This document shows positions 1 to 64,000 of a stretch of 64,000 nucleotides of DNA, one piece after another. The stretch covers positions 1-64,000 of the forward strand of contig CAIVPR010000044.1 in the NCBI GenBank assembly GCA_903907865.1, read 5' to 3'. The stretch is from an uncultured Acidobacteriia bacterium. GTDB lineage: Bacteria; Acidobacteriota; Terriglobia; Bryobacterales; Bryobacteraceae. The position numbers were made by a program, and so were the translations under genes. Within the stretch, counting starts at the first letter, position 1. Each line of letters starts with the position of its first letter. The notes beneath the pieces were generated by a model. The model was not told the origin of the DNA and did not search any database. It saw nothing but the letters and a program-made list of their open reading frames with translations.

Positions 1-138
1 ACTTCTCACCGCCACCCAGACCTGCCGCATCCAAGGCCGCAATCCTCTCGACTACCTCAAACAGGCTGTCCACTCACACCGCGCGGGCCTTCCCGCACCT
101 TCGCTCCTACCCGCCAAACCACGGGCCTGAACTGTTAC
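1..138 (+). mobile_element. Right end of an IS66-family insertion sequence (rest lies left of the window)
   Basis: The first 130 bases encode the tail of an IS66-type transposase on the plus strand. The reverse complement of 129-138 reads GTAACAGTTC, which resembles IS66-family terminal repeats as I remember them. From base 139 onward the minus strand reads as normal DUF1156 methylase. The boundary near 138 is therefore inferred from where two coding signals meet. IS66 elements usually duplicate 8 bp; 139-146 would be one copy, but the other lies outside the window. Confidence 0.65.
2..130 (+). CDS. IS66-family transposase, C-terminal fragment (5' part outside window)
   Basis: Frame 2 is open from the window edge to a TGA at 128-130 and encodes 42 residues. 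It contains TATQTCRIQGRNPLDYL and then ends close to AGLPAPSLLP. This is the typical close of IS66 transposases: a Cys-Arg-x-Gln helix, then a Pro-rich tail ending in PSLLP. The fragment is too short to show any catalytic residue. It runs antisense to the last 28 codons of the methylase reading frame, which shows that those codons are IS sequence and not native methylase. Confidence 0.65.
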   Translation, partial: LLTATQTCRIQGRNPLDYLKQAVHSHRAGLPAPSLLPAKPRA

Positions 139-2433
139 CTGGTGCTGCTCAAACCACGCCAGCGCCCATCGTGTATCAGGGTCGAACTCGCTCTCCAATT
201 CGGATAGGACCTCGTCGAGCCCTTGATTAATCAGCGACAACGCAGTTCGGACGCGCATTGGCGAGCCGTCGGTTTCGAGGACTTTCTTATACCGGGAGAA
301 GACCGCCATGCCCGGGCCGATGGCCGCTTGCGCTAAATCCACGGGCGCAATGTTGCCCTTCTGTAGATTGCGCAGAGCCTGCGGTAGATCCCTCTTGAGA
401 GATGAGAGAAAATCTTTGCGAGTTGTGATCGGAGCATCATCAGGGCGAGGGCGGCACGCAAGAACAATTGAAGAGGCAAGGGCGTTGGCGCCAAGAGAGA
501 TGCTTCTGCCGGAGCGCTCACTCCGCGATGGCCATGTAGCCGTTACTTGGAAATCAGCGCGAATCAGACCCTCGAGCATGGTTTCCCATCCCGTAGAACT
601 CACCGAACCGTCACTTTCGTCATCTTCGTCGGTCTCGGACTGTTTGAAGGCGTAAAAAACGGTAAGGGGGAAGTCCGGATCTTGTGCACTTCGCAGTTTC
701 GCAAAGGCCTTTCCAAAGCCATCCTCAAAAAATTCTTGGGCGGCCTGTCTGCTCCCATTGAAGCGAAACGGCGTGGCAACAAGTTCTTGTCTCTTGGGAA
801 CCAACAGTGTACTGAATAGCTCTGGATACACCGACGACAGACTCCGGCGTAACCAGACATAGAAAAAGTCGGAGAGGTCAGCATACCCGATGTTGTCGTA
901 GTAGGGCGGATCGGTGGAATAGCAAGCACGGATGGTCGCTCCGGCTTGGCATGCATCGAGTTGGTTGATACGCCCAGGAATTGCCGCGATGGAGGCGTCA
1001 AGGCATCTCGCCGCAGATTCGAGATTGCCCGCGAAGTTTCCACCAGACTCACTAAACGGATTCGCCTCACCGAAGTCCCACGTCATGGCGAGAGCGTGAC
1101 GCCTAAAGGTGCTGACGACTAGTTCATTCTTCGGTTGGGCGCTCCAAGTGGCCAAAGTGCTCCAGAAGTCAGCGCATTTATCAACCGAGAACGCTAAATA
1201 TGTCGCTACGGCATCGGCATACTCAGGCGTTCCCCCGGCTCCGATGACCTGCTTGAGGGCCTCCGCTACCAGATCGCTCAACGTGGATAACGCCACAAGC
1301 TGGCGTGGAGTGAAAAGATCGCGATGCCGGGTCATGCCATAGATCTGGACCCTGAACCCCAAGGCCCGATCAGGCAACACCGTCTCTGGCACGTCGTGAG
1401 GCGTGGCAGCGTTTGCCACCGACTGGTGGACACTATCGGCCTCCTGATAAACTCGGCTGCGCTCGCCCTCGGCCACAATCGCCATCATCTGTGCGGCCAT
1501 CCGCCCGGAACGCCCCTCGGACCGAACATGGTCTAAAGGGACAGCAGTTCCGCAAACCAAGCACCTTGCACCCCTGCGGCTTACTGTTCCTTCGGGCGCA
1601 CCTTCACCAACTCTAACTTTGAACCGAACCGCCTTCTGGGCATGGTCCACTACGGGCTCAACCCATGTCTTCTTTCCGGGTTTGTTGGCAAGTGAGAACG
1701 ACCGAACGAGCGGCATTTGAGCTCCGCAGGCAGGATTGGGACACTTAACCGTCCGTGCCCAGATCCATGCAATGACCGTAGCGTCGCCCCCGTTTGGCAG
1801 CTTCATCTTGGGGTAGAAGTGCCCAATGCGCTCGAAGGCCCGGTCGCGCATCCACTGGCCGTAGTAGCGAACGTCGTCCGCCAATCCGCGAGCCCCAATC
1901 CACATACCCTTTCCGCTCATTCTCGACTTTGCCGCCGGATTCACCGGCGGTTGCCCTGCGAACTTGGGCGGGATTTCGACAAGAGCTTTCGTGATTAAAA
2001 CTGCAACCGGGTTTAAGTCGCTGCCGTACGCCTCTAACCCCAGACGCTGGGCCTCAAGCGGAATCGATCCGCCACCGCAAAATGGATCGTAGATCGGAGG
2101 CGGGTGACCATTAGTGGACTTCAGGATCTCGGCGTATGCCGCATCAAGAACGGCACGGTTATTGGAGTTCTCCCACAGAACAAGCTTCTCGATCAACCGA
2201 AACAGGCGTTGCCGCTCCTGGTCCTGATCAGCCTCAGTCGGAAACTGTTCGGGAAGGCTGGAAGGGTCATCCACGAGCGAGGCGAACAAGACCGCCCGGC
2301 AAGCCGCCAAGGGTCGGCGCGCCCACCAAAGGTGCAAAGTGGAGGGGTGCCCGTGCCGGATCGACTTCTCCCTTGCAGATTCTTTGTTGATCGCCTCCAG
2401 GGGCAGTGCCACTTCGATCAGCTTTTTCTTCAC
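52..2433 (-). CDS. DUF1156-type adenine-specific DNA methylase with zinc ribbon, C-terminus replaced by IS66
   Basis: The N-terminus (IEVALPLEAINKESAREKSI, then HLWWARRPL) is diagnostic of DUF1156/COG1743 methylases, which modify adenine in DNA and occur in phage-defence loci. DPFCGGG near residues 116-122 is the SAM-binding motif I, and DPPYYDNIGY near residue 510 is the catalytic DPPY motif. Two Cys pairs (CPNPAC and CLVC) fit the family's internal zinc ribbon. The last recognisable family stretch is WALAWFEQH, around residue 764. The remaining 28 residues are antisense IS66 sequence, and relatives continue well beyond this point. The start overlaps the upstream PLD-like gene by 4 bp, so it is the last gene of the operon. 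SAM and catalytic motifs survive, so partial activity is possible, but I suspect it is broken. Confidence 0.85.
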   Translation of the reverse strand: MKKKLIEVALPLEAINKESAREKSIRHGHPSTLHLWWARRPLAACRAVLFASLVDDPSSLPEQFPTEADQDQERQRLFRLIEKLVLWENSNNRAVLDAAYAEILKSTNGHPPPIYDPFCGGGSIPLEAQRLGLEAYGSDLNPVAVLITKALVEIPPKFAGQPPVNPAAKSRMSGKGMWIGARGLADDVRYYGQWMRDRAFERIGHFYPKMKLPNGGDATVIAWIWARTVKCPNPACGAQMPLVRSFSLANKPGKKTWVEPVVDHAQKAVRFKVRVGEGAPEGTVSRRGARCLVCGTAVPLDHVRSEGRSGRMAAQMMAIVAEGERSRVYQEADSVHQSVANAATPHDVPETVLPDRALGFRVQIYGMTRHRDLFTPRQLVALSTLSDLVAEALKQVIGAGGTPEYADAVATYLAFSVDKCADFWSTLATWSAQPKNELVVSTFRRHALAMTWDFGEANPFSESGGNFAGNLESAARCLDASIAAIPGRINQLDACQAGATIRACYSTDPPYYDNIGYADLSDFFYVWLRRSLSSVYPELFSTLLVPKRQELVATPFRFNGSRQAAQEFFEDGFGKAFAKLRSAQDPDFPLTVFYAFKQSETDEDDESDGSVSSTGWETMLEGLIRADFQVTATWPSRSERSGRSISLGANALASSIVLACRPRPDDAPITTRKDFLSSLKRDLPQALRNLQKGNIAPVDLAQAAIGPGMAVFSRYKKVLETDGSPMRVRTALSLINQGLDEVLSELESEFDPDTRWALAWFEQHQVTVQARGLAGRSEGAGRPARCEWTACLR

Positions 2434-3644
2434 AGCGTCAGTTGTCCTTGGGCTTTCGCCGCGTCAAACTCATCGTGGAGAAACTCAAGCTCAGGGATGT
2501 GCTTGCGCGCGACTTTAATGAAATCGGGATCAGTGAGAGATTCGTAGGTCACGCCTTTGAAAACCGCTTTAACCGTCATCTCTTCCAGTAGATCCTCCGC
2601 ATTGCCAAACGCTTTGGATAGTTCGAGCCGGAGTAAGCGTTCAATGCCGTCGGCGCCGGGGTTCGCTCTCCGAAAGCGATTCCATCTTTCTGGTGGCATC
2701 GCCGTAACGCTGGGGAGAAGCGCGGCTACCAGAAGTTCCCGGTTGGCGTCAATCTCCGCCTGCAGTTTCTTCTTCAAGAGACGCTGAAACCGTGCGACAT
2801 ATTTCCTGAGTGCGGTGAGAGCCACCTCAAAATCTGCCTTGTCCGTGCGCAGGATAACGGACCCGTAGCCGGGCAGTTGGATCAAATACCTCTTAACGAT
2901 GAATTGCTTCAGCTTGTTGACGCGGTCCCCTGAAAGGTCGGCATTGTCGCCAATCAATTTCGAGTTGCTGTTGACGAGCTTCTGAGCTTTAGGCTCTGTA
3001 GCAAGCATGAGGTCAGCGGGAATCTTTACCGTCTTCCGTGAAATGGACAGGCCGTGCATTTGAAAATCGACAAACTCGATTTGGGCGTTGAACACCCGAA
3101 CCTTACGAGCGATGTCGAACTTCATTACAGGGTTCGCCTTCAGGTCTTCCGACGTGTTCTTGACGTCGATTCCTTTGAGCGGCTTCGGGTCGAGATTCAG
3201 ATCACCGAGATTGGCTGCGGCGGCTTCGGTAGAAAGGATGGGCGTTTCCAGACGGATTGCGTTTGTCTTTTCACCGGGCTTTCCCCCTGCCTCAACAAGT
3301 AGCGGAGTCGGTGAATAGATGGTCGTAGTCTCGTCTGTAATCACCACGCCGATGCGGAGTCCAGGCTGTTGATGGATCTGAGAGCCAACCTTTGCCGCCG
3401 CGTCGTGGAGAAGTTGCAACGCGGCCATCTCGCCGAAGCCCATCCGGCATACCTCCGGGTCGGGGTCCAGAACAACTTGCACCTTGCTCGCGCCCAGTTG
3501 ATGCCACGTTTCGACGATCGCCTTTGCAACGGATTCAGAGAGACCCGGTGCGATCACTACGAGACGCTGGCGGGCGCACCGCACCAGTCCGATGAGGTCC
3601 GTGTCGGTCAGACCAAACGCAGAGCATTGCGGTGCGTCGCTCAT
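2430..3644 (-). CDS. PLD-like defence-operon protein lacking an HKD motif
   Basis: 404 residues. The first ~140 (VRCARQRLVVIAPGLSESVA, then VQVVLDPDPEVCRMGFG) look like the Rossmann-like start of a phospholipase D/nuclease domain. Where active PLDs have HxKx4D, the sequence reads LRIGVVITDETTTIYSPTP, with neither His nor Lys, so it is probably not a nuclease. The rest is mixed alpha/beta with a basic helical segment (ARFQRLLKKKLQAEIDANRE) and has no motif I recognise. It sits between the clamp-like gene (46 bp upstream) and the methylase (4 bp overlap) and is surely co-transcribed with them. It may be a DNA- or partner-binding subunit; that role is inference. Confidence 0.6.
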   Translation of the reverse strand: MSDAPQCSAFGLTDTDLIGLVRCARQRLVVIAPGLSESVAKAIVETWHQLGASKVQVVLDPDPEVCRMGFGEMAALQLLHDAAAKVGSQIHQQPGLRIGVVITDETTTIYSPTPLLVEAGGKPGEKTNAIRLETPILSTEAAAANLGDLNLDPKPLKGIDVKNTSEDLKANPVMKFDIARKVRVFNAQIEFVDFQMHGLSISRKTVKIPADLMLATEPKAQKLVNSNSKLIGDNADLSGDRVNKLKQFIVKRYLIQLPGYGSVILRTDKADFEVALTALRKYVARFQRLLKKKLQAEIDANRELLVAALLPSVTAMPPERWNRFRRANPGADGIERLLRLELSKAFGNAEDLLEEMTVKAVFKGVTYESLTDPDFIKVARKHIPELEFLHDEFDAAKAQGQLTL

Positions 3645-3690
3645 TTCCTGATCCTCCGCGCATTCTGTAGGGATGTCAGTGTTGGCCCCT

Positions 3691-4368
3691 TCATCGATTA
3701 AGTCCTGCCTTTTGCGTCCACGCGTTGCGGACGGCCTTATCCACCAACTGCCGAAGGTCGTCCGTCCCTACGCCGAAGGGTGCGAGCAGAATCCATGCCT
3801 TGGCAATGAGCGACCGCATCTTTTTCTCTTCCGCTGATGGCGAAATAGGTCCGTTCACATAGGTCTTCGAAACCAGTTCCTGCAGAGCTTCCGGCGAAAC
3901 TCGCAGGGACTTCAGGATAGCGGCGGCCGCGGCGATCAACTCGGCCTCGTCGGCTTCGGACAGTTCATTGCTCACCACGTGCTCCCCGGCCGTCAGGGAG
4001 CAATCTTCCGAATAGCGATTCAGATGCAGTCTTCCCGCATCGACTCGAAGATGAACCGGGTCGCCGGGTGGCAAGCGTCGGCTCATCCGCCCTACCCACG
4101 ACGCGGCGACGAATACCGGTACTGGCCAGCTTCCGCGGGCGGGCACGGTTGCCGCGGCACCGGCAGCCTCGATGGTCAGGCAGTCAGAATCGAAACGAAG
4201 GCCTATGTTCCCGGGGAATTTGCCGATCACTTGGGCAGCGATCTTCAGGGCCTGGGCAAAATCGGTTCGGGAGATATGGAGTTCATTTCCTGGCTGGGAA
4301 GGCAAGGTCACGCTGGTGAAGTCCCTCCCGCACCCTTTTGCTCCCAGGCGCATACGCTTTGCGGACAT
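3691..4368 (-). CDS. Small defence-operon protein, N-terminus possibly sliding-clamp-like
   Basis: 225 residues, no confident family assignment. Residues ~28-120 follow an alternating helix-strand pattern: ISRTDFAQALKIAAQVIGK, LRFDSDCLTIEAAGA, a prolyl strand, WVGRMSRRLPPGDP and LRVDAGRLHLNRYS. This resembles a single DNA polymerase III beta/PCNA-type clamp subdomain. The rest (~130-225) is predicted helical and charged. Clamp proteins are normally about 370 residues (DnaN) or 250 (PCNA), so this would be a partial or divergent form. Position between the AlbA-like and PLD-like genes places it in the defence operon. The alternative is an uncharacterised protein with a fortuitous pattern. Confidence 0.4.
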   Translation of the reverse strand: MSAKRMRLGAKGCGRDFTSVTLPSQPGNELHISRTDFAQALKIAAQVIGKFPGNIGLRFDSDCLTIEAAGAAATVPARGSWPVPVFVAASWVGRMSRRLPPGDPVHLRVDAGRLHLNRYSEDCSLTAGEHVVSNELSEADEAELIAAAAAILKSLRVSPEALQELVSKTYVNGPISPSAEEKKMRSLIAKAWILLAPFGVGTDDLRQLVDKAVRNAWTQKAGLNR

Positions 4369-4440
4369 GCCGGAGCATATAAACTCATGAAAACACGCGA
4401 CCTGCAGGATTTCATTTGCTCCGGTTTGCGCCAGTGGAGT

Positions 4441-6096
4441 TTATTTGGGTGCATAACTTTGCTCCTCGGGAATCCACCTGCCACCCCTCCTCGAACCGGT
4501 CAGCCGAATCCGGCCTTCCGCCCTCAATTCCTGGAGGAGTTTCTGCACCTGGCTGCGTGAGAGCGCCGGCAGGACCTGCTCCAGGTCGCGAAAGGCGCTC
4601 CCAGCCTCTTTATTCTCCTGTATGTGTTTGCAAAGAAGAGCCTTGTTTGTTTCGCGGTCCAGTCCTTTACGCCGAGTGTAGGCTCCGCCCTGCCCGAGAA
4701 AGGAATGGAACTTGCGAGAAAGGATGAACCGCACGCCGCGTCCGCGACCGATCCGCTCGATGATGCCCTCGTCCAGAAGGTGGGGAATCCGTTCTTTGAG
4801 ATCGTCAGACAACGCCTCTTCACGATGCACTGCGTCGAGTACCAGAATGTCCCGGGTGCCAAAGGTCGCCAGCCGTTCGGCGCCGATTTTTTGCAGGAAG
4901 GCCAGAAAGGCGGGATTCTGAATCTCCCCCCGCAATGTCAGTTCAACCTGGTAATCATCTGTCCTGGTGAAGTCCGGTTTCGGTTTTCCTTCCTTGATGG
5001 ACTCTTCGAACATCCGGTTTGCGCCCTGCCCCGAGCGTTCCACCAGACCGCATTTCGCGCATGCGTCTGCAATCCGCCGGTTCCGGGGTGACTGCCTCCA
5101 GAGGAGGTTCGCGGCGTTGATACCCGGAGGGAAGCCTCCGGGGCTGACAATTTCGAGCCGCCGGGGAAATTGACGAACGAAGACGGAACCGGGCATGCGA
5201 TAGTCGCGGTGAGCAAGCGCGTTGAGAACGGCTTCACGCACGACCGCTTCGTTGAACGCGGGAATGTCGCCCACGAAGAATCCTTCCCTGTAGTGGAGCA
5301 CTTCGTTGCGAAGATTGATTGTGTTCCACAACTCGTCCAGGTAGCCGAGAAACCCAGAGCGAAACTCGATTCGCTGTTGAAAGGGAATTGACGCTTCGCT
5401 GCTCCGGTATTCAAAAACCAATTCCGCCTGCGCAAGATGTCTCCCGAGCGCGGCGCGAGTTCCCAGCAGGACCAGCGCGGCATTCGTGAGCCTGTCACCG
5501 ACCATCAGTTCCGCATCTTCCACTAACTGTTTGGAAGTCATGCCCGCTAGTGCCGTGTTGCCGGACTTGCGCATCCACATATCACGGAAACGCGCTACCA
5601 AAGCTGGGTCCAGATCGTCGAGGCTAGTGTTGGGATTCAATTCGGCAGAGTAGTCCGGTCCTGATTCCTGAAATACCCCACGCAGTCGATCCGGCGAGAG
5701 TGGGCGCAACTCGTCGCCGGCGCGAGACCAGTACACGCCGTCGTATTGGATTGGCACACCAACCGGTCGCGGCGGGACATGGAAGACCAGCACCCGACCG
5801 TCGGCATGGAGGAACTCCTCGGAGGTAATCTGAATCCCGAGACGGTTGATCAAGCTGGCAACCGTTCTGCCCGGTTCCGCGAACGCGGTCGAGCCTACGA
5901 CGTGCCGGGGTCTCTTGTCGGTAACGCCGAAGATGATCTTGCCGCCACCTTCATTGGCCAGCGCGGCGCAGTATTTCGCCAGTGTCTCAAAGTGGAAGTT
6001 GTTCTTAGCTTCCTTGAACTCCAGACGCTCAGCTTCAGGTGCGGCGAGCCAGACATCCAGTTCGGCCAACCGTTGCGTCACTGGAGCCGCGGTCAT
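4441..6096 (-). CDS. AlbA_2/Schlafen-like, RecG-related DNA-binding protein
   Basis: 551 residues. The N-terminus (ERLEFKEAKNNFHFETLAKY, then ALANEGGGKIIFGV) is the AlbA_2 or divergent-AAA fold shared by bacterial Schlafen-like and RecG-like regulators. A middle block contains VREAVLNALAHRDY and LEIVSPGGFPPGI, the region often called HATPase_c_4. The C-terminal part (about 380-545) looks like winged-helix DNA-binding domains. Such proteins are frequent passengers of defence islands. The ATG overlaps the helicase stop codon (ATGA), indicating translational coupling. I see no disruption. Confidence 0.75.
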   Translation of the reverse strand: MTAAPVTQRLAELDVWLAAPEAERLEFKEAKNNFHFETLAKYCAALANEGGGKIIFGVTDKRPRHVVGSTAFAEPGRTVASLINRLGIQITSEEFLHADGRVLVFHVPPRPVGVPIQYDGVYWSRAGDELRPLSPDRLRGVFQESGPDYSAELNPNTSLDDLDPALVARFRDMWMRKSGNTALAGMTSKQLVEDAELMVGDRLTNAALVLLGTRAALGRHLAQAELVFEYRSSEASIPFQQRIEFRSGFLGYLDELWNTINLRNEVLHYREGFFVGDIPAFNEAVVREAVLNALAHRDYRMPGSVFVRQFPRRLEIVSPGGFPPGINAANLLWRQSPRNRRIADACAKCGLVERSGQGANRMFEESIKEGKPKPDFTRTDDYQVELTLRGEIQNPAFLAFLQKIGAERLATFGTRDILVLDAVHREEALSDDLKERIPHLLDEGIIERIGRGRGVRFILSRKFHSFLGQGGAYTRRKGLDRETNKALLCKHIQENKEAGSAFRDLEQVLPALSRSQVQKLLQELRAEGRIRLTGSRRGGRWIPEEQSYAPK

Positions 6097-9000
6097 GCTG
6101 GGATCTCCCCGCGGCTTAGGATGTCCTGAAGGTTGTAGTTGATGCTCTCTACGGCAAAATCGGGTTCCTGTTGGAAGGGCTGCCGGATATAGACGAGCTT
6201 TTCGTGGCCGTTCTCCACCTGCCCGATCGCAAGGATGAAGTCGTCCGGCTTGTTCAGAGCAGTGAGGATTTCATTTCGCGTGACCGTGACCGTGAGGGCA
6301 CCGAAGACGCGGCCCTTCACCTCAATGAATCGAAGCTTGCCATCCGGCAGGACCTTAGACTCAATGTCATACCCGCACTTTTTGTCGCTCACATCTGTCG
6401 GATGGTTGCCCAGAGCCTTCTCGGCGTTCATGACCATCCGCATGGCAAGCAGTTCCATCTGCTTGCGAGCTTCCGCCGAAGCAGCTTCATTCCCCAGCGT
6501 TTCATCGGAGAAGACACTCGGATCGGAAGGCGGGATCAGCTTCCTAACAAGCCCTACTGGCACTACAATCGATCCGCCGATCGCGACCGGCGGCAATGGC
6601 GAAATCTGGCGTTCGAGTCCGAGTTCCGCCATCCGCCGTTCCAGCCGTGCCTGAAGTTCATCAGCGCGCTGGCGGGCTTTCCCTGAGTTGATCTTCGCGT
6701 TGATCTTGCCCGCCAGTTCCTGATCCTTGAGCTGGTTCGCGCGATGATCCCAGTAGGTGATTTCCTTGGTCAGTCGGTCCTTCACGGCCGCCATGGTCCT
6801 GGTTACCAGATCTTCGCGACGCTTACGGACCTCGTTGAGGTGTACAGGAACAAGCTCCGTAATCGCGTGGACAACCACGACCGATTCAAGGTCGTTCTTG
6901 AGCCATGGCTGCGACTGCAGCGTCGCATCCAGACTGGTCCGTTCTTCAAGCGTGGCGGGCCGGTAGTCCAAGTACGGAGCGTAGCCAGCATTTCTTGTGG
7001 CACCAGAGGCATCGGTCTCCACGAACTGCAACTGCCGGGAGACGATGCGGCGGTTACCCGCCTTATCGTTTCCGTATGCAACGCTTCGCCCGTCCTGGAT
7101 TGTGTGTTCCAGATAGAAGAGCGCGCGAACCTCTTCACCTGCGTCGTCAGGATCTATAAGGACCGTGCCGCGCTTCAGCAAGTCACGATTCCGTTCGAGT
7201 ATCAAATCGATGGTTGCGCCCAGGAGCGGCTGACCCGGGCAGACGAAGGTCGCCAGCGGTTGCCCGGGCACCGCGAGGAGCGATTTTTCGAAGGTGACCC
7301 GTTCGTACTTTCCAAGAACCGGCTCTCCTGTGCCGATCAAACGGTCCCGCTGCCGGATCAGGGCAGGTACATGCGTAATTTCATAGCGTCTCGCTTCCCG
7401 CTCGCGGATGGTGCCGCCGAGCAGACGGAAGGCTTCGAGGAAGAACGACTCGATGAAGTGCGGCTGGAGCCGCCGCGCCTCTGAGCGCTCCATGTCTTCC
7501 CGAATTCTTTGGACTTGAGATGCGTCCATGCTGTCGTTGGCAAGAGCCCGCTCTTCAAGAAGTTCCTGACAGTGCTTGCGGTCGGTCAAGTTGTCGACGA
7601 TCTGGTGCAGGCGGGCTTTGACCTCGGGCTGGTCGCCATAGCGGATAGCCTCGATGAGCAGATCCCGGAGCCGCTGCTCGCGGAATAGCTGGCCCAGAAT
7701 ATCGAAGACGCCGCCACCGAGAGCCTTCCGCTCCTGCTCGATCTTTTCGAGGAGACGCTGGAACACATCGCCCTCGCGCGTCTCTTCCGCCAGCAGATTC
7801 CACAGATGGCAGACTTCTGTCTGGCCGATGCGGTGAATTCGTCCGAACCGCTGCTCCAGCCGGTTCGGGTTCCATGGCAGGTCATAGTTGACCATCAGAT
7901 GCGCGCGTTGCAGGTTGATGCCTTCACCGGCTGCATCGGTAGCCAGCAGGATGAGAACGTCCTTGTCCTGCTTGAAGGCCTCCTGCGCTTTGGTGCGTTC
8001 CTCGCGGCCCATTCCCCCATGTACCGTGACCAGGGCTTCGGGTGCTCCGAGAAGCGCGCGGAGCCTTTCCGTCAGGTAGTTCAGAGTGTCGCGGTGCTCG
8101 CTGAAGATGACCAGCTTGCGGCGGTGGCCGTGCGCATCAAACATCTCGGCCTGGTTCTGGAGGATCGCCGACAGTTCCTCCCACTTCTTGTCCGTGCCGC
8201 TGCGCCGGACCTTCTGAGCCAATGCTTCGAGGGTCTTCAGGATTTCAATTTCAGCCTGAAGCTCAACGATGGTACGCGCGGCCGTTGCCTGATCGACGAC
8301 CGTTTCTTCCGTCTCCTCCACCTCGGCATCCGGCGCATCTTCCAGATCGTCGAGGTCCTCTTCCGTGAGGGGCTTCAAGCCGGTTTCCTGAAGATCGGCC
8401 CCACGCTTGAGGATCTGTTCTTCGCGCAGACGCCTCTCCAAACGCTCGCGGCGGCGACGAAGGGATTGCAGGATCGCTTCGGGCGAAGACGCTAGGCGAC
8501 GCTGGAGAATGGTCAGTGCGAATCCGACGGTACCCTTGCGACCTTCACCCAGCGAATCCGCCCGGTTGAACTCGTCGCGGACATAATCGGTTACGGCCCT
8601 ATAGAGCGTGGCTTCGGCATCGGAGAGCTTGTACCCGACGGTGTAGGCTCGACGTTCGGGGAACAGCGGCTTTCCGTCGAACTTGAGCAACTGCTCCTTC
8701 ACCAAGCGACGCATTAGGTCTGAAGCATCCACGGTGTGCACGCCGTCGCGCGCCCGGCCTTCGAAACGGTCGCTGTCGAGCAGCGCCATGAACAACTGAA
8801 AGTCTTCCGGCTTCCCGTTGTGGGGCGTCGCGGTCATCAGCAGCAGATGCCTCGTGATCTGGCCGAGAAGTTGGCCCAGGCGGTAGCGCTTGGTGTATTT
8901 GGCCTCGCTGCCGAAGAAGGTGGCCGACATTTTGTGGGCTTCGTCGCAGACGATCAGATCCCAGTCGGTATTCTCCAGCTTCGCCTGAACATCCTCATTA

Positions 9001-9650
9001 CGGCTCAGCTTGTCGAGGCGGCAAATGACGAGGTTGTTTTCGGCGAACCAGTTGCCGGTCCGGGCCGATTCGAGTTTGTCGTTGGTAAGGATGTCGAAAG
9101 GAAGTTGGAATCTCTGGTAGAGTTCGTCCTGCCACTGCTCGGCGAGATTGCCAGGGCAGACGATCATGCAGCGGTGCAGGTCGCCGCGGATGAGCAGTTC
9201 CTTAATGAGCAACCCTGCCATGATCGTCTTTCCGGCACCGGGATCGTCCGCCAGCAGAAACCTGAGCGGCTGCCGAGGCAGCATCTCGCCATACACCGCG
9301 GTGATCTGGTGCGGAAGCGGGTCGACCATCGAAGTATGGATGGCGAGAAGCGGGTCGAAAAGGTGGGCGAGATTGATCCGGTGGGCTTCGGAGACCAGAC
9401 GGAATAGTTTGCCGTCGCCGTCGAAGCTCCAGGGGTTGCCAGTTTCGACAATCTCCAAGGTCGGCTCCCGGTCGCGATAGAGCAGGAGGACGTTCGGTCT
9501 GCCGGCAGGGTCCTTATACGTCAGCTCAATCGCGGCAGAGCCGTACCACCTGACGTCGACGACCGTGACCAGGCAGTCCGGCAATATGCCCCTGACGGCG
9601 GCTCCGCGCGTTAGATCTTCGAGCTTGGCCATATTCGGGACAGCGGTCAC
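6093..9650 (-). CDS. SNF2/DEAD-type helicase with C-terminal DUF3883-like domain
   Basis: 1185 residues, a complete superfamily 2 ATPase. Walker A GAGKT lies near residues 138-142, the DEAH box near 236-239, motif III reads LLMTATPHNG, and the second RecA domain shows ATDAAGEGINLQRA followed by EQRFGRIHRIGQ. The C-terminus (about 1090-1150) has GYDIES and LRFIEVKGR, typical of DUF3883, a nuclease-fold-like domain found on defence helicases. The overall layout matches the large helicases found with DUF1156 methylases in DISARM-like and helicase-methylase-ATPase (Hma) type loci. It is the first intact gene of the leftward operon. The start could be the ATG at 9650 or the one seven codons on (9632). 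Confidence 0.85.
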   Translation of the reverse strand: MTAVPNMAKLEDLTRGAAVRGILPDCLVTVVDVRWYGSAAIELTYKDPAGRPNVLLLYRDREPTLEIVETGNPWSFDGDGKLFRLVSEAHRINLAHLFDPLLAIHTSMVDPLPHQITAVYGEMLPRQPLRFLLADDPGAGKTIMAGLLIKELLIRGDLHRCMIVCPGNLAEQWQDELYQRFQLPFDILTNDKLESARTGNWFAENNLVICRLDKLSRNEDVQAKLENTDWDLIVCDEAHKMSATFFGSEAKYTKRYRLGQLLGQITRHLLLMTATPHNGKPEDFQLFMALLDSDRFEGRARDGVHTVDASDLMRRLVKEQLLKFDGKPLFPERRAYTVGYKLSDAEATLYRAVTDYVRDEFNRADSLGEGRKGTVGFALTILQRRLASSPEAILQSLRRRRERLERRLREEQILKRGADLQETGLKPLTEEDLDDLEDAPDAEVEETEETVVDQATAARTIVELQAEIEILKTLEALAQKVRRSGTDKKWEELSAILQNQAEMFDAHGHRRKLVIFSEHRDTLNYLTERLRALLGAPEALVTVHGGMGREERTKAQEAFKQDKDVLILLATDAAGEGINLQRAHLMVNYDLPWNPNRLEQRFGRIHRIGQTEVCHLWNLLAEETREGDVFQRLLEKIEQERKALGGGVFDILGQLFREQRLRDLLIEAIRYGDQPEVKARLHQIVDNLTDRKHCQELLEERALANDSMDASQVQRIREDMERSEARRLQPHFIESFFLEAFRLLGGTIREREARRYEITHVPALIRQRDRLIGTGEPVLGKYERVTFEKSLLAVPGQPLATFVCPGQPLLGATIDLILERNRDLLKRGTVLIDPDDAGEEVRALFYLEHTIQDGRSVAYGNDKAGNRRIVSRQLQFVETDASGATRNAGYAPYLDYRPATLEERTSLDATLQSQPWLKNDLESVVVVHAITELVPVHLNEVRKRREDLVTRTMAAVKDRLTKEITYWDHRANQLKDQELAGKINAKINSGKARQRADELQARLERRMAELGLERQISPLPPVAIGGSIVVPVGLVRKLIPPSDPSVFSDETLGNEAASAEARKQMELLAMRMVMNAEKALGNHPTDVSDKKCGYDIESKVLPDGKLRFIEVKGRVFGALTVTVTRNEILTALNKPDDFILAIGQVENGHEKLVYIRQPFQQEPDFAVESINYNLQDILSRGEIPA

Positions 9651-9680
9651 TGCTAATGGAAGAATTGGACCGAAAGGTCA

Positions 9681-9709
9681 ATTATAGTACTCGGGGAGTG
9701 TGGGCTGAA
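9681..9709 (-). promoter_or_regulatory. Putative promoter of the defence operon
   Basis: On the minus strand a perfect TATAAT (9686-9681) is preceded, 17 bases upstream, by TTCAGC as a weak -35. The predicted start site falls about 25 bases before the helicase ATG. A small inverted repeat (GACC-GAAA-GGTC, 9669-9680) lies just downstream and could be an operator. The -35 match is poor, so this is a suggestion only. Confidence 0.35.
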
Positions 9710-9873
9710 CGAATGGTTCTCCGCTGCGCGCCGTTCCACGTGGTTGGCTTGGTTCGGAGCACGAGATTCGGTGGGCGGAAGGGGCGAATGCGGTAGTGTC
9801 TTCTTCTGGTTGTTTGAGGTGCAGCCGACGATGAGTCGCATGCCCCAGAAAAGAGCGGGGTTGTAGAAGAGGA

Positions 9874-10518
9874 TCAGTGGGCTAGTTGTTGGAGGGCAAG
9901 GCCGATTACGCGGTCGTCGAAGAGCTTTAGTTTGCGTTGGGCGGATTCGGGCCCGGCGGGCCAACGGGCCAAGCCTTCGCGAATCGAGACGACCGTGGGG
10001 TCGCAGTTCTCGCGCTCCAACAACCAATCCACCGTTGCCAGCGGTTCCATGCCGAACGGGGACTGGAAACCGTCGATCAGGGCTTCCGTTCGGTCTACGA
10101 TCTCGCGCAGGGAGCGGTTCTCCTCCTGCTTGAAGTAGAGGTCCAAGAAGGCACGCTTTTGGTGGTCGAACCAGATGGTGTCGGAGGGACCTGAATCGTT
10201 CAGCCGTTTGTCGCAACGCAGGTAGCTGCCGTCCAAGCCGTCGAGCAAGTGGGGCAGGCGGTCCGAGTAAGGTCCGTACTTGTTGGCTTGGAACTGCAGG
10301 TGGAGCGGATCTTCCACTCCCATCCGTTGGATGGTTCTTTCCAGGAACTAGCAGATCTGCTGGACCTCAAGGTTGGTGCAGTCGATATCGAGCACCCAGT
10401 AGCGCCGAACCATTTCCGCGACGAGCGCGCGGGCGGGCGTGAGTTCTTGGTCGCGCATGGAGCCGGCCAGGACGTCGGGGAGCGGTGTGCAGGTGTCGAG
10501 GATGGCCGGGAGGCTCAT
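9874..10518 (-). pseudogene. Remnant of a DarG-type antitoxin C-terminal domain, fused to a foreign start and split by an amber codon
   Basis: Two segments in one frame are separated by TAG at 10348-10350. Upstream, from an ATG at 10518, are 56 residues ending in LEVQQIC. Downstream the frame continues FLERTIQRMGVEDPLHL and then NKYGPYSDRLPHLLDGLDGS. Joined, they match the C-terminal domain of DarG DNA ADP-ribosyl glycohydrolases (TPARA...LEVQK..YFLQ...YGPYAD.L.H.L). The stop sits where an aromatic residue (TGG or TAT) is expected. The catalytic macro domain is absent. The first ~24 residues (SLPAILDTCTPLPDVLAGSM) do not fit DarG but resemble the start of DUF499 ATPases, which accompany DUF1156 methylases. 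The join suggests a deletion fused two defence genes. No DarT toxin is visible. Confidence 0.6.
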
Positions 10519-10765
10519 GGGTGGAATATTCAAGTGTATGCTTTCCCGCTGGTGGCGGCGGGACGGGCCGCGCTGGTTGTTCGCAGGCGTTGGTAAGGCG
10601 TTGGAGCGGATGTTTGGGGGCTCATTTGCGGGCATCTTGGTTGGCGCTCCAAGTGGAGTACGGTTATCGCGACCTGAAAGGTCGCGGCACGAGTCGCTGC
10701 ACATTGGCCGTTGCGGTTCTGATACGGGGAGTTCGATGAAGTTGCGGTCGGGTGATGCTAGAAGC
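10519..10765. other. Non-coding stretch with REP-like hairpins
   Basis: No convincing gene is present. Open frames here are continuations of frames through the neighbouring repeats. It contains a small palindrome CTCCA-AG-TGGAG (10648-10659) and a perfect 8-bp hairpin CGCGACCT-GAA-AGGTCGCG (10668-10686). The latter has the same GAA loop as the hairpin at 14352-14368, so it probably belongs to the same dispersed repeat family. Confidence 0.55.
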
Positions 10766-11285
10766 GGCGGTTGTTTGCGTTTTGTGGGGAGTTGCCATGG
10801 CTGGAACAACACTCCCTTGCGGTCGTGGCTCGGCTGCAGGCGGTTGTTTGCGTTTTGTGGGGAGTTGCCATGGCTGGAACAACACTCCCTTGCGGTCGTG
10901 GCTCGGCTGCGGGTAGTTGGCCGCGTTTTGTGGGGTAGTTGCCATGGCTGGAACAAACACTCCCTTGCGGTCGTGGCTCGGCTGCGGGTAGTTGTTTGCG
11001 TTTTGTGGGGTAGTTGCTCATGGCTGGAACAAACACTCCCTTGCGGTCGCGGCTCGGCTGAGGGTAGTTGTTTGCGTTTTGTGGGGTAGTTGCCATGGCT
11101 GGAACAAACACTCCCTTGCGGTCGTGGCTCGGCTGAGGGTAGTTGTTTGCGTTTTGTGGGGAGTTGCCATGGCTGGAACAAACACTCCCTTGCGGTCGCG
11201 GCTCGGCTGAGGGTAGTTGGCTGCGTTTTGTACGGTAGGTGCGCGTGGATCGAACAAACACTTCCTTGCGGTCGTGGCTCGGTCA
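10766..11285 (+). repeat. Tandem array of seven 73-76 bp repeats
   Basis: Seven head-to-tail copies begin near 10766, 10839, 10912, 10987, 11063, 11138 and 11212. Each holds TTTGCGTTTTGTGGGG, then TTGCCATGGCTGGAACAA, then CACTCCCTTGCGGTCGTGG. Copies differ by a few substitutions and 1-2 bp indels; the last is the most diverged. Unit lengths are not a multiple of 3 and several frames stay open by chance, so it is not a protein repeat. Unlike a CRISPR array there are no unique spacers. Partial copies of the core occur at 30657-30699 and around 39010-39035, so the sequence is a dispersed genomic repeat that has expanded here. Confidence 0.9.
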
Positions 11286-11316
11286 CGGGCCGATTCGGCA
11301 GTGCGGCGGGCGCGGG

Positions 11317-12624
11317 TTAGAGGACTTTCAGGAAGTTGAGGAGGTCCCGTTTTTCGGTTTCCGTATAGCCGATGTGGAAGCGCTTGTCGTAGAAGTCGAC
11401 CACGTCCGCCAGGGTTGCGGCGGAGCCGTTCGTGAAGTAGGGGGCGTGGGCGGCCAGGCCGTGGAGTTGCTGCATTACGGTGACTCCGATGTCGGTGCAT
11501 CTGCCGGTAACCAGTGCGCGGCCAGGGTCCTGTGTATAGATGATACGGCCGTTGGCGCAGGTCGCTTTGAAGACGGGCAGGGGCGTGGATTCGTCCGGAG
11601 TGGCCAAGTTCAGGACGCCGATGTTCATCGGGGTTGCGGATCGCGACGGGGTGTGGCAACTGGCGCAGGAAACCTTGCCTTTGAAGTAGACCAAGCTGCC
11701 GCGCGCCACCGAGGCCCGGAAATCCTTCTGCAATTGGGCCAGGTCGGGCCCGACGTGCTGTTCCCAACTTGGAAACGCCGCGACCTTGCCCGTCACGCGG
11801 TCCGGGCCGAGGAACGCCGGGGCGGTGGGCTCGGTGAGGAGGCCGCCGCGGATGTCGGCGCTTTGGGTGGCGGCGATCTGGCGCTCGAAGGCGACGATCT
11901 GCGCCAGTTGCTCCTTGGTCGGCAGGTGTTCGGCCTGTTCGTGGCCGAGAATTGCCGCGACGGCCTGGGTGCGGAGGCTGGCTTCGCGACCGTCGGCCAT
12001 TATAAGGATGCCTGCGGGGTCGCCGTCCTCGCCTTTGGTCAGGTGCGTCAGGTTGGCGGCGGCGCGGGGGCGGCGGAAGACGGAGACCATGGGCGTCGGG
12101 CTGGTCAGGCCGTACTTGGGGTCGAGGTTGCAGCCGGTGGGGTCGCGCAGGACTTCGAGCCTGAAGTCGGGGGTTACAGATTTCGGGGGCCACGGCAGCG
12201 CGATGCGGAACAGGCCGCGGTTCAGCAGCAGAGAATGCGACGACGCTTTTTCCTGTGGCAGGCTGGGGCAATCAGAGCCATCGACGGCGGCGAAGACCGG
12301 ATCCTTGCCGTCGGTTTCATGCCAACGTCCCTGGATCGATTCCACGGAAACAGACATGGCGTTGGAAGGCTGGTGGCAGGTGATGCAGGCGCGTCCGTTG
12401 GTGCCGAGGGCCTCAAAAAATGCGTGGCCGACGGGATTCACGGCCCCGGCGGTGTTGACGATGCCGACCATGCCTTCGGCATTGTCGTAGTCCTCGGTTG
12501 CGGGAAGGGTGCCGGGCTGGTTGGCGTTCCACCAGATGCGGTCGGGCGGGTAGGAGCGGCGGCTTTGGGAAACCAGAAGAGTCGCGGCGGCGAGGACAAG
12601 GGCTGCGATGCGGAGGGCTTTCAT
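11317..12624 (-). CDS. Secreted di-haem c-type cytochrome
   Basis: 435 residues with an N-terminal signal peptide (RIAALVLAAATLLVSQS). Two haem-c attachment motifs are present, CITCH near residues 80-84 and CASCH near 320-324. The second lies in a C-terminal cytochrome domain that ends with HGLAAHAPYFTNGSAATLAD, a pattern seen in MauG/CcpA-like di-haem proteins, although spacing and the rest are not typical of a peroxidase. It is probably a periplasmic electron carrier or peroxidase. The ATG has an AGGA ribosome site 9 bases upstream and follows the GWxTD gene stop by 2 bp, so it is co-translated with it. Confidence 0.7.
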   Translation of the reverse strand: MKALRIAALVLAAATLLVSQSRRSYPPDRIWWNANQPGTLPATEDYDNAEGMVGIVNTAGAVNPVGHAFFEALGTNGRACITCHQPSNAMSVSVESIQGRWHETDGKDPVFAAVDGSDCPSLPQEKASSHSLLLNRGLFRIALPWPPKSVTPDFRLEVLRDPTGCNLDPKYGLTSPTPMVSVFRRPRAAANLTHLTKGEDGDPAGILIMADGREASLRTQAVAAILGHEQAEHLPTKEQLAQIVAFERQIAATQSADIRGGLLTEPTAPAFLGPDRVTGKVAAFPSWEQHVGPDLAQLQKDFRASVARGSLVYFKGKVSCASCHTPSRSATPMNIGVLNLATPDESTPLPVFKATCANGRIIYTQDPGRALVTGRCTDIGVTVMQQLHGLAAHAPYFTNGSAATLADVVDFYDKRFHIGYTETEKRDLLNFLKVL

Positions 12625-12626
12625 GG

Positions 12627-14645
12627 TTAGCGTCCTGTGCTGGGGAGGTTGGCCAAGGCGGCGCGGATGGCCGGGGATTCCTGTAGTTCCAAGGCGCGCC
12701 GGTAGAGTTGGGCGGCGACGGCGTAGTCCTGGAAGCGCGTTTCGATGAAGGCGTACACGGCGAGGGCCTCGAAATGGTTAGGAGAAGCGGCGAGGACAGC
12801 GCGGATCCGTTCGCGCGCGCCGTCGAGGTTGCCTTCGAGGGCGTCGACGCGAGAGAGGGAAACCTGCGCGTCGGTTGTCGGGCCTTGGGCCACCGAAGCC
12901 TCAAGGGATTTGCGGGCTTCGGGTGTGTGGCCGCGCAGGAGGTATTGGCGTCCGACGAAGGCATTCCGCAGGGCGGGGAAGAGGTTGGCGTTGTAGGAGA
13001 CGGCGGTGGGTGGGGTGTGGTCCTCGTCGTTTCGGGGGCGGACTAGGAACGGCGTGCCTTTCGATTCGTTCGCGGTGGTGGCCTCGAGGCGGTAGTCGCC
13101 GGGGGGCAGGTTGGTTGGAAGCTCCACAACTGCGGTGTCCGAGCCCTCGGAAGCTCCGCGCCAGACGACTTGGCTGCCGTGACGGACGATCCAAGTCACT
13201 CGACCGGGATGGGAGAGGGTGGTGAGGGCGAATTTACCTTCGGGCGAGGGGTCGTAGCGCTGGTCGGCGTAGATGAAAGGGGCGCGGGGGGAGGACGATG
13301 CGATGCCATCGGCGCGCAGGATTTCGCCCATGCCGGGATGGTCGAGGACGTCGAGGGAGAAGGCGGAGGTGGCACCGTCGGCGGTGAAGAGTATGCGGTA
13401 GGTGCCGGGGAGGAGGTCGAGGCGGTGTCGGTATTCGACGGGTTTGGAAGCCGGGAAGCCGAGTTGGAGCTTGTTTTGGACGAGGGTGGTGTCGGCGGAT
13501 AGGATTTCGAGGCCGATTTCACGGGCGGCGGTGGCGCGGAATTGGAGGTCGACCTGCATGCCGCCGTAGGGGGAGGGGGTTTGGAGGGACTCGAGCTGGG
13601 CGTGGGAGGCGACGAGTCGGGAGGTGACTTTGGGTTTGAGATTGCGGGAGAGGAGGGTTTGCGGCGATGTTACGAGGCCGAGGATTTCCTGGTTGCCGTT
13701 GCCTTTGATGCCGGATGCGACGGCGACTGCGGCGGTGACGACCTCGTCCTCGGCGGTAGCGACTTTGAGGATTTTGCGGATGTCGGACTCGGTGAGGCTG
13801 TCATTGGGTCCGAAGGCGTGGACGGTGGCGGCCTGGGGGACGAGGAGTTCGCGGATGGTGTCGGTTTGGGGCGAATAGAGCTTGGGCAGGCCCATGCTGT
13901 TGGGGCGGTAGAAGAGGAGCCGGAGCTCGGTGGAGATGACGCCGGGGACGGTGTCGTAGTACCAGATCTCGATGGGGACGAAGGTTCGGGAGGAGGGGAT
14001 GCGGGTGGTGCGGGTGGGGCTGCCGAGGGCGAGGTAGACGCGGCCGGGGTCGGTGTTGGCGCTGGAGCCGGTCTTGCCGCCGCCCCAGAGTGCGTCGGCG
14101 TGTTCTAGGCGGCGGAAGTATTCATCTGGGGAGATGGAGCGGGTGGCCCAGAGGTTTTCTTCGAAGGCGGGGCGTTCGGAGGGAGGGAGGGATAGATAGG
14201 CTTTGCGTTCGGTCGGGGTGAGGATGGGGGTGAGTTTTTCGAGCCAGGTGGGGGCGGGCGCGGCCAGGAGGGTGGCTGCCAAGAGGGTGGCGGCCAGGAG
14301 GCGGTGGGTGGTTAGGCGGGTGAGGTTAGTGTGTTTTCTTGGATGGGAAAAGCCGACTGAAAGTCGGCTGCAGCCAGAATTGGCTGCCCCACACAGAGAG
14401 TGCGGGGCAGATGGGGTGGTGGTGCTGGCGCAGGGGGATTTCCGGTTATTGCCGCTCGGAAAAGCGGCTGCAGCCAAAAATGGCTGCCCCACAACGCTGC
14501 CGAGCCGCAACCAAACACGCGCCTTGAGGGCGCGGGCGCCGGTCGGCGACCGCCGCGCAGGCTGCCAGCCTGCCCCACAACGGACATGGTTGCAGTCTGG
14601 AAGGAGGTTGGGGGCAGGCAATACGGCGGAGAATATTGCATCCAT
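12627..14645 (-). CDS. GWxTD-domain protein with tetratricopeptide-like tail; start uncertain
   Basis: Residues ~138-235 (ERKAYLSLPPSERPAFEENL, EYFRRLEHADALWGGG, TDPGRVYLALGSPT) define a GWxTD domain, common in Acidobacteriota secreted proteins of unknown role. The last ~120 residues (PALRNAFVGRQYLLRGHTPE, then YAVAAQLYRRALEL) look like TPR repeats. A signal-like segment (RLLAATLLAATLLAAPAP) begins only near residue 115. The ~105 residues before it are translated from a REP-like hairpin cluster and read like noise. The only in-frame ATG is at 14645; no ATG, GTG or well-placed TTG lies just before the signal segment. Either the repeat destroyed the original start or a non-standard start near 14320 is used. 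Product function is unknown. Confidence 0.65.
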   Translation of the reverse strand: MDAIFSAVLPAPNLLPDCNHVRCGAGWQPARRSPTGARALKARVWLRLGSVVGQPFLAAAAFPSGNNRKSPCASTTTPSAPHSLCGAANSGCSRLSVGFSHPRKHTNLTRLTTHRLLAATLLAATLLAAPAPTWLEKLTPILTPTERKAYLSLPPSERPAFEENLWATRSISPDEYFRRLEHADALWGGGKTGSSANTDPGRVYLALGSPTRTTRIPSSRTFVPIEIWYYDTVPGVISTELRLLFYRPNSMGLPKLYSPQTDTIRELLVPQAATVHAFGPNDSLTESDIRKILKVATAEDEVVTAAVAVASGIKGNGNQEILGLVTSPQTLLSRNLKPKVTSRLVASHAQLESLQTPSPYGGMQVDLQFRATAAREIGLEILSADTTLVQNKLQLGFPASKPVEYRHRLDLLPGTYRILFTADGATSAFSLDVLDHPGMGEILRADGIASSSPRAPFIYADQRYDPSPEGKFALTTLSHPGRVTWIVRHGSQVVWRGASEGSDTAVVELPTNLPPGDYRLEATTANESKGTPFLVRPRNDEDHTPPTAVSYNANLFPALRNAFVGRQYLLRGHTPEARKSLEASVAQGPTTDAQVSLSRVDALEGNLDGARERIRAVLAASPNHFEALAVYAFIETRFQDYAVAAQLYRRALELQESPAIRAALANLPSTGR
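14345..14590. repeat. Cluster of REP-like hairpin repeats
   Basis: Several perfect inverted repeats follow one another: GCCGACT-GAA-AGTCGGC (14352-14368), GCAGCCA-GAAT-TGGCTGC (14370-14387), then a second pair with AGCGGCTGCAGCC and TGGCTGCCCCAC, then CGCC-TTGA-GGGCG, GGTCG-CGACC and GCAGGCTGCCAGCCTGC. The two GCAGCCA/TGGCTGC modules are clearly copies. This is typical of dispersed intergenic hairpin elements. It occupies the space between the TonB receptor stop and the GWxTD signal peptide. Confidence 0.8.
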
Positions 14646-14646
14646 G

Positions 14647-17478
14647 CTAGAACTCGATCCGGCCGGCGAATTGGAGCATGCGGCCCGCGAAGGCCACGTC
14701 GCTGTTCTGGGTCGGGGCCCCGTAGGACGCCAAGTTTACTACGGTCTGGTAGCTGCCGTAGTTGGCGTGGTTCAGGAGGTTGAAGGCCTCGAACATCGGG
14801 ATGAAGCGGATCCGGTCCTTCACGCTGAAGGTCTTCGAGAGCCGGACGTCCATCCGCCCGATCTTGTTGCCGACCAGCGAGTCGCGCGCCACCAGTTTGT
14901 AGGCCACGCCGCCGATTGTCAGGGCCGAGACGTTGCCCGGTTGCCCGTAGTAGGCCGAGGACGCGGTGAACAGGCGGTCTGTGACACCGGTCGCGCCGAA
15001 CGGATTCTGGTTGGCGGTTACGGCGAAGTTCTGGCCGGAGCCGTAGTGGAAGGAGCCGCTGAGCGAGATCCCCCAGCGCCAGGAGTAAGACGCCGTCGTG
15101 GTAAGGGAGTGCTTCTGGTTGTCCGGCGAGACCGCCCATTCATCCGCCAGGTTGAACTGGTTGTTGGGGTAGTAGAACGGGCCGGTGGTGGAGTCCTTAA
15201 GGTGCGCCAAGGTGTAAGCCAGCGACGCCGAGAAGTTCTGGGCGAAGCGGTGCTGAACGCCGACGTGCAGCCCGTTGTAGATCGACCCGGCGGCGGCGGG
15301 CGTGGTGAAGTTCAGGATGCCCGCGAATGCGGGATTGGGGCGTCCGCCGGTGCTCGGGTTCACGGTGTAGCCGGTTGTCGGGTTGTAGAAGAGGTTGGCG
15401 TCCGTGCGCAGCCAGTCGTGGTAGACACGCCAGTGGACCACGTCGGCCGAGATGCTCCAGGTTTTGTCGATCTGGTGTTCCGCGCCGATGCTCATCTGCA
15501 GCGAATAGGGCGTATGGACGTTGGGCCCCAGCGGCTGGATGGTCTGGGCGACGACGGGCACTTGTCCCGAGAGGAACTGTGCGCCGGTGGTGGTGCCGAA
15601 CGGGGCCGAGAGGTTGATCGGGTTGGCCGCAGTGCCGGTGACGGACGGCGAGATGGTGGTCTGGCCGTTGAAGATCTGGTCGTCAATGGTCTGGTTGACC
15701 TGGATATCGGCGTAGAAGAGGCCCGCGCCGCCGCGGATGACGGTCTTGCGGTCGCCCTTGGGGTCCCAAACGAATCCGAGGCGCGGCTGGAAGAGCAGGT
15801 TGTCGTTGTAATGGGGCGTGGGGACGCCGCTCTTCAGGGTGAGATTGGGGTTGAAGATACCGAGGTCGTTGTCATACCGCAGGCCGAGGTTGAGGGTCAG
15901 CTTGGGGGTGATCTTCCAATCGTCCTGCAACCAGAAGGCGATGGCGTTGGTGGGCAGGCTGTAGAGGTAGCTGCCGAAACCTTGGGTGTAGGAGGTTGCG
16001 TAGGGGGCGAGCGCGGCGGTGTTCCACGTGGACGGGTCGTCCCACTTGGGGAATACGGTGGCAAGGTTGAGGGCGCTGACGCCGGAGGAGAACGAGAGCA
16101 CGGTGCCCCGGACGTTCTGGCCGAAGTTGCCGGAGTAGATGTTGTGCAGGTAGTCGAAGCCGGCGCGGAGGCTGTGGGCACCCTTCAGGACGAAGAGGTC
16201 GTCGCGGTATTGCCAGTCGTTTTGGCCGAGCTGTTGGGGGTAGTTGTAGGGGGAGCCGACGGTGATGGTCGGGAGCCGGTATTCGGGGCTCTGGATCAGC
16301 GGGGTGTTGGCCCAGTCGAAGTGGTTGAGGCCGACCTTGAGGTCGTTGACGGTGGACGGGGTGACAGTCCAGGTCCAGGTTCCGAGGGCTGCGTAGCTGG
16401 TGCGGGTGGAATCGGTCGCGCGGGTGGGGGACGAACTGCCGGTGACGTTGTTGAACGGCACCTGCCATGTGTAGCCGGTGGCGCGGACCGAGAGGCGGTG
16501 CTTGTCGCTGATGACCCAGTCGGAATGGAGCAGGTAGCTGTTGGTGCGGAGCTGGTTGGCGAAGGTGTAGGTGAGGCCGCCGAAGCCGGTGGGGGTGTCG
16601 AAGATGGTGGTCGGCTGGCGCTCGCCCTCGTACGCGAAGAAGAAGAACAGCTTGTTCTTGAGGATCGGGCCGCCGATGGTGCCGCCGAATTGCTGGTCTG
16701 AGAAGGGCAGGACCTTGTGGGCGACGGGGTCGGAGGCGTTGAACGCGTCGTTGCGGAAGTAGCCGTAGAGGGTGCCGTGGAAGGCGTTGGTGCCGGACTT
16801 GGTCTGGACGTTGACCTGCATGCGCGAGGAGCGGCCGAGGGTGGCGTCGAAGCGGTTGGTGATGATCTGGAACTGGTCGATTGCGTCCTGGCTGTATTGG
16901 GGCTCGCCGAAACCGTCGCTGGCCGAGTTTTGGGTGACCTGCTGGCCGTCGACGTTGATTTGGAGTTTACCGCTGTCGGTGGCGCCCAGGGGCGAATTGG
17001 TCACGGTGTTGTTGGTGATGCCGGGCACCATCATGGCAAGTTGGAGGTAATTGCGTCCATTCAACGGAACGCGGGCGACCTCGGTGGGGCTCACGTCCCC
17101 GGAGACTGTGGACGATGTGGTGTCCACCGCCGCGGCTTCGGCGACCACCGCGACCGAGGAGCTGGCGGTGGCCAACTGGAGCGCTACATCGACTGCGGCC
17201 ACTTGGCCGACCAGCACGGAGAGTGTCCGCTCGGCCGGGGCGAAACCGGGTGCCTCGAAGCGCAGGAGGTATGAGCCCGCGCGGAGGGTCGGGAACTGGT
17301 AGGTACCCGTGGAATTCGTCACGGTCTGGGTTTTGGTGCCGTCCTCGCTGCGGGCTGAAACCACCGCGTTTGCGAGAGCGGCCTTCGAGGGGTCGGTCAG
17401 GCGACCTCCGATGCCGGTCTGCTGGGCCAATGCGGCTGTCGCCATGGCCAGCAATGCCAAAGCTGCTTTCTGCAACAT
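14647..17478 (-). CDS. Oar-like TonB-dependent outer-membrane receptor with carboxypeptidase-regulatory-like domain
   Basis: 943 residues. A signal peptide (ALALLAMATAALAQ) is followed by a beta-sandwich domain, ~22-105 (IGGRLTDPSKAALANAVVSA, YQFPTLRAGSYLLRFEAPGF), of the carboxypeptidase regulatory-like type. A plug-like region follows (EVARVPLNGRNYLQLAMMVP), then a long barrel ending GRMLQFAGRIEF with the expected terminal Phe. This architecture is the Oar-like receptor, greatly expanded in Acidobacteriota, and the substrate cannot be told from sequence. Its stop lies immediately before the downstream ATG at 14645. The upstream M20 peptidase gene ends 30 bp before its start, so the group is likely one operon. 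Confidence 0.9.
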   Translation of the reverse strand: MLQKAALALLAMATAALAQQTGIGGRLTDPSKAALANAVVSARSEDGTKTQTVTNSTGTYQFPTLRAGSYLLRFEAPGFAPAERTLSVLVGQVAAVDVALQLATASSSVAVVAEAAAVDTTSSTVSGDVSPTEVARVPLNGRNYLQLAMMVPGITNNTVTNSPLGATDSGKLQINVDGQQVTQNSASDGFGEPQYSQDAIDQFQIITNRFDATLGRSSRMQVNVQTKSGTNAFHGTLYGYFRNDAFNASDPVAHKVLPFSDQQFGGTIGGPILKNKLFFFFAYEGERQPTTIFDTPTGFGGLTYTFANQLRTNSYLLHSDWVISDKHRLSVRATGYTWQVPFNNVTGSSSPTRATDSTRTSYAALGTWTWTVTPSTVNDLKVGLNHFDWANTPLIQSPEYRLPTITVGSPYNYPQQLGQNDWQYRDDLFVLKGAHSLRAGFDYLHNIYSGNFGQNVRGTVLSFSSGVSALNLATVFPKWDDPSTWNTAALAPYATSYTQGFGSYLYSLPTNAIAFWLQDDWKITPKLTLNLGLRYDNDLGIFNPNLTLKSGVPTPHYNDNLLFQPRLGFVWDPKGDRKTVIRGGAGLFYADIQVNQTIDDQIFNGQTTISPSVTGTAANPINLSAPFGTTTGAQFLSGQVPVVAQTIQPLGPNVHTPYSLQMSIGAEHQIDKTWSISADVVHWRVYHDWLRTDANLFYNPTTGYTVNPSTGGRPNPAFAGILNFTTPAAAGSIYNGLHVGVQHRFAQNFSASLAYTLAHLKDSTTGPFYYPNNQFNLADEWAVSPDNQKHSLTTTASYSWRWGISLSGSFHYGSGQNFAVTANQNPFGATGVTDRLFTASSAYYGQPGNVSALTIGGVAYKLVARDSLVGNKIGRMDVRLSKTFSVKDRIRFIPMFEAFNLLNHANYGSYQTVVNLASYGAPTQNSDVAFAGRMLQFAGRIEF

Positions 17479-17508
17479 GTTCGATTCTCCTTGTAACTGT
17501 TTTTTGGA

Positions 17509-18951
17509 TTACTTGCCGGCAACTTGAAGGAGCGTTTTGTAGATGAGATCCGTGCCTTGTTGGAGGCTTTCGATGCTCACACGCTCGTCGTTGCCGTGCA
17601 TCCGAGTGAGGTCTTCCGCGCTGATGGGATATGGATAGATCCCATAGACCGGGATGCCCCGACTGCGCCATGCGGCGGCGTCGGTACCGGCTTGGAAGAG
17701 GTACGTCGTTACAGGGACGTTGGGAAAGACAGAATTCGATTGCTGCACCAAGGCGCGGAAGAGTTCCGAGTCCTTGGTGGAGGGCTTCATGCGGCTCGCC
17801 ATTTTGATGTATTCGGCGTAGGCTGCGGGGTTGGCACCTGCGGGCATGCCACGGCTTCCGGCGTTGGTGACTTCCACGCGGGGGTCGTTGATCACGGCCT
17901 TCATTTCCGAGATGAGCTCGTCGGTGTTGGTGCCGGGGATGGTGCGGAAGTTGAGGGTCGCGTCGGCGGACCCTGGTATGACGTTGCCGCGGAAGCCTGC
18001 GTTGAGGAAGACGGGCGCGATGGTGTTGCGCATGATCGCGTGCAGGAGCGGGTCTTTGCTGATTTCGAGGGCTGCGATTTTGACTTTTTCGGGATCGGTG
18101 CCGGCGACGAGGTCGTGGAAATAGGTGGACATCGGCGGCGTGCTGGTCTTTTCGAGGGTGGTGAAGAATTCCTTGGTGCTGTCGATGAGTTTGGGCTGTG
18201 TGTCGTAGTCGCCGATTTTGGACATCGCTTTGGCGAGGGTGAAGATGGCGTTGTCGGGGCGGGGCATCGAGGAGTGGGTCGAGGTGCCCTTGGCGGTTAC
18301 GAGGAGGGAGACGCCGGACTTGTCGGCGGTGGAGATGCTGACGTAGCGGACGGTGCCGTCGGGATTCTTGATGATCCAGCCGCCCTCGTTGAGGGCGAAC
18401 TCGCAGTCGATCTTGTCGAAGTGGTCCTTGGCCAGCCAAGTGGTGTTGTACTGGCCGCCCTCTTCGTCGACTTCGGCGAGGAAGATGACGTCGCGGGCCA
18501 GCGGGACCTTGTTTTTGGCCAGCAGCATCGCGGCTTGGGCGAAGACGGCGAGGCCGCCCTTGAAGTCGATGGCGCCGCGTCCGAAGACGTAGCCGTCCTT
18601 GACGACGCCTTCGAAGGGGTCGACAGACCATTTTTCACGCTCAACGCCGACGACGTCCTCGTGGGCGGCGAGCAGGATGGGCTTCTTGGAGCCGTCACCT
18701 TTGAGGCGGGCGATGAAATGGGATTTGAGGGGGTCGGGGGTGGGGATGATGTCGATATGGAAGCCGAGGGGCTCGAACTTGGTCTTGAGGAAGGCGGCGA
18801 GTTTGGCCTCGTTGCCTGGGGGGTTGGCGGTGTTGACGCGGATGACCTCGGTGAGGAGTTTGGCCGTGTCGTTTAAGGGGGCTTGGGCGAAGAGCGTCGT
18901 GCTAAGGAGGAGCGCGGCGGCGGTTTTAAACAGCGTCGTTGGGCGTAGCAT
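17509..18951 (-). CDS. Secreted M20-family metallopeptidase/amidohydrolase
   Basis: 480 residues with a signal peptide (TAAALLLSTTLFAQA). Metal-site motifs of M20 peptidases are in order: LAAHEDVVG, GRGAIDFKGG, EVDEEGG, and a late His in RMHGNDERV. A dimerisation (lid) domain begins near residue 215 (SGVSLLVTAKGTSTHSSMPR). Its length fits the M20/ArgE-DapE-CPG2 group. It is exported, so it probably trims peptides or acylated amino acids in the periplasm. It is the first gene of the leftward group with the TonB receptor, hinting at peptide uptake, but the link is only by position. Confidence 0.85.
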   Translation of the reverse strand: MLRPTTLFKTAAALLLSTTLFAQAPLNDTAKLLTEVIRVNTANPPGNEAKLAAFLKTKFEPLGFHIDIIPTPDPLKSHFIARLKGDGSKKPILLAAHEDVVGVEREKWSVDPFEGVVKDGYVFGRGAIDFKGGLAVFAQAAMLLAKNKVPLARDVIFLAEVDEEGGQYNTTWLAKDHFDKIDCEFALNEGGWIIKNPDGTVRYVSISTADKSGVSLLVTAKGTSTHSSMPRPDNAIFTLAKAMSKIGDYDTQPKLIDSTKEFFTTLEKTSTPPMSTYFHDLVAGTDPEKVKIAALEISKDPLLHAIMRNTIAPVFLNAGFRGNVIPGSADATLNFRTIPGTNTDELISEMKAVINDPRVEVTNAGSRGMPAGANPAAYAEYIKMASRMKPSTKDSELFRALVQQSNSVFPNVPVTTYLFQAGTDAAAWRSRGIPVYGIYPYPISAEDLTRMHGNDERVSIESLQQGTDLIYKTLLQVAGK

Positions 18952-19047
18952 TGTCAGCCTCGCAGTGGGTGGTGTCCGGAATGTTCCGGCATGCAGCTCA
19001 CATGGCTGACTGGTAAAAAATGAGTGTGGCGCAGTCTGGGGGAAAAG

Positions 19048-19704
19048 TCAAGGGGTAAGCCAGAGTGGCGTGCTGCCGAGGTCGTCGGTCTGGACCAGGT
19101 CGCGGTCGTAGGCGACGCCGTCGACCACGAAGGTGCTACTGATGGTCTGCAGCATGCAGTAGCCGCGCGTTGGAATTGCGGGGACGGTGCTGCCGGACTG
19201 CCAGTAATACTGGACAGTTAGATTCTGGTAGAGTTCCTGTCCGGTCAGGCCGCAATTGGCTCCGACGTACAAGCCCGGAACGTAACCGGCGGAGGAAACC
19301 GCGGCGAACCACGCATTGCAGTATTGTTCGACGTTCGCGGCGGTATCAGTGGCATTGACGCCTTCGAGGTCGAGCCAAATCTGCATGCCGGTCGGGAGCC
19401 CGACCGCTTGTGCGTTTTGGACCGCATACTGGCCGTTCTGCTGGCCCAAGGGCTGCGTGGGAGTCCAGCCCTCACCCGCGACGTGCTGGACAGCCATCAG
19501 GGCGAGACCTGAGTCGAGGATTGTTTGGGCCTCGGAGGTAGTCAGGTCGCCGGCGGATTCGGTTGGGTGGCGGCTCAGGTAGCGGACCGCGAATTGGAAG
19601 CCTTGGGCCACGAACGCGGCGGCGGTGTCGGCGGTCAGGGCGGTGTCAGTGTCGAAACCGACGGATCCGTTCGGGGCGGATTGGATGGTGCCTTGCAGTG
19701 GCAT
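19048..19704 (-). CDS. DUF1906 glycoside-hydrolase-like protein
   Basis: 218 residues. The start (GSVGFDTDTALTADTAAAFV, then FAVRYLSRH) and the middle (QIWLDLEGVNATD and AGYVPGLYVGANC) match the DUF1906 / Rv2525c-like TIM barrel, related to GH25 lysozymes. Asp and Glu in LDLEGV occupy the usual active-site strand. No signal peptide is seen, so export would need another route. Members are thought to act on peptidoglycan or related glycans, but the substrate is not established. It is read in the same direction as the zeta-toxin pair, 19 bp downstream of the toxin stop. Confidence 0.75.
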   Translation of the reverse strand: MPLQGTIQSAPNGSVGFDTDTALTADTAAAFVAQGFQFAVRYLSRHPTESAGDLTTSEAQTILDSGLALMAVQHVAGEGWTPTQPLGQQNGQYAVQNAQAVGLPTGMQIWLDLEGVNATDTAANVEQYCNAWFAAVSSAGYVPGLYVGANCGLTGQELYQNLTVQYYWQSGSTVPAIPTRGYCMLQTISSTFVVDGVAYDRDLVQTDDLGSTPLWLTP

Positions 19705-19723
19705 GCGGTTGGAAGATACGGTA

Positions 19724-20374
19724 TCACGGGCGGGCGCTGCGGGCGAGAAGGCGGAGGTTGTCGATGGTGTATCGGGAGTTGGCGAGGGCGGTTTCGAGCC
19801 AGGAGGGGATCATATCGGATATTTGCTCCGGAGTGCCATCGGCGATCTTCAGCACTAGTCGTGGACTATCGGTGCGCACCGAGTTGTCGAAGATGCGCAG
19901 CCGATCAATCGTGCCCCGGATGCTTTCTGCAAAGGCCGTCACCAGATTGATCATGCTGTTCTGGTAGATGTCGCGCAGCTTGCGTTCGGTTGCCGAGTGG
20001 CCACCCAGCATGGCCCGGTTCGCCACGCGGCTGAGATGCTCCTCGACCGGTCCGGCGGCAAGGTAATCCATCATCACGTGGAAACCAAGGTCCTTCGCCA
20101 GTCGCATCTGATGGAAGCACGCCGGCGTACGCAGCGCGTTTTCGAAGGCGAAGGAGTGCCGGCTCTCAATGTGGTCCTCAATGAATTGTTGGAGTTGCTT
20201 TCCAGCAGCCGTGCGGATGTGGGGCGGAATGTTGTGGTAGGAGCCGTTGTTTAGCTTCGCGGCGCGGTCATCGCTGTTGAACCAGTCGATGCCTGCGTTT
20301 CGGACTGGAAAGCAACTGCTCTTGCCGCCGCCCGGGGGGCCGGCGACAACGACCATGAGGGGAGCGTGACGCAC
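19724..20374 (-). CDS. Zeta-toxin-like P-loop kinase (toxin)
   Basis: 216 residues. The Walker A motif GPPGGGKS is at residues 12-19, followed by DWFNSDDRAA, the usual UNAG-binding Asp region, and by FAFENALRTP, which resembles the zeta motif (F..E.T..S) that holds the second substrate. Zeta toxins phosphorylate UDP-N-acetylglucosamine and stall wall synthesis, and some relatives have other small-molecule targets. A small gene 8 bp upstream fits the antitoxin position. The pair is chromosomal and intact. Confidence 0.8.
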   Translation of the reverse strand: MRHAPLMVVVAGPPGGGKSSCFPVRNAGIDWFNSDDRAAKLNNGSYHNIPPHIRTAAGKQLQQFIEDHIESRHSFAFENALRTPACFHQMRLAKDLGFHVMMDYLAAGPVEEHLSRVANRAMLGGHSATERKLRDIYQNSMINLVTAFAESIRGTIDRLRIFDNSVRTDSPRLVLKIADGTPEQISDMIPSWLETALANSRYTIDNLRLLARSARP

Positions 20375-20382
20375 GGACTCCG

Positions 20383-20610
20383 TTACCCGCCAAAGTCCGC
20401 GGTTTCGTCCAGCATGTCGGGCATGATGACGGTCTTGAGCTGATTGCCAAATTCGTCGATGATGCCCATTTCACGAAGCCGTCGGAAGTCGTCAAGGAGC
20501 TTCGCGCGGCCAGACTCGATCCACGCTTCGTGGAACGCGTCCATCGCGGCCTCGTCGCGGAAGTCCAAATCCTCAATGCTCAAGGGCGCGGTTTCAACCA
20601 GAGTCGCCAT
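20383..20610 (-). CDS. Probable antitoxin of the zeta-type pair
   Basis: 75 residues from ATG at 20610, which has AGGGG just before it; a longer frame from 20646 is possible but lacks a good ribosome site. It is acidic and helical (EDLDFRDEAAMDAFHEAWIE, then LLDDFRRLREMGIIDEF). It ends 8 bp before the toxin ATG. No DNA-binding motif is visible, and I do not recognise a family. The role is inferred from gene order, size and charge. On the minus strand CATAAT lies just upstream, a possible -10. Confidence 0.6.
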   Translation of the reverse strand: MATLVETAPLSIEDLDFRDEAAMDAFHEAWIESGRAKLLDDFRRLREMGIIDEFGNQLKTVIMPDMLDETADFGG

Positions 20611-20665
20611 GCCCCTATTATGCCCCAACTCGCCCCGACCGGCCATCGCCTAAACTGGAAGTACA

Positions 20666-21817
20666 GTGATTTGTTACATTGACGCGTTTTCCGGCCTCGC
20701 CGGCGACATGATCGTGGGGGCCCTGATTGACGCCGGTGCGGATGCCGACGCCATCGCGTCCGCCCTTGCGCAACTCGCGCCCGACGCGTCCGTTTCCGCG
20801 GCAAAGACCATCCGGCGCGGCATTACCGCAACCAAGTTCAAGGTCGAGGTCGTCGAGCCCCAGGGCAAGCATCGGCATCTCCCCGCCATTCTGAAAATGA
20901 TCCACGCGGCGGACCTGCCCGACACGGTTAAAGCCGACTCCGAACGCGTCTTCCGCACTTTGGGCGAGGCCGAGGCCGCCGTCCACGGCGTGTCCATCGA
21001 AAAAGTGCACTTCCACGAGGTGGGCGCGCTCGATTCCATCTGCGACATCGTCGGGGCCTGCTTGGGGTTCCACCTTCTCGGCGTTGCTGAAATTCACTGC
21101 TCGCCCATCAATGTGGGCAGCGGGACGGTCAACACCGAACATGGTGTCCTGCCGGTCCCTGCTCCCGCCACCGCCCGCCTGCTGGGCGATGTTCCGATCT
21201 ATGCCCGCGGTCCCGCCATGGAATTGACCACCCCAACCGGCGCGGCCATCGTGGCCACTTTCGCGAAATCCTTCGGCCCGATGCCCGCCCTGCGGCTGAA
21301 ATCCATCGGCTACGGCGCGGGCGACCGCGATTTCAAGGACCACGCCAATGTCGTCCGGGTCCTGGTGGGCCAGCAATCGGGCGCGACTGAACACACCACG
21401 GTATCCGTAATCGAGGCCAACATCGACGACGCTTCGCCCCAGGTAATCGGCTACGCGACGGAAAAACTGCTGGAGGCCGGAGCGCTTGACGTCACCGTTA
21501 CCCCCGTCCAGATGAAAAAAGGACGGCCAGGCGTCACGCTCCAAGTCGTCGCAGCCCCGGAACAACGCGAATCGCTGGTCGCACTGATTTTCCGAGAGAC
21601 CACGACGTTGGGCGTCCGCTTCCACACCGCCGAGCGCCGCGTCCAACCGCGCCGGTGGGTTGATACCGAAACTTCCGGCGGCACCGTGCGGGTCAAAGTC
21701 TCGCCGGACGGCTTCGCGGCAGAGTACGAGGATGCCCGCCAAGCCGCGACCGCTTCCGGCTTGCCGCTTCAAGCGATTCTTGCGGAAACAACGCGCAACT
21801 ACTTGAATACAAAATGA
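20666..21817 (+). CDS. larC: LarC-type nickel-insertion protein (nickel-pincer cofactor synthesis)
   Basis: 383 residues. The N-terminus (ICYIDAFSGLAGDMIVGALI) and VHFHEVGALDSICDIVGAC are the signatures of LarC/DUF111. LarC inserts nickel into the pyridinium dithiocarboxylate cofactor of lactate racemase-type enzymes. The sequence is one uninterrupted frame, unlike the lactobacillar larC1/larC2 that needs a frameshift. The start is GTG with GGAAG 4 bases upstream. The stop overlaps the metG ATG (ATGA), so the two are coupled. No larA, larB or larE lies nearby. Confidence 0.85.
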   Translation: MICYIDAFSGLAGDMIVGALIDAGADADAIASALAQLAPDASVSAAKTIRRGITATKFKVEVVEPQGKHRHLPAILKMIHAADLPDTVKADSERVFRTLGEAEAAVHGVSIEKVHFHEVGALDSICDIVGACLGFHLLGVAEIHCSPINVGSGTVNTEHGVLPVPAPATARLLGDVPIYARGPAMELTTPTGAAIVATFAKSFGPMPALRLKSIGYGAGDRDFKDHANVVRVLVGQQSGATEHTTVSVIEANIDDASPQVIGYATEKLLEAGALDVTVTPVQMKKGRPGVTLQVVAAPEQRESLVALIFRETTTLGVRFHTAERRVQPRRWVDTETSGGTVRVKVSPDGFAAEYEDARQAATASGLPLQAILAETTRNYLNTK

Positions 21818-23781
21818 AATACTATCTGACAACGCCGATCTACTACGTCAACGCAGCCCCGCATATCGGGCACACCTACTCCACGTTGGCCGCCGATGTG
21901 ATCAAGCGCTTGAAACGCATGCAGGGCTTTGACGCCGTCCTGACGACCGGCACCGACGAGCACGGCCAAAAGGTGGAGCGGTCCGCCGCGGCGATGGGCC
22001 TCGCACCGCTGGAGTTCGCCACCATCGTTTCCAACGAATACCGCAAGGTGTGGGACCAGATCGGCATCCAGTACGACAATTTCATCCGCACCACCGAGCC
22101 GCGCCACCACGAAACCGTGCGGTGGCTGTTTGAACGCTGCCGGGAACGCGGGTACGTGTACAAGGGCTCGTACACCGGCCAATACTGCGTCCACGACGAG
22201 TTCTACGTGAACGAGGCCGGTCCGGGCGACAACTGCCCCACTTGCGGTCGTCCCACAGAGACGGTGACGGAGGAGAACTACTTCTTCAAGCTCTCGGCGT
22301 TCCAGGAACGGCTGCTGAAGCACTACGAGGACAACCCGGATTTCATCCAACCCGAGGCACGCCGCAACGAGGTCGTGAGCTTCGTGCGCGGAGGGCTGCA
22401 GGATCTTTCGATCAGCCGGACCAGCATCAAATGGGGCATTCCGGTAGAAGGCGACCACGTGGCCTACGTCTGGTTCGACGCCCTGATCAACTACATCAGC
22501 GCCATCCGCGACAACGCTACGGGCGAGATGCCCCTTTGGCCCGCCGACTTGCACCTGGTGGGCAAGGAAATCCTGCGCTTCCACGCCGTCTTCTGGCCCG
22601 CGTTCCTGATGGCGGCCGACCTTCCGCTGCCGAAGAAGGTCTTCGCGCACGGACTGCTCCAGTTCCAGAACGACAAGATGAGCAAGTCGAAGGGCAACAT
22701 CGTCCGCACGGGACCGGTTTGCGAGGTGGTCGGGATCGAGGCGCTGCGCTACTTCTTCTTCCGCGAAATCGTGTTCGGACAGGACGGCGGTTTCAGCTAC
22801 GACGCGCTGGTGGGGCGCTACAACGCCGAGCTTGCCAACGGACTCGGCAATCTCGGCAGCCGCACGCTGACCATGATCAAGCAGTACCGGAACGGGGTGT
22901 TGCCCGCGCCGTCCGACGCGCTAGCCGCGTCGCCTCTGGCCGAGACAGCTCGGGTCGCCATCGAAAGTGCCCTCAAGGCTTTCGACGGCTTTGAATTTTC
23001 CCGCGGCATGGAGGCTGTCTGGGGCATGCTGTCCGCCGCAGACAAGTTCATCGTCGAACAAGCTCCGTGGAAGCTCGCCAAGGCTCCGGGCGATGAGGTG
23101 CGGCAACAGCTCGACGACGCGCTCTATGGTTCCGCCGAGATCCTGCGCATCGCCATCCACCTGCTGCACCCGGTGATCCCCGAATCGACCGAGAAGATCC
23201 GCGAGCAACTGGGCATCGCCGAACCCTTGGCCAACTCCAAGCTGGTGAACCTGGCGTGGGGTCAGCTCGTGCCCGGACAGTCCATCGGACAGATCGGTCC
23301 TGTTTTCCCCCGGATCGACGCCATTCCCGCCATCGAACGCATGAAAGCACTCGAAGAAGTCGAAACCGCCCGCCAGAACAAGCTGCTGGGCCGCGAAACG
23401 CCTGCTCCCGCCGCCGAGCCGGAGGCCGTCGGAACCGTCGCGCCTCCATCGGAGAAGATCGAGGCCGATGATTTCTTCAAGGTTGACCTGCGGGTCGGCC
23501 AAGTGCTCTTCGCCGAGCGGGTGAAGGGTGCGGACAAGCTGCTCCACATGAAGGTGGATATCGGGGAGCCCGAGCCGCGGACCATCGTAGCGGGCATCGC
23601 GCTGGTGTACAAGCCGGACGAGATGGTGGGTCGCAAGGTGGTCATCGTGGCCAACCTGCAACCCCGCAAGCTGCGAGGAATCGAGTCGAACGGCATGATC
23701 GTGGCCGCGTCGCTCGAAGGCGGCAAGCCCGTGCTCGCCGGATTCCTCGAAGAGATCGCGGTTGGAGCGCGACTCAAGTAG
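21814..23781 (+). CDS. metG: Methionyl-tRNA synthetase with C-terminal tRNA-binding domain
   Basis: 655 residues. The HIGH-like motif is PHIGHTYS near residue 16, a zinc knuckle region contains NCPTCGRP, and KMSKSKGN lies near residue 290. The C-terminal ~105 residues (IEADDFFKVDLRVGQVLFAE ... GRKVVIVANLQPRKLRGIES) form the EMAP-II/Trbp111-like tRNA-binding domain that dimerises many MetRS. Every catalytic motif is intact. The gene overlaps larC by 4 bp and is followed by tatD after 4 bp. Confidence 0.97.
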   Translation: MKYYLTTPIYYVNAAPHIGHTYSTLAADVIKRLKRMQGFDAVLTTGTDEHGQKVERSAAAMGLAPLEFATIVSNEYRKVWDQIGIQYDNFIRTTEPRHHETVRWLFERCRERGYVYKGSYTGQYCVHDEFYVNEAGPGDNCPTCGRPTETVTEENYFFKLSAFQERLLKHYEDNPDFIQPEARRNEVVSFVRGGLQDLSISRTSIKWGIPVEGDHVAYVWFDALINYISAIRDNATGEMPLWPADLHLVGKEILRFHAVFWPAFLMAADLPLPKKVFAHGLLQFQNDKMSKSKGNIVRTGPVCEVVGIEALRYFFFREIVFGQDGGFSYDALVGRYNAELANGLGNLGSRTLTMIKQYRNGVLPAPSDALAASPLAETARVAIESALKAFDGFEFSRGMEAVWGMLSAADKFIVEQAPWKLAKAPGDEVRQQLDDALYGSAEILRIAIHLLHPVIPESTEKIREQLGIAEPLANSKLVNLAWGQLVPGQSIGQIGPVFPRIDAIPAIERMKALEEVETARQNKLLGRETPAPAAEPEAVGTVAPPSEKIEADDFFKVDLRVGQVLFAERVKGADKLLHMKVDIGEPEPRTIVAGIALVYKPDEMVGRKVVIVANLQPRKLRGIESNGMIVAASLEGGKPVLAGFLEEIAVGARLK

Positions 23782-23785
23782 CCGC

Positions 23786-24595
23786 ATGCGTCTGACCGAT
23801 TCCCACTGCCACCTGGACGGCGGCAAGTACGCGCACGACTTCGAAGCCGTGCTTGCCCGTGCGGTCGAGGCTGGCGTCGAACACATGATGGCCATCGGGA
23901 CAGGCGACGGTCCGCCGGACCTCGCGTGCGCCGTCCGCATCGCCGAGATGTATCCGCAGTTCTCGGCAACTGTGGGTGTGCACCCTCACGAGGCCTCGAA
24001 GGTGACCGACAAGACTTATTCCGATCTCCGGGAGCTCGGTCGTCATCAGAAGGTTGTGGCGCTGGGTGAAATCGGACTCGACTACCACTACGATTTTTCG
24101 CCGCGCGAGGTCCAGAAGGACGTATTCGTGCGGCAACTCGAGCTGGCGAAGGAACTGAATCTGCCCATCGTGATCCACACCCGCGAAGCCTGGTCCGATA
24201 CCATCTCGGTCCTGAAGGAGCACTGGACTGGTCCGGGCATCTTCCATTGCTTCACCGGCGACGCCGATCAGGCCCGAGAGGCTCTCGACCTCGGCTTCCA
24301 CCTCGCCTTCGGCGGCGTTATCACGTTCAAGACCGCCGAAACCATGCGGGAGGCTGCACGCATAACGCCGGCCGACCGGCTTTTGACCGAGACTGACGCG
24401 CCGTACCTTGCACCGATTCCGTGGCGCGGAAAACGCAACGAGCCCGCCTTTATGACCGAGACCGTCAAGACCCTCGCAGCCGTCAGGGGCACCACGCCGG
24501 ACCGGGTCGCCGAGACCGCGTCAGACAACTTCGAGCGCCTTTGTTTGCGGCCACGAAACTGGAACCGTTACACTGGGGATTCCCATGGCAACTGA
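23786..24595 (+). CDS. tatD: TatD-family metal-dependent DNase
   Basis: 269 residues from ATG at 23786; an upstream in-frame TTG at 23762 would overlap metG. Family motifs are TDSHCHLDGG at the N-terminus, VALGEIGLDYHYD, VIHTREA, IFHCFTGD and LTETDAPYL, supplying the two-metal site. TatD enzymes are 3'-5' exonucleases acting on DNA or RNA and damaged ends. Its position behind metG is a common bacterial arrangement. The 3' end overlaps the polyprenyl synthase start by 11 bp. Confidence 0.93.
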   Translation: MRLTDSHCHLDGGKYAHDFEAVLARAVEAGVEHMMAIGTGDGPPDLACAVRIAEMYPQFSATVGVHPHEASKVTDKTYSDLRELGRHQKVVALGEIGLDYHYDFSPREVQKDVFVRQLELAKELNLPIVIHTREAWSDTISVLKEHWTGPGIFHCFTGDADQAREALDLGFHLAFGGVITFKTAETMREAARITPADRLLTETDAPYLAPIPWRGKRNEPAFMTETVKTLAAVRGTTPDRVAETASDNFERLCLRPRNWNRYTGDSHGN

Positions 24596-25607
24596 GCGGG
24601 CAGGGCAAGTCCTGACGGCGGCGGAGATTTTTGATCTCGTCCGGGCGGATTTGGCCTCGGTGGAGAAGGCGATTGACATCGAATCGGTCGCGTCCGTCGA
24701 CACCGTAACCACAATTTCGAGGTACCTCCAGCAGAGCGGCGGCAAACGTTTGCGGCCCGCGCTGCTGCTTCTCACCGCGCGATTCGCGGGTGCGGAGCGA
24801 GGGCGGGACGGCGGCGACAACGGCATGGCGATCCAACTGGGCGCCGTGGTGGAAATGCTGCATGTGGCGACGCTGGTACATGACGACGTGATCGACGTGG
24901 CGCAGTCCCGCCGCGGGCGTCCGTCGGCCAATGTCCAGTGGGGCAACCATATCTGTGTGCTGGCGGGCGACTGGCTCTATATGCAGGCGTTCCAGACGGC
25001 GCTGCGCGAGCGGAATTTCCATGTGCTGGACCTGCTGATCGGCCTCACCCAGATGATGGTGGAGGGCGAATTGCTGCAACTCGAGCGCATCGGCCGCATC
25101 GGTATTACCGAAGCAGACTGCATGGAACTGGTGGACCGCAAGACGGCGTGCCTATTCTCAGCCTGCGCCAAGCTCGGCGCGGTGGCGGCGGGCGCGGACT
25201 CGCACCTTGAGGAGAAGCTGGGCGATTTTGCCTGGAACCTCGGGATGGCGTTCCAACTGATCGACGACATGCTGGACTTTGTTTCGCGCGAGGCGACGCT
25301 TGGCAAGCCGGTCGGCGGGGATTTGAAGGAAGGCAAGGTCACGCTGCCTCTGGTGTATGCGCTGCAGGACGCTACCGAGTCGGAGCGCAAACTGGTCGAG
25401 ACCGCCTTGGAAGATCGGACCTACGACCGGGCGTCGTTCTCCGAGATCCTCGCCATGGTGGAACGCCACGACGGAATCCAGCGGACGCGGGAGCGGGCGC
25501 AGCAGTTCACGGACCGGGCTCGGGAGATCGTCGGCGAGTTCCCCGACAACCCGTACCAGCGCGCTTTGTTTACGCTGACCGATCTTGTGACCGAACGGGA
25601 CCGCTGA
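24585..25607 (+). CDS. Polyprenyl diphosphate synthase (octaprenyl/solanesyl type)
   Basis: 340 residues. The first aspartate-rich motif is LVHDDVID near residue 98, and the second is QLIDDMLDF near residue 222. GGKRLRPAL near residue 53 completes the trans-prenyltransferase set. These enzymes extend FPP with IPP to make the side chain of quinones. Small residues sit upstream of the first motif, consistent with a long-chain product, but chain length cannot be fixed from sequence. It is the last gene of the larC-metG-tatD run and converges on the histidine kinase. Confidence 0.9.
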   Translation: MATERAGQVLTAAEIFDLVRADLASVEKAIDIESVASVDTVTTISRYLQQSGGKRLRPALLLLTARFAGAERGRDGGDNGMAIQLGAVVEMLHVATLVHDDVIDVAQSRRGRPSANVQWGNHICVLAGDWLYMQAFQTALRERNFHVLDLLIGLTQMMVEGELLQLERIGRIGITEADCMELVDRKTACLFSACAKLGAVAAGADSHLEEKLGDFAWNLGMAFQLIDDMLDFVSREATLGKPVGGDLKEGKVTLPLVYALQDATESERKLVETALEDRTYDRASFSEILAMVERHDGIQRTRERAQQFTDRAREIVGEFPDNPYQRALFTLTDLVTERDR

Positions 25608-25657
25608 GCAACCATCTTGGAAACCGGGTTGAGTCCTGTCATTGCGTTTGTTCCCCT

Positions 25658-27241
25658 TTAGTGGCGGGGCAGGGTTGCCCCGCTAAGGGCGGCGACGCGG
25701 TCGAGAAGTTCTTGTGGCTGGAAGGGTTTGCGCAAAACGTCGACCGCGCCGGTTTCGACGCCGAGCGACGAAAGCAGGTCGTCTGAGTAGGCGGTCATGA
25801 AGAGTGTTTTCAGACCGGGGCGCTGCTGTGTGAGGCGGCGGCTGACCTCGGTTCCGTCGAGCCCGGGCATAATGACATCGGTGAGGAGAAGGTCAATCGG
25901 GCCTCGATGGTGTTCGGCTGTCTCGAAAGCCCGTTCGACGGAATCGGCCTGAAGGACACGGTAGCCATGACTGATCAGGATGGACGATACGAGAGCGACG
26001 ATATCGGGACGGTCGTCCAGGACCAGGACCACGCGCCCATCGCCGGAGGCTGCAATTGAGTCGCTCACGGCTGTTAGCAAGGGCTCTTGGGGGAGTTTGG
26101 CCTCAGGCCAGTCGATGCGAAAAGTGGTCCCGAGATTCGGTGCGCTCTCAACCCAAATGCGTCCTCCGCGGTGCGTGACTACGCGGTACACCACGGCAAG
26201 CCCCAGACCGTTGCCGGTTCCTTCAGGCTTTGTGGTGAAGAATGGCTCGAAGATACGGGCACGCACGTCGGGCGTCATGCCGATGCCGGTGTCTTTGACG
26301 ATCAAAGACACGGCGGGCCGCGACGGGTCGGTGGCCTCTTCGGGCGGAGGCGACTGGCTCGTTTGTATGGTGAGGCGGCCGCCATCGGGCATTGCGTCCC
26401 GCGCGTTGAGGACGAGGTTGAGAAGAAGCTGTCGGAGTTCGCCGGGATCGGCGGCGACGTGGGGAATCGAGGGATCTAGATCGAGCTCGGGTACAATTCG
26501 GTCGCCGATTAGAGGGCGAATGACTTCGTAGCTCTCGGAGACCAAGCTATTCAGATCGACAGGCACGGCTTGCGGCAGTTGCTCACGGCCGAAAACCATC
26601 AGTTTGCGTGCGATCTGCGAGGCCTCGGCTCCGGCGCGGGCGATGCATGTTGCGGCGTTGCGGAATCGTTGTTGCCCCGCCGGGAGACCTCGGGCGATGA
26701 TGTCCGCGTATCCGTTGATGACCGTGAGCTGGTTGTTTAGCTCGTGGGCGATTCCGCCGGCGAGACGGCCGACGCTTTCCAGCCGCTGGGCTTCGCCGAG
26801 TCGCTGTTCGGCGGCACGACGGGCCTTTTCGGCGTCAAGCCGCGCGGTGATGTCTGTAAAGGATACGACTGCGGCGTAGGGGAGCGTTTCTCCGGGACGA
26901 AAGACGCCTTGGGAGTTGATCGAGATCCACGCGAGGTCCCCCGAGGGTTTATGGACTCCCATGACCACCCCTTGGCAGGGCTTGCCGGTGGAGAGGGTGA
27001 CGGTGGAGGGATGCTCGCTGCCCGGGAACGAGGAGCCGTCCTCGCGAACGGCTCTCCATCTGGGGTCCATGGAACTGCGACCGGTAACCTCGTCACGGGA
27101 GAGTCCGAGGATTTGTTCGGCCCTTTCATTGCACTCGAAGATCTGAACGCCGGGATTGAGGAAAACGATGCCTTCGTCGAGAGCGGAAAGGATTGTGCGA
27201 TAGACGTCGAGTTGCTCGGATTCCAGACGCTCACGATTCAT
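25658..27241 (-). CDS. Cytoplasmic hybrid histidine kinase: PAS, HisKA, HATPase, receiver
   Basis: 527 residues with no membrane segment. A PAS domain (~15-130, ILSALDEGIVFLNPGVQIFE) precedes HisKA, where GGIAHELNNQLTVI carries the phospho-acceptor His. HATPase_c shows N, G1 and G2 boxes (LLNLVLNARDAM, DTGIGM, GTGNGLGLAVVYRVV). The C-terminal receiver domain (~405-520) has VLVLDDRPDI and LLTDVIMPGLDG, where the Asp is the phosphoacceptor. This order is typical of soluble hybrid kinases. No partner response regulator is adjacent, so the output is unknown. It is convergent with the polyprenyl synthase gene. Confidence 0.92.
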   Translation of the reverse strand: MNRERLESEQLDVYRTILSALDEGIVFLNPGVQIFECNERAEQILGLSRDEVTGRSSMDPRWRAVREDGSSFPGSEHPSTVTLSTGKPCQGVVMGVHKPSGDLAWISINSQGVFRPGETLPYAAVVSFTDITARLDAEKARRAAEQRLGEAQRLESVGRLAGGIAHELNNQLTVINGYADIIARGLPAGQQRFRNAATCIARAGAEASQIARKLMVFGREQLPQAVPVDLNSLVSESYEVIRPLIGDRIVPELDLDPSIPHVAADPGELRQLLLNLVLNARDAMPDGGRLTIQTSQSPPPEEATDPSRPAVSLIVKDTGIGMTPDVRARIFEPFFTTKPEGTGNGLGLAVVYRVVTHRGGRIWVESAPNLGTTFRIDWPEAKLPQEPLLTAVSDSIAASGDGRVVLVLDDRPDIVALVSSILISHGYRVLQADSVERAFETAEHHRGPIDLLLTDVIMPGLDGTEVSRRLTQQRPGLKTLFMTAYSDDLLSSLGVETGAVDVLRKPFQPQELLDRVAALSGATLPRH

Positions 27242-27307
27242 AGGCTAAGACCTGCCGAATGCTTCGTTCATTATACCCAGCCACGGGCATAAGTACCGTA
27301 CCTTGAT

Positions 27308-28783
27308 CTAGCACAGCGTCTCGACGGAACCGCCACGAATTCCCACAGCTGACACGAGTCTGTCCAAGTGATGCCGCGTACTTTCGATCTGCCGCATCAT
27401 GGACGAGGCGCTCTCGGCGGTATCCCGGGCGCTGGTGGCGTTGCTGTTCGTGACCTGCTCGATTCGGCGCAAAGCAGTTTCGATTCGCGAGATACCCTCG
27501 GACTGTTCAATGCTGTTGGTGGCGATCAGACTGACCATCTGGCTGCCATCGCCAATCGTTCTTGAAACAGTCCCGAAAGCCCCGTGGGCGCGAGCTACGA
27601 GTTCAACTCCCCGACCTACGTCGGCTATCGTTTTTTCCACGATTCCCGCGCTCTGCCTAGCGGAATCGGTCGCGCGCTGTGCAAGCGACCGCACTTCATC
27701 CGCTACTACGCTGAACCCAGCTCCCGCATTCCCGGCGCGGGCAGCTTCGACCGCGGCATTCAAGGCAAGAATGTTTGTCTGAAATGCAATTTGGTCCAGG
27801 GTCTTCAAAACCCGCACAACCTCCTTGCTCGAGGTGTCTATTTCGTTCATCGACGTCGTGAGATCGTCCATGGCCCCCATCGCTAGGTCAACCGAGGAAC
27901 GCGCATCACGCATCAGCGCATCGGCCTGGGTGGCCTTTTGCGCATTGACTCCGGTTGTGGTGGAGATTTGCGCGAGTGATGCGGCCGTCTCCTGCAGGTA
28001 TGCCGCCTGTTGCTGGGCATCCTGAGCCACCGCCTGCCCGGAGCGCGTCATCTGACCCGAAGCGGCGGCCGCCTGATCGGCCGAGTCCTGCATTCCGCCA
28101 ATCACGCTCAGGATTGGGCCGGTTATTGCACGGCTAATCGTCAGGTTCACGATCAGGGCGGCGACAATCATAGTTACGCCGAAGACGGCCAGGGCGAACC
28201 ATCGCTGGGAAGCCGAACTGGTGGCTTGGTCGGTCAACTGGAGCCGCAGTTCCCGTGCAAGTTCCTCCCTGTTTGACTTCAGGGCAGACTTCAGGGTTTC
28301 GGTACGGGAGGCGAGTTCCGCGAGTTGTCCCTGCAGCGTTCCCATCTTCTCGCCCATTTTGGAGCTGTCGGTCAAAACTTGGGAATAGACTGAGCGTGCG
28401 TCAGACCCGAAACCGCTCACGGCGGCAGCGAGGCCCTTTGCCTGCCGAATCCGGTCGGGTGGAAGATCCGGAATCGCCGCGATGGAACGCAAGGACGCAC
28501 TGACTGCTTCGCCGTCGTTGACCGCTTTGTCGATGGCCCCGGCATCCTGCAGAAGAACGGCGTCTCCGAAGGATTTGGCCATGCGCTGGAAGGCTGCCTC
28601 GGCCTCTTGGGCGCTCTGAGCGGCGGGGAAGAGCGCGTCCGCCGTGGAACGGAGACTGGTCTCCGTCCGCACGCCTTGGACTTGGCCCAAAAACGTGTTC
28701 AGGATGAAGCCCAGTATGAAGACACCGACACTGAGCCAGATCTTGGCGGTAATATTCAGCTTAATCGCAGGCATGTTTAACAT
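27308..28783 (-). CDS. Methyl-accepting chemotaxis protein
   Basis: 491 residues. Two membrane helices ([17 protein letters not shown] near 15-32 and [20 protein letters not shown] near 197-216) bracket a periplasmic helical sensor. The signalling domain follows, with the conserved hairpin tip [20 protein letters not shown] and then [14 protein letters not shown] do not see a clear HAMP domain between the second helix and the signalling domain. The ATG at 28783 has AGGG 7 bases upstream and lies 9 bp after the stop of the binding protein gene. The pair, with the porin, probably forms one sensory operon. Confidence 0.93.
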
Positions 28784-28792
28784 GGCCGAACC

Positions 28793-29206
28793 CTATTTCA
28801 CCCCCAGTTCCTTGACTCCGGTGGCGGCGGTCTTCGCACCCACATAGCCGATGGCTCCGCGGGTCTTGGCCACGTAGGAGACGATTTCCTCGTCCGACGA
28901 GAGAGTCTTCGGCATCGCGCCTTTGCCGGTAAAGACCAAGCTCCGATAGTAGGTGGTCAGGGCCCCGTCTGTCTTGCCCAGATACTCCTTGAGAAACGCC
29001 TCGTGGGCGGGACCCGTTTTGGCCAGCACTGGTTCCACGTGCGAGCCGTCGGCAAGCGACGACCGGGTGCCGAGGAATACACGCTTGAGGTCGTCGGCTG
29101 AAATTGCAGCCGCACCCACGCTTGGATTCGCGATGACTTTGATTTCACCTGCCTGCAGGCTGATGGCGGCGACTCCCGCGAGGACAAAAAGTTTGAAGTT
29201 CTTCAT
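28793..29206 (-). CDS. Small periplasmic phosphate-binding-protein-like subunit
   Basis: 137 residues from ATG at 29206 (another ATG at 29215 lies too close to the AAAGGA ribosome site). A signal peptide (FKLFVLAGVAAISLQAG) precedes a truncated PBP-like domain with ISADDLKRVFLGTRSSLADG, YYRSLVFTGKGAMPKTL and AIGYVGA. PstS proteins are more than twice this length. Short stand-alone forms of this kind recur next to porins and chemoreceptors or GGDEF proteins, and probably serve as ligand sensors rather than transporters; that is inference. Confidence 0.75.
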   Translation of the reverse strand: MKNFKLFVLAGVAAISLQAGEIKVIANPSVGAAAISADDLKRVFLGTRSSLADGSHVEPVLAKTGPAHEAFLKEYLGKTDGALTTYYRSLVFTGKGAMPKTLSSDEEIVSYVAKTRGAIGYVGAKTAATGVKELGVK

Positions 29207-29248
29207 GGCTGACATATTCCTTTGTTTCTCGTCTTCTTGGTGGGTGGC

Positions 29249-30448
29249 TCAAAAGTAGAAGCCGGTTCGAATGACCAGAAGATTGGTCGTCGGACCAATT
29301 CCCGTTGGATTCGAACGCAGATAGAACCCGTGGGCGGAATAGAGGTCGCCGTGTCCATCCATGAAGTGGCCTTCGACCTTCACGTTCCACCAGCGAGTCA
29401 GATCATAGCGGGCGGTAAGGGTGGTGTCGAAGAGATGGTTGCCGGCGGGGTCGGCGGTTTGCGGCACATCGACCCGGTAGTGTGAATGGTAGGCGCCCAG
29501 TTCCAACTGGCGGGTGACCCGGTATGCTCCGGTCACGAACCAGCCTTTGTCGGAAAAATTCAGGGCACTCTGGTTCCCGAACAGATTGAAGCGTTCCACC
29601 TTCTTGTTCCGGCGGAACTCACCGTTCACCCGGAGCTTGCCCCGGCTGTAGTCAACATAAGCCGAGGTCATGTGGAGCGGGCTGGAATCGAGCAGATAAG
29701 GGGCATTGCCCGCTGCGATATAGGTTCCGTTGATGTGGTCCATCTCGTCTAGGAACGACATTCCGGCCATGAGTCCCGCCACCGGAGTATTCCAGCGGAC
29801 ATCGCTGCCCACAATCTTACCGGTGAAGGTGCGGATCGGCACGCCCGTGTCCTGGGTGTTGAAGTAGTACCCACTGCGCCTATCGTTGGGGCGGGCGCCG
29901 CCATACACGGTGTAGTCGATGCTCCCCGCCTTGCGGAGCGCAAGCTGCCCGTAAATATCGCCTCCCACGTGAGCGATGGTGGAAGAGCGAAGGTCCAGTG
30001 GATAGACCGATTGAGGCAACAGCGCCCAGGTGTGCAGCGACTCCGCATCCTGAGTGTCATTGAACAGCCCGAGCGGGGTCTTGACCTTGCCGGCGCGAAT
30101 GCCGAACCAGTCGGCAAAGCGGTAGTCGCCGAACGCCCAGTCGAGACTGAGCCGCCCGCCGCCCAGTTGCCCGACGTTGCGGAGGTAACCCTGGGCGCCG
30201 ACCCGGAACTTGTCCGTGAGGGAGGTGGACAGATTCAGTCCGCCGTCGGTAAAGGCGAAGCTGCCTTTACTGGTCTGCATGGTGAGGAAATTGTTCTGGT
30301 TGGAGACTGCATACCCTTGGGAAGCAAACCCATGGAGCTGGAAGGTGTGTCCTTCGAGGCTGAACTGACCCAGCTGGGCCTGTAGGACGACCGGAGCCGT
30401 GCACAGCGCGGATGCAATCAGAATGGATTGGACGATTCTGTTTTTCAT
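29249..30448 (-). CDS. Outer-membrane porin-like beta-barrel
   Basis: 399 residues with a signal peptide (ILIASALCTAPVVLQAQ). The mature protein is a run of short amphipathic strands with aromatic girdles (FQLHGFASQGYAVS, DYRFADWFGIRAGKVKTPLG). It ends TNLLVIRTGFYF, with a C-terminal Phe as required for barrel assembly. GIRAGKVKTPLGLFNDTQDA resembles phosphate-selective or OprO-like porins and some acidobacterial outer-membrane proteins. It is the first gene of the porin, binding-protein and chemoreceptor set. Confidence 0.75.
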   Translation of the reverse strand: MKNRIVQSILIASALCTAPVVLQAQLGQFSLEGHTFQLHGFASQGYAVSNQNNFLTMQTSKGSFAFTDGGLNLSTSLTDKFRVGAQGYLRNVGQLGGGRLSLDWAFGDYRFADWFGIRAGKVKTPLGLFNDTQDAESLHTWALLPQSVYPLDLRSSTIAHVGGDIYGQLALRKAGSIDYTVYGGARPNDRRSGYYFNTQDTGVPIRTFTGKIVGSDVRWNTPVAGLMAGMSFLDEMDHINGTYIAAGNAPYLLDSSPLHMTSAYVDYSRGKLRVNGEFRRNKKVERFNLFGNQSALNFSDKGWFVTGAYRVTRQLELGAYHSHYRVDVPQTADPAGNHLFDTTLTARYDLTRWWNVKVEGHFMDGHGDLYSAHGFYLRSNPTGIGPTTNLLVIRTGFYF

Positions 30449-30867
30449 GGCTTTGATGTTGTTGGGGAGCTTTTCTCCCCTTGTTTGACCTATCGGCAGT
30501 TCGTCGCGGGAACTTTAGCCCGGCAATCAAGATTTCTTGAGACCAGGCTGCCAGTTTGACAGCACCGTCATGGCCCGCTTGCCCGTTTTCTCCCACGCGG
30601 GGTTCTCGCGGAACGGGTCGACAAGCCAGCCGATGCTTCGCGGGGTGAACAGGTGCACATGGCTGGAACGAACACTACCTTGCGGTCGTGGCTCGGCAAC
30701 CTGCTGATTCCCCAGCGCCGCGACCGCGAGGGAGCTCAATGCCCGTCAGCGTAGGGAGGGGCGAATGTTCCGCGGCATGCTCCCACGGGCCGTTCCGCTT
30801 GGGTCGCGGCACGGCATCCAGCGCACTACACCGGCGGGCATCGCCCCCTTGCTGCTAGCCTGGTTGT
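30449..30867. other. Intergenic region with a solitary repeat core
   Basis: This divergent gap between the porin and the ABC-F gene should hold both promoters, but I cannot place either with confidence. At 30657-30699 it carries a partial copy of the 73-76 bp repeat (CATGGCTGGAACGAACACTA, then TTGCGGTCGTGGCTCGG). A minus-strand frame of about 70 codons ends at 30527 and runs through this repeat. It lacks a recognisable domain and I do not call it a gene. Confidence 0.6.
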
Positions 30868-32496
30868 TTGATCACGTTTTCCAACATCTCCAAGCAATAC
30901 GGCAAGCAGCTCGTTTTCGTGGACGCCTCGTTCCAACTGAACCCCGGCGAGAAGTGCGGCCTGGTGGGCCCCAACGGCGCGGGCAAGACCACTCTTTTCC
31001 GCATGATTGTGGGCGAGGAGGCCCCCGACGACGGCAACGTCACCGTGCCCAAGAAGACCACCATTGGCTATTTCCGACAGGACGTGGAGGAAATGTCGGG
31101 ACGCCCTGTCCTTGACGAGGCCATCGCGGGCAGCGGCCGAGTGGGCGACCTTCACCATGAACTCGATGCCCTCCAGAAGGCACTGGAAGATCCCGAGCGC
31201 TTCGACGAAATGGACAAAATCCTGGAGCGGTTCGGCGAGGTCCAAGAGGAGTACGAGCACCTCGGCGGCTACCAGATCGAGGCACAGGCGCGCGAAGTTT
31301 TGGCGGGTCTCGGCTTTTCCGACGAGCAGGTCGACGGCGACGTCGGAGCCCTCTCCGGCGGCTGGAAGATGCGCGTGGCGCTGGCCCGCGTGCTCCTCGG
31401 CCGTCCCGACGTCCTTCTGATGGACGAACCGACGAACCACCTCGACATCGAGTCCATCATTTGGCTCGAAAACTTCCTCAAGGGCTACCAGGGCGCGCTG
31501 CTGATGACGTCGCACGACCGCGACTTCATGAACCGCATTATCTCCAAGCTGGCGGAGATCGACGCGGGTGAAATCATCACCTACTCGGGCAACTACGATT
31601 TCTACGAGCGAGAGCGCACCATCCGCGAGGCCAACCAGCAGGCCGCCTTCGCCCGCCAGCAGGCGATGCTGGCCAAGGAGCAGCGCTTCATCGAGCGCTT
31701 CAAGACGCACGCGGCCAAGGCCGCCCAGGTGCAGAGCCGGATCAAGGCGTTGGACAAGATCGAAAAGATCGAATTGCCGAAGAAGCGCGTGGTTGTGAAG
31801 TTCGAATTCCGGGTCCCGGCACGTTCCGGCGACCAGGTCGCAGTTATCGAAGATGTTCACAAAGCATATGGGAGCCGGGTCATCTACGACGGGTTCAGCC
31901 TGACCATCCGCCGCGGCGAGCGCTGGGCCGTGATGGGCCGGAACGGGGCGGGGAAGAGCACTCTGTTGAAGATGATCGCGGGTTCAACGACGCCGGACCA
32001 AGGCGAGGTGCGTCTCGGGGCCAGCCTGAACATGGGGTACTTTGCCCAGCAGTCGCTGGACGTGCTGAATCCCGAGCTGACGGTGCTCGAACAACTGCAG
32101 AACGACTTTCCGCAGGACGGCATCGGGTCGTTGCGCAGTCTGGCCGGGGCGTTCCAGTTCTCGGGAGACGACGTGGAGAAGAAAATCCGGTCGCTTTCGG
32201 GCGGCGAGCGCTCGCGACTGGCGATGGCCCGGATGCTCTACAATCCGCCGAACTTCCTGGTGCTGGACGAGCCTACGAACCACCTCGATCTCGCCACCAA
32301 GGAGATGCTGGTGGAACAGTTGAAGAATTTCGAAGGCACGATGGTGTTCGTGTCGCACGACCGGACGTTCCTGAGGGGCCTCGGTACGCGCGTGTTGGAG
32401 CTTTCGGGCGGCGACAGCGAGCCGAACGTGTATCTGGGGCCGTACACCGAATATGTAGCGGCGTTGGGGCACGAGGCCCCCGGCATCCACGCGTGA
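30868..32496 (+). CDS. ABC-F family ribosome-associated ATPase
   Basis: 542 residues with two complete ABC domains and no membrane segment. Walker A motifs are GPNGAGKTT near 34-42 and GRNGAGKST near 356-364. Signatures are LSGGW and LSGGERSR, and both Walker B motifs run into DEPTNHLD. The linker between domains (about 245-325) is long and rich in Lys, Gln and Ala, as in EttA/Uup/YkpA-type proteins that act in the ribosomal E site. The start appears to be TTG (30868). It is not possible to say which ABC-F subgroup this is. Confidence 0.92.
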   Translation: MITFSNISKQYGKQLVFVDASFQLNPGEKCGLVGPNGAGKTTLFRMIVGEEAPDDGNVTVPKKTTIGYFRQDVEEMSGRPVLDEAIAGSGRVGDLHHELDALQKALEDPERFDEMDKILERFGEVQEEYEHLGGYQIEAQAREVLAGLGFSDEQVDGDVGALSGGWKMRVALARVLLGRPDVLLMDEPTNHLDIESIIWLENFLKGYQGALLMTSHDRDFMNRIISKLAEIDAGEIITYSGNYDFYERERTIREANQQAAFARQQAMLAKEQRFIERFKTHAAKAAQVQSRIKALDKIEKIELPKKRVVVKFEFRVPARSGDQVAVIEDVHKAYGSRVIYDGFSLTIRRGERWAVMGRNGAGKSTLLKMIAGSTTPDQGEVRLGASLNMGYFAQQSLDVLNPELTVLEQLQNDFPQDGIGSLRSLAGAFQFSGDDVEKKIRSLSGGERSRLAMARMLYNPPNFLVLDEPTNHLDLATKEMLVEQLKNFEGTMVFVSHDRTFLRGLGTRVLELSGGDSEPNVYLGPYTEYVAALGHEAPGIHA

Positions 32497-32604
32497 GGTA
32501 ACGAGGCCGGGCCGCGGATCGGTAGGGTCGTTGGTCAGCCGCGAGCCAGTTTCGGCACCATCGCACTGGGTGCGATTTCGTGATAGTATTTGCAGGGTAC
32601 AGTC

Positions 32605-32931
32605 ATGTCCGATTTCCAAGACCGCGTTCTCAAGTGCGCCGACTGTGGCGCCGACTTCACGTTCACCGCCGGTGAGCAGCGCTTCTATCAGGAGAAGGGC
32701 TTCACCAACCAGCCCCGCCGCTGCAAGTCGTGCAAGGGTAGCCGACAGGACCGTCCGGCGGGCGGCGGTCGCTCGGGCGGCCCACCCAATCGTGTGGAGA
32801 CCGCGACCGTTTGTGCGGGCTGCGGACGCGAAACGACCGTCCCGTTCAAACCGACGCAGGGCCGGGCGGTTCTGTGCCGCGAGTGCTTCCAGGCGACCAA
32901 ATCCGGCGGCGCCCCGTCGCGTCCTTATTGA
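32605..32931 (+). CDS. Small double zinc-ribbon protein
   Basis: 108 residues from ATG at 32605. The first half has CADCGADFTFTAGEQRFY and, 25 residues on, CKSC, which is the 'probable zinc-ribbon' (zf-trcl) family. The second half has CAGCGRETTVPFKPTQGR followed by CREC, a second CxxC pair common in Acidobacteriota and delta-proteobacteria. The segment between is Gly/Arg-rich. It may bind nucleic acid, but no function has been shown for the family to my knowledge. It stands alone between ABC-F and the sigma factor. Confidence 0.8.
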   Translation: MSDFQDRVLKCADCGADFTFTAGEQRFYQEKGFTNQPRRCKSCKGSRQDRPAGGGRSGGPPNRVETATVCAGCGRETTVPFKPTQGRAVLCRECFQATKSGGAPSRPY

Positions 32932-33025
32932 TTCTTTTCCGGCGGCGACAAGCACCCGTGTAATATGGGATCGGAAACGATCTCTGGTGCAGGTGCACCT
33001 TTTCGGGTCTTTCCGTCCTTTCGAC

Positions 33026-33550
33026 ATGGACCTCAGCGAACCCTCCCTCGAACGTCTCCGGCTGAAGTTGCGCTACAAAGTCCTGTACCACGTCGGTCAC
33101 AACTGCGCCGATGTCGACGACCTTGTCCAGGAGAGCCTTGCGCGTTTCATCAAGGCCGCCCAGAACGAGCAGATCCGCAATACCCAGGAACTGGGCGCCT
33201 TCCTGAACGGAGTTTGCCGCAATGTCATCCTCGAGTACCGCCGCAGGGTGAAGCGCGAGCCGAATCTGGACGAGGATCTACAAGTTCCCGAGACCCGCGT
33301 CCGCCCAGACGCCGAGATCTTCGAGATGCGGGACGCTATCGATAATGGCTTGGCCGAATTGGCCGAACGCGACCGGGATATCCTTCGAGCCCTCTATCTG
33401 GAAGGTCGTGACAAAGAGGAGATCTGCATGGACTGGAACATGACCGACGCGCAGTTCCGGGTCGTCCTGTTCCGCGCCAAGGAGCGGTTCCGCCGCGTCT
33501 ATACCGGTGAAACCAAACGTCGAGATGCAACGGCGGCTGAAACAAAATGA
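33026..33550 (+). CDS. RNA polymerase sigma factor, ECF-like
   Basis: 174 residues from ATG at 33026; the longer open frame upstream runs through the zinc-ribbon gene and is not coding. Region 2 is seen in NCADVDDLVQESLARFI and AFLNGVCRNVILEYRRR, and region 4 in LAERDRDILRALYLEGRDKE followed by TDAQFRVVLFRAKERFR. The protein is at the short end for ECF factors and its target promoters are unknown. The next gene, 34 bp on, encodes a zinc-finger anti-sigma motif fused to a STAS domain, so the two probably form a regulatory pair. Confidence 0.82.
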   Translation: MDLSEPSLERLRLKLRYKVLYHVGHNCADVDDLVQESLARFIKAAQNEQIRNTQELGAFLNGVCRNVILEYRRRVKREPNLDEDLQVPETRVRPDAEIFEMRDAIDNGLAELAERDRDILRALYLEGRDKEEICMDWNMTDAQFRVVLFRAKERFRRVYTGETKRRDATAAETK

Positions 33551-33584
33551 ACAGTCTTTGCACTGAGTAGGTGGACGGAAAAGC

Positions 33585-34124
33585 ATGAGCGCCCAACACA
33601 CTGGCTGGCAGGAATTAAGATGCAAGATGGAACCGATCAAGCGTGAGCAGGTCATTGCCAAATACTTGTCGCGGACACTGGATTCCCAGTCCGTGGAAGA
33701 ATTCGAAGGCCACTACCTCGGCTGCGACGAGTGCTTCGACGAACTACGCGTCAGCGAGCATATGGCCTCCGAATTGCGCACCTCCAAGCTCGCTTGGAAG
33801 CAGGCCGAAGGTGTTTCGGTGCTGCAGTTCCGTGGTGCCGCGACTCTGACGCACTCGGCGGCGGAACTCGACGAATTGCGTCGGGAAGTTTTGGAGCAGA
33901 GCGATTCGCGGGTCATCATCGACCTCGGTCGTGTCACCAAGATTGACAGCGCCGGCTTGGGGCAGTTGATGAGCTGCTACTCGCACTTGGTGCGCAACCA
34001 GGGCACGATGAAGATCGTCAATGTGATGCCGGAAGTGAAGAAGGTCATGGATATGACTGGCATCAGTTCCCTGATCGGGACCTTCCGTGACGAACAGGAA
34101 GCGTTGAACAGCTTCCGCAATTGA
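33585..34124 (+). CDS. Zinc-finger (ZAS-type) plus STAS fusion protein, likely regulator of the adjacent sigma factor
   Basis: 179 residues. The N-terminal ~70 contain EGHYLGCDECFDEL, giving His43-x3-Cys47-x2-Cys50, the zinc-associated anti-sigma motif. Residues ~75-175 form a STAS domain with IDLGRVTKIDSAGLGQLMSC, where Ser122 is the residue phosphorylated in SpoIIAA-type anti-anti-sigma factors. Having an anti-sigma motif and an anti-anti-sigma domain in one chain is uncommon. The first ATG (33585) has AGGTGG upstream; an alternative ATG at 33627 is closer to the conserved part. No membrane segment is visible, so the protein should be cytoplasmic. Confidence 0.8.
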   Translation: MSAQHTGWQELRCKMEPIKREQVIAKYLSRTLDSQSVEEFEGHYLGCDECFDELRVSEHMASELRTSKLAWKQAEGVSVLQFRGAATLTHSAAELDELRREVLEQSDSRVIIDLGRVTKIDSAGLGQLMSCYSHLVRNQGTMKIVNVMPEVKKVMDMTGISSLIGTFRDEQEALNSFRN

Positions 34125-34168
34125 GATCACCGATTGGTGACGACGTCGCGGTGGTAGCCTAGTCCAAG

Positions 34169-35191
34169 GTGCCGAACCGCCTCATTCAAAGCACGTTAGC
34201 CCGCCGGATCCTGGTGATCGGCGGGCTTTTGCTTTTCACGGTGGCTGCGGGGACCGCCGGGTTCGTGGTTGTCGAGGGCTACAGTACCTTCGATGCCTTT
34301 TACATGACCCTGATCACCATCACCACGGTGGGCTATCAGGAACTGCGGCCGCTCAGCCATGCCGGCCGCGTCTTCAATTCATTCTTGATCCTTTTCGGCG
34401 TGAGTGTCATGTTCTTCGCCGTGGGTGCCGTGACCCAGACGATCATCGAATGGGAGTTGCAGGACACCTTCCGCATCCGGAGGAGAAAGCGCATGATCGA
34501 CAAGCTCAAGAACCACTACATCGTGTGCGGCTACGGGCGTGTGGGACGCCACGCGTCGTTTGAACTACAGAAGGCTGGTGCGCCGTTCGTGGTGATCGAC
34601 CGCGTGGAACAGCGGGCCGAGAGTGCACGCAAGGCCGGCATGATGGCTATCGTTGCAGATTCCACTCGCGACGAAACCCTGCGCGAGGCCGGAATCACCC
34701 GCGCCGCAGGACTCGTCTCGGCCTTGGCGACCGATGCCGACAATCTGTTTGTCATTCTGTCGGCCCGCACGCTGAACCCCGCCCTCAACATAGTCACCCG
34801 TGCCAGCGAGGAAGAGGCCGAGGTCAAGCTGCGCCGCGCCGGTGCGGACACTGTGCTGGCACCCTTCAGTATGACCGGCCACAGGCTTGCCAATGCGCTG
34901 CTGCGCCCCCACGTCTCAGCCTTCCTGGATTCGGCGACTGGCTTCATCGGGCTGGATGTCTCCATCGAACAAGTCCAGATTGCGAACGATTGTGCGGTAG
35001 TGGGAAAGACGCTTTTGGAACTGCACTTGGGGCGGGAGATGGGGGTGATCGTGCTTGCGATCCGGAGGCCGGTCGGCGAGATGCTCTTCAATCCGCCAGC
35101 AGAGGCAGCGCTTGGGGCGGGGGACTATCTGATCGCGATGGGAAACGCGGAAAGCTTGAGGCGGTTGGAACGCCTGATAACGACCACGTAA
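34169..35191 (+). CDS. Two-helix K+ channel with RCK (TrkA-N/TrkA-C) domains
   Basis: 340 residues starting with GTG. Membrane helices at ~13-32 and ~62-85 flank a pore loop with TITTVGYQEL, a near-standard K+ selectivity filter. A cytoplasmic Rossmann domain starts at VCGYGRVGRHAS (~115-230, TrkA-N), and a TrkA-C domain follows to the end. This is the MthK-like architecture of ligand-gated K+ channels. The gene lies 44 bp after the STAS gene, but a link between them is not implied. Confidence 0.93.
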   Translation: MPNRLIQSTLARRILVIGGLLLFTVAAGTAGFVVVEGYSTFDAFYMTLITITTVGYQELRPLSHAGRVFNSFLILFGVSVMFFAVGAVTQTIIEWELQDTFRIRRRKRMIDKLKNHYIVCGYGRVGRHASFELQKAGAPFVVIDRVEQRAESARKAGMMAIVADSTRDETLREAGITRAAGLVSALATDADNLFVILSARTLNPALNIVTRASEEEAEVKLRRAGADTVLAPFSMTGHRLANALLRPHVSAFLDSATGFIGLDVSIEQVQIANDCAVVGKTLLELHLGREMGVIVLAIRRPVGEMLFNPPAEAALGAGDYLIAMGNAESLRRLERLITTT

Positions 35192-35423
35192 CAGGCGACT
35201 TGGAGTTTAGCAGGCAAGCGCGCAGCCCCGGAAATCACCTCCCCCGAGATCATCCGCCGGAGTCACGCGCCGCCTATCCGTACTTCTGTTGTAACGTGAA
35301 AGTACGGTTCGACACCAGCGGAAAATGTGCCGTCGGACGGGGTTTCCACAGGTTTTTGCCCCCATGGAATCAACATCTTCCGGTTGCTGGCAGTGGATTT
35401 GCTGTGGATAAAACGGAGACCTT
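35192..35423. promoter_or_regulatory. Intergenic region with an inverted repeat and DnaA-box-like sites
   Basis: A perfect 7-bp inverted repeat CGTACTT ... AAGTACG (35279-35285 and 35300-35306, 14-base loop) could be an operator for nagA. A consensus DnaA box, TGTGGATAA (reverse of TTATCCACA), is at 35403-35411, just before the nagA start, and TTTCCACA at 35343-35350 is a near match. There is no AT-rich element and no dnaA or dnaN neighbour, so it is not proposed as an origin. Confidence 0.4.
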
Positions 35424-36557
35424 GTGAACTGTTTTGGGATTGACGCCGCCTCTGGGCTTCCAGTGGAAGTTTTGTTTGACGAAAGGATCGCGGAGATACG
35501 GCCAGCGGACCCCTCTCTCGCTGCCGACATCTTCATTGCGCCGGGCTTTGTCGACATCCAGGTGAACGGTTTTGCCGGGGTCGATTTCAACAATCCTGCA
35601 GTGACCGTCGCCGAGGTGTCCCTTGCCATCGAAACCATACTGGCCACGGGCACCACGCGTTGCCTGCCGACCGTGATCACTGGCGGTCCTGACGACATGC
35701 TCCACTGCCTCGAAAGCTTGGAGTCGGCGCGAGGGCGGATCGAGCATGGGGAGGCCATCGCGGGGTATCACGTGGAGGGCCCGTTTATCGCGGCCGAGGA
35801 TGGCCCTCGCGGCGCGCATCCGCTGCGCTGGGTCCGCCCGCCGAGCTTCGATGAGTACCGCCGTTGGCAGGACGCCACCGGAGGCCGCATACGACTTGTG
35901 ACGCTATCCCCGCACTGGCCGGAAGCTCCAGACTGGATCGCGAGGGTTGCCGCCGAAGGTGTTGCGGTTTCCGTCGGGCATACGAATGCGACTGCAGACC
36001 AGATCGCTGCGGCGGTTGATGCCGGGGCCACCCTTTCGACCCACCTCGGCAACGGGGCACACGCGGTGATGCGCCGCCACCCGAACTACATCTGGGACCA
36101 ACTGGCCGAGGACCGCCTGTCGGCCAGCTTCATCGTGGACGGAATCCACCTGGGCCATGCTTTCCTGAAGACAGCGTTGCGCGCGAAGACGGTGGACCGT
36201 GCCGTCCTGGTGACCGACGCGTCCTCGCCCGCAGGCGCAACGCCCGGACGGTACCGGTTGGGCGAGCAGGATGCCGATCTGACTGCGGACGGACGGGTTG
36301 TTTTGGCCGGGACGGACCGGCTGGCGGGTTCGGCGCTCAAGATGCACGACGGAGTCGCCAACCTGATGCGCTTCGCCGGATTGACGTTGGCCGACGCGGT
36401 CCGCATGGCGACCGTGAATCCAGCGAGGATCATCGGCCTGGAAGGCCGGATGGAGGGGCTGCGGGTTGGGGAAACCGCCGATCTGGTGGCCTTCAAGCGC
36501 ATCGGGGACGGCGGGATCCAAGTCGATTCTATCTGGCTGGGCGGTCGCCGGATCTAG
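35424..36557 (+). CDS. nagA: N-acetylglucosamine-6-phosphate deacetylase
   Basis: 377 residues with a GTG start. Motifs of the NagA amidohydrolase are GFVDIQVNGFAGVDFN near residues 45-60, YHVEGPFI with the metal-binding Glu, SVGHTNATADQ, STHLGNGAHAV and VTDASSPAG with the catalytic Asp. The enzyme deacetylates GlcNAc-6-phosphate during amino-sugar use or wall recycling. No nagB or sugar transporter is adjacent. Short inverted repeats upstream may carry its control. Confidence 0.93.
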   Translation: MNCFGIDAASGLPVEVLFDERIAEIRPADPSLAADIFIAPGFVDIQVNGFAGVDFNNPAVTVAEVSLAIETILATGTTRCLPTVITGGPDDMLHCLESLESARGRIEHGEAIAGYHVEGPFIAAEDGPRGAHPLRWVRPPSFDEYRRWQDATGGRIRLVTLSPHWPEAPDWIARVAAEGVAVSVGHTNATADQIAAAVDAGATLSTHLGNGAHAVMRRHPNYIWDQLAEDRLSASFIVDGIHLGHAFLKTALRAKTVDRAVLVTDASSPAGATPGRYRLGEQDADLTADGRVVLAGTDRLAGSALKMHDGVANLMRFAGLTLADAVRMATVNPARIIGLEGRMEGLRVGETADLVAFKRIGDGGIQVDSIWLGGRRI

Positions 36558-36569
36558 GGATGCCCGTCC

Positions 36570-37802
36570 CTATTTCCCCGACTTCGGCCAGACCGTGCCT
36601 TGGTCCATCTTGGTAACCGCCGCCAGCCCCTTGTACAGGAATTTCTGCACACGTTGGCCGCGGTAGGTTTCGGTAGTGAAAATATTCCCTTTGGAGTCCG
36701 TCGCGATGCTGTGCACAGCGTAGAACTGTCCCGGCTGCCTTCCGCCGTCGCCGAACGTGGTCAGCGTGCGCAGCGACTGGCGGTCCAGCACGTGGACCTT
36801 CATGTTTGACCCGTCGGCCACGTAGATGAACTTCTGCTCGGGGTCTTTGGAGAATGCGATGTCGAAAACCGCGCCGTCGCCCAGCGTGTTCTTCTCGATC
36901 ACCACTTCCTTCACGAACGTGCCGTCGGTCTTGAAGACCTGGATACGGTCGTTGACGCGGTCGCAGACGTACAGCAGGCCGTCGTTGGCAAGCACCGCGC
37001 AGTGTACCGGTGTGCGGAACTGTTGGGCAGGCGGATCGTTCGGGTTGTACGGCGGCAGTTGCTTGTCGTCCGGCTTGTGCCCGTAGGCACCCCAGTGCCG
37101 CTTGTACTTGCCGGTCTCGGCGTCGAACACGATCACGCGCCGGTTGCCGTAGCCATCGGCCACATAGAGCTCGTTCGTCTTCGGGTCAACCATGGTCTTC
37201 GCCGGCAACCGCAGGTTTTCGATGTCGTTGGAGCCCTTGCTCGCCATCGGCTTCCCGATCTGCATCAGAAACTTGCCCGACTGCGTGAACTTCAGCACCA
37301 TGCTGTCGTGTACGCCGCCAGCGGCCGCCATTTGCGCCTCGTCGGCGGCAAGCTTGGCGTTGGTTGCGGTCCTGCCGTTGCCGCCGATCCAGACGTTGCC
37401 CTTGTAATCGACATCGATGCCGTGGTTGGACGAAGGCCAGTCGTAACCCTGCCCCGGACCACCCCAGCTTCCGATCAGATCGCCAGCCTCGTTGAACTCC
37501 AGCACCGGTGGTGCAGCCGCGCAGCAGTCCGCAGCTTTGGGCGACCACGTCGCGTACTTTTCCTTTTCCTCCAGCGAGCCCTCGCGGTGGATGATCCAAA
37601 CGTGGTCGTTCGAATCAACCGTTACGCCGATGGTGGCCCCGATCACCCAGTGGTTGGGCAGAGGCTTGGGCCACAGCGGGTCCACCTCGAATCGTGGAGC
37701 CTTCTCGCCGTCGGCGCGCACCGCGCGCTGCGACACCGACCAACCCGCCACGCACAAAATCCCCGCTACAACCACCAGCCCGGTATATTGGATACGCTTC
37801 AT
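36570..37802 (-). CDS. Secreted NHL propeller resembling peptidyl-alpha-hydroxyglycine amidating lyase (PAL), metal ligands present
   Basis: 410 residues with an N-terminal signal/anchor (GLVVVAGILCVAGWS). Six NHL blades are visible. SSNHGIDVDYKGNVWIGG, TPVHCAVLANDGLLYVCDR and AVHSIATDSKGNIFTTE place His127, His267 and His364 at the positions of the three zinc ligands of animal PAL. VADGYGNRR holds Tyr218, corresponding to the PAL active-site Tyr. RVNDRIQVFKTDGTFVKEV also parallels the PAL stretch. PAL splits peptidyl-hydroxyglycine into amidated peptide and glyoxylate. Substrate here is unknown. The ATG (37802-37800) has AAAGGA upstream, inside the hupE coding region. Confidence 0.7.
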   Translation of the reverse strand: MKRIQYTGLVVVAGILCVAGWSVSQRAVRADGEKAPRFEVDPLWPKPLPNHWVIGATIGVTVDSNDHVWIIHREGSLEEKEKYATWSPKAADCCAAAPPVLEFNEAGDLIGSWGGPGQGYDWPSSNHGIDVDYKGNVWIGGNGRTATNAKLAADEAQMAAAGGVHDSMVLKFTQSGKFLMQIGKPMASKGSNDIENLRLPAKTMVDPKTNELYVADGYGNRRVIVFDAETGKYKRHWGAYGHKPDDKQLPPYNPNDPPAQQFRTPVHCAVLANDGLLYVCDRVNDRIQVFKTDGTFVKEVVIEKNTLGDGAVFDIAFSKDPEQKFIYVADGSNMKVHVLDRQSLRTLTTFGDGGRQPGQFYAVHSIATDSKGNIFTTETYRGQRVQKFLYKGLAAVTKMDQGTVWPKSGK

Positions 37803-38994
37803 GTCGTCCTTTAACGTCCGTTATCTTATACCAATCGTTCTTTTCGTTGCAGTCACTCCCGTCCTGGCTCATGACATCCCCGCCGACGTGGCCGTCCAGA
37901 CGATGCTGAAACCCGAGGGACGCCAGCTCCGCATGCTTGTCCGGCTCCCGCTCAAGGCGATGCGCGACGTCGTGTTCCCCGAGCAGGGCGGCGGCTACCT
38001 CGACATCGAACAGCTCGCTCCGATGCTGCCAGATGCGGCGACCGTCTGGATCGGCCAGCTCGTGGAGCTGTACGAGGACGGGCGACGGCTTCCAAGCCCG
38101 CGTGTCGAGGCCGTTCAGATCTCTTACGAATCGGACCGCTCGTTCGCGTCATTTCCGGAAGCGCTCGCCCATACGACGGGGCCTCGACTCCCCAACTCTT
38201 CCAACCTGCACTGGAGCCAGGCGATGTTCGATGTGCTGTTCGTCTACGACATCGGTTCGGAGGCGTCGAAATTTTCGATCCGTCCAGGCCTTAGGCATTT
38301 GGCGACCCGCGTCGTTGTGTCGCTCCGATACCTCCCGCCGGGGGGAGCGGTGCGTGCGTATGAACTGCAGGGTGCCGAAGACGTCGTGCCTCTCGACCCG
38401 GGCTGGACCGATGCTTTCGCCCGTTTCGTGCGCTTGGGGTTCCTGCATATCCTCGACGGCACGGACCATCTGCTATTCCTCGCTTGTCTGGTGATCCCGT
38501 TCCGGAGGCTGAAGCCGTTGGCGGGTATCGTGACGGCTTTCACAATCGCGCATTCCATCACATTGGCGACGTCCGCGCTCGGGTATGCCCCGGACCAGGG
38601 GTGGTTTCCGCCGTTGATCGAGTTGCTGATCGCGGTTTCGATCGTCTGGATGGCCTTGGAGAACATCGTGGGCACGACCACCGTGACCCGCCGGTGGGCC
38701 ATGGCGTTCGGTTTTGGGCTGGTACACGGTTTCGGCTTCTCGTTCGCGCTGCGCGAGACGCTGCAGTTCGCCGGATCGCATTTGGCGGCATCACTGGTGG
38801 CGTTTAATGCCGGTGTGGAGTTGGGGCAGTTGGCGGTCCTGATCGTGCTGGTTCCGGCGTTGGACTTCTTCCTTCGCCGGGTGGTTCCGGAAAGAACAGG
38901 CACGATCATTCTGTCGGCGCTGGTGGCGCACACCGGGTGGCACTGGATGCTGGAACGGTGGGATAGGCTGCACCAGTACCGTATCGGTTGGTGA
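37801..38994 (+). CDS. HupE/UreJ-type membrane protein
   Basis: 397 residues. A signal peptide (YLIPIVLFVAVTPVLAHD) is followed by a ~190-residue periplasmic domain, then a HupE/UreJ_2 membrane part. FLHILDGTDHLLFL and AHSITLATSA in the first two helices carry the His/Asp residues of this family, and FGLVHGFGFSFAL lies further on. HupE proteins are thought to be nickel or metal permeases; this long form with an extracytoplasmic domain is common in Bacteroidota and Acidobacteriota and its substrate is unproven. The start codon overlaps that of the divergent PAL-like gene (CATG at 37800-37803). Confidence 0.82.
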   Translation: MSSFNVRYLIPIVLFVAVTPVLAHDIPADVAVQTMLKPEGRQLRMLVRLPLKAMRDVVFPEQGGGYLDIEQLAPMLPDAATVWIGQLVELYEDGRRLPSPRVEAVQISYESDRSFASFPEALAHTTGPRLPNSSNLHWSQAMFDVLFVYDIGSEASKFSIRPGLRHLATRVVVSLRYLPPGGAVRAYELQGAEDVVPLDPGWTDAFARFVRLGFLHILDGTDHLLFLACLVIPFRRLKPLAGIVTAFTIAHSITLATSALGYAPDQGWFPPLIELLIAVSIVWMALENIVGTTTVTRRWAMAFGFGLVHGFGFSFALRETLQFAGSHLAASLVAFNAGVELGQLAVLIVLVPALDFFLRRVVPERTGTIILSALVAHTGWHWMLERWDRLHQYRIGW

Positions 38995-39007
38995 CGCGCT
39001 GAAAACG

Positions 39008-39068
39008 ACACTCCCTTGCTGTCGTGGCTCGGCTGAACTTACTGAGCGGCAACCACAAGGGAGTGTGT
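39008..39068. repeat. Long hairpin from two inverted copies of the repeat core, between convergent genes
   Basis: CGACACTCCCTTGCTGTCGTG at 39008 onward is followed by the inverse CACAAGGGAGTGTGTCG ending near 39068. The arms pair over about 11-14 bases around a ~30-base loop. The left arm is a copy of the core of the 10766-11285 array (ACTCCCTTGCGGTCGTGGCT). It separates hupE from the converging propeller gene and could end transcription both ways, although no T-run follows. Confidence 0.6.
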
Positions 39069-39081
39069 CGAAATGCTGTAC

Positions 39082-40128
39082 TTACTTGGCTGGTTTGAGG
39101 GTCAGCTTCTGGACCCGCCAGTTCTGCACTTCCGCAACAAGCAGGGTGTTCGGATTCCGGCAGTCCATCGCGTTGACGGTCCCGAACTCCTTTACAAGCT
39201 TCCCGGCCGTCCCGAATTTGCCCAAGACCTTGCCGTCCAGTTCCAGCTTGTAGATCTCGCCGTTGTCCAGCGTTTCGGGGTCGTTCGAGTTCGAACTGTA
39301 CAGATACTGGTGAGCGCCGGGTGAAATGCAGAGCGTCCACGGGGCGCCGACGCCGGTGATCTCGGACTTGAAGGCTCCCTCGTTGTCGAACACCTGGATG
39401 CGCTTGTTGCCCAAATCGGCTACGTACACGTTGCCTTGGGCGTCCACCGCGACCGAATTGGGCATGTTGAACTGGCCTTGGCCTGAACCTTTCGAACCCC
39501 AGGTCTTCACGAAGCGCCCCGTCTTGTCGAGCTTGACTATGCGGGCGTTTGTGTAGGCGTCGGAGACGAACATGTTGCCTTGTGCGTCGAAGGCGACATC
39601 TGTGGGGCGGTTGAAGTTATCGCCCTGCACGCCTTGGCCTGGAGTGCCGCCGCGACCGCGTCCGCCGCCTGCTCCCGCGGGTGCCGGGGTGGGGCTGATC
39701 GACTCCGGCTTGCGGCTGAGCACTTGGAGGAACTTGCCGGTCTGGTCGAATTTGATCAGCGTGTTGGAGGCCCGGTCGACGGTCCAGATGTTGTCCTGCG
39801 CGTCCACGCGGACGCCTTGCGCGAACAGGAAACCGTAGATGCCGGTGCCGATTTCGCGCACGAATTTGCCGGTCGCGTCGAACTCGAACAGGCGCGAGCC
39901 GCCGTGCGAGAAGAAGCGCGAGCCGCCCATGGTGCCGTTCTCGCCGGAGCGGGAGAAGACGAAGATGTTGCCCTTCGAATCCGTCGCGACGCCAGCCGCC
40001 TCGCCGAGATGGATGTTGGCGGGGAACTTGAGCAGGCTCGCGTTGGAATCGAAGGCGATTTCAGGTGTCTGGGCATTCACGGTGCCGCCCAGCAGGAGGG
40101 CCAAAGCCAATAGGGATAGGGTCTTCAT
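39082..40128 (-). CDS. Secreted NHL propeller, PAL-like paralogue that has lost the metal histidines
   Basis: 348 residues from ATG at 40128, with AAGGAG 7 bases upstream. Signal peptide LLALALLLGGTVNAQ. It aligns along its whole length with the next gene (FLFAQGVRVDAQDNIWTVDR against FVFAHAVRVDSEDNIWAVDE). At the three zinc-His positions it has Gln104, Asn224 and Asn319; Tyr192 (SDAYTNAR) remains. A Gly/Ala/Arg-rich insertion lies near 150-170. The gene is therefore a tandem duplicate probably unable to bind the PAL-type metal. It may be a binding protein or have a different reaction. Confidence 0.72.
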   Translation of the reverse strand: MKTLSLLALALLLGGTVNAQTPEIAFDSNASLLKFPANIHLGEAAGVATDSKGNIFVFSRSGENGTMGGSRFFSHGGSRLFEFDATGKFVREIGTGIYGFLFAQGVRVDAQDNIWTVDRASNTLIKFDQTGKFLQVLSRKPESISPTPAPAGAGGGRGRGGTPGQGVQGDNFNRPTDVAFDAQGNMFVSDAYTNARIVKLDKTGRFVKTWGSKGSGQGQFNMPNSVAVDAQGNVYVADLGNKRIQVFDNEGAFKSEITGVGAPWTLCISPGAHQYLYSSNSNDPETLDNGEIYKLELDGKVLGKFGTAGKLVKEFGTVNAMDCRNPNTLLVAEVQNWRVQKLTLKPAK

Positions 40129-40145
40129 GGCGTTCTCCTTAGTCG

Positions 40146-41198
40146 TTACTTCGCCGCTTCGGGCTTGAGCAGGATCTTCTGCGCCCGCCAAAGCTGGATT
40201 TCCGAGGTGTAGAGTTCATTCGGGTTGCGGCAGTCGATCTCATGCAGTCCGCTGAACTCGCCGAGCTGCTTGCCGGCCTTGCCGAATTTTCCGATCACGG
40301 TCCCGTCCAGCTCCATCTTGTAGACCTCGCCGGTGACGGTGGCGAGAGTGTAGTCGTTGTTGTCCGGAAAGGTGTTCGAGGAATAGAGGTATTGGTGCGG
40401 ACCGGGGCTGATGCAGAGTTCCCACGGGGTGCCGACGTTGTCGTAGATGGTCTTGAAGCGCAGGTCGTTGTCGAAGACTTGGATGCGGCGGTTGGTGCGG
40501 TCGGCTACGTAGACGTTGCCCTGGCCGTCCACGGCGAGCGAGTGCGGCAGGTTCAACTGGCCCATCCCGGAACCCTTGGTGCCGACCTGAGCGATGAAAC
40601 GTCCGTTCTTGTCGTATTTAACGACGCGCGAGTTGCCGTAGCCATCGGCCACGAAGATGTTCCCGGCGGGGTCCCAACCGACGTCGGAGGGGCGGTCGAA
40701 GACGTACTTGCCGGGATTCGTCGGCGTGTACGGGGACGGTGGCGCACCGGAATCGACGGGTTCCGGGCGACGGCCCAGGGTCATGACGACGCGGCCCGCG
40801 GGGTTGAACTTGATCACCATGTTGGAGCCTTCGTCGACGGCCCAGATGTTGTCTTCGGAATCGACGCGGACGGCGTGCGCAAAAACAAAGCCATAGAGGC
40901 CTTCGCCGACTTCGCGCACGAACGCGCCGGTCTTGTCGAACTCGAACAGGCGCGTTGCTTGGCTGCGCGTGTAGACGAAGATGTGGCCCTTGGAATTGGT
41001 GGCGATGCCGATACCCTCGCCCAAGTAGAGGCCGGGCGGCATTTTGAGGAAGTTCGGGACGGACTCCCAAGGGATGACCGGGACGTTCTGGACCTTGGCC
41101 TTGGTGGCAAGGGCAGCGGCGGAGAGTTCCTGCGCCTGAGCGCAGGCGGTTAGCGCGCAGGCGGCGAGGAGTGTTCGTAGTGTGGGGCCTGTTTTCAT
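40146..41198 (-). CDS. Secreted NHL propeller resembling PAL, metal ligands present
   Basis: 350 residues from ATG at 41198, preceded by AGAGG. Signal peptide TLLAACALTACAQAQ. FVFAHAVRVDSEDNIWAVDE, LNLPHSLAVDGQGNVYVADR and SGLHEIDCRNPNELYTSE give His108, His219 and His319, matching the PAL zinc ligands; VADGYGNSR holds Tyr187 and YTRSQATR a possible active-site Arg. It lies 17 bp upstream of its degenerate paralogue. It is divergent, across 134 bp, from a gene encoding the complementary PHM-type monooxygenase domain. Activity on amidation intermediates is an inference from these residues. Confidence 0.72.
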   Translation of the reverse strand: MKTGPTLRTLLAACALTACAQAQELSAAALATKAKVQNVPVIPWESVPNFLKMPPGLYLGEGIGIATNSKGHIFVYTRSQATRLFEFDKTGAFVREVGEGLYGFVFAHAVRVDSEDNIWAVDEGSNMVIKFNPAGRVVMTLGRRPEPVDSGAPPSPYTPTNPGKYVFDRPSDVGWDPAGNIFVADGYGNSRVVKYDKNGRFIAQVGTKGSGMGQLNLPHSLAVDGQGNVYVADRTNRRIQVFDNDLRFKTIYDNVGTPWELCISPGPHQYLYSSNTFPDNNDYTLATVTGEVYKMELDGTVIGKFGKAGKQLGEFSGLHEIDCRNPNELYTSEIQLWRAQKILLKPEAAK

Positions 41199-41332
41199 AT
41201 AGCCTCTTTCTGAGGGAACGGGCGGGGCCGACATGGTCGGCCCTTGCCAGTATATATCGGACTCGAGGGGGCCAAGGTGCACTGCCGCGAGGTCTGTGTT
41301 CGTGAGTGGGTAGGGTCGGCTAGATTAGAACT

Positions 41333-43417
41333 ATGCACCGTCTCGCGACTCCGTCTCTTCTGTTGACCGCCCTAGCCCTTGCCGCCCCTGCGCAGACGGT
41401 CACCTACACCAAGGACATCGCGCCCATCATCTACAACAACTGCACGTCGTGCCACCGTCCGGGCCAGGTTTCCCCGTTTGCGTTGATGAGCTACGCGGAT
41501 GTGGCCAAGCACGCCCCCACTATCGCAGCGACGACGCAGTCCCGCTACATGCCGCCGTGGAAAGCAGAGCCGGGCTATACCTCCTACAGGAACGAGCGCC
41601 GCCTGACGGCCAGCCAGATCAACTTGATCCAGAAATGGGTCGACCAGGGCATGCAGCAGGGCGATCCCGCCTTGGAACCGCCGGTTCCGACCTTTCCCAC
41701 CGACTGGCAGCTTGGTACGCCTGATCTGGTGCTGCAGATGCCGACCTCGTTCACCGTTCCCGCCGACGGGCCCGACATCTACCGGAACTTCGTCCTGCAG
41801 ACAGGTTTGAAGTCCGACCAATATCTCCGCGCGTTGGAGATCAAGTCGTCGGCTCCGACCGTGATGCACCACGTGCTGTTCTATTCCGACACTTCCGGCG
41901 ATGGCCGCAAGATGGATGGTGCCGATGGTCAGCCGGGTTTCCCGGGTTTCGGCTCGGTATTTCTACTCGGGTCCAGCAGCAACCTTTCCGCCACCATCGC
42001 GAATGCCCTCGCCGGCGGGTTGGGCGGCTGGGTCCCGGGCGCGACTCCCGAGTTCCTTCCCACGGGGATCGCCTATACGCTTCCCAACGGTGCCGACTTG
42101 ATCCTGCAAAGCCATTTCCATCCCGATGGCAAGGTGGAGCAGGCGCAACTCACGGTGGCGCTCTATTTTGCCCCAAAACCGGCCAGCCAGGTCTTCAGCG
42201 TGCAGGCTCCGGGTTTCTTCGGAATCCAGGCCAACATCGATATCCCGGCGGGCAAGAGCGACTACATGGTCCGGAGTTCCTATACCCTGCCTGTGGACGT
42301 GGATGCCTTCAGCGTGTCGGCCCATGCCCACTATTTGGGGAAGGGAAGCCGCATGACAGCCACCCTGCCGACGGGCGAAGTGCGCATTCTGCTCTGGATC
42401 AAGGACTGGGATTTCAGTTGGCAGGATACCTACATGTTGCAGAACCTCATGACCCTGCCAAAGGGCACGAGGATCGACGGTGAGTTGATCTACGACAACT
42501 CGGCCAACAATCCGCGCAACCCGTTCAGCCCGCCAAAGGAAGTCAAGTGGGGGGAGAACTCGACGGATGAGATGGGGAGTCTGATCTTGAATGTGGTTCC
42601 GCATTCGCCGTCCGACGCTCTCTCGCTCCAAGCCTCCATGGTTTCCTACGTGTCGAAAACGGCGGCACCGGTGGGCAACAAGCCGCTGTTTATTTCAACC
42701 GGGGTTGTGGACGGGGCAAGCGCGGAGTCGGGTGCTGTGGTGCCGGGCAAGGTGTTGGCCCTGTACGGGGCTCGGCTGGCTCCAACCGGATATGCCGGAC
42801 CGCAAGTAGACAACGGCAAGTTCGCCAGCAAGGTGAACAATGTCCAAGTCTTGTTTGACACGGTGCCGGCTCCAATCTTGTACACCACCGACGGGCAGTT
42901 GTCCGTCGTTGCACCGTACGCGTTGGATGGAAAGAGCGGGACCCAGGTCGTTGTAAAAAATGGCAGCTTTAGCTCCGATCCAGTTGCCCTACCCGTGGCC
43001 CGTGTGGCCCCGTCGATTTTCTCGACCAATCTTACAGGCACTGGTCAAGGCGCGGTTCTCAACCAAGACCTTTCGCCGAACAACGCCAAGAATCCGGCCC
43101 CGGCTGGCTCGATCATTGTTGTCTACGCTACGGGCGAAGGACAGACGACTCCCGGTGGCGTTGACGGCCAACGCGCGGACGGTCCGACCTACCCGTCGCC
43201 CGCACCTAAACCGGTCACGGTCACCATCGGTGGAGTCCCAGCCGAGGTTCTGTACGCCGGAGCCGCGCCGCAGTTGATCGCGGGCGTGATGCAGGTGAAC
43301 GCCAGGATTCCCGCCGGTGTGCAAACGGGGGACCAACCGCTGGTAGTCACAGTTGGGACCTCGGCCAGCCAGCCCGGAATCACCGTCGCGGTAAAGTATG
43401 CGCTGTCGGGTTTATAA
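41333..43417 (+). CDS. Cytochrome c / PHM-type copper monooxygenase / TIGR03437 fusion
   Basis: 694 residues, exported (SLLLTALALAAPAQ). Haem-c motif CTSCH is at 37-41, in a small cytochrome domain to ~110. Residues ~125-425 match the copper type II ascorbate-dependent monooxygenase family: MHHVLFY (His179, His180), QSHFHPDG (His261), SAHAHYLGKG (His331, His333) and STDEMGSLI (Met414). These are the five His and one Met that bind CuH and CuM in PHM. Residues ~450-694 are the TIGR03437 domain typical of Solibacter relatives (VNNVQVLFDTVPAPILYT, VYATGEGQT). The cytochrome could deliver the electrons that ascorbate gives in animals. Substrate unknown. Confidence 0.85.
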   Translation: MHRLATPSLLLTALALAAPAQTVTYTKDIAPIIYNNCTSCHRPGQVSPFALMSYADVAKHAPTIAATTQSRYMPPWKAEPGYTSYRNERRLTASQINLIQKWVDQGMQQGDPALEPPVPTFPTDWQLGTPDLVLQMPTSFTVPADGPDIYRNFVLQTGLKSDQYLRALEIKSSAPTVMHHVLFYSDTSGDGRKMDGADGQPGFPGFGSVFLLGSSSNLSATIANALAGGLGGWVPGATPEFLPTGIAYTLPNGADLILQSHFHPDGKVEQAQLTVALYFAPKPASQVFSVQAPGFFGIQANIDIPAGKSDYMVRSSYTLPVDVDAFSVSAHAHYLGKGSRMTATLPTGEVRILLWIKDWDFSWQDTYMLQNLMTLPKGTRIDGELIYDNSANNPRNPFSPPKEVKWGENSTDEMGSLILNVVPHSPSDALSLQASMVSYVSKTAAPVGNKPLFISTGVVDGASAESGAVVPGKVLALYGARLAPTGYAGPQVDNGKFASKVNNVQVLFDTVPAPILYTTDGQLSVVAPYALDGKSGTQVVVKNGSFSSDPVALPVARVAPSIFSTNLTGTGQGAVLNQDLSPNNAKNPAPAGSIIVVYATGEGQTTPGGVDGQRADGPTYPSPAPKPVTVTIGGVPAEVLYAGAAPQLIAGVMQVNARIPAGVQTGDQPLVVTVGTSASQPGITVAVKYALSGL

Positions 43418-46276
43418 GTAGCCGCGCCGAAGGTAGTCCTCCGGGTCCCGCACCGGGTACCCTAGCCAATAGCCCTGCACCTCGGTGCAGCCGCAGTCCG
43501 CGACCGCTTGGAATTGCTCGGGCGTCTCGATTCCCTCGGCGATCACCCTCATTCCGAACTCCTCGGCGAGCGCGACCAAGGTCGAGACCATGCGGCCAGC
43601 GTGGGTCCCACGGCTCAACTCGTGCACGAAGGACCGGTCGATTTTCATGCACGTGAAGGGCAACCGACCCATGTAGCTGAGGCACGAATAGCCGGTACCG
43701 AAGTCGTCGATCAGCAGCTCGACGCCCATGGCCCGGAGTTCCTCCATTTTCCGAATCGTCTGCTCGATGTCGGCCAGTAGGCTGGACTCGGTCAATTCCA
43801 GCTTCAATGCCGACGCGGGCAAGCCTGTGCGCGCGAGCACGGCGCGAACTTCGGAAACAAAGTCGTCCCGAAAAAGTTGCATTGCCGAAAGGTTGACGGC
43901 CACGCCGACGTGCCGCGCATCAATGGTTGGATCCGAGCGCCAAGCCGCCGCTGCGCGGCAGGCCTTTTCCATGACCATGAGGCCAAGCGGGACAATGAGG
44001 CCGGTTCTTTTCGCCAAAGGGATAAACAGGGAAGGGGCGATCGGGCCAACCTCCGGGTCATTCCACCGGGCCAGAGCTTCGAAGCACACCAGCCGCTTGT
44101 CCGCGATGCGGTACTCCGGCTGGAAATCCACGGATATCTTCGACTGGTCCAGCGCCAATCGCAGCTTGGTCTCGAGTTGCGAAGCCGTCAGCCCCGATGG
44201 TGAACCGTACCCGTCCTTTGCCGGAATTACAGTGTGGACGCAATTGCGCCCAAGTTCCTTGGCCCGGTAGAGGGCTTGGTCGGCGGTTTCGAGAAGTGCC
44301 GATGCCGCCATGCCCGGCTGGCTGCAGGTAACACCGAAACTTGCCGAAACGGAGAACGGGCCCTTGGCACTGTGGAAGACGTGCTCGGCCAACCGAATCC
44401 GGATCGCCTCCAACTGTTCGGCAGCGCGCTCCAGCCCGGTGGAAGGGAACAAAATGTGGAATTCGTCGCCGCCCATGCGGCCGGCAATGTTTGGTTTGTC
44501 CAGACTCCGGCGCAATAGGTTGGCGAAGAATGCGAGCACCTCGTCGCCCAGATGGTGTCCGAAACGGTCGTTGATGGACTTGAACCGATCAATGTCGCAA
44601 ATGCACAGGCAAAGGGGCTCGTTGTACGCTCCGGCGCGGGACATCTCCTCATCCAGGCGCGCAAGAAACCGGTTGCGCTTCGGCAATGACGTCAATTCGT
44701 CATGTTCGGCTTGGTAGGACAACTGAGCCTCGGCCTGTTTGCGGGCCGTGATGTCGGAATGGGCCCCGATCATCCTCAGGGGATTGCCGTGTTCATCCCG
44801 GATCGCCTTGCCGCGTGCCAGGATCCACTTGAGCGACCCATCCTTGCAGTAGATCCGGTACTCGGCAACATAATGTTCGGTCACACCGTCCAAATGCATC
44901 TGGATGGCGGCTTGTGCCAACGGTAAATCTTCCGGGTGGACCAATGTTTCCCATACGCCGACCCTGCTGGGCAGTTCGTCGTCCCGGAAGCCCAGCATTT
45001 CCTTCCACCTGGGGGAAAAGAACATCTTGTTGGTGCGGGCGTCCCAATCGAACAAGCCGTCGTTGGTGCCTTGCAACGCAAGCTCCCACCGCTCCTCGCC
45101 GTAAGTCGCGCGTTCCTCTGCGTCCTTGCGGGCGGTCACATTCTCCACGAGCGCGATCACGCGGATGGGCGGGGCATCACCCTCACGAATGGCGGCCAAG
45201 CTGATTCGGGCCCACAGGGTCACACCATCCGGTCGTAGGAATCGCTTTTCCACCTGGCAACTGGTCTTCTCGCCTGAAAACACTGGGGAGGCATTTTCAA
45301 CAGCGGCTGGCAGATCGTCGGGGTGGGTGATATCGCGCAACGTCTTTTCGAGGAGTTCGGACTCCGAATAGCCCGTCATCGAGCAGAACGCATGGTTGGC
45401 CTGCAGGAACTGCCGGGTGGAAGCTGCAAGCAATACCATGCCAATTGCCGCGCTTTCAAACGCACTGCGGAACCTGGATTCGCTTTCCCGCAGGGCGAGT
45501 TCCGCGTTCTTTCGTGCGGTAATGTCCATGGCGGTGCCGGCCAGGCCGACAATCTTGCCCGAGCCATCGCGCATTGGCCGACCCACCGCATGGGTGTAGC
45601 AGACGCTGCCGTCGCGCCGCACAATCCGGTTGTCGAAGTTGTAGTCTTCCCCGTGGACAATCGCCCTGCGCACCTTTTCCTGGAAGAAGCCGCGTTCCTC
45701 GGGGTGGATGAACCGAAGAAGCTCGCCGTAGCCAGGTTCACCTTCGGATTCGTCGACGCCGTAGAGACGGAAGGTCTCCCGTGACCAGTGGATGGCACCG
45801 GTAGCGAGGTCGAATTCCCAACTGCCGAGACCGGAAATGGCCTGGGCTTCCTGGAGACGGAGTTCACTCTGCTCGGCGGCCAGGAGTTGGCGTTTGTAAA
45901 GTGCCCAGTCGGGTACGGTATCGACCCGCAGCGTGACGACGTACGCGACCTGGGCATCCGCGGCGGAAACGGAGACCGCGAGCGGACTGGTGGTGCCATC
46001 GGCGCAAATGCCTTCGCACCGATGCTCCATCGCCGGTTCGTTGGATGCATATGCGAGCCACTTGCGTGAAACGGGCTGCCCATCGCCATCAAGCAGGTAG
46101 TGTCCCAACGGCGTGCCGACAGCGCGGGATTTGGAGTAGCCCAGGACGCGTTCGGCTGCGCCGTTCCAACTCGCGATTCGAGCGTCTCGGTCCACGGCGA
46201 AACTTGGACAGGCGGTTAGTTCCAGGACGAGACTGTCCACCGAGGCCTCGGTGTCGGATTGAATTGTGGCAGGCAT
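43412..46276 (-). CDS. Multi-PAS diguanylate cyclase/phosphodiesterase (GGDEF-EAL)
   Basis: 954 residues, soluble. Four PAS domains are recognisable at ~25-130, ~165-270, ~285-395 and ~405-520 (for example GLGSWEFDLATGAIHWSRET). The GGDEF domain (~530-690) has an intact GRMGGDEF active site, and the EAL domain (~705-950) an intact CFEALARW. Both cyclic-di-GMP synthesis and breakdown are therefore possible, and net direction cannot be told. The signal is probably sensed by the PAS domains in the cytoplasm. The 3' end overlaps the convergent monooxygenase gene by 6 bp. Confidence 0.93.
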   Translation of the reverse strand: MPATIQSDTEASVDSLVLELTACPSFAVDRDARIASWNGAAERVLGYSKSRAVGTPLGHYLLDGDGQPVSRKWLAYASNEPAMEHRCEGICADGTTSPLAVSVSAADAQVAYVVTLRVDTVPDWALYKRQLLAAEQSELRLQEAQAISGLGSWEFDLATGAIHWSRETFRLYGVDESEGEPGYGELLRFIHPEERGFFQEKVRRAIVHGEDYNFDNRIVRRDGSVCYTHAVGRPMRDGSGKIVGLAGTAMDITARKNAELALRESESRFRSAFESAAIGMVLLAASTRQFLQANHAFCSMTGYSESELLEKTLRDITHPDDLPAAVENASPVFSGEKTSCQVEKRFLRPDGVTLWARISLAAIREGDAPPIRVIALVENVTARKDAEERATYGEERWELALQGTNDGLFDWDARTNKMFFSPRWKEMLGFRDDELPSRVGVWETLVHPEDLPLAQAAIQMHLDGVTEHYVAEYRIYCKDGSLKWILARGKAIRDEHGNPLRMIGAHSDITARKQAEAQLSYQAEHDELTSLPKRNRFLARLDEEMSRAGAYNEPLCLCICDIDRFKSINDRFGHHLGDEVLAFFANLLRRSLDKPNIAGRMGGDEFHILFPSTGLERAAEQLEAIRIRLAEHVFHSAKGPFSVSASFGVTCSQPGMAASALLETADQALYRAKELGRNCVHTVIPAKDGYGSPSGLTASQLETKLRLALDQSKISVDFQPEYRIADKRLVCFEALARWNDPEVGPIAPSLFIPLAKRTGLIVPLGLMVMEKACRAAAAWRSDPTIDARHVGVAVNLSAMQLFRDDFVSEVRAVLARTGLPASALKLELTESSLLADIEQTIRKMEELRAMGVELLIDDFGTGYSCLSYMGRLPFTCMKIDRSFVHELSRGTHAGRMVSTLVALAEEFGMRVIAEGIETPEQFQAVADCGCTEVQGYWLGYPVRDPEDYLRRGYL

Positions 46277-46355
46277 TCTGGCAACGGGCGGCTACGTTCC
46301 TACACCAATGGACGCATCTTCAGTATAGTACTTACGGGACTATGCCTTTCCCCTG

Positions 46356-47504
46356 TCAGTTCGCGCGAATCATGCTCGCGGCTGCTTCAGCGATGGTGCG
46401 GGCCAAGCTGCCATTCAAGCGACGTTTCAACCCCAGATAAGGCTGTGTGCCGGAGAAAAGGTCGCACACGATTTGGCGGAATGCCGGGCTCCGCCGAGTC
46501 AATTGCACCATGCGTGTCGGGACCGGGCCACCAAGCAAGCTGCCGTGGAATAGCCTGGCCGAGAGGTGGGAGGCGTAGGCGAGATCGTCGCCGAAGTCGG
46601 CCCGTATGGTCGTTGCATAGGCGTCGGCGGTTGCGGCAGGAGGTGCACTTAGAATCGTCCGCGCCGCGATGTCCGCCGAGCGGATGGCGTAGTAAATTCC
46701 CTCTCCAGTAATCGGGTCCACCAGTCCAGCCGCGTCGCCCACCGCTACCCAGCCGTCCCCCGCGATGGTGTTCGTGGTCCAGGCCGCCTCGGAGATGGCG
46801 GGGAGCAGATGGCTGTAGAAGGTGGCACCGTCGCGTGGGAGAGCGTGCTGGTCCATGTAGCGGTCCAAGCGGGAGCGCAGGGTGGCCGCCGATTCCCCCT
46901 TGCCGCAGATTCCCACCGACATGTGCCCGCAACGGGGAAAGACCCAGATGTAGCCGTCCAATGCCTCCAGGAATACGATGTCGATGCGCTCCCGTTCTCC
47001 GGGGACATAGTAGCCGAGCGCGCTCATGGTGTCGGCGGCTGTCAGGGCGGTTCCGAAATGCCGCAGGTTGTTGCGGGCACCCAATGCGACGACGCAGAAG
47101 TCGGCTTCTGCGATGCCCTGTTTGGTGCGCACCAACCAACCGCGCGAGGTGCGGTCCACTCCCAAGACGCGTGTCTGCTCGATGGCGGCTCCTGCGGATG
47201 ATGCCCGGTCCAGCATCATCCCGTTCAATTCGCGGCGTGAATAGATCAGGAGCGGGCGGTCCAAGGGAAAACGGACAGGGGCGGTACCTGGTGCGGAGAT
47301 CACCGTTTCGGTAACGGTCTTGCGCGCTGCGGGGGAGTCGGCCAGGAAAGGGTACTCCGTGTAGGCCTTCCACGTCAGGCCGCCGCCGCATGGTTTTTCC
47401 CACGCCAGCTTCTCGTCGAAGAGGGTTGTATCGACCCCTGCCGTCGCCAACAGTTCGGCTGTGTAGGCGCCGGAGGGTCCGCCGCCCAGGACTGCCACCT
47501 TCAT
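46356..47504 (-). CDS. Geranylgeranyl-reductase-family FAD-dependent oxidoreductase
   Basis: 382 residues from ATG at 47504; a longer upstream frame overlaps the lipoprotein gene and reads as low-complexity. The Rossmann FAD motif is VAVLGGGPSGAYTAELLA, followed by EKPCGGGLTWKAY, the CGGG signature of the geranylgeranyl reductase/digeranylgeranylglycerophospholipid reductase family. VGDAAGLVDPITGEGIYYAI is the second FAD motif. It likely reduces isoprenoid chains or a related halogenase-like substrate. It closes a leftward run containing tetrapyrrole and isoprenoid genes, which fits an isoprenoid target, but that is circumstantial. Confidence 0.85.
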   Translation of the reverse strand: MKVAVLGGGPSGAYTAELLATAGVDTTLFDEKLAWEKPCGGGLTWKAYTEYPFLADSPAARKTVTETVISAPGTAPVRFPLDRPLLIYSRRELNGMMLDRASSAGAAIEQTRVLGVDRTSRGWLVRTKQGIAEADFCVVALGARNNLRHFGTALTAADTMSALGYYVPGERERIDIVFLEALDGYIWVFPRCGHMSVGICGKGESAATLRSRLDRYMDQHALPRDGATFYSHLLPAISEAAWTTNTIAGDGWVAVGDAAGLVDPITGEGIYYAIRSADIAARTILSAPPAATADAYATTIRADFGDDLAYASHLSARLFHGSLLGGPVPTRMVQLTRRSPAFRQIVCDLFSGTQPYLGLKRRLNGSLARTIAEAAASMIRAN

Positions 47505-47509
47505 GGCGG

Positions 47510-47965
47510 CTATTTGGGGTTCGTGGTGGGGTGTCCCGGAGGCAGGGGGCTGCCGGGTTGGGCGGGGCTTGCGCCGTCGAGACCCGGGTGGCCGGGGGGC
47601 AGATTCATCCCACCGGTGGAGCCGGTCGGGGCTTCGGGCATAGGCTGCGCAGCGTCGGCGGGTGCGGCGTGCTTCTGGATGTCGCTGGCCGCGCGTTTCT
47701 TGATCTTCCACTCGTCGCCAGACCGTTCCATGGTGTAGTTCATGGTCATCATGGGCGGCCCGCCCTTGGCGGCGAAGGACACGACAGCGTCGGCCTCCTT
47801 GCCCCGGAACGAGACGGACACGACGTTCACGTCCATCGCCCCCAAGTTGATGTCTTTGGGAATGCCCTTGACAACACCCTGCTTCACAGCATCCATGGTG
47901 TCTATGTTCTTGGAACAGCCCGCCAATAGGAGCAGGGCCACGAAGCCAACCGGCGCGAATCTCAC
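47510..47965 (-). CDS. Small lipoprotein of unknown function
   Basis: 151 residues from GTG at 47965. A lipobox VALLLLAGC sets the lipidated Cys near residue 17. The middle (MDVNVVSVSFRGKEADAVVS, then MNYTMERSGDEWKIKKR) is a short mixed fold like other small secreted proteins that carry a DUF4878-like pattern. The tail is rich in Pro and Gly (LPPGHPGLDGASPAQPGSPL). No family is certain. It sits between the cobA-hemD fusion and the reductase gene. TATAAT lies 7 bases before the GTG. Confidence 0.65.
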   Translation of the reverse strand: MRFAPVGFVALLLLAGCSKNIDTMDAVKQGVVKGIPKDINLGAMDVNVVSVSFRGKEADAVVSFAAKGGPPMMTMNYTMERSGDEWKIKKRAASDIQKHAAPADAAQPMPEAPTGSTGGMNLPPGHPGLDGASPAQPGSPLPPGHPTTNPK

Positions 47966-47971
47966 GACCCG

Positions 47972-47977
47972 ATTATA
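47972..47977 (-). promoter_or_regulatory. Consensus -10 box directly upstream of the lipoprotein start
   Basis: TATAAT on the minus strand ends seven bases before the GTG at 47965, so transcription from it would start at or next to the start codon and give a leaderless message. No good -35 is present at 16-18 bases. It may be fortuitous because the gene also lies in a run with the cobA-hemD fusion. Confidence 0.3.
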
Positions 47978-47985
47978 CCGTCCGA

Positions 47986-49479
47986 TCACTGCGCAGACGC
48001 TTGAACGATGGCGTCGACCAGGCCGGGAACCGTGTATTGGCCGGCTTCCACCGATACCGGCAGACCGCATTTCCGCAAAGTGGCGCTCGTTACGGGCCCA
48101 ATGCTGGCCACCCGGAATTGCTTCAGGGCCTCGACTCCGACCGCGTCGACCAGATTCTGCACCGTCGAGGAACTGGTAAAGGTGATCCAGCCCGCACTCA
48201 CCCCATCCAATTGCGCGGCCAAGCCCGCCGGCGGCAGCGCCCGGTAGGCTTCCACGACATCAACATGTGCCCCGCGCGCTTTCAATTCGTCCGGCAGCAC
48301 GTCGCGGGCCACGGCGGCGCGGGCGATGAGGACCTTCTTGCCGGCGAACGACTCCGATTCGAGGGTCCGCAACAGCCCCTCGGCGACGTACTCCCCGGCG
48401 ACCACATCGACCTTCAAGTGGAATCGCTCCAACGCCTCCCGCGTGGCCGGCCCGATGACGCAAATCCGCCCGCGGATGGCGCGGAGGTCGCGTTGGCTGC
48501 GGTCCAACCGGTCGAGGAAGAAGCGTACCCCGTTGGCGCTGGTGAACACCAGCCAGTCGTAGGATTCCAGGGCCAGAATCGCTTGGTTCAGTGGCCCGTA
48601 GTCGGGGGCCGGGCAGATTTCGATGGTGGGTATCTCGAAAACGCGGGCACCGAGTCTCCGCAGGGGGATCGACAGCGCGGCGGCCTGTTCCCGCGGCCTC
48701 GTCACCACAACAGATTGGCCCGCGAGGGGCAGCTTGCCGAACCAGTCCAGCTTGCCGCGCAGCGTCACCACATCGCCCACGATGATCGACGCCGGTGGCT
48801 TGAGACCGCGCTCCCGAACCAACTCCGGCAGCGTGGCTAGGGTGCCCGTCACAACCGTCTGGTCGGGCCTGGTGCCCCATCTGACGGCCATCGCCGGGGT
48901 GGATGGGGCTCGGCCGCCTTCGGTGATCCGGGCGCAGATCTCGTCGAGGTGCGAAAGGCCCATGAAGACAACCAGGGTGTCGGACGCCCCGGCCTTGGAC
49001 CAATCGATCCTGGCGACATCGTGGCCGGTGACGAAGGTTACGCTCTGCGTGTGATCGCGGTGCGTGAGCGGAACGCCGGTGTAGGCGGCGATGCCGAGAG
49101 CAGAGGTGACGCCGGGCACCACTTCGAACGGAATGCCGGCATCGGAGAGCGCCTCGGCCTCCTCGCCGCCCCGGCCGAAGATGAAGGGGTCGCCGCCCTT
49201 GAGGCGAACCACGTTGAGGCCGCGCTGGCCGCGATCCACCAGCAGGGCGCAAATCTCGTCCTGCGAGAGGGTGTGGTCGGACTTCTTTTTGCCCGCATAG
49301 ACGCGCTCGGCGGTGGCGGGGACGAAGTCCAGCAGGTCGGCGCTGGCTAGGTGGTCGTAGACGACGCAGTCGGCGGTTTCGAGCAGTCGGCGGGCTTTTA
49401 GCGTGATGAGTTCGGGGTCGCCGGGCCCGGCCCCGACCAGATAGACTTTCTTGCCGCCAGCGTCATGCATGGCCGACAT
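47986..49479 (-). CDS. Uroporphyrinogen-III C-methyltransferase / uroporphyrinogen-III synthase fusion
   Basis: 497 residues from ATG at 49479. The N-terminal half (~1-250) is CobA/SUMT with VYLVGAGPGDPELITLKARR, GGDPFIFGRGGEE and VVPGVTSALGIAAYTGVPLT. The C-terminal half (~255-495) is HemD-like, with SVVVTRPREQAAALS, VFTSANGVRFFLDRL and WITFTSSSTVQNLVDAVG. The first methylates uroporphyrinogen III for sirohaem or cobalamin, and the second makes it from hydroxymethylbilane, the HemC product. The gene overlaps the end of hemC, its direct partner. Confidence 0.9.
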   Translation of the reverse strand: MSAMHDAGGKKVYLVGAGPGDPELITLKARRLLETADCVVYDHLASADLLDFVPATAERVYAGKKKSDHTLSQDEICALLVDRGQRGLNVVRLKGGDPFIFGRGGEEAEALSDAGIPFEVVPGVTSALGIAAYTGVPLTHRDHTQSVTFVTGHDVARIDWSKAGASDTLVVFMGLSHLDEICARITEGGRAPSTPAMAVRWGTRPDQTVVTGTLATLPELVRERGLKPPASIIVGDVVTLRGKLDWFGKLPLAGQSVVVTRPREQAAALSIPLRRLGARVFEIPTIEICPAPDYGPLNQAILALESYDWLVFTSANGVRFFLDRLDRSQRDLRAIRGRICVIGPATREALERFHLKVDVVAGEYVAEGLLRTLESESFAGKKVLIARAAVARDVLPDELKARGAHVDVVEAYRALPPAGLAAQLDGVSAGWITFTSSSTVQNLVDAVGVEALKQFRVASIGPVTSATLRKCGLPVSVEAGQYTVPGLVDAIVQASAQ

Positions 49480-50365
49480 CTGTTCCCAAGAGGCGCGCGG
49501 CACCCCTCTTGAGGAGCACTTGCGCCACACTGCGGCCCAATTCCATCGGCTTGGTGCAGTCACCGGCGGCGGTGAAGCGGATCATTTCGCTGCCGTCCGG
49601 GGCGAACACGCCGCCGGTGAGGAACAACTCCGTATTTTCAACCGTCGAGTAGGCCCCGATGGGCACCTGGCAGCCACCGCCCAATTCCTCAAGCAGCGCG
49701 CGCTCCGCGGTGACGCAGAAGCGGGACCACGGATCGTCGAGTTGTGCCGCCGCGTCGTGGCCCGGGCCGGAGAGCAGCGTCTCGATGCCGAGGGCGCCTT
49801 GTCCGGCGGCGGGCAGCATCTTGTCGGCACGGAAGACCTCGCTGATGATGTCCTGCCAGCCGAGCCGTTTCAGACCGGCCGCAGCCAGCACGATGGCCTC
49901 GTACTCGCCCTTTTCCACCTTGTTGATGCGGGTGTCGATGTTGCCGCGGATGTCCTTGATCTCCAGATCCGGGCGCATGCGGCGCAGTTGGGCGATCCGC
50001 CGCAGGGAACTGGTGCCGACGCGCGCGCCACGCGGGATGTCGCGCAGTTTGCCGCCCACGATAGCGTCGAGTGGGTCGGCGCGCTGCGGGACGGCCGCCA
50101 CCGTCAAGCCCTTCGGCATCTCGGTCGGTAGGTCCTTGAGGCTGTGGACGGCGAGGTCGATGCGACCGTCGAGCAGCGCATCCTCGATCTCGCGCGTGAA
50201 GACACCCTTGCCGCCGAGCTTTGACAATGGCGAATCGAGGATCTTGTCGCCCTTGGTGTGGATGATTTCGATGCGGGACTCCACGCCCCGGCCTTCCAGC
50301 CGATCCTTGATGTAGTTTGCCTGCCAGAGGGCCAATTGAGACCCGCGAGACCCGATCACCAACAT
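49463..50365 (-). CDS. hemC: Hydroxymethylbilane synthase (porphobilinogen deaminase)
   Basis: 300 residues. VIGSRGSQLALWQANYI at the start, KGDKILDSPLSKLGGKGVFT, DLAVHSLKDLPT and RRIAQLRRMRPDLEIKDIRG are the substrate-binding motifs. GGGCQVPIGAY contains the Cys that attaches the dipyrromethane cofactor. The length is normal. It makes hydroxymethylbilane for the next enzyme in the same transcript. The 72 bp upstream separate it from the DUF2203 gene. Confidence 0.95.
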   Translation of the reverse strand: MLVIGSRGSQLALWQANYIKDRLEGRGVESRIEIIHTKGDKILDSPLSKLGGKGVFTREIEDALLDGRIDLAVHSLKDLPTEMPKGLTVAAVPQRADPLDAIVGGKLRDIPRGARVGTSSLRRIAQLRRMRPDLEIKDIRGNIDTRINKVEKGEYEAIVLAAAGLKRLGWQDIISEVFRADKMLPAAGQGALGIETLLSGPGHDAAAQLDDPWSRFCVTAERALLEELGGGCQVPIGAYSTVENTELFLTGGVFAPDGSEMIRFTAAGDCTKPMELGRSVAQVLLKRGAARLLGTDVGHA

Positions 50366-50437
50366 GACTCCAGTGTAAACGGGGGGTGGATCAGGGACGG
50401 GTGGGGATCGAGTAGCTTGCCAACGGGGGGGCGCGTC

Positions 50438-50887
50438 CTAAGTAAGTCCCGTGCCCCGGTGGTTGTCGATAAAGTTGCTGTCGATCTCGCGGCGGCCAGC
50501 GAAACCCTCATGGATGCCGTGCCAATGGCTGATGTCGTCCTCGTCCATGCGCCAGCAGAGGTAGACTTCCTCGCCCCGGAACATCGTCGGGAAATCCACC
50601 AGACCGACGTTCAGGTCCTTCACGACGACGCCCGCCTCTTCGATCTTGGACAGGGCACCGGAAATGATTTTGCCGCTGGTTTCCAGTTGGTGTTTCCAGC
50701 TCTCGACCGCCGCCGTGTTGACGGAAATCCCGCCCATCAGGAGGATGCGCTGGGCCAAACCCTGCAGGAACTGCTCGGCGGCCTCGTGGCGCTCCCGCGC
50801 CTCGACAGCCTCCCGCAACGTGCGCCCCACGAAGGGAAGCAGCGCGCGGGCTTCCTGCAGGCTGAAGAGGCGGCTCACGCGGGTCAC
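50438..50887 (-). CDS. DUF2203 family protein
   Basis: 149 residues. RLFSLQEARALLPFVGRTLR at the start and VVVKDLNVGLVDFPTMFRGE plus VYLCWRMDEDDISHWHGIHE near the end match DUF2203. The first part is a helical hairpin, and the last is a conserved Trp/His/Asp-rich patch. The family is widespread but uncharacterised as far as I know. It follows ispG with only 1 bp between the genes. Confidence 0.85.
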   Translation of the reverse strand: MTRVSRLFSLQEARALLPFVGRTLREAVEARERHEAAEQFLQGLAQRILLMGGISVNTAAVESWKHQLETSGKIISGALSKIEEAGVVVKDLNVGLVDFPTMFRGEEVYLCWRMDEDDISHWHGIHEGFAGRREIDSNFIDNHRGTGLT

Positions 50888-50888
50888 C

Positions 50889-52139
50889 TCACGCCGTTAC
50901 CAACTCTGCAACTCGCTCTTCCACCCGGGAATAGTGGCTGTCGACATAGGTGTTGAGGATATCCATGAACTCGGCCACGATGGCGTCCCCCCGGAGCGTC
51001 TTGGCCAGCTTGCCGTCGATGTAGACCGGAGCTACAGGCTCCTCGAACGTGCCGGGCAGGGAAATGCCGAGGTTGGCGTGCTTGGATTCGCCGGGACCGT
51101 TGACGATGCAGCCCATCACGGCTACCTTCATCGTCTCCACGTTGTCGTATCGCGTCTTCCAGACCGGCATCTGCTCGCGCAGGTACGTCTGGATCTGGTC
51201 GGCCATGTCCTGGAAGAACGTGCTCGTAGTGCGGCCGCAACCGGGGCAGGCGGTCACCTGCGGGGTGAAGCTGCGGATCCCCATCGACTGCAGGATCTGT
51301 TGGCTGACGATCACTTCCTCGGTGCGGTCGCCGTTGGGCAGAGGAGTCAGCGAAGCGCGGATCGTGTCGCCGATGCCCTCCTGCAGCAGCACGGCCAACC
51401 CCGCAGTTGTTGCGACGATCCCTTTGGCCCCAAGGCCCGCCTCGGTCAGGCCGAGGTGCAGGGCGTGGTCGCTGCGCTTGGCCAGTGCACGGTAGACATC
51501 GATCAGGTCCTGCACGCCGCTGACCTTGGCGCTCAGGATGATCCTGTTGCGTGGCAGGCCGTATTGCTCGGCAGCCTCAGCCGACAGGATGGCGCTCTGG
51601 ACGATGGCGTCAAGTGTGACTGAACGTGCGTCCTTCGGCTCGGCCAGACGGTTGTTCTCGTCCATCATGCGGGTCAGCAGGGCACCGTCGAGCGAGCCCC
51701 AGTTGACGCCGATCCGCACCGGCTTGCCATACTCGATGGCCGCCTCGATCATGGTGCGGAAGTTGTCGTCGTGCTTCTTGCCAATGTTGACGTTGCCCGG
51801 ATTGATCCGGTACTTGGCGAGGGCGCGGGCGCAGGCAGGAAACTTCTTGAGAAGCAGGTGGCCGTTGTAGTGGAAGTCGCCGATCACGGGAACGTTGACG
51901 CCCAGCATTCGAAGGGTGTCCACGATCTTCGGAACCGCGGCGGCCGCAGCCTCGGTGTTGACGGTGACACGGACGAGTTCGGAACCGGCGCGCGCCAAAG
52001 CCATCACCTGGTTGACGGTGCCAGTGACGTCCGCCGTGTCGGTGTTGGTCATCGACTGCACGACAATTGGGTTGTCGCCGCCGACCCTGACCCCTCCGAC
52101 TTGAACAGCCACAGAGGGGCGACGAACGATATCAGCCAT
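50889..52139 (-). CDS. ispG: (E)-4-hydroxy-3-methylbut-2-enyl-diphosphate synthase (MEP pathway)
   Basis: 416 residues from ATG at 52139, with GAGG just before it (an in-frame TTG lies 9 bases upstream). The TIM-barrel N-terminus has [20 protein letters not shown] and [14 protein letters not shown]. The [4Fe-4S] cysteines are in ACPGCGRTT and [10 protein letters not shown], the standard three-Cys plus Glu set. It lacks the plant/Chlamydia-type insertion. The enzyme supplies HMBPP, so the cell uses the MEP route for isoprenoids, consistent with the polyprenyl synthase at 24585-25607. Confidence 0.95.
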
Positions 52140-52191
52140 AAACCTCAATTTTATCAGGCGCGCCGGGGCGGTACCTGGACGCGCGGTACGG

Positions 52192-52962
52192 CTACGCTGC
52201 CAACACGGGGTTGGAGAGGATGCCGATCCCTTCGAGTTCGATCTCGACCGTATCCCCCGGGAGCATCCGGCGCGTGTTGCCCGGTGTTCCGGTGTAGAGG
52301 ACGTCGCCGGGGGTTAGCGTCAGGTACCGGCTGAGGAACGAAATGGTTTCGTGCACGTTGAAGAGCAGGTCGCTGGTGCGCTGTTCCTGCAGGACGTCGC
52401 CGTTGACGCGCGTCTGGAGTGCGAGGTCGCCGTAGTTCAGGCCGGTCACGATCCATGGTCCGAGGGGCCCGAAGGTGTCGCAGCCCTTGGCGCGCCACCA
52501 CTGGCGGTCGGCATTCGGGCCGCGTTGCCAGTTGCGGTCGCTGACGTCGTTGCCGCAAGTGGCGCCGAAAACGCCCGCGGCCGCTTCTTCGATGGAGGCG
52601 TTGCGCAGGGTCTTGCCGATCACGATGACCAATTCTCCCTCGAAGTGGCAGTCCTGCGCGTCGGACGGCACGACGATGGGGTCGCCGGGGTTCTGCAGGC
52701 AGGTCACCGGCTTGTAGAAAATTTCGGGATTCGCGGGAGCCGGTCGGCTGCCGAGGTGGCTCTTGTAGTTCAGCCCGACCGCGAGGACCTTGGTCGGCTC
52801 GCATGGCACCAACAGCTTGGCCTCGTCGAAACCGATCACCCGGCCCGTGGGAACCGGTGTGTCAAAGAGGCCGCCCTCCAGTTCGTGGAACGTGCGGTTT
52901 CCCGTGTCCACAGTTGCGTAGCGGGCCTTGCCCTGATGTTCGACTCTCGCGAAAATGCTCAT
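52192..52962 (-). CDS. Fumarylacetoacetate hydrolase-family enzyme
   Basis: 256 residues from ATG at 52962. The FAH fold is shown by [29 protein letters not shown] with the metal-binding Glu pair, and [25 protein letters not shown] and [10 protein letters not shown] are also typical. Members include 2-hydroxyhepta-2,4-diene-dioate isomerases, acylpyruvases and oxaloacetate decarboxylases, and the reaction cannot be fixed here. It begins the leftward run ending at 46356. TATAAT (52973-52978 reversed) lies 11 bp upstream, overlapping an in-frame ATG at 52974. Confidence 0.88.
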
Positions 52963-52972
52963 CTTCCCGACC

Positions 52973-52978
52973 ATTATA
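52973..52978 (-). promoter_or_regulatory. Consensus -10 box before the FAH-family gene
   Basis: TATAAT on the minus strand overlaps an alternative in-frame ATG (52974). The predicted transcription start is about 4 bases before the ATG at 52962, so the alternative codon cannot be used from this promoter. No convincing -35 was found. Confidence 0.35.
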
Positions 52979-53110
52979 CGGAGGGGTTGCACCTGGCGGA
53001 CGAGCCCCAACCTTGGTGAGGGCAACTTGCGATAGTGTTTGCGTTACAATTCAGTCTGTGTCCCCGCGTCAGGGTCTTTCCTGGAATTTTTTGCGGGCAC
53101 GGATTCACCA

Positions 53111-53461
53111 ATGGACAAGCCGGCGCAAAACATACAAGACAGTTTTCTGAACAATGCGCGCAAAGAAAAGGGGCTCGTCACGATCTACCTTTTGAGCGGA
53201 GTGAAGCTCACGGGACGGATCAAGAGCTTCGACAAGTACTCTCTCGTGCTGGAAACAAACAACTTGGAACAGTTGATCTTCAAGCACGCCATTTCCACCG
53301 TGGTCACAACGCGTCCTGTTGGCGGTTCGCCAGCCGTACCGCACGTGGCGGCCAGCCCTGTTCCGGCTCCCGCAAGCCACGGACCGAAGGAACCCGGAAA
53401 CACCGCTGGGACCCATACCGCGCCGGGGTTGCCGCCGCAGTTGGCACACCAGGAGTCCTAG
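53111..53461 (+). CDS. hfq: RNA chaperone Hfq
   Basis: 116 residues from ATG at 53111. [20 protein letters not shown] and [20 protein letters not shown] form Sm1 with the proximal-face Gln and Asp/Lys residues. The Sm2 motif reads [10 protein letters not shown], giving the usual K-H of the uridine-binding site. The ~45-residue C-terminal tail is Pro/Ala/His-rich and probably disordered. The stop is TAG at 53459-53461, and hflX follows in the same frame. Confidence 0.93.
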
Positions 53462-53484
53462 GCCCTGCCAAGCGCGGACCGGAA

Positions 53485-53503
53485 AAGGAAGGCAACGACG
53501 ATC
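53485..53503 (+). promoter_or_regulatory. Strong Shine-Dalgarno in front of an AUC start codon
   Basis: AAGGAAGG (53485-53492) lies 8 bases before ATC at 53501-53503, the ideal spacing for initiation. Downstream, the frame encodes the conserved HflX N-terminus. No ATG, GTG or TTG occurs in frame between the hfq stop and 53564. Confidence 0.5.
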
Positions 53504-54847
53504 GACCTAGCGCAATCCCCGGAGAAGGCCATTCTTGCCGGATTCGAACGCCGCAAGGGACACGTGTCCGGGGCGGCTTCCGAGTCGTTCGCGGAACTTC
53601 ATGAACTCGCGGGCAGCGCCGGGGTCGAAATCGTGGCCGAGAGTTTCCAGACGCGTCCAACCATGGATGCCGCGACCTTGATCGGGCATGGCAAGGTGCT
53701 GGAGTTGAAGGAACTGGCGGAGGCGTGCCAAGCGGACGTCGTCATCTTCGACAACGATCTTACGCCGACCCAGCAGCGCAACTTGGAAGCGGGCATCGGG
53801 GTCAAGGTCATTGACCGGACGCAAATAATCCTGGACATCTTCGCCAAGCGCGCCCGCACGGCGGAGGGCCGCCTGCAGGTGGAACTGGCGCAATTGAAGT
53901 ACCTGTTGCCACGCCTGTCAGGGCAGGGAATCAGCATGTCCCGGTTGGGCGGTGGCATCGGCACCCGCGGACCCGGCGAAACCAAGCTGGAGACCGACCG
54001 TCGCCGGATCGACGTCCGGATCAAAAAGATCGAGTTGGACCTCGAGAAGGTCCGGCGCGGTCGCGCCCTGCACCGCGAAAAGCGCGACGCGTTGCCGATC
54101 CCTACGATCTCCCTGGCGGGTTACACGAATGCGGGCAAGTCAACCCTCTTCAACCGGCTTACCAGTTCCGTCGTCCTGGCTGATGCCAAGATGTTCGCGA
54201 CACTCGATCCAACTGTGCGCGCCATTACGTTGCCTTCGCGGCGGCGGGTGCTGTTGAGCGACACCGTTGGTTTCATTCGAAACCTGCCGACGACACTCAT
54301 CGAAGCCTTCAAAGCGACGTTGGAGGAGGTGGCCGAGGCGAGCCTGATCGTGCACATGGTGGACGTGTCGTCCGAGCAAGCGGCGGCGCACGTGGCCGAA
54401 GTATTCCGAATCTTGGGCGAAATCGGCGCTGCCACCACGCCGCAACTTCTGGTCTTGAACAAGTGCGACCGTCTTGCCGAAAACGGGAGTATGCTGGATG
54501 TGAATGCCGAAGTCTTGGGTGCCCGCTTGCTGGAACCGACGGGTCAACACTTGTCGGTCAAGTCAGTACTTGCGAGCGGCAAGACCGGTGCCGGGCTGGA
54601 GGAACTGCTGGCCATGATCGACCACGCCATCGCCTTTGATGAAGTCGAGTCCGTCCGTTTCCGCATCCCGATGAAGGATGGAGCGTCGATTGCCATGCTC
54701 CACGAGTTCGGTCGCGTCCGGGCCGAGGACTACAGCGGGAACCTCTGCGTGATCGACGCGGACGCACCCGAGTCCTTGCGTTTGAAGCTGCGGCGGTACC
54801 TGGTGGGGAAATCCACCGAGCCTGTGGAAATTTCTGTGAAGAACTGA
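53501..54847 (+). CDS. hflX: GTPase HflX, probably started at AUC
   Basis: 448 residues from ATC at 53501. The first canonical start is GTG at 53564, but family homology ([15 protein letters not shown], like E. coli GEQAVLVHIYF) extends before it. The HflX domain has [20 protein letters not shown] and [20 protein letters not shown], and [19 protein letters not shown] precedes the G domain: G1 [10 protein letters not shown]3 [11 protein letters not shown]4 NKCD. HflX splits stalled ribosomes and associates with 50S subunits. Co-location with hfq is also seen in enterobacteria. It lies in the same frame as hfq, 39 bp after the TAG. Confidence 0.9.
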
Positions 54848-55031
54848 GTGGCGAGGTCCGCAAACCATTGTCCCCACGCGACTTTCTCTACTTTGAACCG
54901 AAACGCGGCACCGCCGGTAAGCCCGTGCGAATCAATGGCTTAACACGAGACCGGGTGAATTGCAAGTGCCAAATGGACAGCTCTTCGCCAACCTCCTGTT
55001 TCCATAAGATTTCCACAAACGGAGGTGTCGT

Positions 55032-55784
55032 TTGAACATCCCAAACACCCTCACCATCGCCCGTATTTTCTTTGTTCCGCTGCTGGTGGCGGTGCTTGTA
55101 CAGGAGAATATTGCCGTCCATTGGAACGGGGTAATCCTCACAAACGACGTCGTCGCCCTGGTGATTTTCTGGCTCGCGGCGATCACTGATTTGCTTGACG
55201 GCTACCTTGCGCGCCGCTGGAAACAGGTCACAACCATCGGAACCCTCTTGGATCCAATCGCGGACAAGCTTCTGGTCTCTGCGGCATTGATCGCCCTGGT
55301 CCAGATGCGGATGGTTCCAAGTTGGCTGGTTGTTCTGTTAATCGGTCGTGAATTTGCGGTCTCGGGGCTCAGAAGTATCGCGGCCGCCGAGGGGTATACC
55401 ATCAGCGCAAGCGAGCTGGGGAAAACAAAGACATTCTTTCAGGTAGTGGCGATCTCGCTGCTGATGATTGGAATCCACCACCAGTGGGTCCTGCGGTGGG
55501 CGCGGATCTCCCTGTTCGCTGTTGTTGTGTTTTCGCTCTGGTCGGCGGTGGCCTATTTTGCGAAGTTCTGGCGGAAGGTCGACGTCGGCGTAAAACAGCG
55601 TCGTCGCGCCGAATTGTTGATCGCGGAACGGGAGCAGCGCCGAATTGTGATTGCCAAGCGGCGGGAATCGCTGGCGCAGAGGCGGGCCGACCGCATTGCC
55701 CGACGTTCCGGTAGACAGCCTACAGAGGATCTGATGCCGGACGGGTTTTCTGCACAAACTCAGGACCTTCCGCCGTCAGCCTGA
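55032..55784 (+). CDS. pgsA: CDP-diacylglycerol-glycerol-3-phosphate 3-phosphatidyltransferase
   Basis: 250 residues from TTG at 55032, supported by GGAGG 6 bases upstream. The CDP-alcohol phosphotransferase motif is complete: DLLDGYLARRWKQVTTIGTL followed by LDPIADK. Membrane helices are visible at ~20-40, ~85-105 and ~150-175. The C-terminus carries an added ~70-residue Arg-rich tail (RRRAELLIAEREQRRIVIAK). It makes phosphatidylglycerophosphate. Its last 65 bp overlap the opposing RodZ-like gene. Confidence 0.9.
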   Translation: MNIPNTLTIARIFFVPLLVAVLVQENIAVHWNGVILTNDVVALVIFWLAAITDLLDGYLARRWKQVTTIGTLLDPIADKLLVSAALIALVQMRMVPSWLVVLLIGREFAVSGLRSIAAAEGYTISASELGKTKTFFQVVAISLLMIGIHHQWVLRWARISLFAVVVFSLWSAVAYFAKFWRKVDVGVKQRRRAELLIAEREQRRIVIAKRRESLAQRRADRIARRSGRQPTEDLMPDGFSAQTQDLPPSA

Positions 55785-56571
55785 CGGTTCGGACCTGTCC
55801 CTGCAAGCCGATCGGGTCGAGCGGCTTTCCGTTCAACGAGATTAGCAGGCCCCCGGCGTTGCCAGCGACCACCTTCACGAGCGAATCGGCCCCGACTGCC
55901 TTCGTATCGTTGGCCTTCAGCATGCCGACAAACGTTGTGTGCCCATCCGCAGTCACCTGAACCCATGACGATTCGCGGGCGGTCAGGACAACCTGCACGG
56001 GCCTGTTGGCGATGTCCGGAGACGGTAGGGTGGAACTGGGGGAAACCGCGCCCTCAATTGCGGGAGTGGATGACGCAGCCTGCGGATCCGGGCCGCTTGG
56101 AGTTGGAGTTGCGGTGCTCAGGACCGGGGCCGGGCTGGCGGGCGTATCGGCTCTAGGGCTGGAGGTCTGGGCGATTGCCGACTTGGGGTGTTCGAAATAC
56201 CACCAACCGCCGCCAGCGGCACCGACCGCCAATATGCACCACACCGCAGCGGAAGCGGCGGGAGTCATAATGGCATTCCAGCGCGACGCCGACGCCTTCG
56301 CGGGGGGATTCGGAAGCGGAGCGGATTCAAGGTCGAAGCGGGGCATTCCGGCCAGCAGTGGCTCGGGATCCATCCGCAGGTATGTGGCGTACTGCCGCAC
56401 GAAATTGCGGGCGAAAACGATGCCCGGCAACTGGTCCAACTGTCCCTTCTCGATGGCGTCCAGGAAGCGCGGAGAAATCCGTGTCCCCTTGGAAACATCG
56501 TCCAACGACAGCTGTTGGCGTGATCGTTCGTTCCTCAAGGCCGGTCCTATGCCGGATTCTAGAAATCCCAT
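55720..56571 (-). CDS. RodZ-like helix-turn-helix membrane protein
   Basis: 283 residues from ATG at 56571 with GGAG 6 bases upstream. A cytoplasmic HTH domain is seen at ~5-75 (GPALRNERSRQQLSLDDVSK, ARNFVRQYATYLRMDPE). One membrane helix lies around 105-125 (AASAAVWCILAVGAAGGGWW). A Pro/Ser/Thr-rich linker leads to a DUF4115-like domain (SWVQVTADGHTTFVGMLKAN, then VGNAGGLLISLNGKPLDPIG-like strands). RodZ links MreB to the wall-building elongasome. The 3' end overlaps pgsA. Confidence 0.85.
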   Translation of the reverse strand: MGFLESGIGPALRNERSRQQLSLDDVSKGTRISPRFLDAIEKGQLDQLPGIVFARNFVRQYATYLRMDPEPLLAGMPRFDLESAPLPNPPAKASASRWNAIMTPAASAAVWCILAVGAAGGGWWYFEHPKSAIAQTSSPRADTPASPAPVLSTATPTPSGPDPQAASSTPAIEGAVSPSSTLPSPDIANRPVQVVLTARESSWVQVTADGHTTFVGMLKANDTKAVGADSLVKVVAGNAGGLLISLNGKPLDPIGLQGQVRTVRLTAEGPEFVQKTRPASDPL

Positions 56572-56682
56572 ACCCGTCTCCGATTCATGGTACACCATAT
56601 ACATTCGTAGTGGTACCCCAAGTTGTTGTTTCATCGAAGGTTAATATCCCATGGGAAGTGTCGGGCTATTCTAAAGGGGAAC

Positions 56683-57594
56683 ATGTCCCGAGTTGCGTCC
56701 CTACTCCGAGCGGTGCCCACGACATCTGCGACCCTACTGTGTGCCTTCGTCTGCGTGGGCATCCTGCAAGCCCAGTCGAAGGCGCCGGAGTTCAGCGGCG
56801 AGGCTGCCCTCGGATACACCGCAAAGGCGGTGGCTTTTGGCCCGCGCCCGTCGGGCTCGGCGGAGAATGTTAAATTGCGCGCTTGGATCCGCCAGCAACT
56901 GGCGACACGTGGGTGCGAGATCACTTCCGACAAGTTCACGGCGCAGACCCCGTCCGGACCGGTCCAGATGGAAAACCTCATCGCTAGGTTTCCAGGCAAG
57001 TCCGGAAAGGCCATCGCCATTACCGGCCACTTCGACACCAAGAAGATGGACAAGTTCGTCGGTGCCAACGACGGTGGATCCTCGACCGGCTTCCTGCTGG
57101 AACTGGCCGCGGTCATGCAGGGCCGTCCCCGGCAGGACGACCTGATCCTCGTGTTTTTCGACGGCGAGGAAGCGGTGAAGGAATGGACCGACACCGACAG
57201 TATCTACGGCAGTCGGCATCTGGCAGAAAAGTGGAACACCGACGGCACCAACCGCAAGCTGAAGGCGCTGATCAATGTGGATATGATCGGCGACAAGAAC
57301 TTCAGCATTGTGTGGGAAACCAATTCCGCGGCGTCCTTGCGCAAGTTTGTCTGGGACACGGCCGACTCGTTGGGCTACTCGAAGTACTTCCCGCGCGACG
57401 GCGGCAACGTGGCTGACGACCACATGCCGTTCCTCAATGCCGGCGTGCGAGCGCTGGACTTGATCGATTTCCAATCACAGGGCTCGTTCTGGCACACGCC
57501 TCAGGACACCATGGACAAGCTGTCGGCCAACAGCTTCAAGATTCTGGGCACAGTCGTTGTCAAAGCGATCGAGGGACTGGAATCGCAACGGTGA
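56683..57594 (+). CDS. Secreted M28-family, glutaminyl-cyclase-like protein
   Basis: 303 residues from ATG at 56683 (AAAGGGG upstream). A signal peptide (TLLCAFVCVGILQAQ) precedes an M28 fold. TGHFDTKK and GANDGGSSTGFLLELA hold the first metal ligands. LVFFDGEEAVKEW followed by DSIYGSRHLAEKW, and DDHMPFLNAGVRALDLIDF with FWHTPQD, match animal and bacterial glutaminyl-peptide cyclotransferases more than ordinary aminopeptidases. Such enzymes form N-terminal pyroglutamate. A peptidase role remains possible. The stop overlaps the truB GTG. Confidence 0.8.
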   Translation: MSRVASLLRAVPTTSATLLCAFVCVGILQAQSKAPEFSGEAALGYTAKAVAFGPRPSGSAENVKLRAWIRQQLATRGCEITSDKFTAQTPSGPVQMENLIARFPGKSGKAIAITGHFDTKKMDKFVGANDGGSSTGFLLELAAVMQGRPRQDDLILVFFDGEEAVKEWTDTDSIYGSRHLAEKWNTDGTNRKLKALINVDMIGDKNFSIVWETNSAASLRKFVWDTADSLGYSKYFPRDGGNVADDHMPFLNAGVRALDLIDFQSQGSFWHTPQDTMDKLSANSFKILGTVVVKAIEGLESQR

Positions 57595-58487
57595 CGTTTG
57601 ACGGAGTTGTTGTTGTCGACAAGCCAGCCGGTTGGACATCCCACGACGCTGTTGCCAAACTAAGGGGCATTTTCGGAACGCGCAAGGTCGGGCACTTAGG
57701 CACATTGGACCCGCTGGCGACCGGTGTGCTGCCCGTCATGATCGGCCAGTGCACCCGGCTCGCCCGCTTCTGGGAAGATTCGGAAAAGGCGTACGACGCC
57801 TTGATCCGTTTCGGCTTCTCCACCACCACCTATGACCGCGACGGCGAGCCCAGCAGCGAGCCCGTGGAGTTCGCGGTTGACCCTGCCCATTTGGAGGCGT
57901 GCCTCGGTGCGTTTCGGGGCGAGATCTCGCAAGTTCCGCCCGCCGTCTCGGCGCGGAAGATCAACGGTGTTCCGGCTTACAAGCTGGTCCGCAAGAACAT
58001 TGAGGTGCACTTGGCCGCATCGGACGTGACGGTGTACGAACTCTCGCTCCAGTCCGTGGAGGGCAGTTTGGCGCGCATCTTCGTACGGTGTTCGCCGGGC
58101 ACCTACATCCGGTCGATTGCCCATCATCTCGGCCAGATCCTCGGTTGCGGTGGCCACATCGAGGAACTTCGGCGGACCGCGTCCGGACCGTTCAAAATCG
58201 AGGAAGCGTTCACATTGGAGCGCTTGCAGCTGCTGAAGAACGAAGGCCGGCTGTCGGAGGCGCTTTTGCCGATGGCGGAACTGCTGCCGAAGTTTCCGAA
58301 GGCCTTTGTCGACGACATCACCGTGCGCCACATTCGCCAGGGCCGCGATTTCAACACTTCGCCGTTCAGCGTGCAACCCGGCACGCCGTGCGTGAAGGCG
58401 ATTGGACCCGACGGTTGCCTGGTTGCCATCGGACGAATCGTCGTCCCGAATCTCTACCATCCCGAAGTCGTCCTGGTGGACTCGTAG
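57591..58487 (+). CDS. truB: tRNA pseudouridine-55 synthase
   Basis: 298 residues, GTG start overlapping the previous stop (GTGA). DKPAGWTSHDAVAKLRGIFG and GHLGTLDPLATGVLP contain the catalytic Asp. FSTTTYDRDGEP and RCSPGTYIRSIAHHLG are further family motifs. It modifies U55 in the tRNA T loop. The length is normal and the C-terminal PUA-like end is retained. Confidence 0.95.
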   Translation: MTFDGVVVVDKPAGWTSHDAVAKLRGIFGTRKVGHLGTLDPLATGVLPVMIGQCTRLARFWEDSEKAYDALIRFGFSTTTYDRDGEPSSEPVEFAVDPAHLEACLGAFRGEISQVPPAVSARKINGVPAYKLVRKNIEVHLAASDVTVYELSLQSVEGSLARIFVRCSPGTYIRSIAHHLGQILGCGGHIEELRRTASGPFKIEEAFTLERLQLLKNEGRLSEALLPMAELLPKFPKAFVDDITVRHIRQGRDFNTSPFSVQPGTPCVKAIGPDGCLVAIGRIVVPNLYHPEVVLVDS

Positions 58488-58550
58488 GGCCGACTGGTCG
58501 CCACCTCCGATCCGGCTTCCCCTGCATGGGATCATGAAGACTGCGATTCC

Positions 58551-59666
58551 ATGACGACGACCGATTCCCATGGCGTTCTCCCCTCCCAGGCTCTGGAGGC
58601 GATGATCGCTTCCGGTGCCATCCGCGCCCGGAATCCAGTCCTTCCCGAGCAGGTTCAGCCCTCCTCAATTGACCTGCGCCTTGGTTCCGAGGCCTACAGG
58701 GTGCGGGCCAGCTTCCTCGCCAACGGTTCGGACACCGTCACCAGCAAGCTTGAGAAGTACCGTCTGCATACCGTCGACCTGACGCGCCCGGCCGTCCTCG
58801 AAAAAGGCTGCGTCTACATTGTTCCGCTGCAGGAGGAGTTGAACCTTCCAGCCGGGATTTCTGGTCGCGCCAATCCCAAGAGTTCCACGGGCCGCATCGA
58901 CGTCTTCACACGCCTCATCACGGATGAAGGCAGGCGTTTCGAGATCGTCCCGGCAGGCTACAAGGGCCGGCTTTACGCCGAGGTGGTGCCGCGCACATTC
59001 AGCATCGTTGTCCGGCAGGGCGACAGGCTCTCCCAACTGCGCTTGTTCCAAGGCGAATACCTTCCTTCCGATCAGGTCCTGCGGCGCCTGGGCGACCAGG
59101 AAGCCCTGATCTACTTGCCCGACGCAACCCGCGGCGAGCCCCTCATCCAGAACGGCCTGCGCCTGTCGGTCGACCTTTCCGATGCCGAGACTATCGGTTT
59201 CCGGGCCCGGAAGCACGCGCCCCTGATCGATCTTGCACGCATCAACCACTACGACCCGGCGGACTTCTTCGACCCAATCCGTCGCAACGAGAGCCGTACC
59301 CTGATCCTTGATCCCGAGGACTTCTACATCCTCGCGTCCCGGGAGAAGGTCCGCATCCCGGCCCTCTACGCTGCTGAGATGGTGCCCTTCGACCCCACCA
59401 TCGGCGAATTCCGCATCCACTACGCGGGCTTCTTCGACCCCGGTTTCGGGTACGGCCAGGGCGAAATCAACGGCACGCGGGCGGTTCTGGAAGTGCGGTC
59501 GCACGAGGTTCCGTTCATCTTGGAGGATGGCCAGGCGGTGGCTAGCCTCGTCTACGAAAAACTGTTGGAGCGCCCGAGAGTCCTCTATGGCGAGGGCATC
59601 GGGTCCTCCTACCAACACCAGGGATTGAAATTGAGCAAACACTTCAGGACTCCGGCCAATGTCTGA
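58551..59666 (+). CDS. dcd: dCTP deaminase, duplicated-domain form
   Basis: 371 residues, about twice the length of the E. coli enzyme. The first copy (~20-180) has QVQPSSIDLRLGSEAYRV and SGRANPKSSTGRIDVFT. The second (~200-370) has LILDPEDFYILASREKVRIP and HYAGFFDPGFGYGQGEINGT with the Glu/Asp end. Such tandem fusions are known among alpha-proteobacteria and Acidobacteriota. The enzyme makes dUTP, and so dTTP. It overlaps the next gene by 8 bp. Confidence 0.88.
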   Translation: MTTTDSHGVLPSQALEAMIASGAIRARNPVLPEQVQPSSIDLRLGSEAYRVRASFLANGSDTVTSKLEKYRLHTVDLTRPAVLEKGCVYIVPLQEELNLPAGISGRANPKSSTGRIDVFTRLITDEGRRFEIVPAGYKGRLYAEVVPRTFSIVVRQGDRLSQLRLFQGEYLPSDQVLRRLGDQEALIYLPDATRGEPLIQNGLRLSVDLSDAETIGFRARKHAPLIDLARINHYDPADFFDPIRRNESRTLILDPEDFYILASREKVRIPALYAAEMVPFDPTIGEFRIHYAGFFDPGFGYGQGEINGTRAVLEVRSHEVPFILEDGQAVASLVYEKLLERPRVLYGEGIGSSYQHQGLKLSKHFRTPANV

Positions 59667-60615
59667 GCCCCAATTCGACGTTACGGGAATAGGCCTCAAC
59701 GCCACCGATACCGTTTTCCGCGTCCCGCATTTCCCTGCCTACGGGGGCAAGGTGCCTTTTGCCGACGAGCACTATTCCGTCGGCGGCCAGATGGCCAGCG
59801 CCATTGTGACCTGCGCCAAACTGGGGCTGCGGTCCAAGTACATTGGAGCGGTCGGGGACGACTACCGGGGCCAACTCCAGATCGAGAGCCTGGAGGAGTC
59901 GGGTGTCAATATCGACCACGTGCGGCGGCGCACCAACTGCCCCAACCAGTCGGCCTACATCGTGATCGACGAGGCAACCGGCGAGCGCACCGTCTTCTGG
60001 AACCACGCCGATTGCCTGACGCTACAACCGGACGAGATCACGCCGGAGCAGATCCTCGGCACGCGGCTGCTCCACGTGGACTGCCACGACACGGCAGCGG
60101 TGGAGAAAGCCGCGAAGATCGCGTCGGCCAACGGAATTCCGGTGACCGCCGATGTGGATACCCTTTACGCCGGTTTCGACCGGGTGCTGCCGTTCATCGA
60201 CTACCTCGTTGCAAGCTCCGAATTTCCGGCCCGGCTTACTGGCATCGAGGACCCATTCAAGGCGCTGTCCGCAATCCAGGAACGCCACGGAATGCGGGTT
60301 GCGGCCATGACGCTGGGGGCCCACGGGTCGCTCGCCCTGATCGAAGGTAGATTCGTCTACTCGCCAGCCTTCGTGGTCAATTGCCTCGACACTACGGGCG
60401 CCGGCGACGTGTTCCACGGGGCGTTCTGCTACGCGATACTCCAGGAAATGCCGATCGCCGACGCCCTCGGCTTTTCCAACGCCATGGCGGCGCTGAATTG
60501 CACCAAGATGGGGGCCCGGGGCGGCATCGCGACCTTGGAAGAAGCCGATGCGCTGTTGGCCCGCGGCGAACGGCGGTCGCGAACGGATATCGTCTCCAGA
60601 TCGTCTTCTAAATAG
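59659..60615 (+). CDS. PfkB-family sugar kinase
   Basis: 318 residues. SVGGQMASAIVTCAKLGLRS is the N-terminal PfkB signature region, and DTTGAGDVFHGAFCYAI carries the catalytic Asp and anion hole. The family covers ribokinase, fructokinase and nucleoside kinases. I see no residue that fixes the sugar. It overlaps dcd by 8 bp and lies 1 bp before the rhomboid start, so it is co-transcribed with them. Confidence 0.88.
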   Translation: MSEPQFDVTGIGLNATDTVFRVPHFPAYGGKVPFADEHYSVGGQMASAIVTCAKLGLRSKYIGAVGDDYRGQLQIESLEESGVNIDHVRRRTNCPNQSAYIVIDEATGERTVFWNHADCLTLQPDEITPEQILGTRLLHVDCHDTAAVEKAAKIASANGIPVTADVDTLYAGFDRVLPFIDYLVASSEFPARLTGIEDPFKALSAIQERHGMRVAAMTLGAHGSLALIEGRFVYSPAFVVNCLDTTGAGDVFHGAFCYAILQEMPIADALGFSNAMAALNCTKMGARGGIATLEEADALLARGERRSRTDIVSRSSSK

Positions 60616-60616
60616 A

Positions 60617-61285
60617 ATGTTTCCGTATCGCGACGACCGCCCCACTTTTTCGCGCCCTTGGGTCACGTCCCTGCTGATAGCGGTGTGCGTATACGTCTTC
60701 TTCCGCGAGATCACGATGAGCGATTTTGCACGCGACGTGCTAATCCAGCGTTATGGCTTGGTGCCGGCGCACGTGACGCTGCGGTCGTTGGTCACAATGA
60801 TGTTCCTGCACGGCGGCTGGAGCCATATCATCGGCAACATGCTGTTCCTTTGGACCTTCGGCAAGAGCCTGGAGGATGCCATGGGTAGCGTGAAGTTCCT
60901 TGGCTTCTACCTGGCGTGCGGCATTCTTTCGGGGCTTGTGCACGCCGGGGTGAACTACGGATCGCTGATTCCCACAGTCGGCGCTTCCGGGGCCATCGCG
61001 GGCGTGATGGGGGCGTACCTTGTGACATTTCCCCGCGCCAACGTCAAGACGATCTTCTTCTTCCTGATCTTCGTGACCACGCTGGAGATCCCGGCCCCGA
61101 TGGTCTTGCTGTATTGGTTCGGTGTCCAACTCGTGAGCGGCTACGGCTCCATCGCGCATACGACGGTCTCCGATGGCGGCGTTGCGTGGTTTGGGCACAT
61201 CGGCGGCTTCGTGGTCGGCATCATATTGGTGTTCGCAATGGGCACGCGCCGACGCTATTACCGCCCGCGCGTGTATTACTCTTAG
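60617..61285 (+). CDS. Rhomboid-family intramembrane serine protease
   Basis: 222 residues from ATG at 60617. About six membrane helices are visible. TMMFLHGGWSHIIGNMLFLW is the rhomboid H-G-W plus HxxxN motif. VGASGAIAGVMGAYL has the catalytic Ser, and FGHIGGFVVGIIL the catalytic His. It cleaves membrane proteins; substrates unknown. The gene follows the PfkB kinase immediately. Confidence 0.93.
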   Translation: MFPYRDDRPTFSRPWVTSLLIAVCVYVFFREITMSDFARDVLIQRYGLVPAHVTLRSLVTMMFLHGGWSHIIGNMLFLWTFGKSLEDAMGSVKFLGFYLACGILSGLVHAGVNYGSLIPTVGASGAIAGVMGAYLVTFPRANVKTIFFFLIFVTTLEIPAPMVLLYWFGVQLVSGYGSIAHTTVSDGGVAWFGHIGGFVVGIILVFAMGTRRRYYRPRVYYS

Positions 61286-61301
61286 CACGGAAAAGGAACA
61301 A

Positions 61302-62009
61302 ATGATCGACGTACTGGCCATCGCGGCCCACCCCGACGACGTGGAACAGACCTGTGGCGGCACGCTGCTCAAGATGGCCGAAACCGGGTACAAAACCGGA
61401 ATCATCGACCTGACGGCGGGCGACATGGGTACGCGGGGCACGCCCGAGCAGCGCGTGGCCGAGTCGGAGGTGGCGGCGGGCATTCTGCGCGTGACGCACC
61501 GGGAAAACCTGCACTTCCCCGACGCCCGCCTCGAAAATTCCATGGCCGGACGCATGACCTTGGCGTACAAGATCCGCGTCCTGCGCCCGAGGACGGTGAT
61601 CCTGCCGTATTGGACCGGTCGGCATCCCGACCACTACCGGGCGTCGGAAATCGGCTACGAGGCCTGTTTCCTTGCGGGGTTGCGGAAGATCGACCAGTAC
61701 ACCGAGCCGCACCGGCCTTACAAGATCATTTATTCGTCGGTCTACGCGAACGTCACGCCGTCGTTCGTGGTGGACGTGACGAGGCAGTTCGACCGGCGGA
61801 TGGACTCGCTGTTGGCCTACAGATCGCAGTACGGGGCCGTGGAAGAGGGCTCGGATTTGTTTCCGGACGAGGCCGAGATCCGCGACCGTCTGGCATCCAC
61901 GGCGCGGTTTTACGGCAATCTGATCGGGGTGAAGTACGGGGAGCCGTATGCGGTCAAGGAGACGATGCGGGTGGACGATATTGTGACGATGCCGGTGCGG
62001 AGTTTGTAA
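61302..62009 (+). CDS. bshB1: Bacillithiol-type GlcNAc-malate deacetylase
   Basis: 235 residues from ATG at 61302 with AAAAGGAAC upstream. AIAAHPDDVEQTCGGTL holds the zinc-binding HPDD motif of the PIG-L/LmbE family. TAGDMGTRGTPEQRVAESEV and YWTGRHPDHYRASEI are characteristic of BshB1. The enzyme removes the acetyl group from GlcNAc-malate in bacillithiol synthesis. bshA and bshC are not in view. It is the last gene of the truB-dcd-PfkB-rhomboid run. Confidence 0.88.
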   Translation: MIDVLAIAAHPDDVEQTCGGTLLKMAETGYKTGIIDLTAGDMGTRGTPEQRVAESEVAAGILRVTHRENLHFPDARLENSMAGRMTLAYKIRVLRPRTVILPYWTGRHPDHYRASEIGYEACFLAGLRKIDQYTEPHRPYKIIYSSVYANVTPSFVVDVTRQFDRRMDSLLAYRSQYGAVEEGSDLFPDEAEIRDRLASTARFYGNLIGVKYGEPYAVKETMRVDDIVTMPVRSL

Positions 62010-62039
62010 TTCGGAGGGGTGTTAGGCGCAACGCTGCGT

Positions 62040-63314
62040 TCAGGCTTGGTGGACTGCGACTGACGTTCGGATGTCCTCGTTGCAGTCCCAGCGGCATTCC
62101 TCCCTAAGATCGTCCGAGAGGACACCAAGTTCGATCATGCGGAGAACCACGCCTTCCCGGCAGTGCGAACAGGGTTGGTGGAGGTAGCGGTCCAGGAGGA
62201 TCGCTGTCTCAAATTGGGGATTAGGGTGGCGTTCCCAGAATTCCTCGATGGCGCGCCCCATCGATTGCTTGATGTCACGGTCCGACTCCTTGAGAAACCA
62301 TTGCCGGATGATTTCGTGATCGCCTTCCACGTAGTTCCGGTTCAGCAGCGCCACGGCAAACCTTTGGCAGTCATCGTGAGTCGCAACGGCGCGGAACGCG
62401 AAGGCGCGAACCCTAGGATCGGTGACGTTGCACAGCGCCAACGCAGCAGACCAACGGACCTCATCGTCATAGTGTTGAAGAAGCTTGAGGATGAGTCCCG
62501 GGTCAAGCGGGAATGTGGCGGTGGAGAAAATACCCAGATAGGCCCGAATGATGGCCTGATCGGTCAGTTCCTTTAGTGCCGCCGCAGCCTTGCGGAGTTC
62601 GTCGGCGTTCGCAGTCTTTCCCCAGACTCGGTACCGATACCGGTGGCTCAGAGGTGCCAACTCAAGCAACTGTTCATAGTTCCAAGAAGAGACGTCGGGC
62701 CTCGGTTCTGGTTCCTTCGATTCAGCCGCCAGCCGGACAAGTTCGTGCTCCAAGAACGTCTTAATGTATCGGTTTCCAGTTGCCTCGTCCCGTAGGGCCC
62801 TTAGAACTACGTCGTCCCCAAACCGCTCCTTGGCATCCGACACCAGCCAACCGCTGTCAACGCAACCGGGGTTAGCTTCCAGCAACGTCCCCAGTTTCTC
62901 GGCAACGTACAACAGCCCTTTCAACCCCCTCAAGCCCACAAAGCAGATGCCGACCTCCGCTCCGTAGCCCGGACCGGGGGAATACGCCGCGTACATCGCA
63001 CCCAGTGCTTGGTCATCCCCGCCCTCGGCCCAGATCCAAGCCAAGCGAAACCGCTGGACGGTATCGATTGAGTCGCCCCCCGTTCCCAGCGAGGCCACCA
63101 CAGCGTTCCTATAGGGAGCAGGATCCGGCAGGCACGACAGTAGGTCGGACACGTAGGACGCACGGGTTCCCTCGATCTGCGGGTCCAACGCCCAACAATG
63201 CAAACAGGCCTCCAGGATTTCCTCTTGGAGGCCTGCATCGCCATACTTGCGAACATGTAGGATCGCGCGCCCCAACCCCAACTCCAAACTATGCCGGAAT
63301 TGTGCGCGATTCAT
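62040..63314 (-). CDS. HEAT-like helical repeat protein of unknown function
   Basis: 424 residues from ATG at 63314, just 4 bp after the pckG stop. Nothing resembles a known catalytic motif. The middle (QHYDDEVRWSAALALCNVTD, then RVRAFAFRAVATHDDCQRFA) looks like HEAT or armadillo repeats. Near the C-terminus HQPCSHCREGVVLR and REECRWDCNEDIR give a cluster of four Cys plus His that might bind zinc. No signal peptide is seen. The role is unknown. Confidence 0.6.
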   Translation of the reverse strand: MNRAQFRHSLELGLGRAILHVRKYGDAGLQEEILEACLHCWALDPQIEGTRASYVSDLLSCLPDPAPYRNAVVASLGTGGDSIDTVQRFRLAWIWAEGGDDQALGAMYAAYSPGPGYGAEVGICFVGLRGLKGLLYVAEKLGTLLEANPGCVDSGWLVSDAKERFGDDVVLRALRDEATGNRYIKTFLEHELVRLAAESKEPEPRPDVSSWNYEQLLELAPLSHRYRYRVWGKTANADELRKAAAALKELTDQAIIRAYLGIFSTATFPLDPGLILKLLQHYDDEVRWSAALALCNVTDPRVRAFAFRAVATHDDCQRFAVALLNRNYVEGDHEIIRQWFLKESDRDIKQSMGRAIEEFWERHPNPQFETAILLDRYLHQPCSHCREGVVLRMIELGVLSDDLREECRWDCNEDIRTSVAVHQA

Positions 63315-63320
63315 CAAACA

Positions 63321-64000
63321 TCACAACCGGCAAATCAGCAATTCGCGCTCGTACACAATCTCCGGCGGCAAGTGGTCGTGGAGTTCGATGAACAACTCCT
63401 CGTGCCCGATCACTTCCTTGCGCCAATCCTCATGGCTGAACGCCTGCAACTGGTCGAACTTCTCCTGCGGGAAGTCCATGCCGCGCCATTCAATGTCGGC
63501 ATACGTCGGCATCCAGCCAATGGGCGTTTCGCGGCCCATGGCGCGACCCTTCGAGCGGTCCACGATCCATTTCAGCACGCGCATATTCTCGCGGAAGCCC
63601 GGCCACACGAAGTTGCCGTCCTTGTCCTTGCGGAACCAGTTGACGTGGAAGATGCGGGGGGTCTCGGTCAGGCGGCGCTGGACCTTGAGCCAGTGGCGGA
63701 AGTAGTCGCCCATGTGGTAGCCGCAGAAGGGCAGCATGGCCATAGGGTCGCGCCGGACCTTGCCGACAGCCCCGGCCGCAGCCGCGGTGGTTTCCGAGCC
63801 CATGGTGGCACCGGTGTAGACGCCCGCGCTCCAGTTGAACGCCTGGAAGACCAGCGGCATGGTGGTGGCGCGGCGGCCTCCGAAGATGATGGCGGAGATG
63901 GGGACGCCGTTGGGGGATTCCCAGTCCTTGTCGATGGTCGGGCACTGCGATGCGGGAGCGGTGAAGCGAGAGTTCGGGTGGGCCGCCTTGACGCCCTTCT
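63321..64000 (-). CDS. pckG: GTP-dependent phosphoenolpyruvate carboxykinase, C-terminal part (5' end outside window)
   Basis: The frame is open to the right edge and ends at 63321, giving about 226 residues. [52 protein letters not shown] and [20 protein letters not shown] are the conserved C-terminal half of PckG, including the metal- and nucleotide-binding regions. The P-loop and lid lie outside or at the edge. It catalyses oxaloacetate + GTP to PEP for gluconeogenesis. It is followed at once by the HEAT-like gene. Confidence 0.95.

What the first reader, a model, noticed from the sequence alone, without database searches (positions are those of the whole stretch)
36570..43417. A split bacterial PAM-like system: PHM-type monooxygenase next to three PAL-like propellers
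Animal PAM joins PHM (copper monooxygenase) and PAL (zinc lyase) to amidate peptides. Here a cytochrome c-PHM-TIGR03437 protein has all copper ligands (His179, 180, 261, 331, 333, Met414). The divergent neighbour at 40146 and the propeller at 36570 keep the three PAL His plus the active-site Tyr. All are exported. A cytochrome domain may replace ascorbate. A possible pyroglutamate-forming enzyme also occurs at 56683. To my knowledge such a set has not been described as a system.
Basis: partly seen in the sequence, partly recalled or inferred. Interest (0 to 1): 0.78.

Follow-up and report, generated by a model that had tools for sequence, protein, structure and literature searches.

The report
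Cytochrome-fused copper monooxygenase beside unrelated propellers
A soil bacterium carries an exported copper enzyme built like the first half of the animal peptide-amidating enzyme, but the neighbouring propeller proteins that resemble the second half belong to separate gene pairs that seem merely to sit next to it here, so this is probably not a bacterial peptide-amidating system.

Summary
The genes and residues are real. MOX (41333-43417) is a c-type cytochrome fused to a PHM/DBM-fold domain with all six copper ligands. P3 (40146-41198) and P1 (36570-37802) are NHL propellers keeping the three PAL histidines, the tyrosine and the arginine; P2 (39082-40128) has lost all three histidines. 'Split PAM system' is not supported. 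In relatives the pieces separate: P3-P2 is a recurrent tandem pair, P1 is paired with a HupE/UreJ membrane protein, and MOX usually lies elsewhere: none in 20 fetched P3/P2 loci, and 4.6-6.9 kb away in 2 of 20 P1 loci. Of 80 named MOX loci, 3 have a P3-like propeller in the flanks, a mild excess over chance. The recurrent partner of the cytochrome-PHM family is a redoxin, adjacent or fused in 61 of 80; the window's copy lacks it. The PHM residue that anchors the glycine carboxylate (Arg240, recalled) is Arg in 0 of 80, arguing against peptidylglycine as substrate. Best reading: a haem-wired copper monooxygenase of unknown, probably non-peptide substrate, beside PAL-like propellers that work separately. 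In-trans two-step chemistry is not excluded.

The parts
41333..43417 (+). MOX: cytochrome c - PHM/DBM-fold protein with C-terminal TIGR03437 domain, 694 aa
41393..41653 (+). c-type cytochrome domain of MOX (about residues 21-107; C37, C40, H41, M73)
   Evidence: invariant in 80 of 80 aligned sequences; borders approximate; Met73 as haem ligand is inference
41714..42667 (+). PHM/DBM-fold domain of MOX (residues 128-445; H179, H180, H261, H331, H333, M414)
   Evidence: VIA Z 21.5 to PHM 5wja, 21.0 to 1phm, 20.2 to human DBH 4zel; hmmsearch E 3.7e-5 to PHM
42704..43396 (+). TIGR03437 (Soli_cterm) domain of MOX
   Evidence: NCBIfam 3.7e-62
40146..41198 (-). P3: PAL-like NHL propeller with R78, H108, Y187, H219, H319 (numbered from the ATG at 41198)
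   Evidence: model Z 32.4 to PAL 3fvz, tied with other NHL propellers
39082..40128 (-). P2: tandem paralogue of P3, three histidines lost (Q, N, N)
36570..37802 (-). P1: PAL-like propeller with R73, H127, Y218, H267, H364
   Evidence: 16 of 16 aligned sequences
37801..38994 (+). HupE/UreJ_2 membrane protein, divergent partner of P1
   Evidence: PF13795 5.9e-43; near P1 in 18 of 20 relatives' loci

Best explanation
Three separate modules lie side by side. (1) MOX is one of seven full-length paralogues in this genome of a large family of c-haem-fused PHM/DBM-fold copper proteins. Most likely it is an O2-dependent hydroxylase outside the cytoplasm: the fused haem passes electrons from periplasmic carriers to CuH (H179, H180, H261), and O2 is activated at CuM (H331, H333, M414). 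The substrate is unknown and probably not a glycine-extended peptide. (2) P3-P2 is a recurrent tandem pair of PAL-like propellers, one with the full residue set and one degenerate. (3) P1 is a PAL-like propeller paired with a HupE/UreJ membrane protein. Shown: folds, ligands, neighbourhoods. Inferred: export, metal content, electron path, hydroxylation, any lyase activity.
For: PHM fold: mean pLDDT 90.8, Z 21.5 with rmsd 2.8 over 269 residues; profile match to PHM E 3.7e-5 with HH, H172 and HxH in register. Ligands and haem motif invariant. Expansion: 51 of 61 genomes, up to 27 matches in one; seven full-length in G000. Separation: MOX profile found in 0 of 20 P3/P2 loci and 2 of 20 P1 loci, at 4.6 and 6.9 kb; 1 of 40 other MOX loci holds a P3-like propeller, without the His; in G015 MOX, P3/P2 and P1 are on three contigs. 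P3 and P2 both present in 15 of 20 fetched loci, one P3 cut by a contig end. P1-HupE in 18 of 20 and on a Skermanella plasmid. G087 has P3/P2 and no reported MOX match. Redoxin beside or fused to MOX: 61 of 80, 14 of 40 relatives' loci. Arg240 position is Arg in 0 of 80.
Against: Genome level, naive: MOX and P3-like genes co-occur, 49 both, 2 MOX only, 4 P3 only, 6 neither of 61 genomes (p 9e-5), and 12, 19, 6, 112 of 149 (p 7e-6); P1-profile matches, some weak, occur only in MOX-bearing genomes, 38 of 38. Relatedness is not corrected and no control family was run. Neighbourhood level: four P3-like propellers in 3 of 80 loci against 0.56 expected (p 0.02 by loci, 0.003 by propellers). Reading the capped tables gave five more near cases; in the fetched DNA four propellers with R-H-Y-H-H lie 1.6, 5.9, 6.1 and 8.6 kb from a MOX and one R-H-H-H-E propeller 4 bp from it. 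Many contigs are short, so linkage can be missed. The window's MOX has no redoxin beside it. A Methylobacterium P1 relative has no HupE annotated next to it. No activity or metal was measured.
Confidence: 0.72

Rival explanations
1. One reading: MOX and the PAL-like propellers form a split bacterial PAM that amidates glycine-extended peptides outside the cell.
For: PHM fold and ligands; three His, Tyr and Arg of PAL in P3 and P1; divergent P3-MOX arrangement in the window; naive genome-level co-occurrence; a few 3-His propellers near MOX elsewhere.
Against: Linkage is rare; each propeller has its own recurrent partner; the Arg240 position is Arg in 0 of 80; the positions of Asn316 and Tyr318 (placed by the DEM motif only) are mostly Ser (50 of 80, Asn in 2) and Thr (39 of 80, no Tyr among the eight commonest) (roles recalled); G087 has P3/P2 with no reported MOX.
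Confidence: 0.06
2. Dispersed two-step chemistry in trans: MOX paralogues hydroxylate N-alkyl or other substrates and PAL-like propellers cleave the carbinolamide product, mostly without gene linkage and not on classic glycine peptides.
For: Genome-level co-occurrence; full residue set in P3 and P1; mild excess of propellers near MOX.
Against: Co-occurrence may reflect shared lifestyle or ancestry; propellers of these kinds occur in genomes with no reported MOX, such as G087 and G098.
Confidence: 0.13
3. MOX is not an oxygenase but a copper- and haem-binding electron-transfer or copper-handling protein, with the redoxin of its relatives as copper-loading or peroxide-removing partner.
For: Redoxin with C53-P-x-x-N57, H93 and C180 invariant in 17 of 17 aligned, fused or adjacent in 61 of 80 loci; copy expansion.
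Against: Both copper sites are fully kept, which fits catalysis better than simple binding; the window copy has no redoxin neighbour.
Confidence: 0.15

Closest known systems
Peptidylglycine alpha-hydroxylating monooxygenase (PHM, first domain of animal PAM; 1PHM, 1OPM)
   Same: Fold over 269 residues at Z 21.5; CuH ligands and the CuM HxH in register
   Different: 14-16% identity in the top PHM rows; fused c-type cytochrome and TIGR03437; Arg240 position is Gly, Ser or Thr in 64 of 80 and Arg in none; no PAL domain
Dopamine beta-hydroxylase (DBH, 4zel)
   Same: Same fold at Z 20.2; DBH too lacks a glycine-peptide anchor (recalled)
   Different: Not among the sequence matches; its extra N-terminal domain is DOMON (recalled), here a cytochrome c
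PAL, lyase domain of PAM (3FVZ)
   Same: P3 model Z 32.4 over 279 residues at 25% identity; phmmer E 3.2e-18; three His, Tyr, Arg kept
   Different: Tied with NHL propellers that are not known as lyases (Thin Z 33.6); separately encoded; recurrent partners are P2 (for P3) and HupE (for P1)
[quoted passage not shown]
   Same: Same broad NHL/PAL-like group; Mesorhizobium and Priestia plasmid copies are 22-24% identical to P1
   Different: The one copy viewed sits beside ectoine-use genes, not a PHM; the name is an annotation
Scytonemin-cluster NHL proteins ScyF / ScyD / ScyE
   Same: ScyF model is the best NCBIfam match of all three propellers
   Different: Far below the curated cut-off (78-95 of 350 bits)

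Membership tests
PHM/DBM-fold copper monooxygenases | PHM/DBM fold of the catalytic core | tested here: met
   Z 21.5 to 5wja, 20.2 to 4zel; next other rows (PNGase F) 8.3
PHM/DBM-fold copper monooxygenases | CuH three His and CuM two His plus Met | tested here: met
   His 80 of 80, Met 79 of 79; register of HH, H172 and HxH printed, Met placed by the DEM motif (recalled for PHM). Clustering in 3D not measured: no coordinates available
PHM/DBM-fold copper monooxygenases | Pfam Cu2_monoox_C curated cut-off | tested here: not met
   13.9 of 23 bits for the window protein; two paralogues in the genome pass
PHM (peptidylglycine-specific) | Arg240 that binds the substrate carboxylate (role recalled) | tested here: not met
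   The Arg two residues before HxH faces the column of Ser329; Arg in 0 of 80
PHM (peptidylglycine-specific) | Asn316 and Tyr318 (recalled) | tested here: inconclusive
   S416 and I418 by the DEM motif only; a search meant to print this region found nothing
PHM (peptidylglycine-specific) | Hydroxylation of glycine-extended peptides | not testable with these tools
   needs enzyme assay
PAL | Six-bladed NHL propeller | tested here: met
   P3 model pLDDT 82.1, Z 32.4 to 3fvz; P1 was not modelled
PAL | Three zinc His plus active-site Tyr and Arg (recalled as H585, H690, H786, Y654, R533) | tested here: met
   P3 13 of 13, P1 16 of 16. Equivalence rests on motif order, recalled PAL motifs and end-points of phmmer matches; no residue-level alignment to 3fvz was printed
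PAL | The same residues in P2 | tested here: not met
   R-Q-Y-N-N
PAL | Lyase activity on alpha-hydroxyglycine | not testable with these tools
   needs enzyme assay
PAM as a system | PHM and PAL joined, or conserved as neighbours | tested here: not met
   0 of 20 P3/P2 loci; 2 of 20 P1 loci at 4.6-6.9 kb; 3 of 80 MOX loci with a P3-like propeller; scattered near cases
Glutaminyl cyclase (56623-57594) | Sequence relatedness to solved glutaminyl cyclases of the M28 fold | tested here: met
   Peptidase_M28 6.3e-39; PDB 7d18 8.3e-58 (named Peptidase M28), then glutamine cyclotransferases from 1.9e-29; activity not tested

The most novel reading that the evidence does not exclude
Acidobacteriota run a PAM-like two-step reaction (copper hydroxylation, then zinc-propeller cleavage) outside the cytoplasm with separately encoded, multi-copy hydroxylases and lyases that meet in trans, driven by a fused cytochrome in place of ascorbate, on substrates other than classic peptidylglycines.
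Probability: 0.13. Interest if true: 0.75.

Novelty: new variant of a known kind. Interest (0 to 1): 0.42.

Why it matters
PHM and DBH take electrons from ascorbate. Here a family with the same two-copper site carries its own c-type haem and, in 61 of the 80 loci examined, a redoxin beside it or fused to it. That suggests a bacterial route to PHM-type chemistry without ascorbate; record titles place the family in Acidobacteriota, Planctomycetota, Verrucomicrobiota and others. If it hydroxylates, it is a large pool of oxygenases for which I found no assay in print. The result also warns that fold and ligand matches next to each other do not make a pathway.

Tried and rejected
Rejected: a conserved, linked PHM-PAL system. 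Rejected: P2 as a PAL. Not pursued: any tie of the M28/glutaminyl-cyclase-like gene to MOX in relatives. Rejected: L099 and L111 as P3 or P1 next to MOX; their blast matches to MOX are not matched by the PHM profile. Rejected: a propeller subtype (R-H-H-H-E, seen next to MOX in L141 and L234) as a dedicated MOX partner. Its profile gave 46 listed matches in 10 of 149 phylum genomes and 72 in 31 of 61 relatives. Held against the listed MOX places (capped lists), I found only the seed G129:C39 and G043:C223 (5.3 kb) within 10 kb, and G098 and G087 have the subtype with no reported MOX.

Printing a residue-level alignment of P3 or P1 to PAL 3fvz: three searches ranked other NHL chains first. A C-terminal MOX profile found no PDB chain. 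No model coordinates were in the Python box, so metal-residue distances were not measured. Literature: nothing on a bacterial PHM-PAL pair or on cytochrome-PHM-redoxin in what was listed (several listings capped; open-access library only), so absence is weak evidence.

The redoxin profile was trained on 37 proteins of 36 of those loci and searched in all 80. 'Adjacent' there means open frames within 300 bp or overlapping. The propeller density (29 genes of 57 bits or more in 64.4 Mb, ten genomes) I counted by hand; for 19 acidobacterial loci alone the expected number is 0.36 against three propellers in two loci. Gene calls came from a crude script that missed HupE in the window. The sets were typed from the tables. 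Residue calls for distant propellers rest on one MAFFT addition.
Full report
Observation. Likely starts are 41198 for P3 and 40128 for P2, a methionine before a signal-like stretch (by eye). MOX has the six copper ligands at the numbers given.

What MOX is. Pfam alone is unconvincing (PF03712 13.9 bits, cut-off 23). A profile of 52 sequences matches PHM chains in the PDB at E 3.7e-5, with the HH pair, His172 and the HxH pair in register. The AlphaFold model (mean pLDDT 90.8) aligns to PHM at Z 21.5, rmsd 2.8, 269 residues, and to human DBH at Z 20.2; the next other rows, PNGase F, are at 8.3. The cytochrome motif, Met73 and the His ligands are invariant in 80 of 80 aligned sequences, Met414 in 79 of 79. 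The family is expanded: 51 of 61 genomes (own plus 60 relatives), up to 27 matches in one. This genome has seven full-length copies.

What the substrate probably is not. In PHM the C-terminal carboxylate of the peptide is held by Arg240 (recalled). In the printed alignment that Arg, two residues before the HxH motif, faces the column of Ser329. Across 80 sequences the position is Gly, Ser or Thr in 64 and Arg in none. The positions of Asn316 and Tyr318, placed only by the shared DEM motif, are Ser416 and Ile418. This lowers the claim that MOX is a PHM; it does not lower the claim that it works like one.

The propellers. P3 and P1 keep Arg, three His and Tyr at PAL-like positions in 13 of 13 and 16 of 16 sequences. 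The P3 model aligns to PAL 3fvz at Z 32.4, but other NHL propellers score as high (Thin 33.6), so the fold alone does not identify a PAL. P2 keeps the Arg in 14 of 14 sequences; 12 have lost all three His, L088 keeps the second only, and L097 keeps all three but has His in place of Tyr. That the pair arose by duplication and one copy then decayed while being kept is inference.

Is there a system? In 40 other MOX neighbourhoods (35 from relatives, 5 from this genome) a P3-like propeller was found in one, L041, and it lacks the His. In 20 fetched P3/P2 loci the MOX profile finds nothing, and in 20 P1 loci it finds MOX twice, 4.6 and 6.9 kb from P1; in G016 a MOX lies on the P3/P2 contig about 21 kb away. 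P3 and P2 are both present in 15 of the 20, one P3 cut by a contig end. P1 has the HupE/UreJ protein near it in 18 of 20. A Skermanella plasmid copy at 41% identity has HupE/UreJ next to it; a Methylobacterium copy at 50% does not. In G015, with orthologues of 82-93% identity, MOX, P3/P2 and P1 lie on three contigs, and MOX is not found in the 13.4 kb P3/P2 contig. G087 has P3/P2 and no reported MOX match at E 1e-20.

Evidence the other way. Genome-level co-occurrence is real on a naive count: 49/2/4/6 of 61 genomes (p 9e-5) and 12/19/6/112 of 149 (p 7e-6); P1-profile matches, some weak, were found only in MOX-bearing genomes, 38 of 38. Relatedness was not corrected and no control family was run. 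In the 80 named loci, four P3-like propellers lie in three loci, against 0.56 expected from ten of the genomes (p 0.02 by loci, 0.003 by propellers). Two of the four keep three His and Tyr but not the Arg (L179 second copy, L151); two read R-H-H-H-E (L141, 14 bp from MOX, tail to tail, and L179 first copy). Reading the capped match tables side by side gave five more near cases in four genomes. In the fetched DNA, propellers with R-H-Y-H-H lie 1.6, 5.9, 6.1 and 8.6 kb from a MOX, and an R-H-H-H-E propeller lies 4 bp from it on the same strand. The 5.9 and 6.1 kb cases are from one genus. I then tested the R-H-H-H-E subtype: of 118 listed matches (46 and 72, two genome samples that share the own genome, which has none), two lie within 10 kb of a listed MOX, one of them the seed (against 10 and 48). 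So a mild excess remains, without a conserved arrangement.

The recurrent partner. Clustering of neighbours in the 80 loci shows a redoxin-like gene near MOX in 36 loci (one member matches AhpC/TSA at 8e-10). With a profile made from those, 61 of 80 loci have it: 49 adjacent on the same strand, 1 adjacent on the other strand, 11 in the same open frame; in no locus is the nearest one farther than 300 bp. Some of the 19 without are cut close to MOX by contig ends. In the 40 other MOX loci 14 have it, including L031, an orthologue of the window type. C53, P54, N57, H93 and C180 are invariant in 17 of 17 aligned. None of the seven copies in the window's genome has it alongside: the window and five loci, and C117. 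The genome's single match of this kind at E 1e-20 lies on another contig with no MOX within the 12 kb fetched.

Mechanism. Most likely a copper hydroxylase wired to the periplasmic electron pool through its own haem; the redoxin of relatives may load copper, keep a thiol reduced or remove peroxide (inference). The PAL-like propellers most likely act on their own.

Verdict. Good eye for residues, probably wrong system. The interesting remainder is the cytochrome-PHM-redoxin family and the P3/P2 pair. Papers: I saw find-passages of PMC6123673 (names His107, His108, His172 as CuH ligands and Met314 as CuM), PMC12508155, PMC10886904, PMC6919629 and PMC5461114, a find without hits in PMC3197665, and search listings otherwise.

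Noticed in passing
window 39082-41198; L083-L100: P3-P2 tandem: a full-set and a degenerate PAL-like propeller kept side by side (both in 15 of 20 fetched loci); in L097 the second copy still has the three His.
   Followed up: partly
window 36570-38994; L103-L122; L224: P1 near a HupE/UreJ_2 membrane protein in 18 of 20 relatives' loci and on a Skermanella plasmid: a propeller-permease pair I know of no description of, possibly for metal handling.
   Followed up: partly
L124-L202: Redoxin with invariant Cys, His and second Cys fused or adjacent to cytochrome-PHM proteins in 61 of 80 loci.
   Followed up: partly
window 56623-57594: Animal-type glutaminyl-cyclase-like M28 protein; best PDB match 7d18.
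   Followed up: partly
G000:C90:29884-30390 (L226): The genome's only redoxin match of this kind has no MOX nearby; in L226 and L228 it follows a similar larger gene on the same strand.
   Followed up: partly
L141:9911-12404; L234:2674-5487: Propellers reading R-H-H-H-E at the PAL positions, 14 bp (tail to tail) and 4 bp (same strand) from a cytochrome-PHM frame; the subtype is not generally linked to MOX.
   Followed up: yes
window 10001-20000: Stretch of strong GC skew (0.20 to 0.31), unlike the rest of the window.
   Followed up: no
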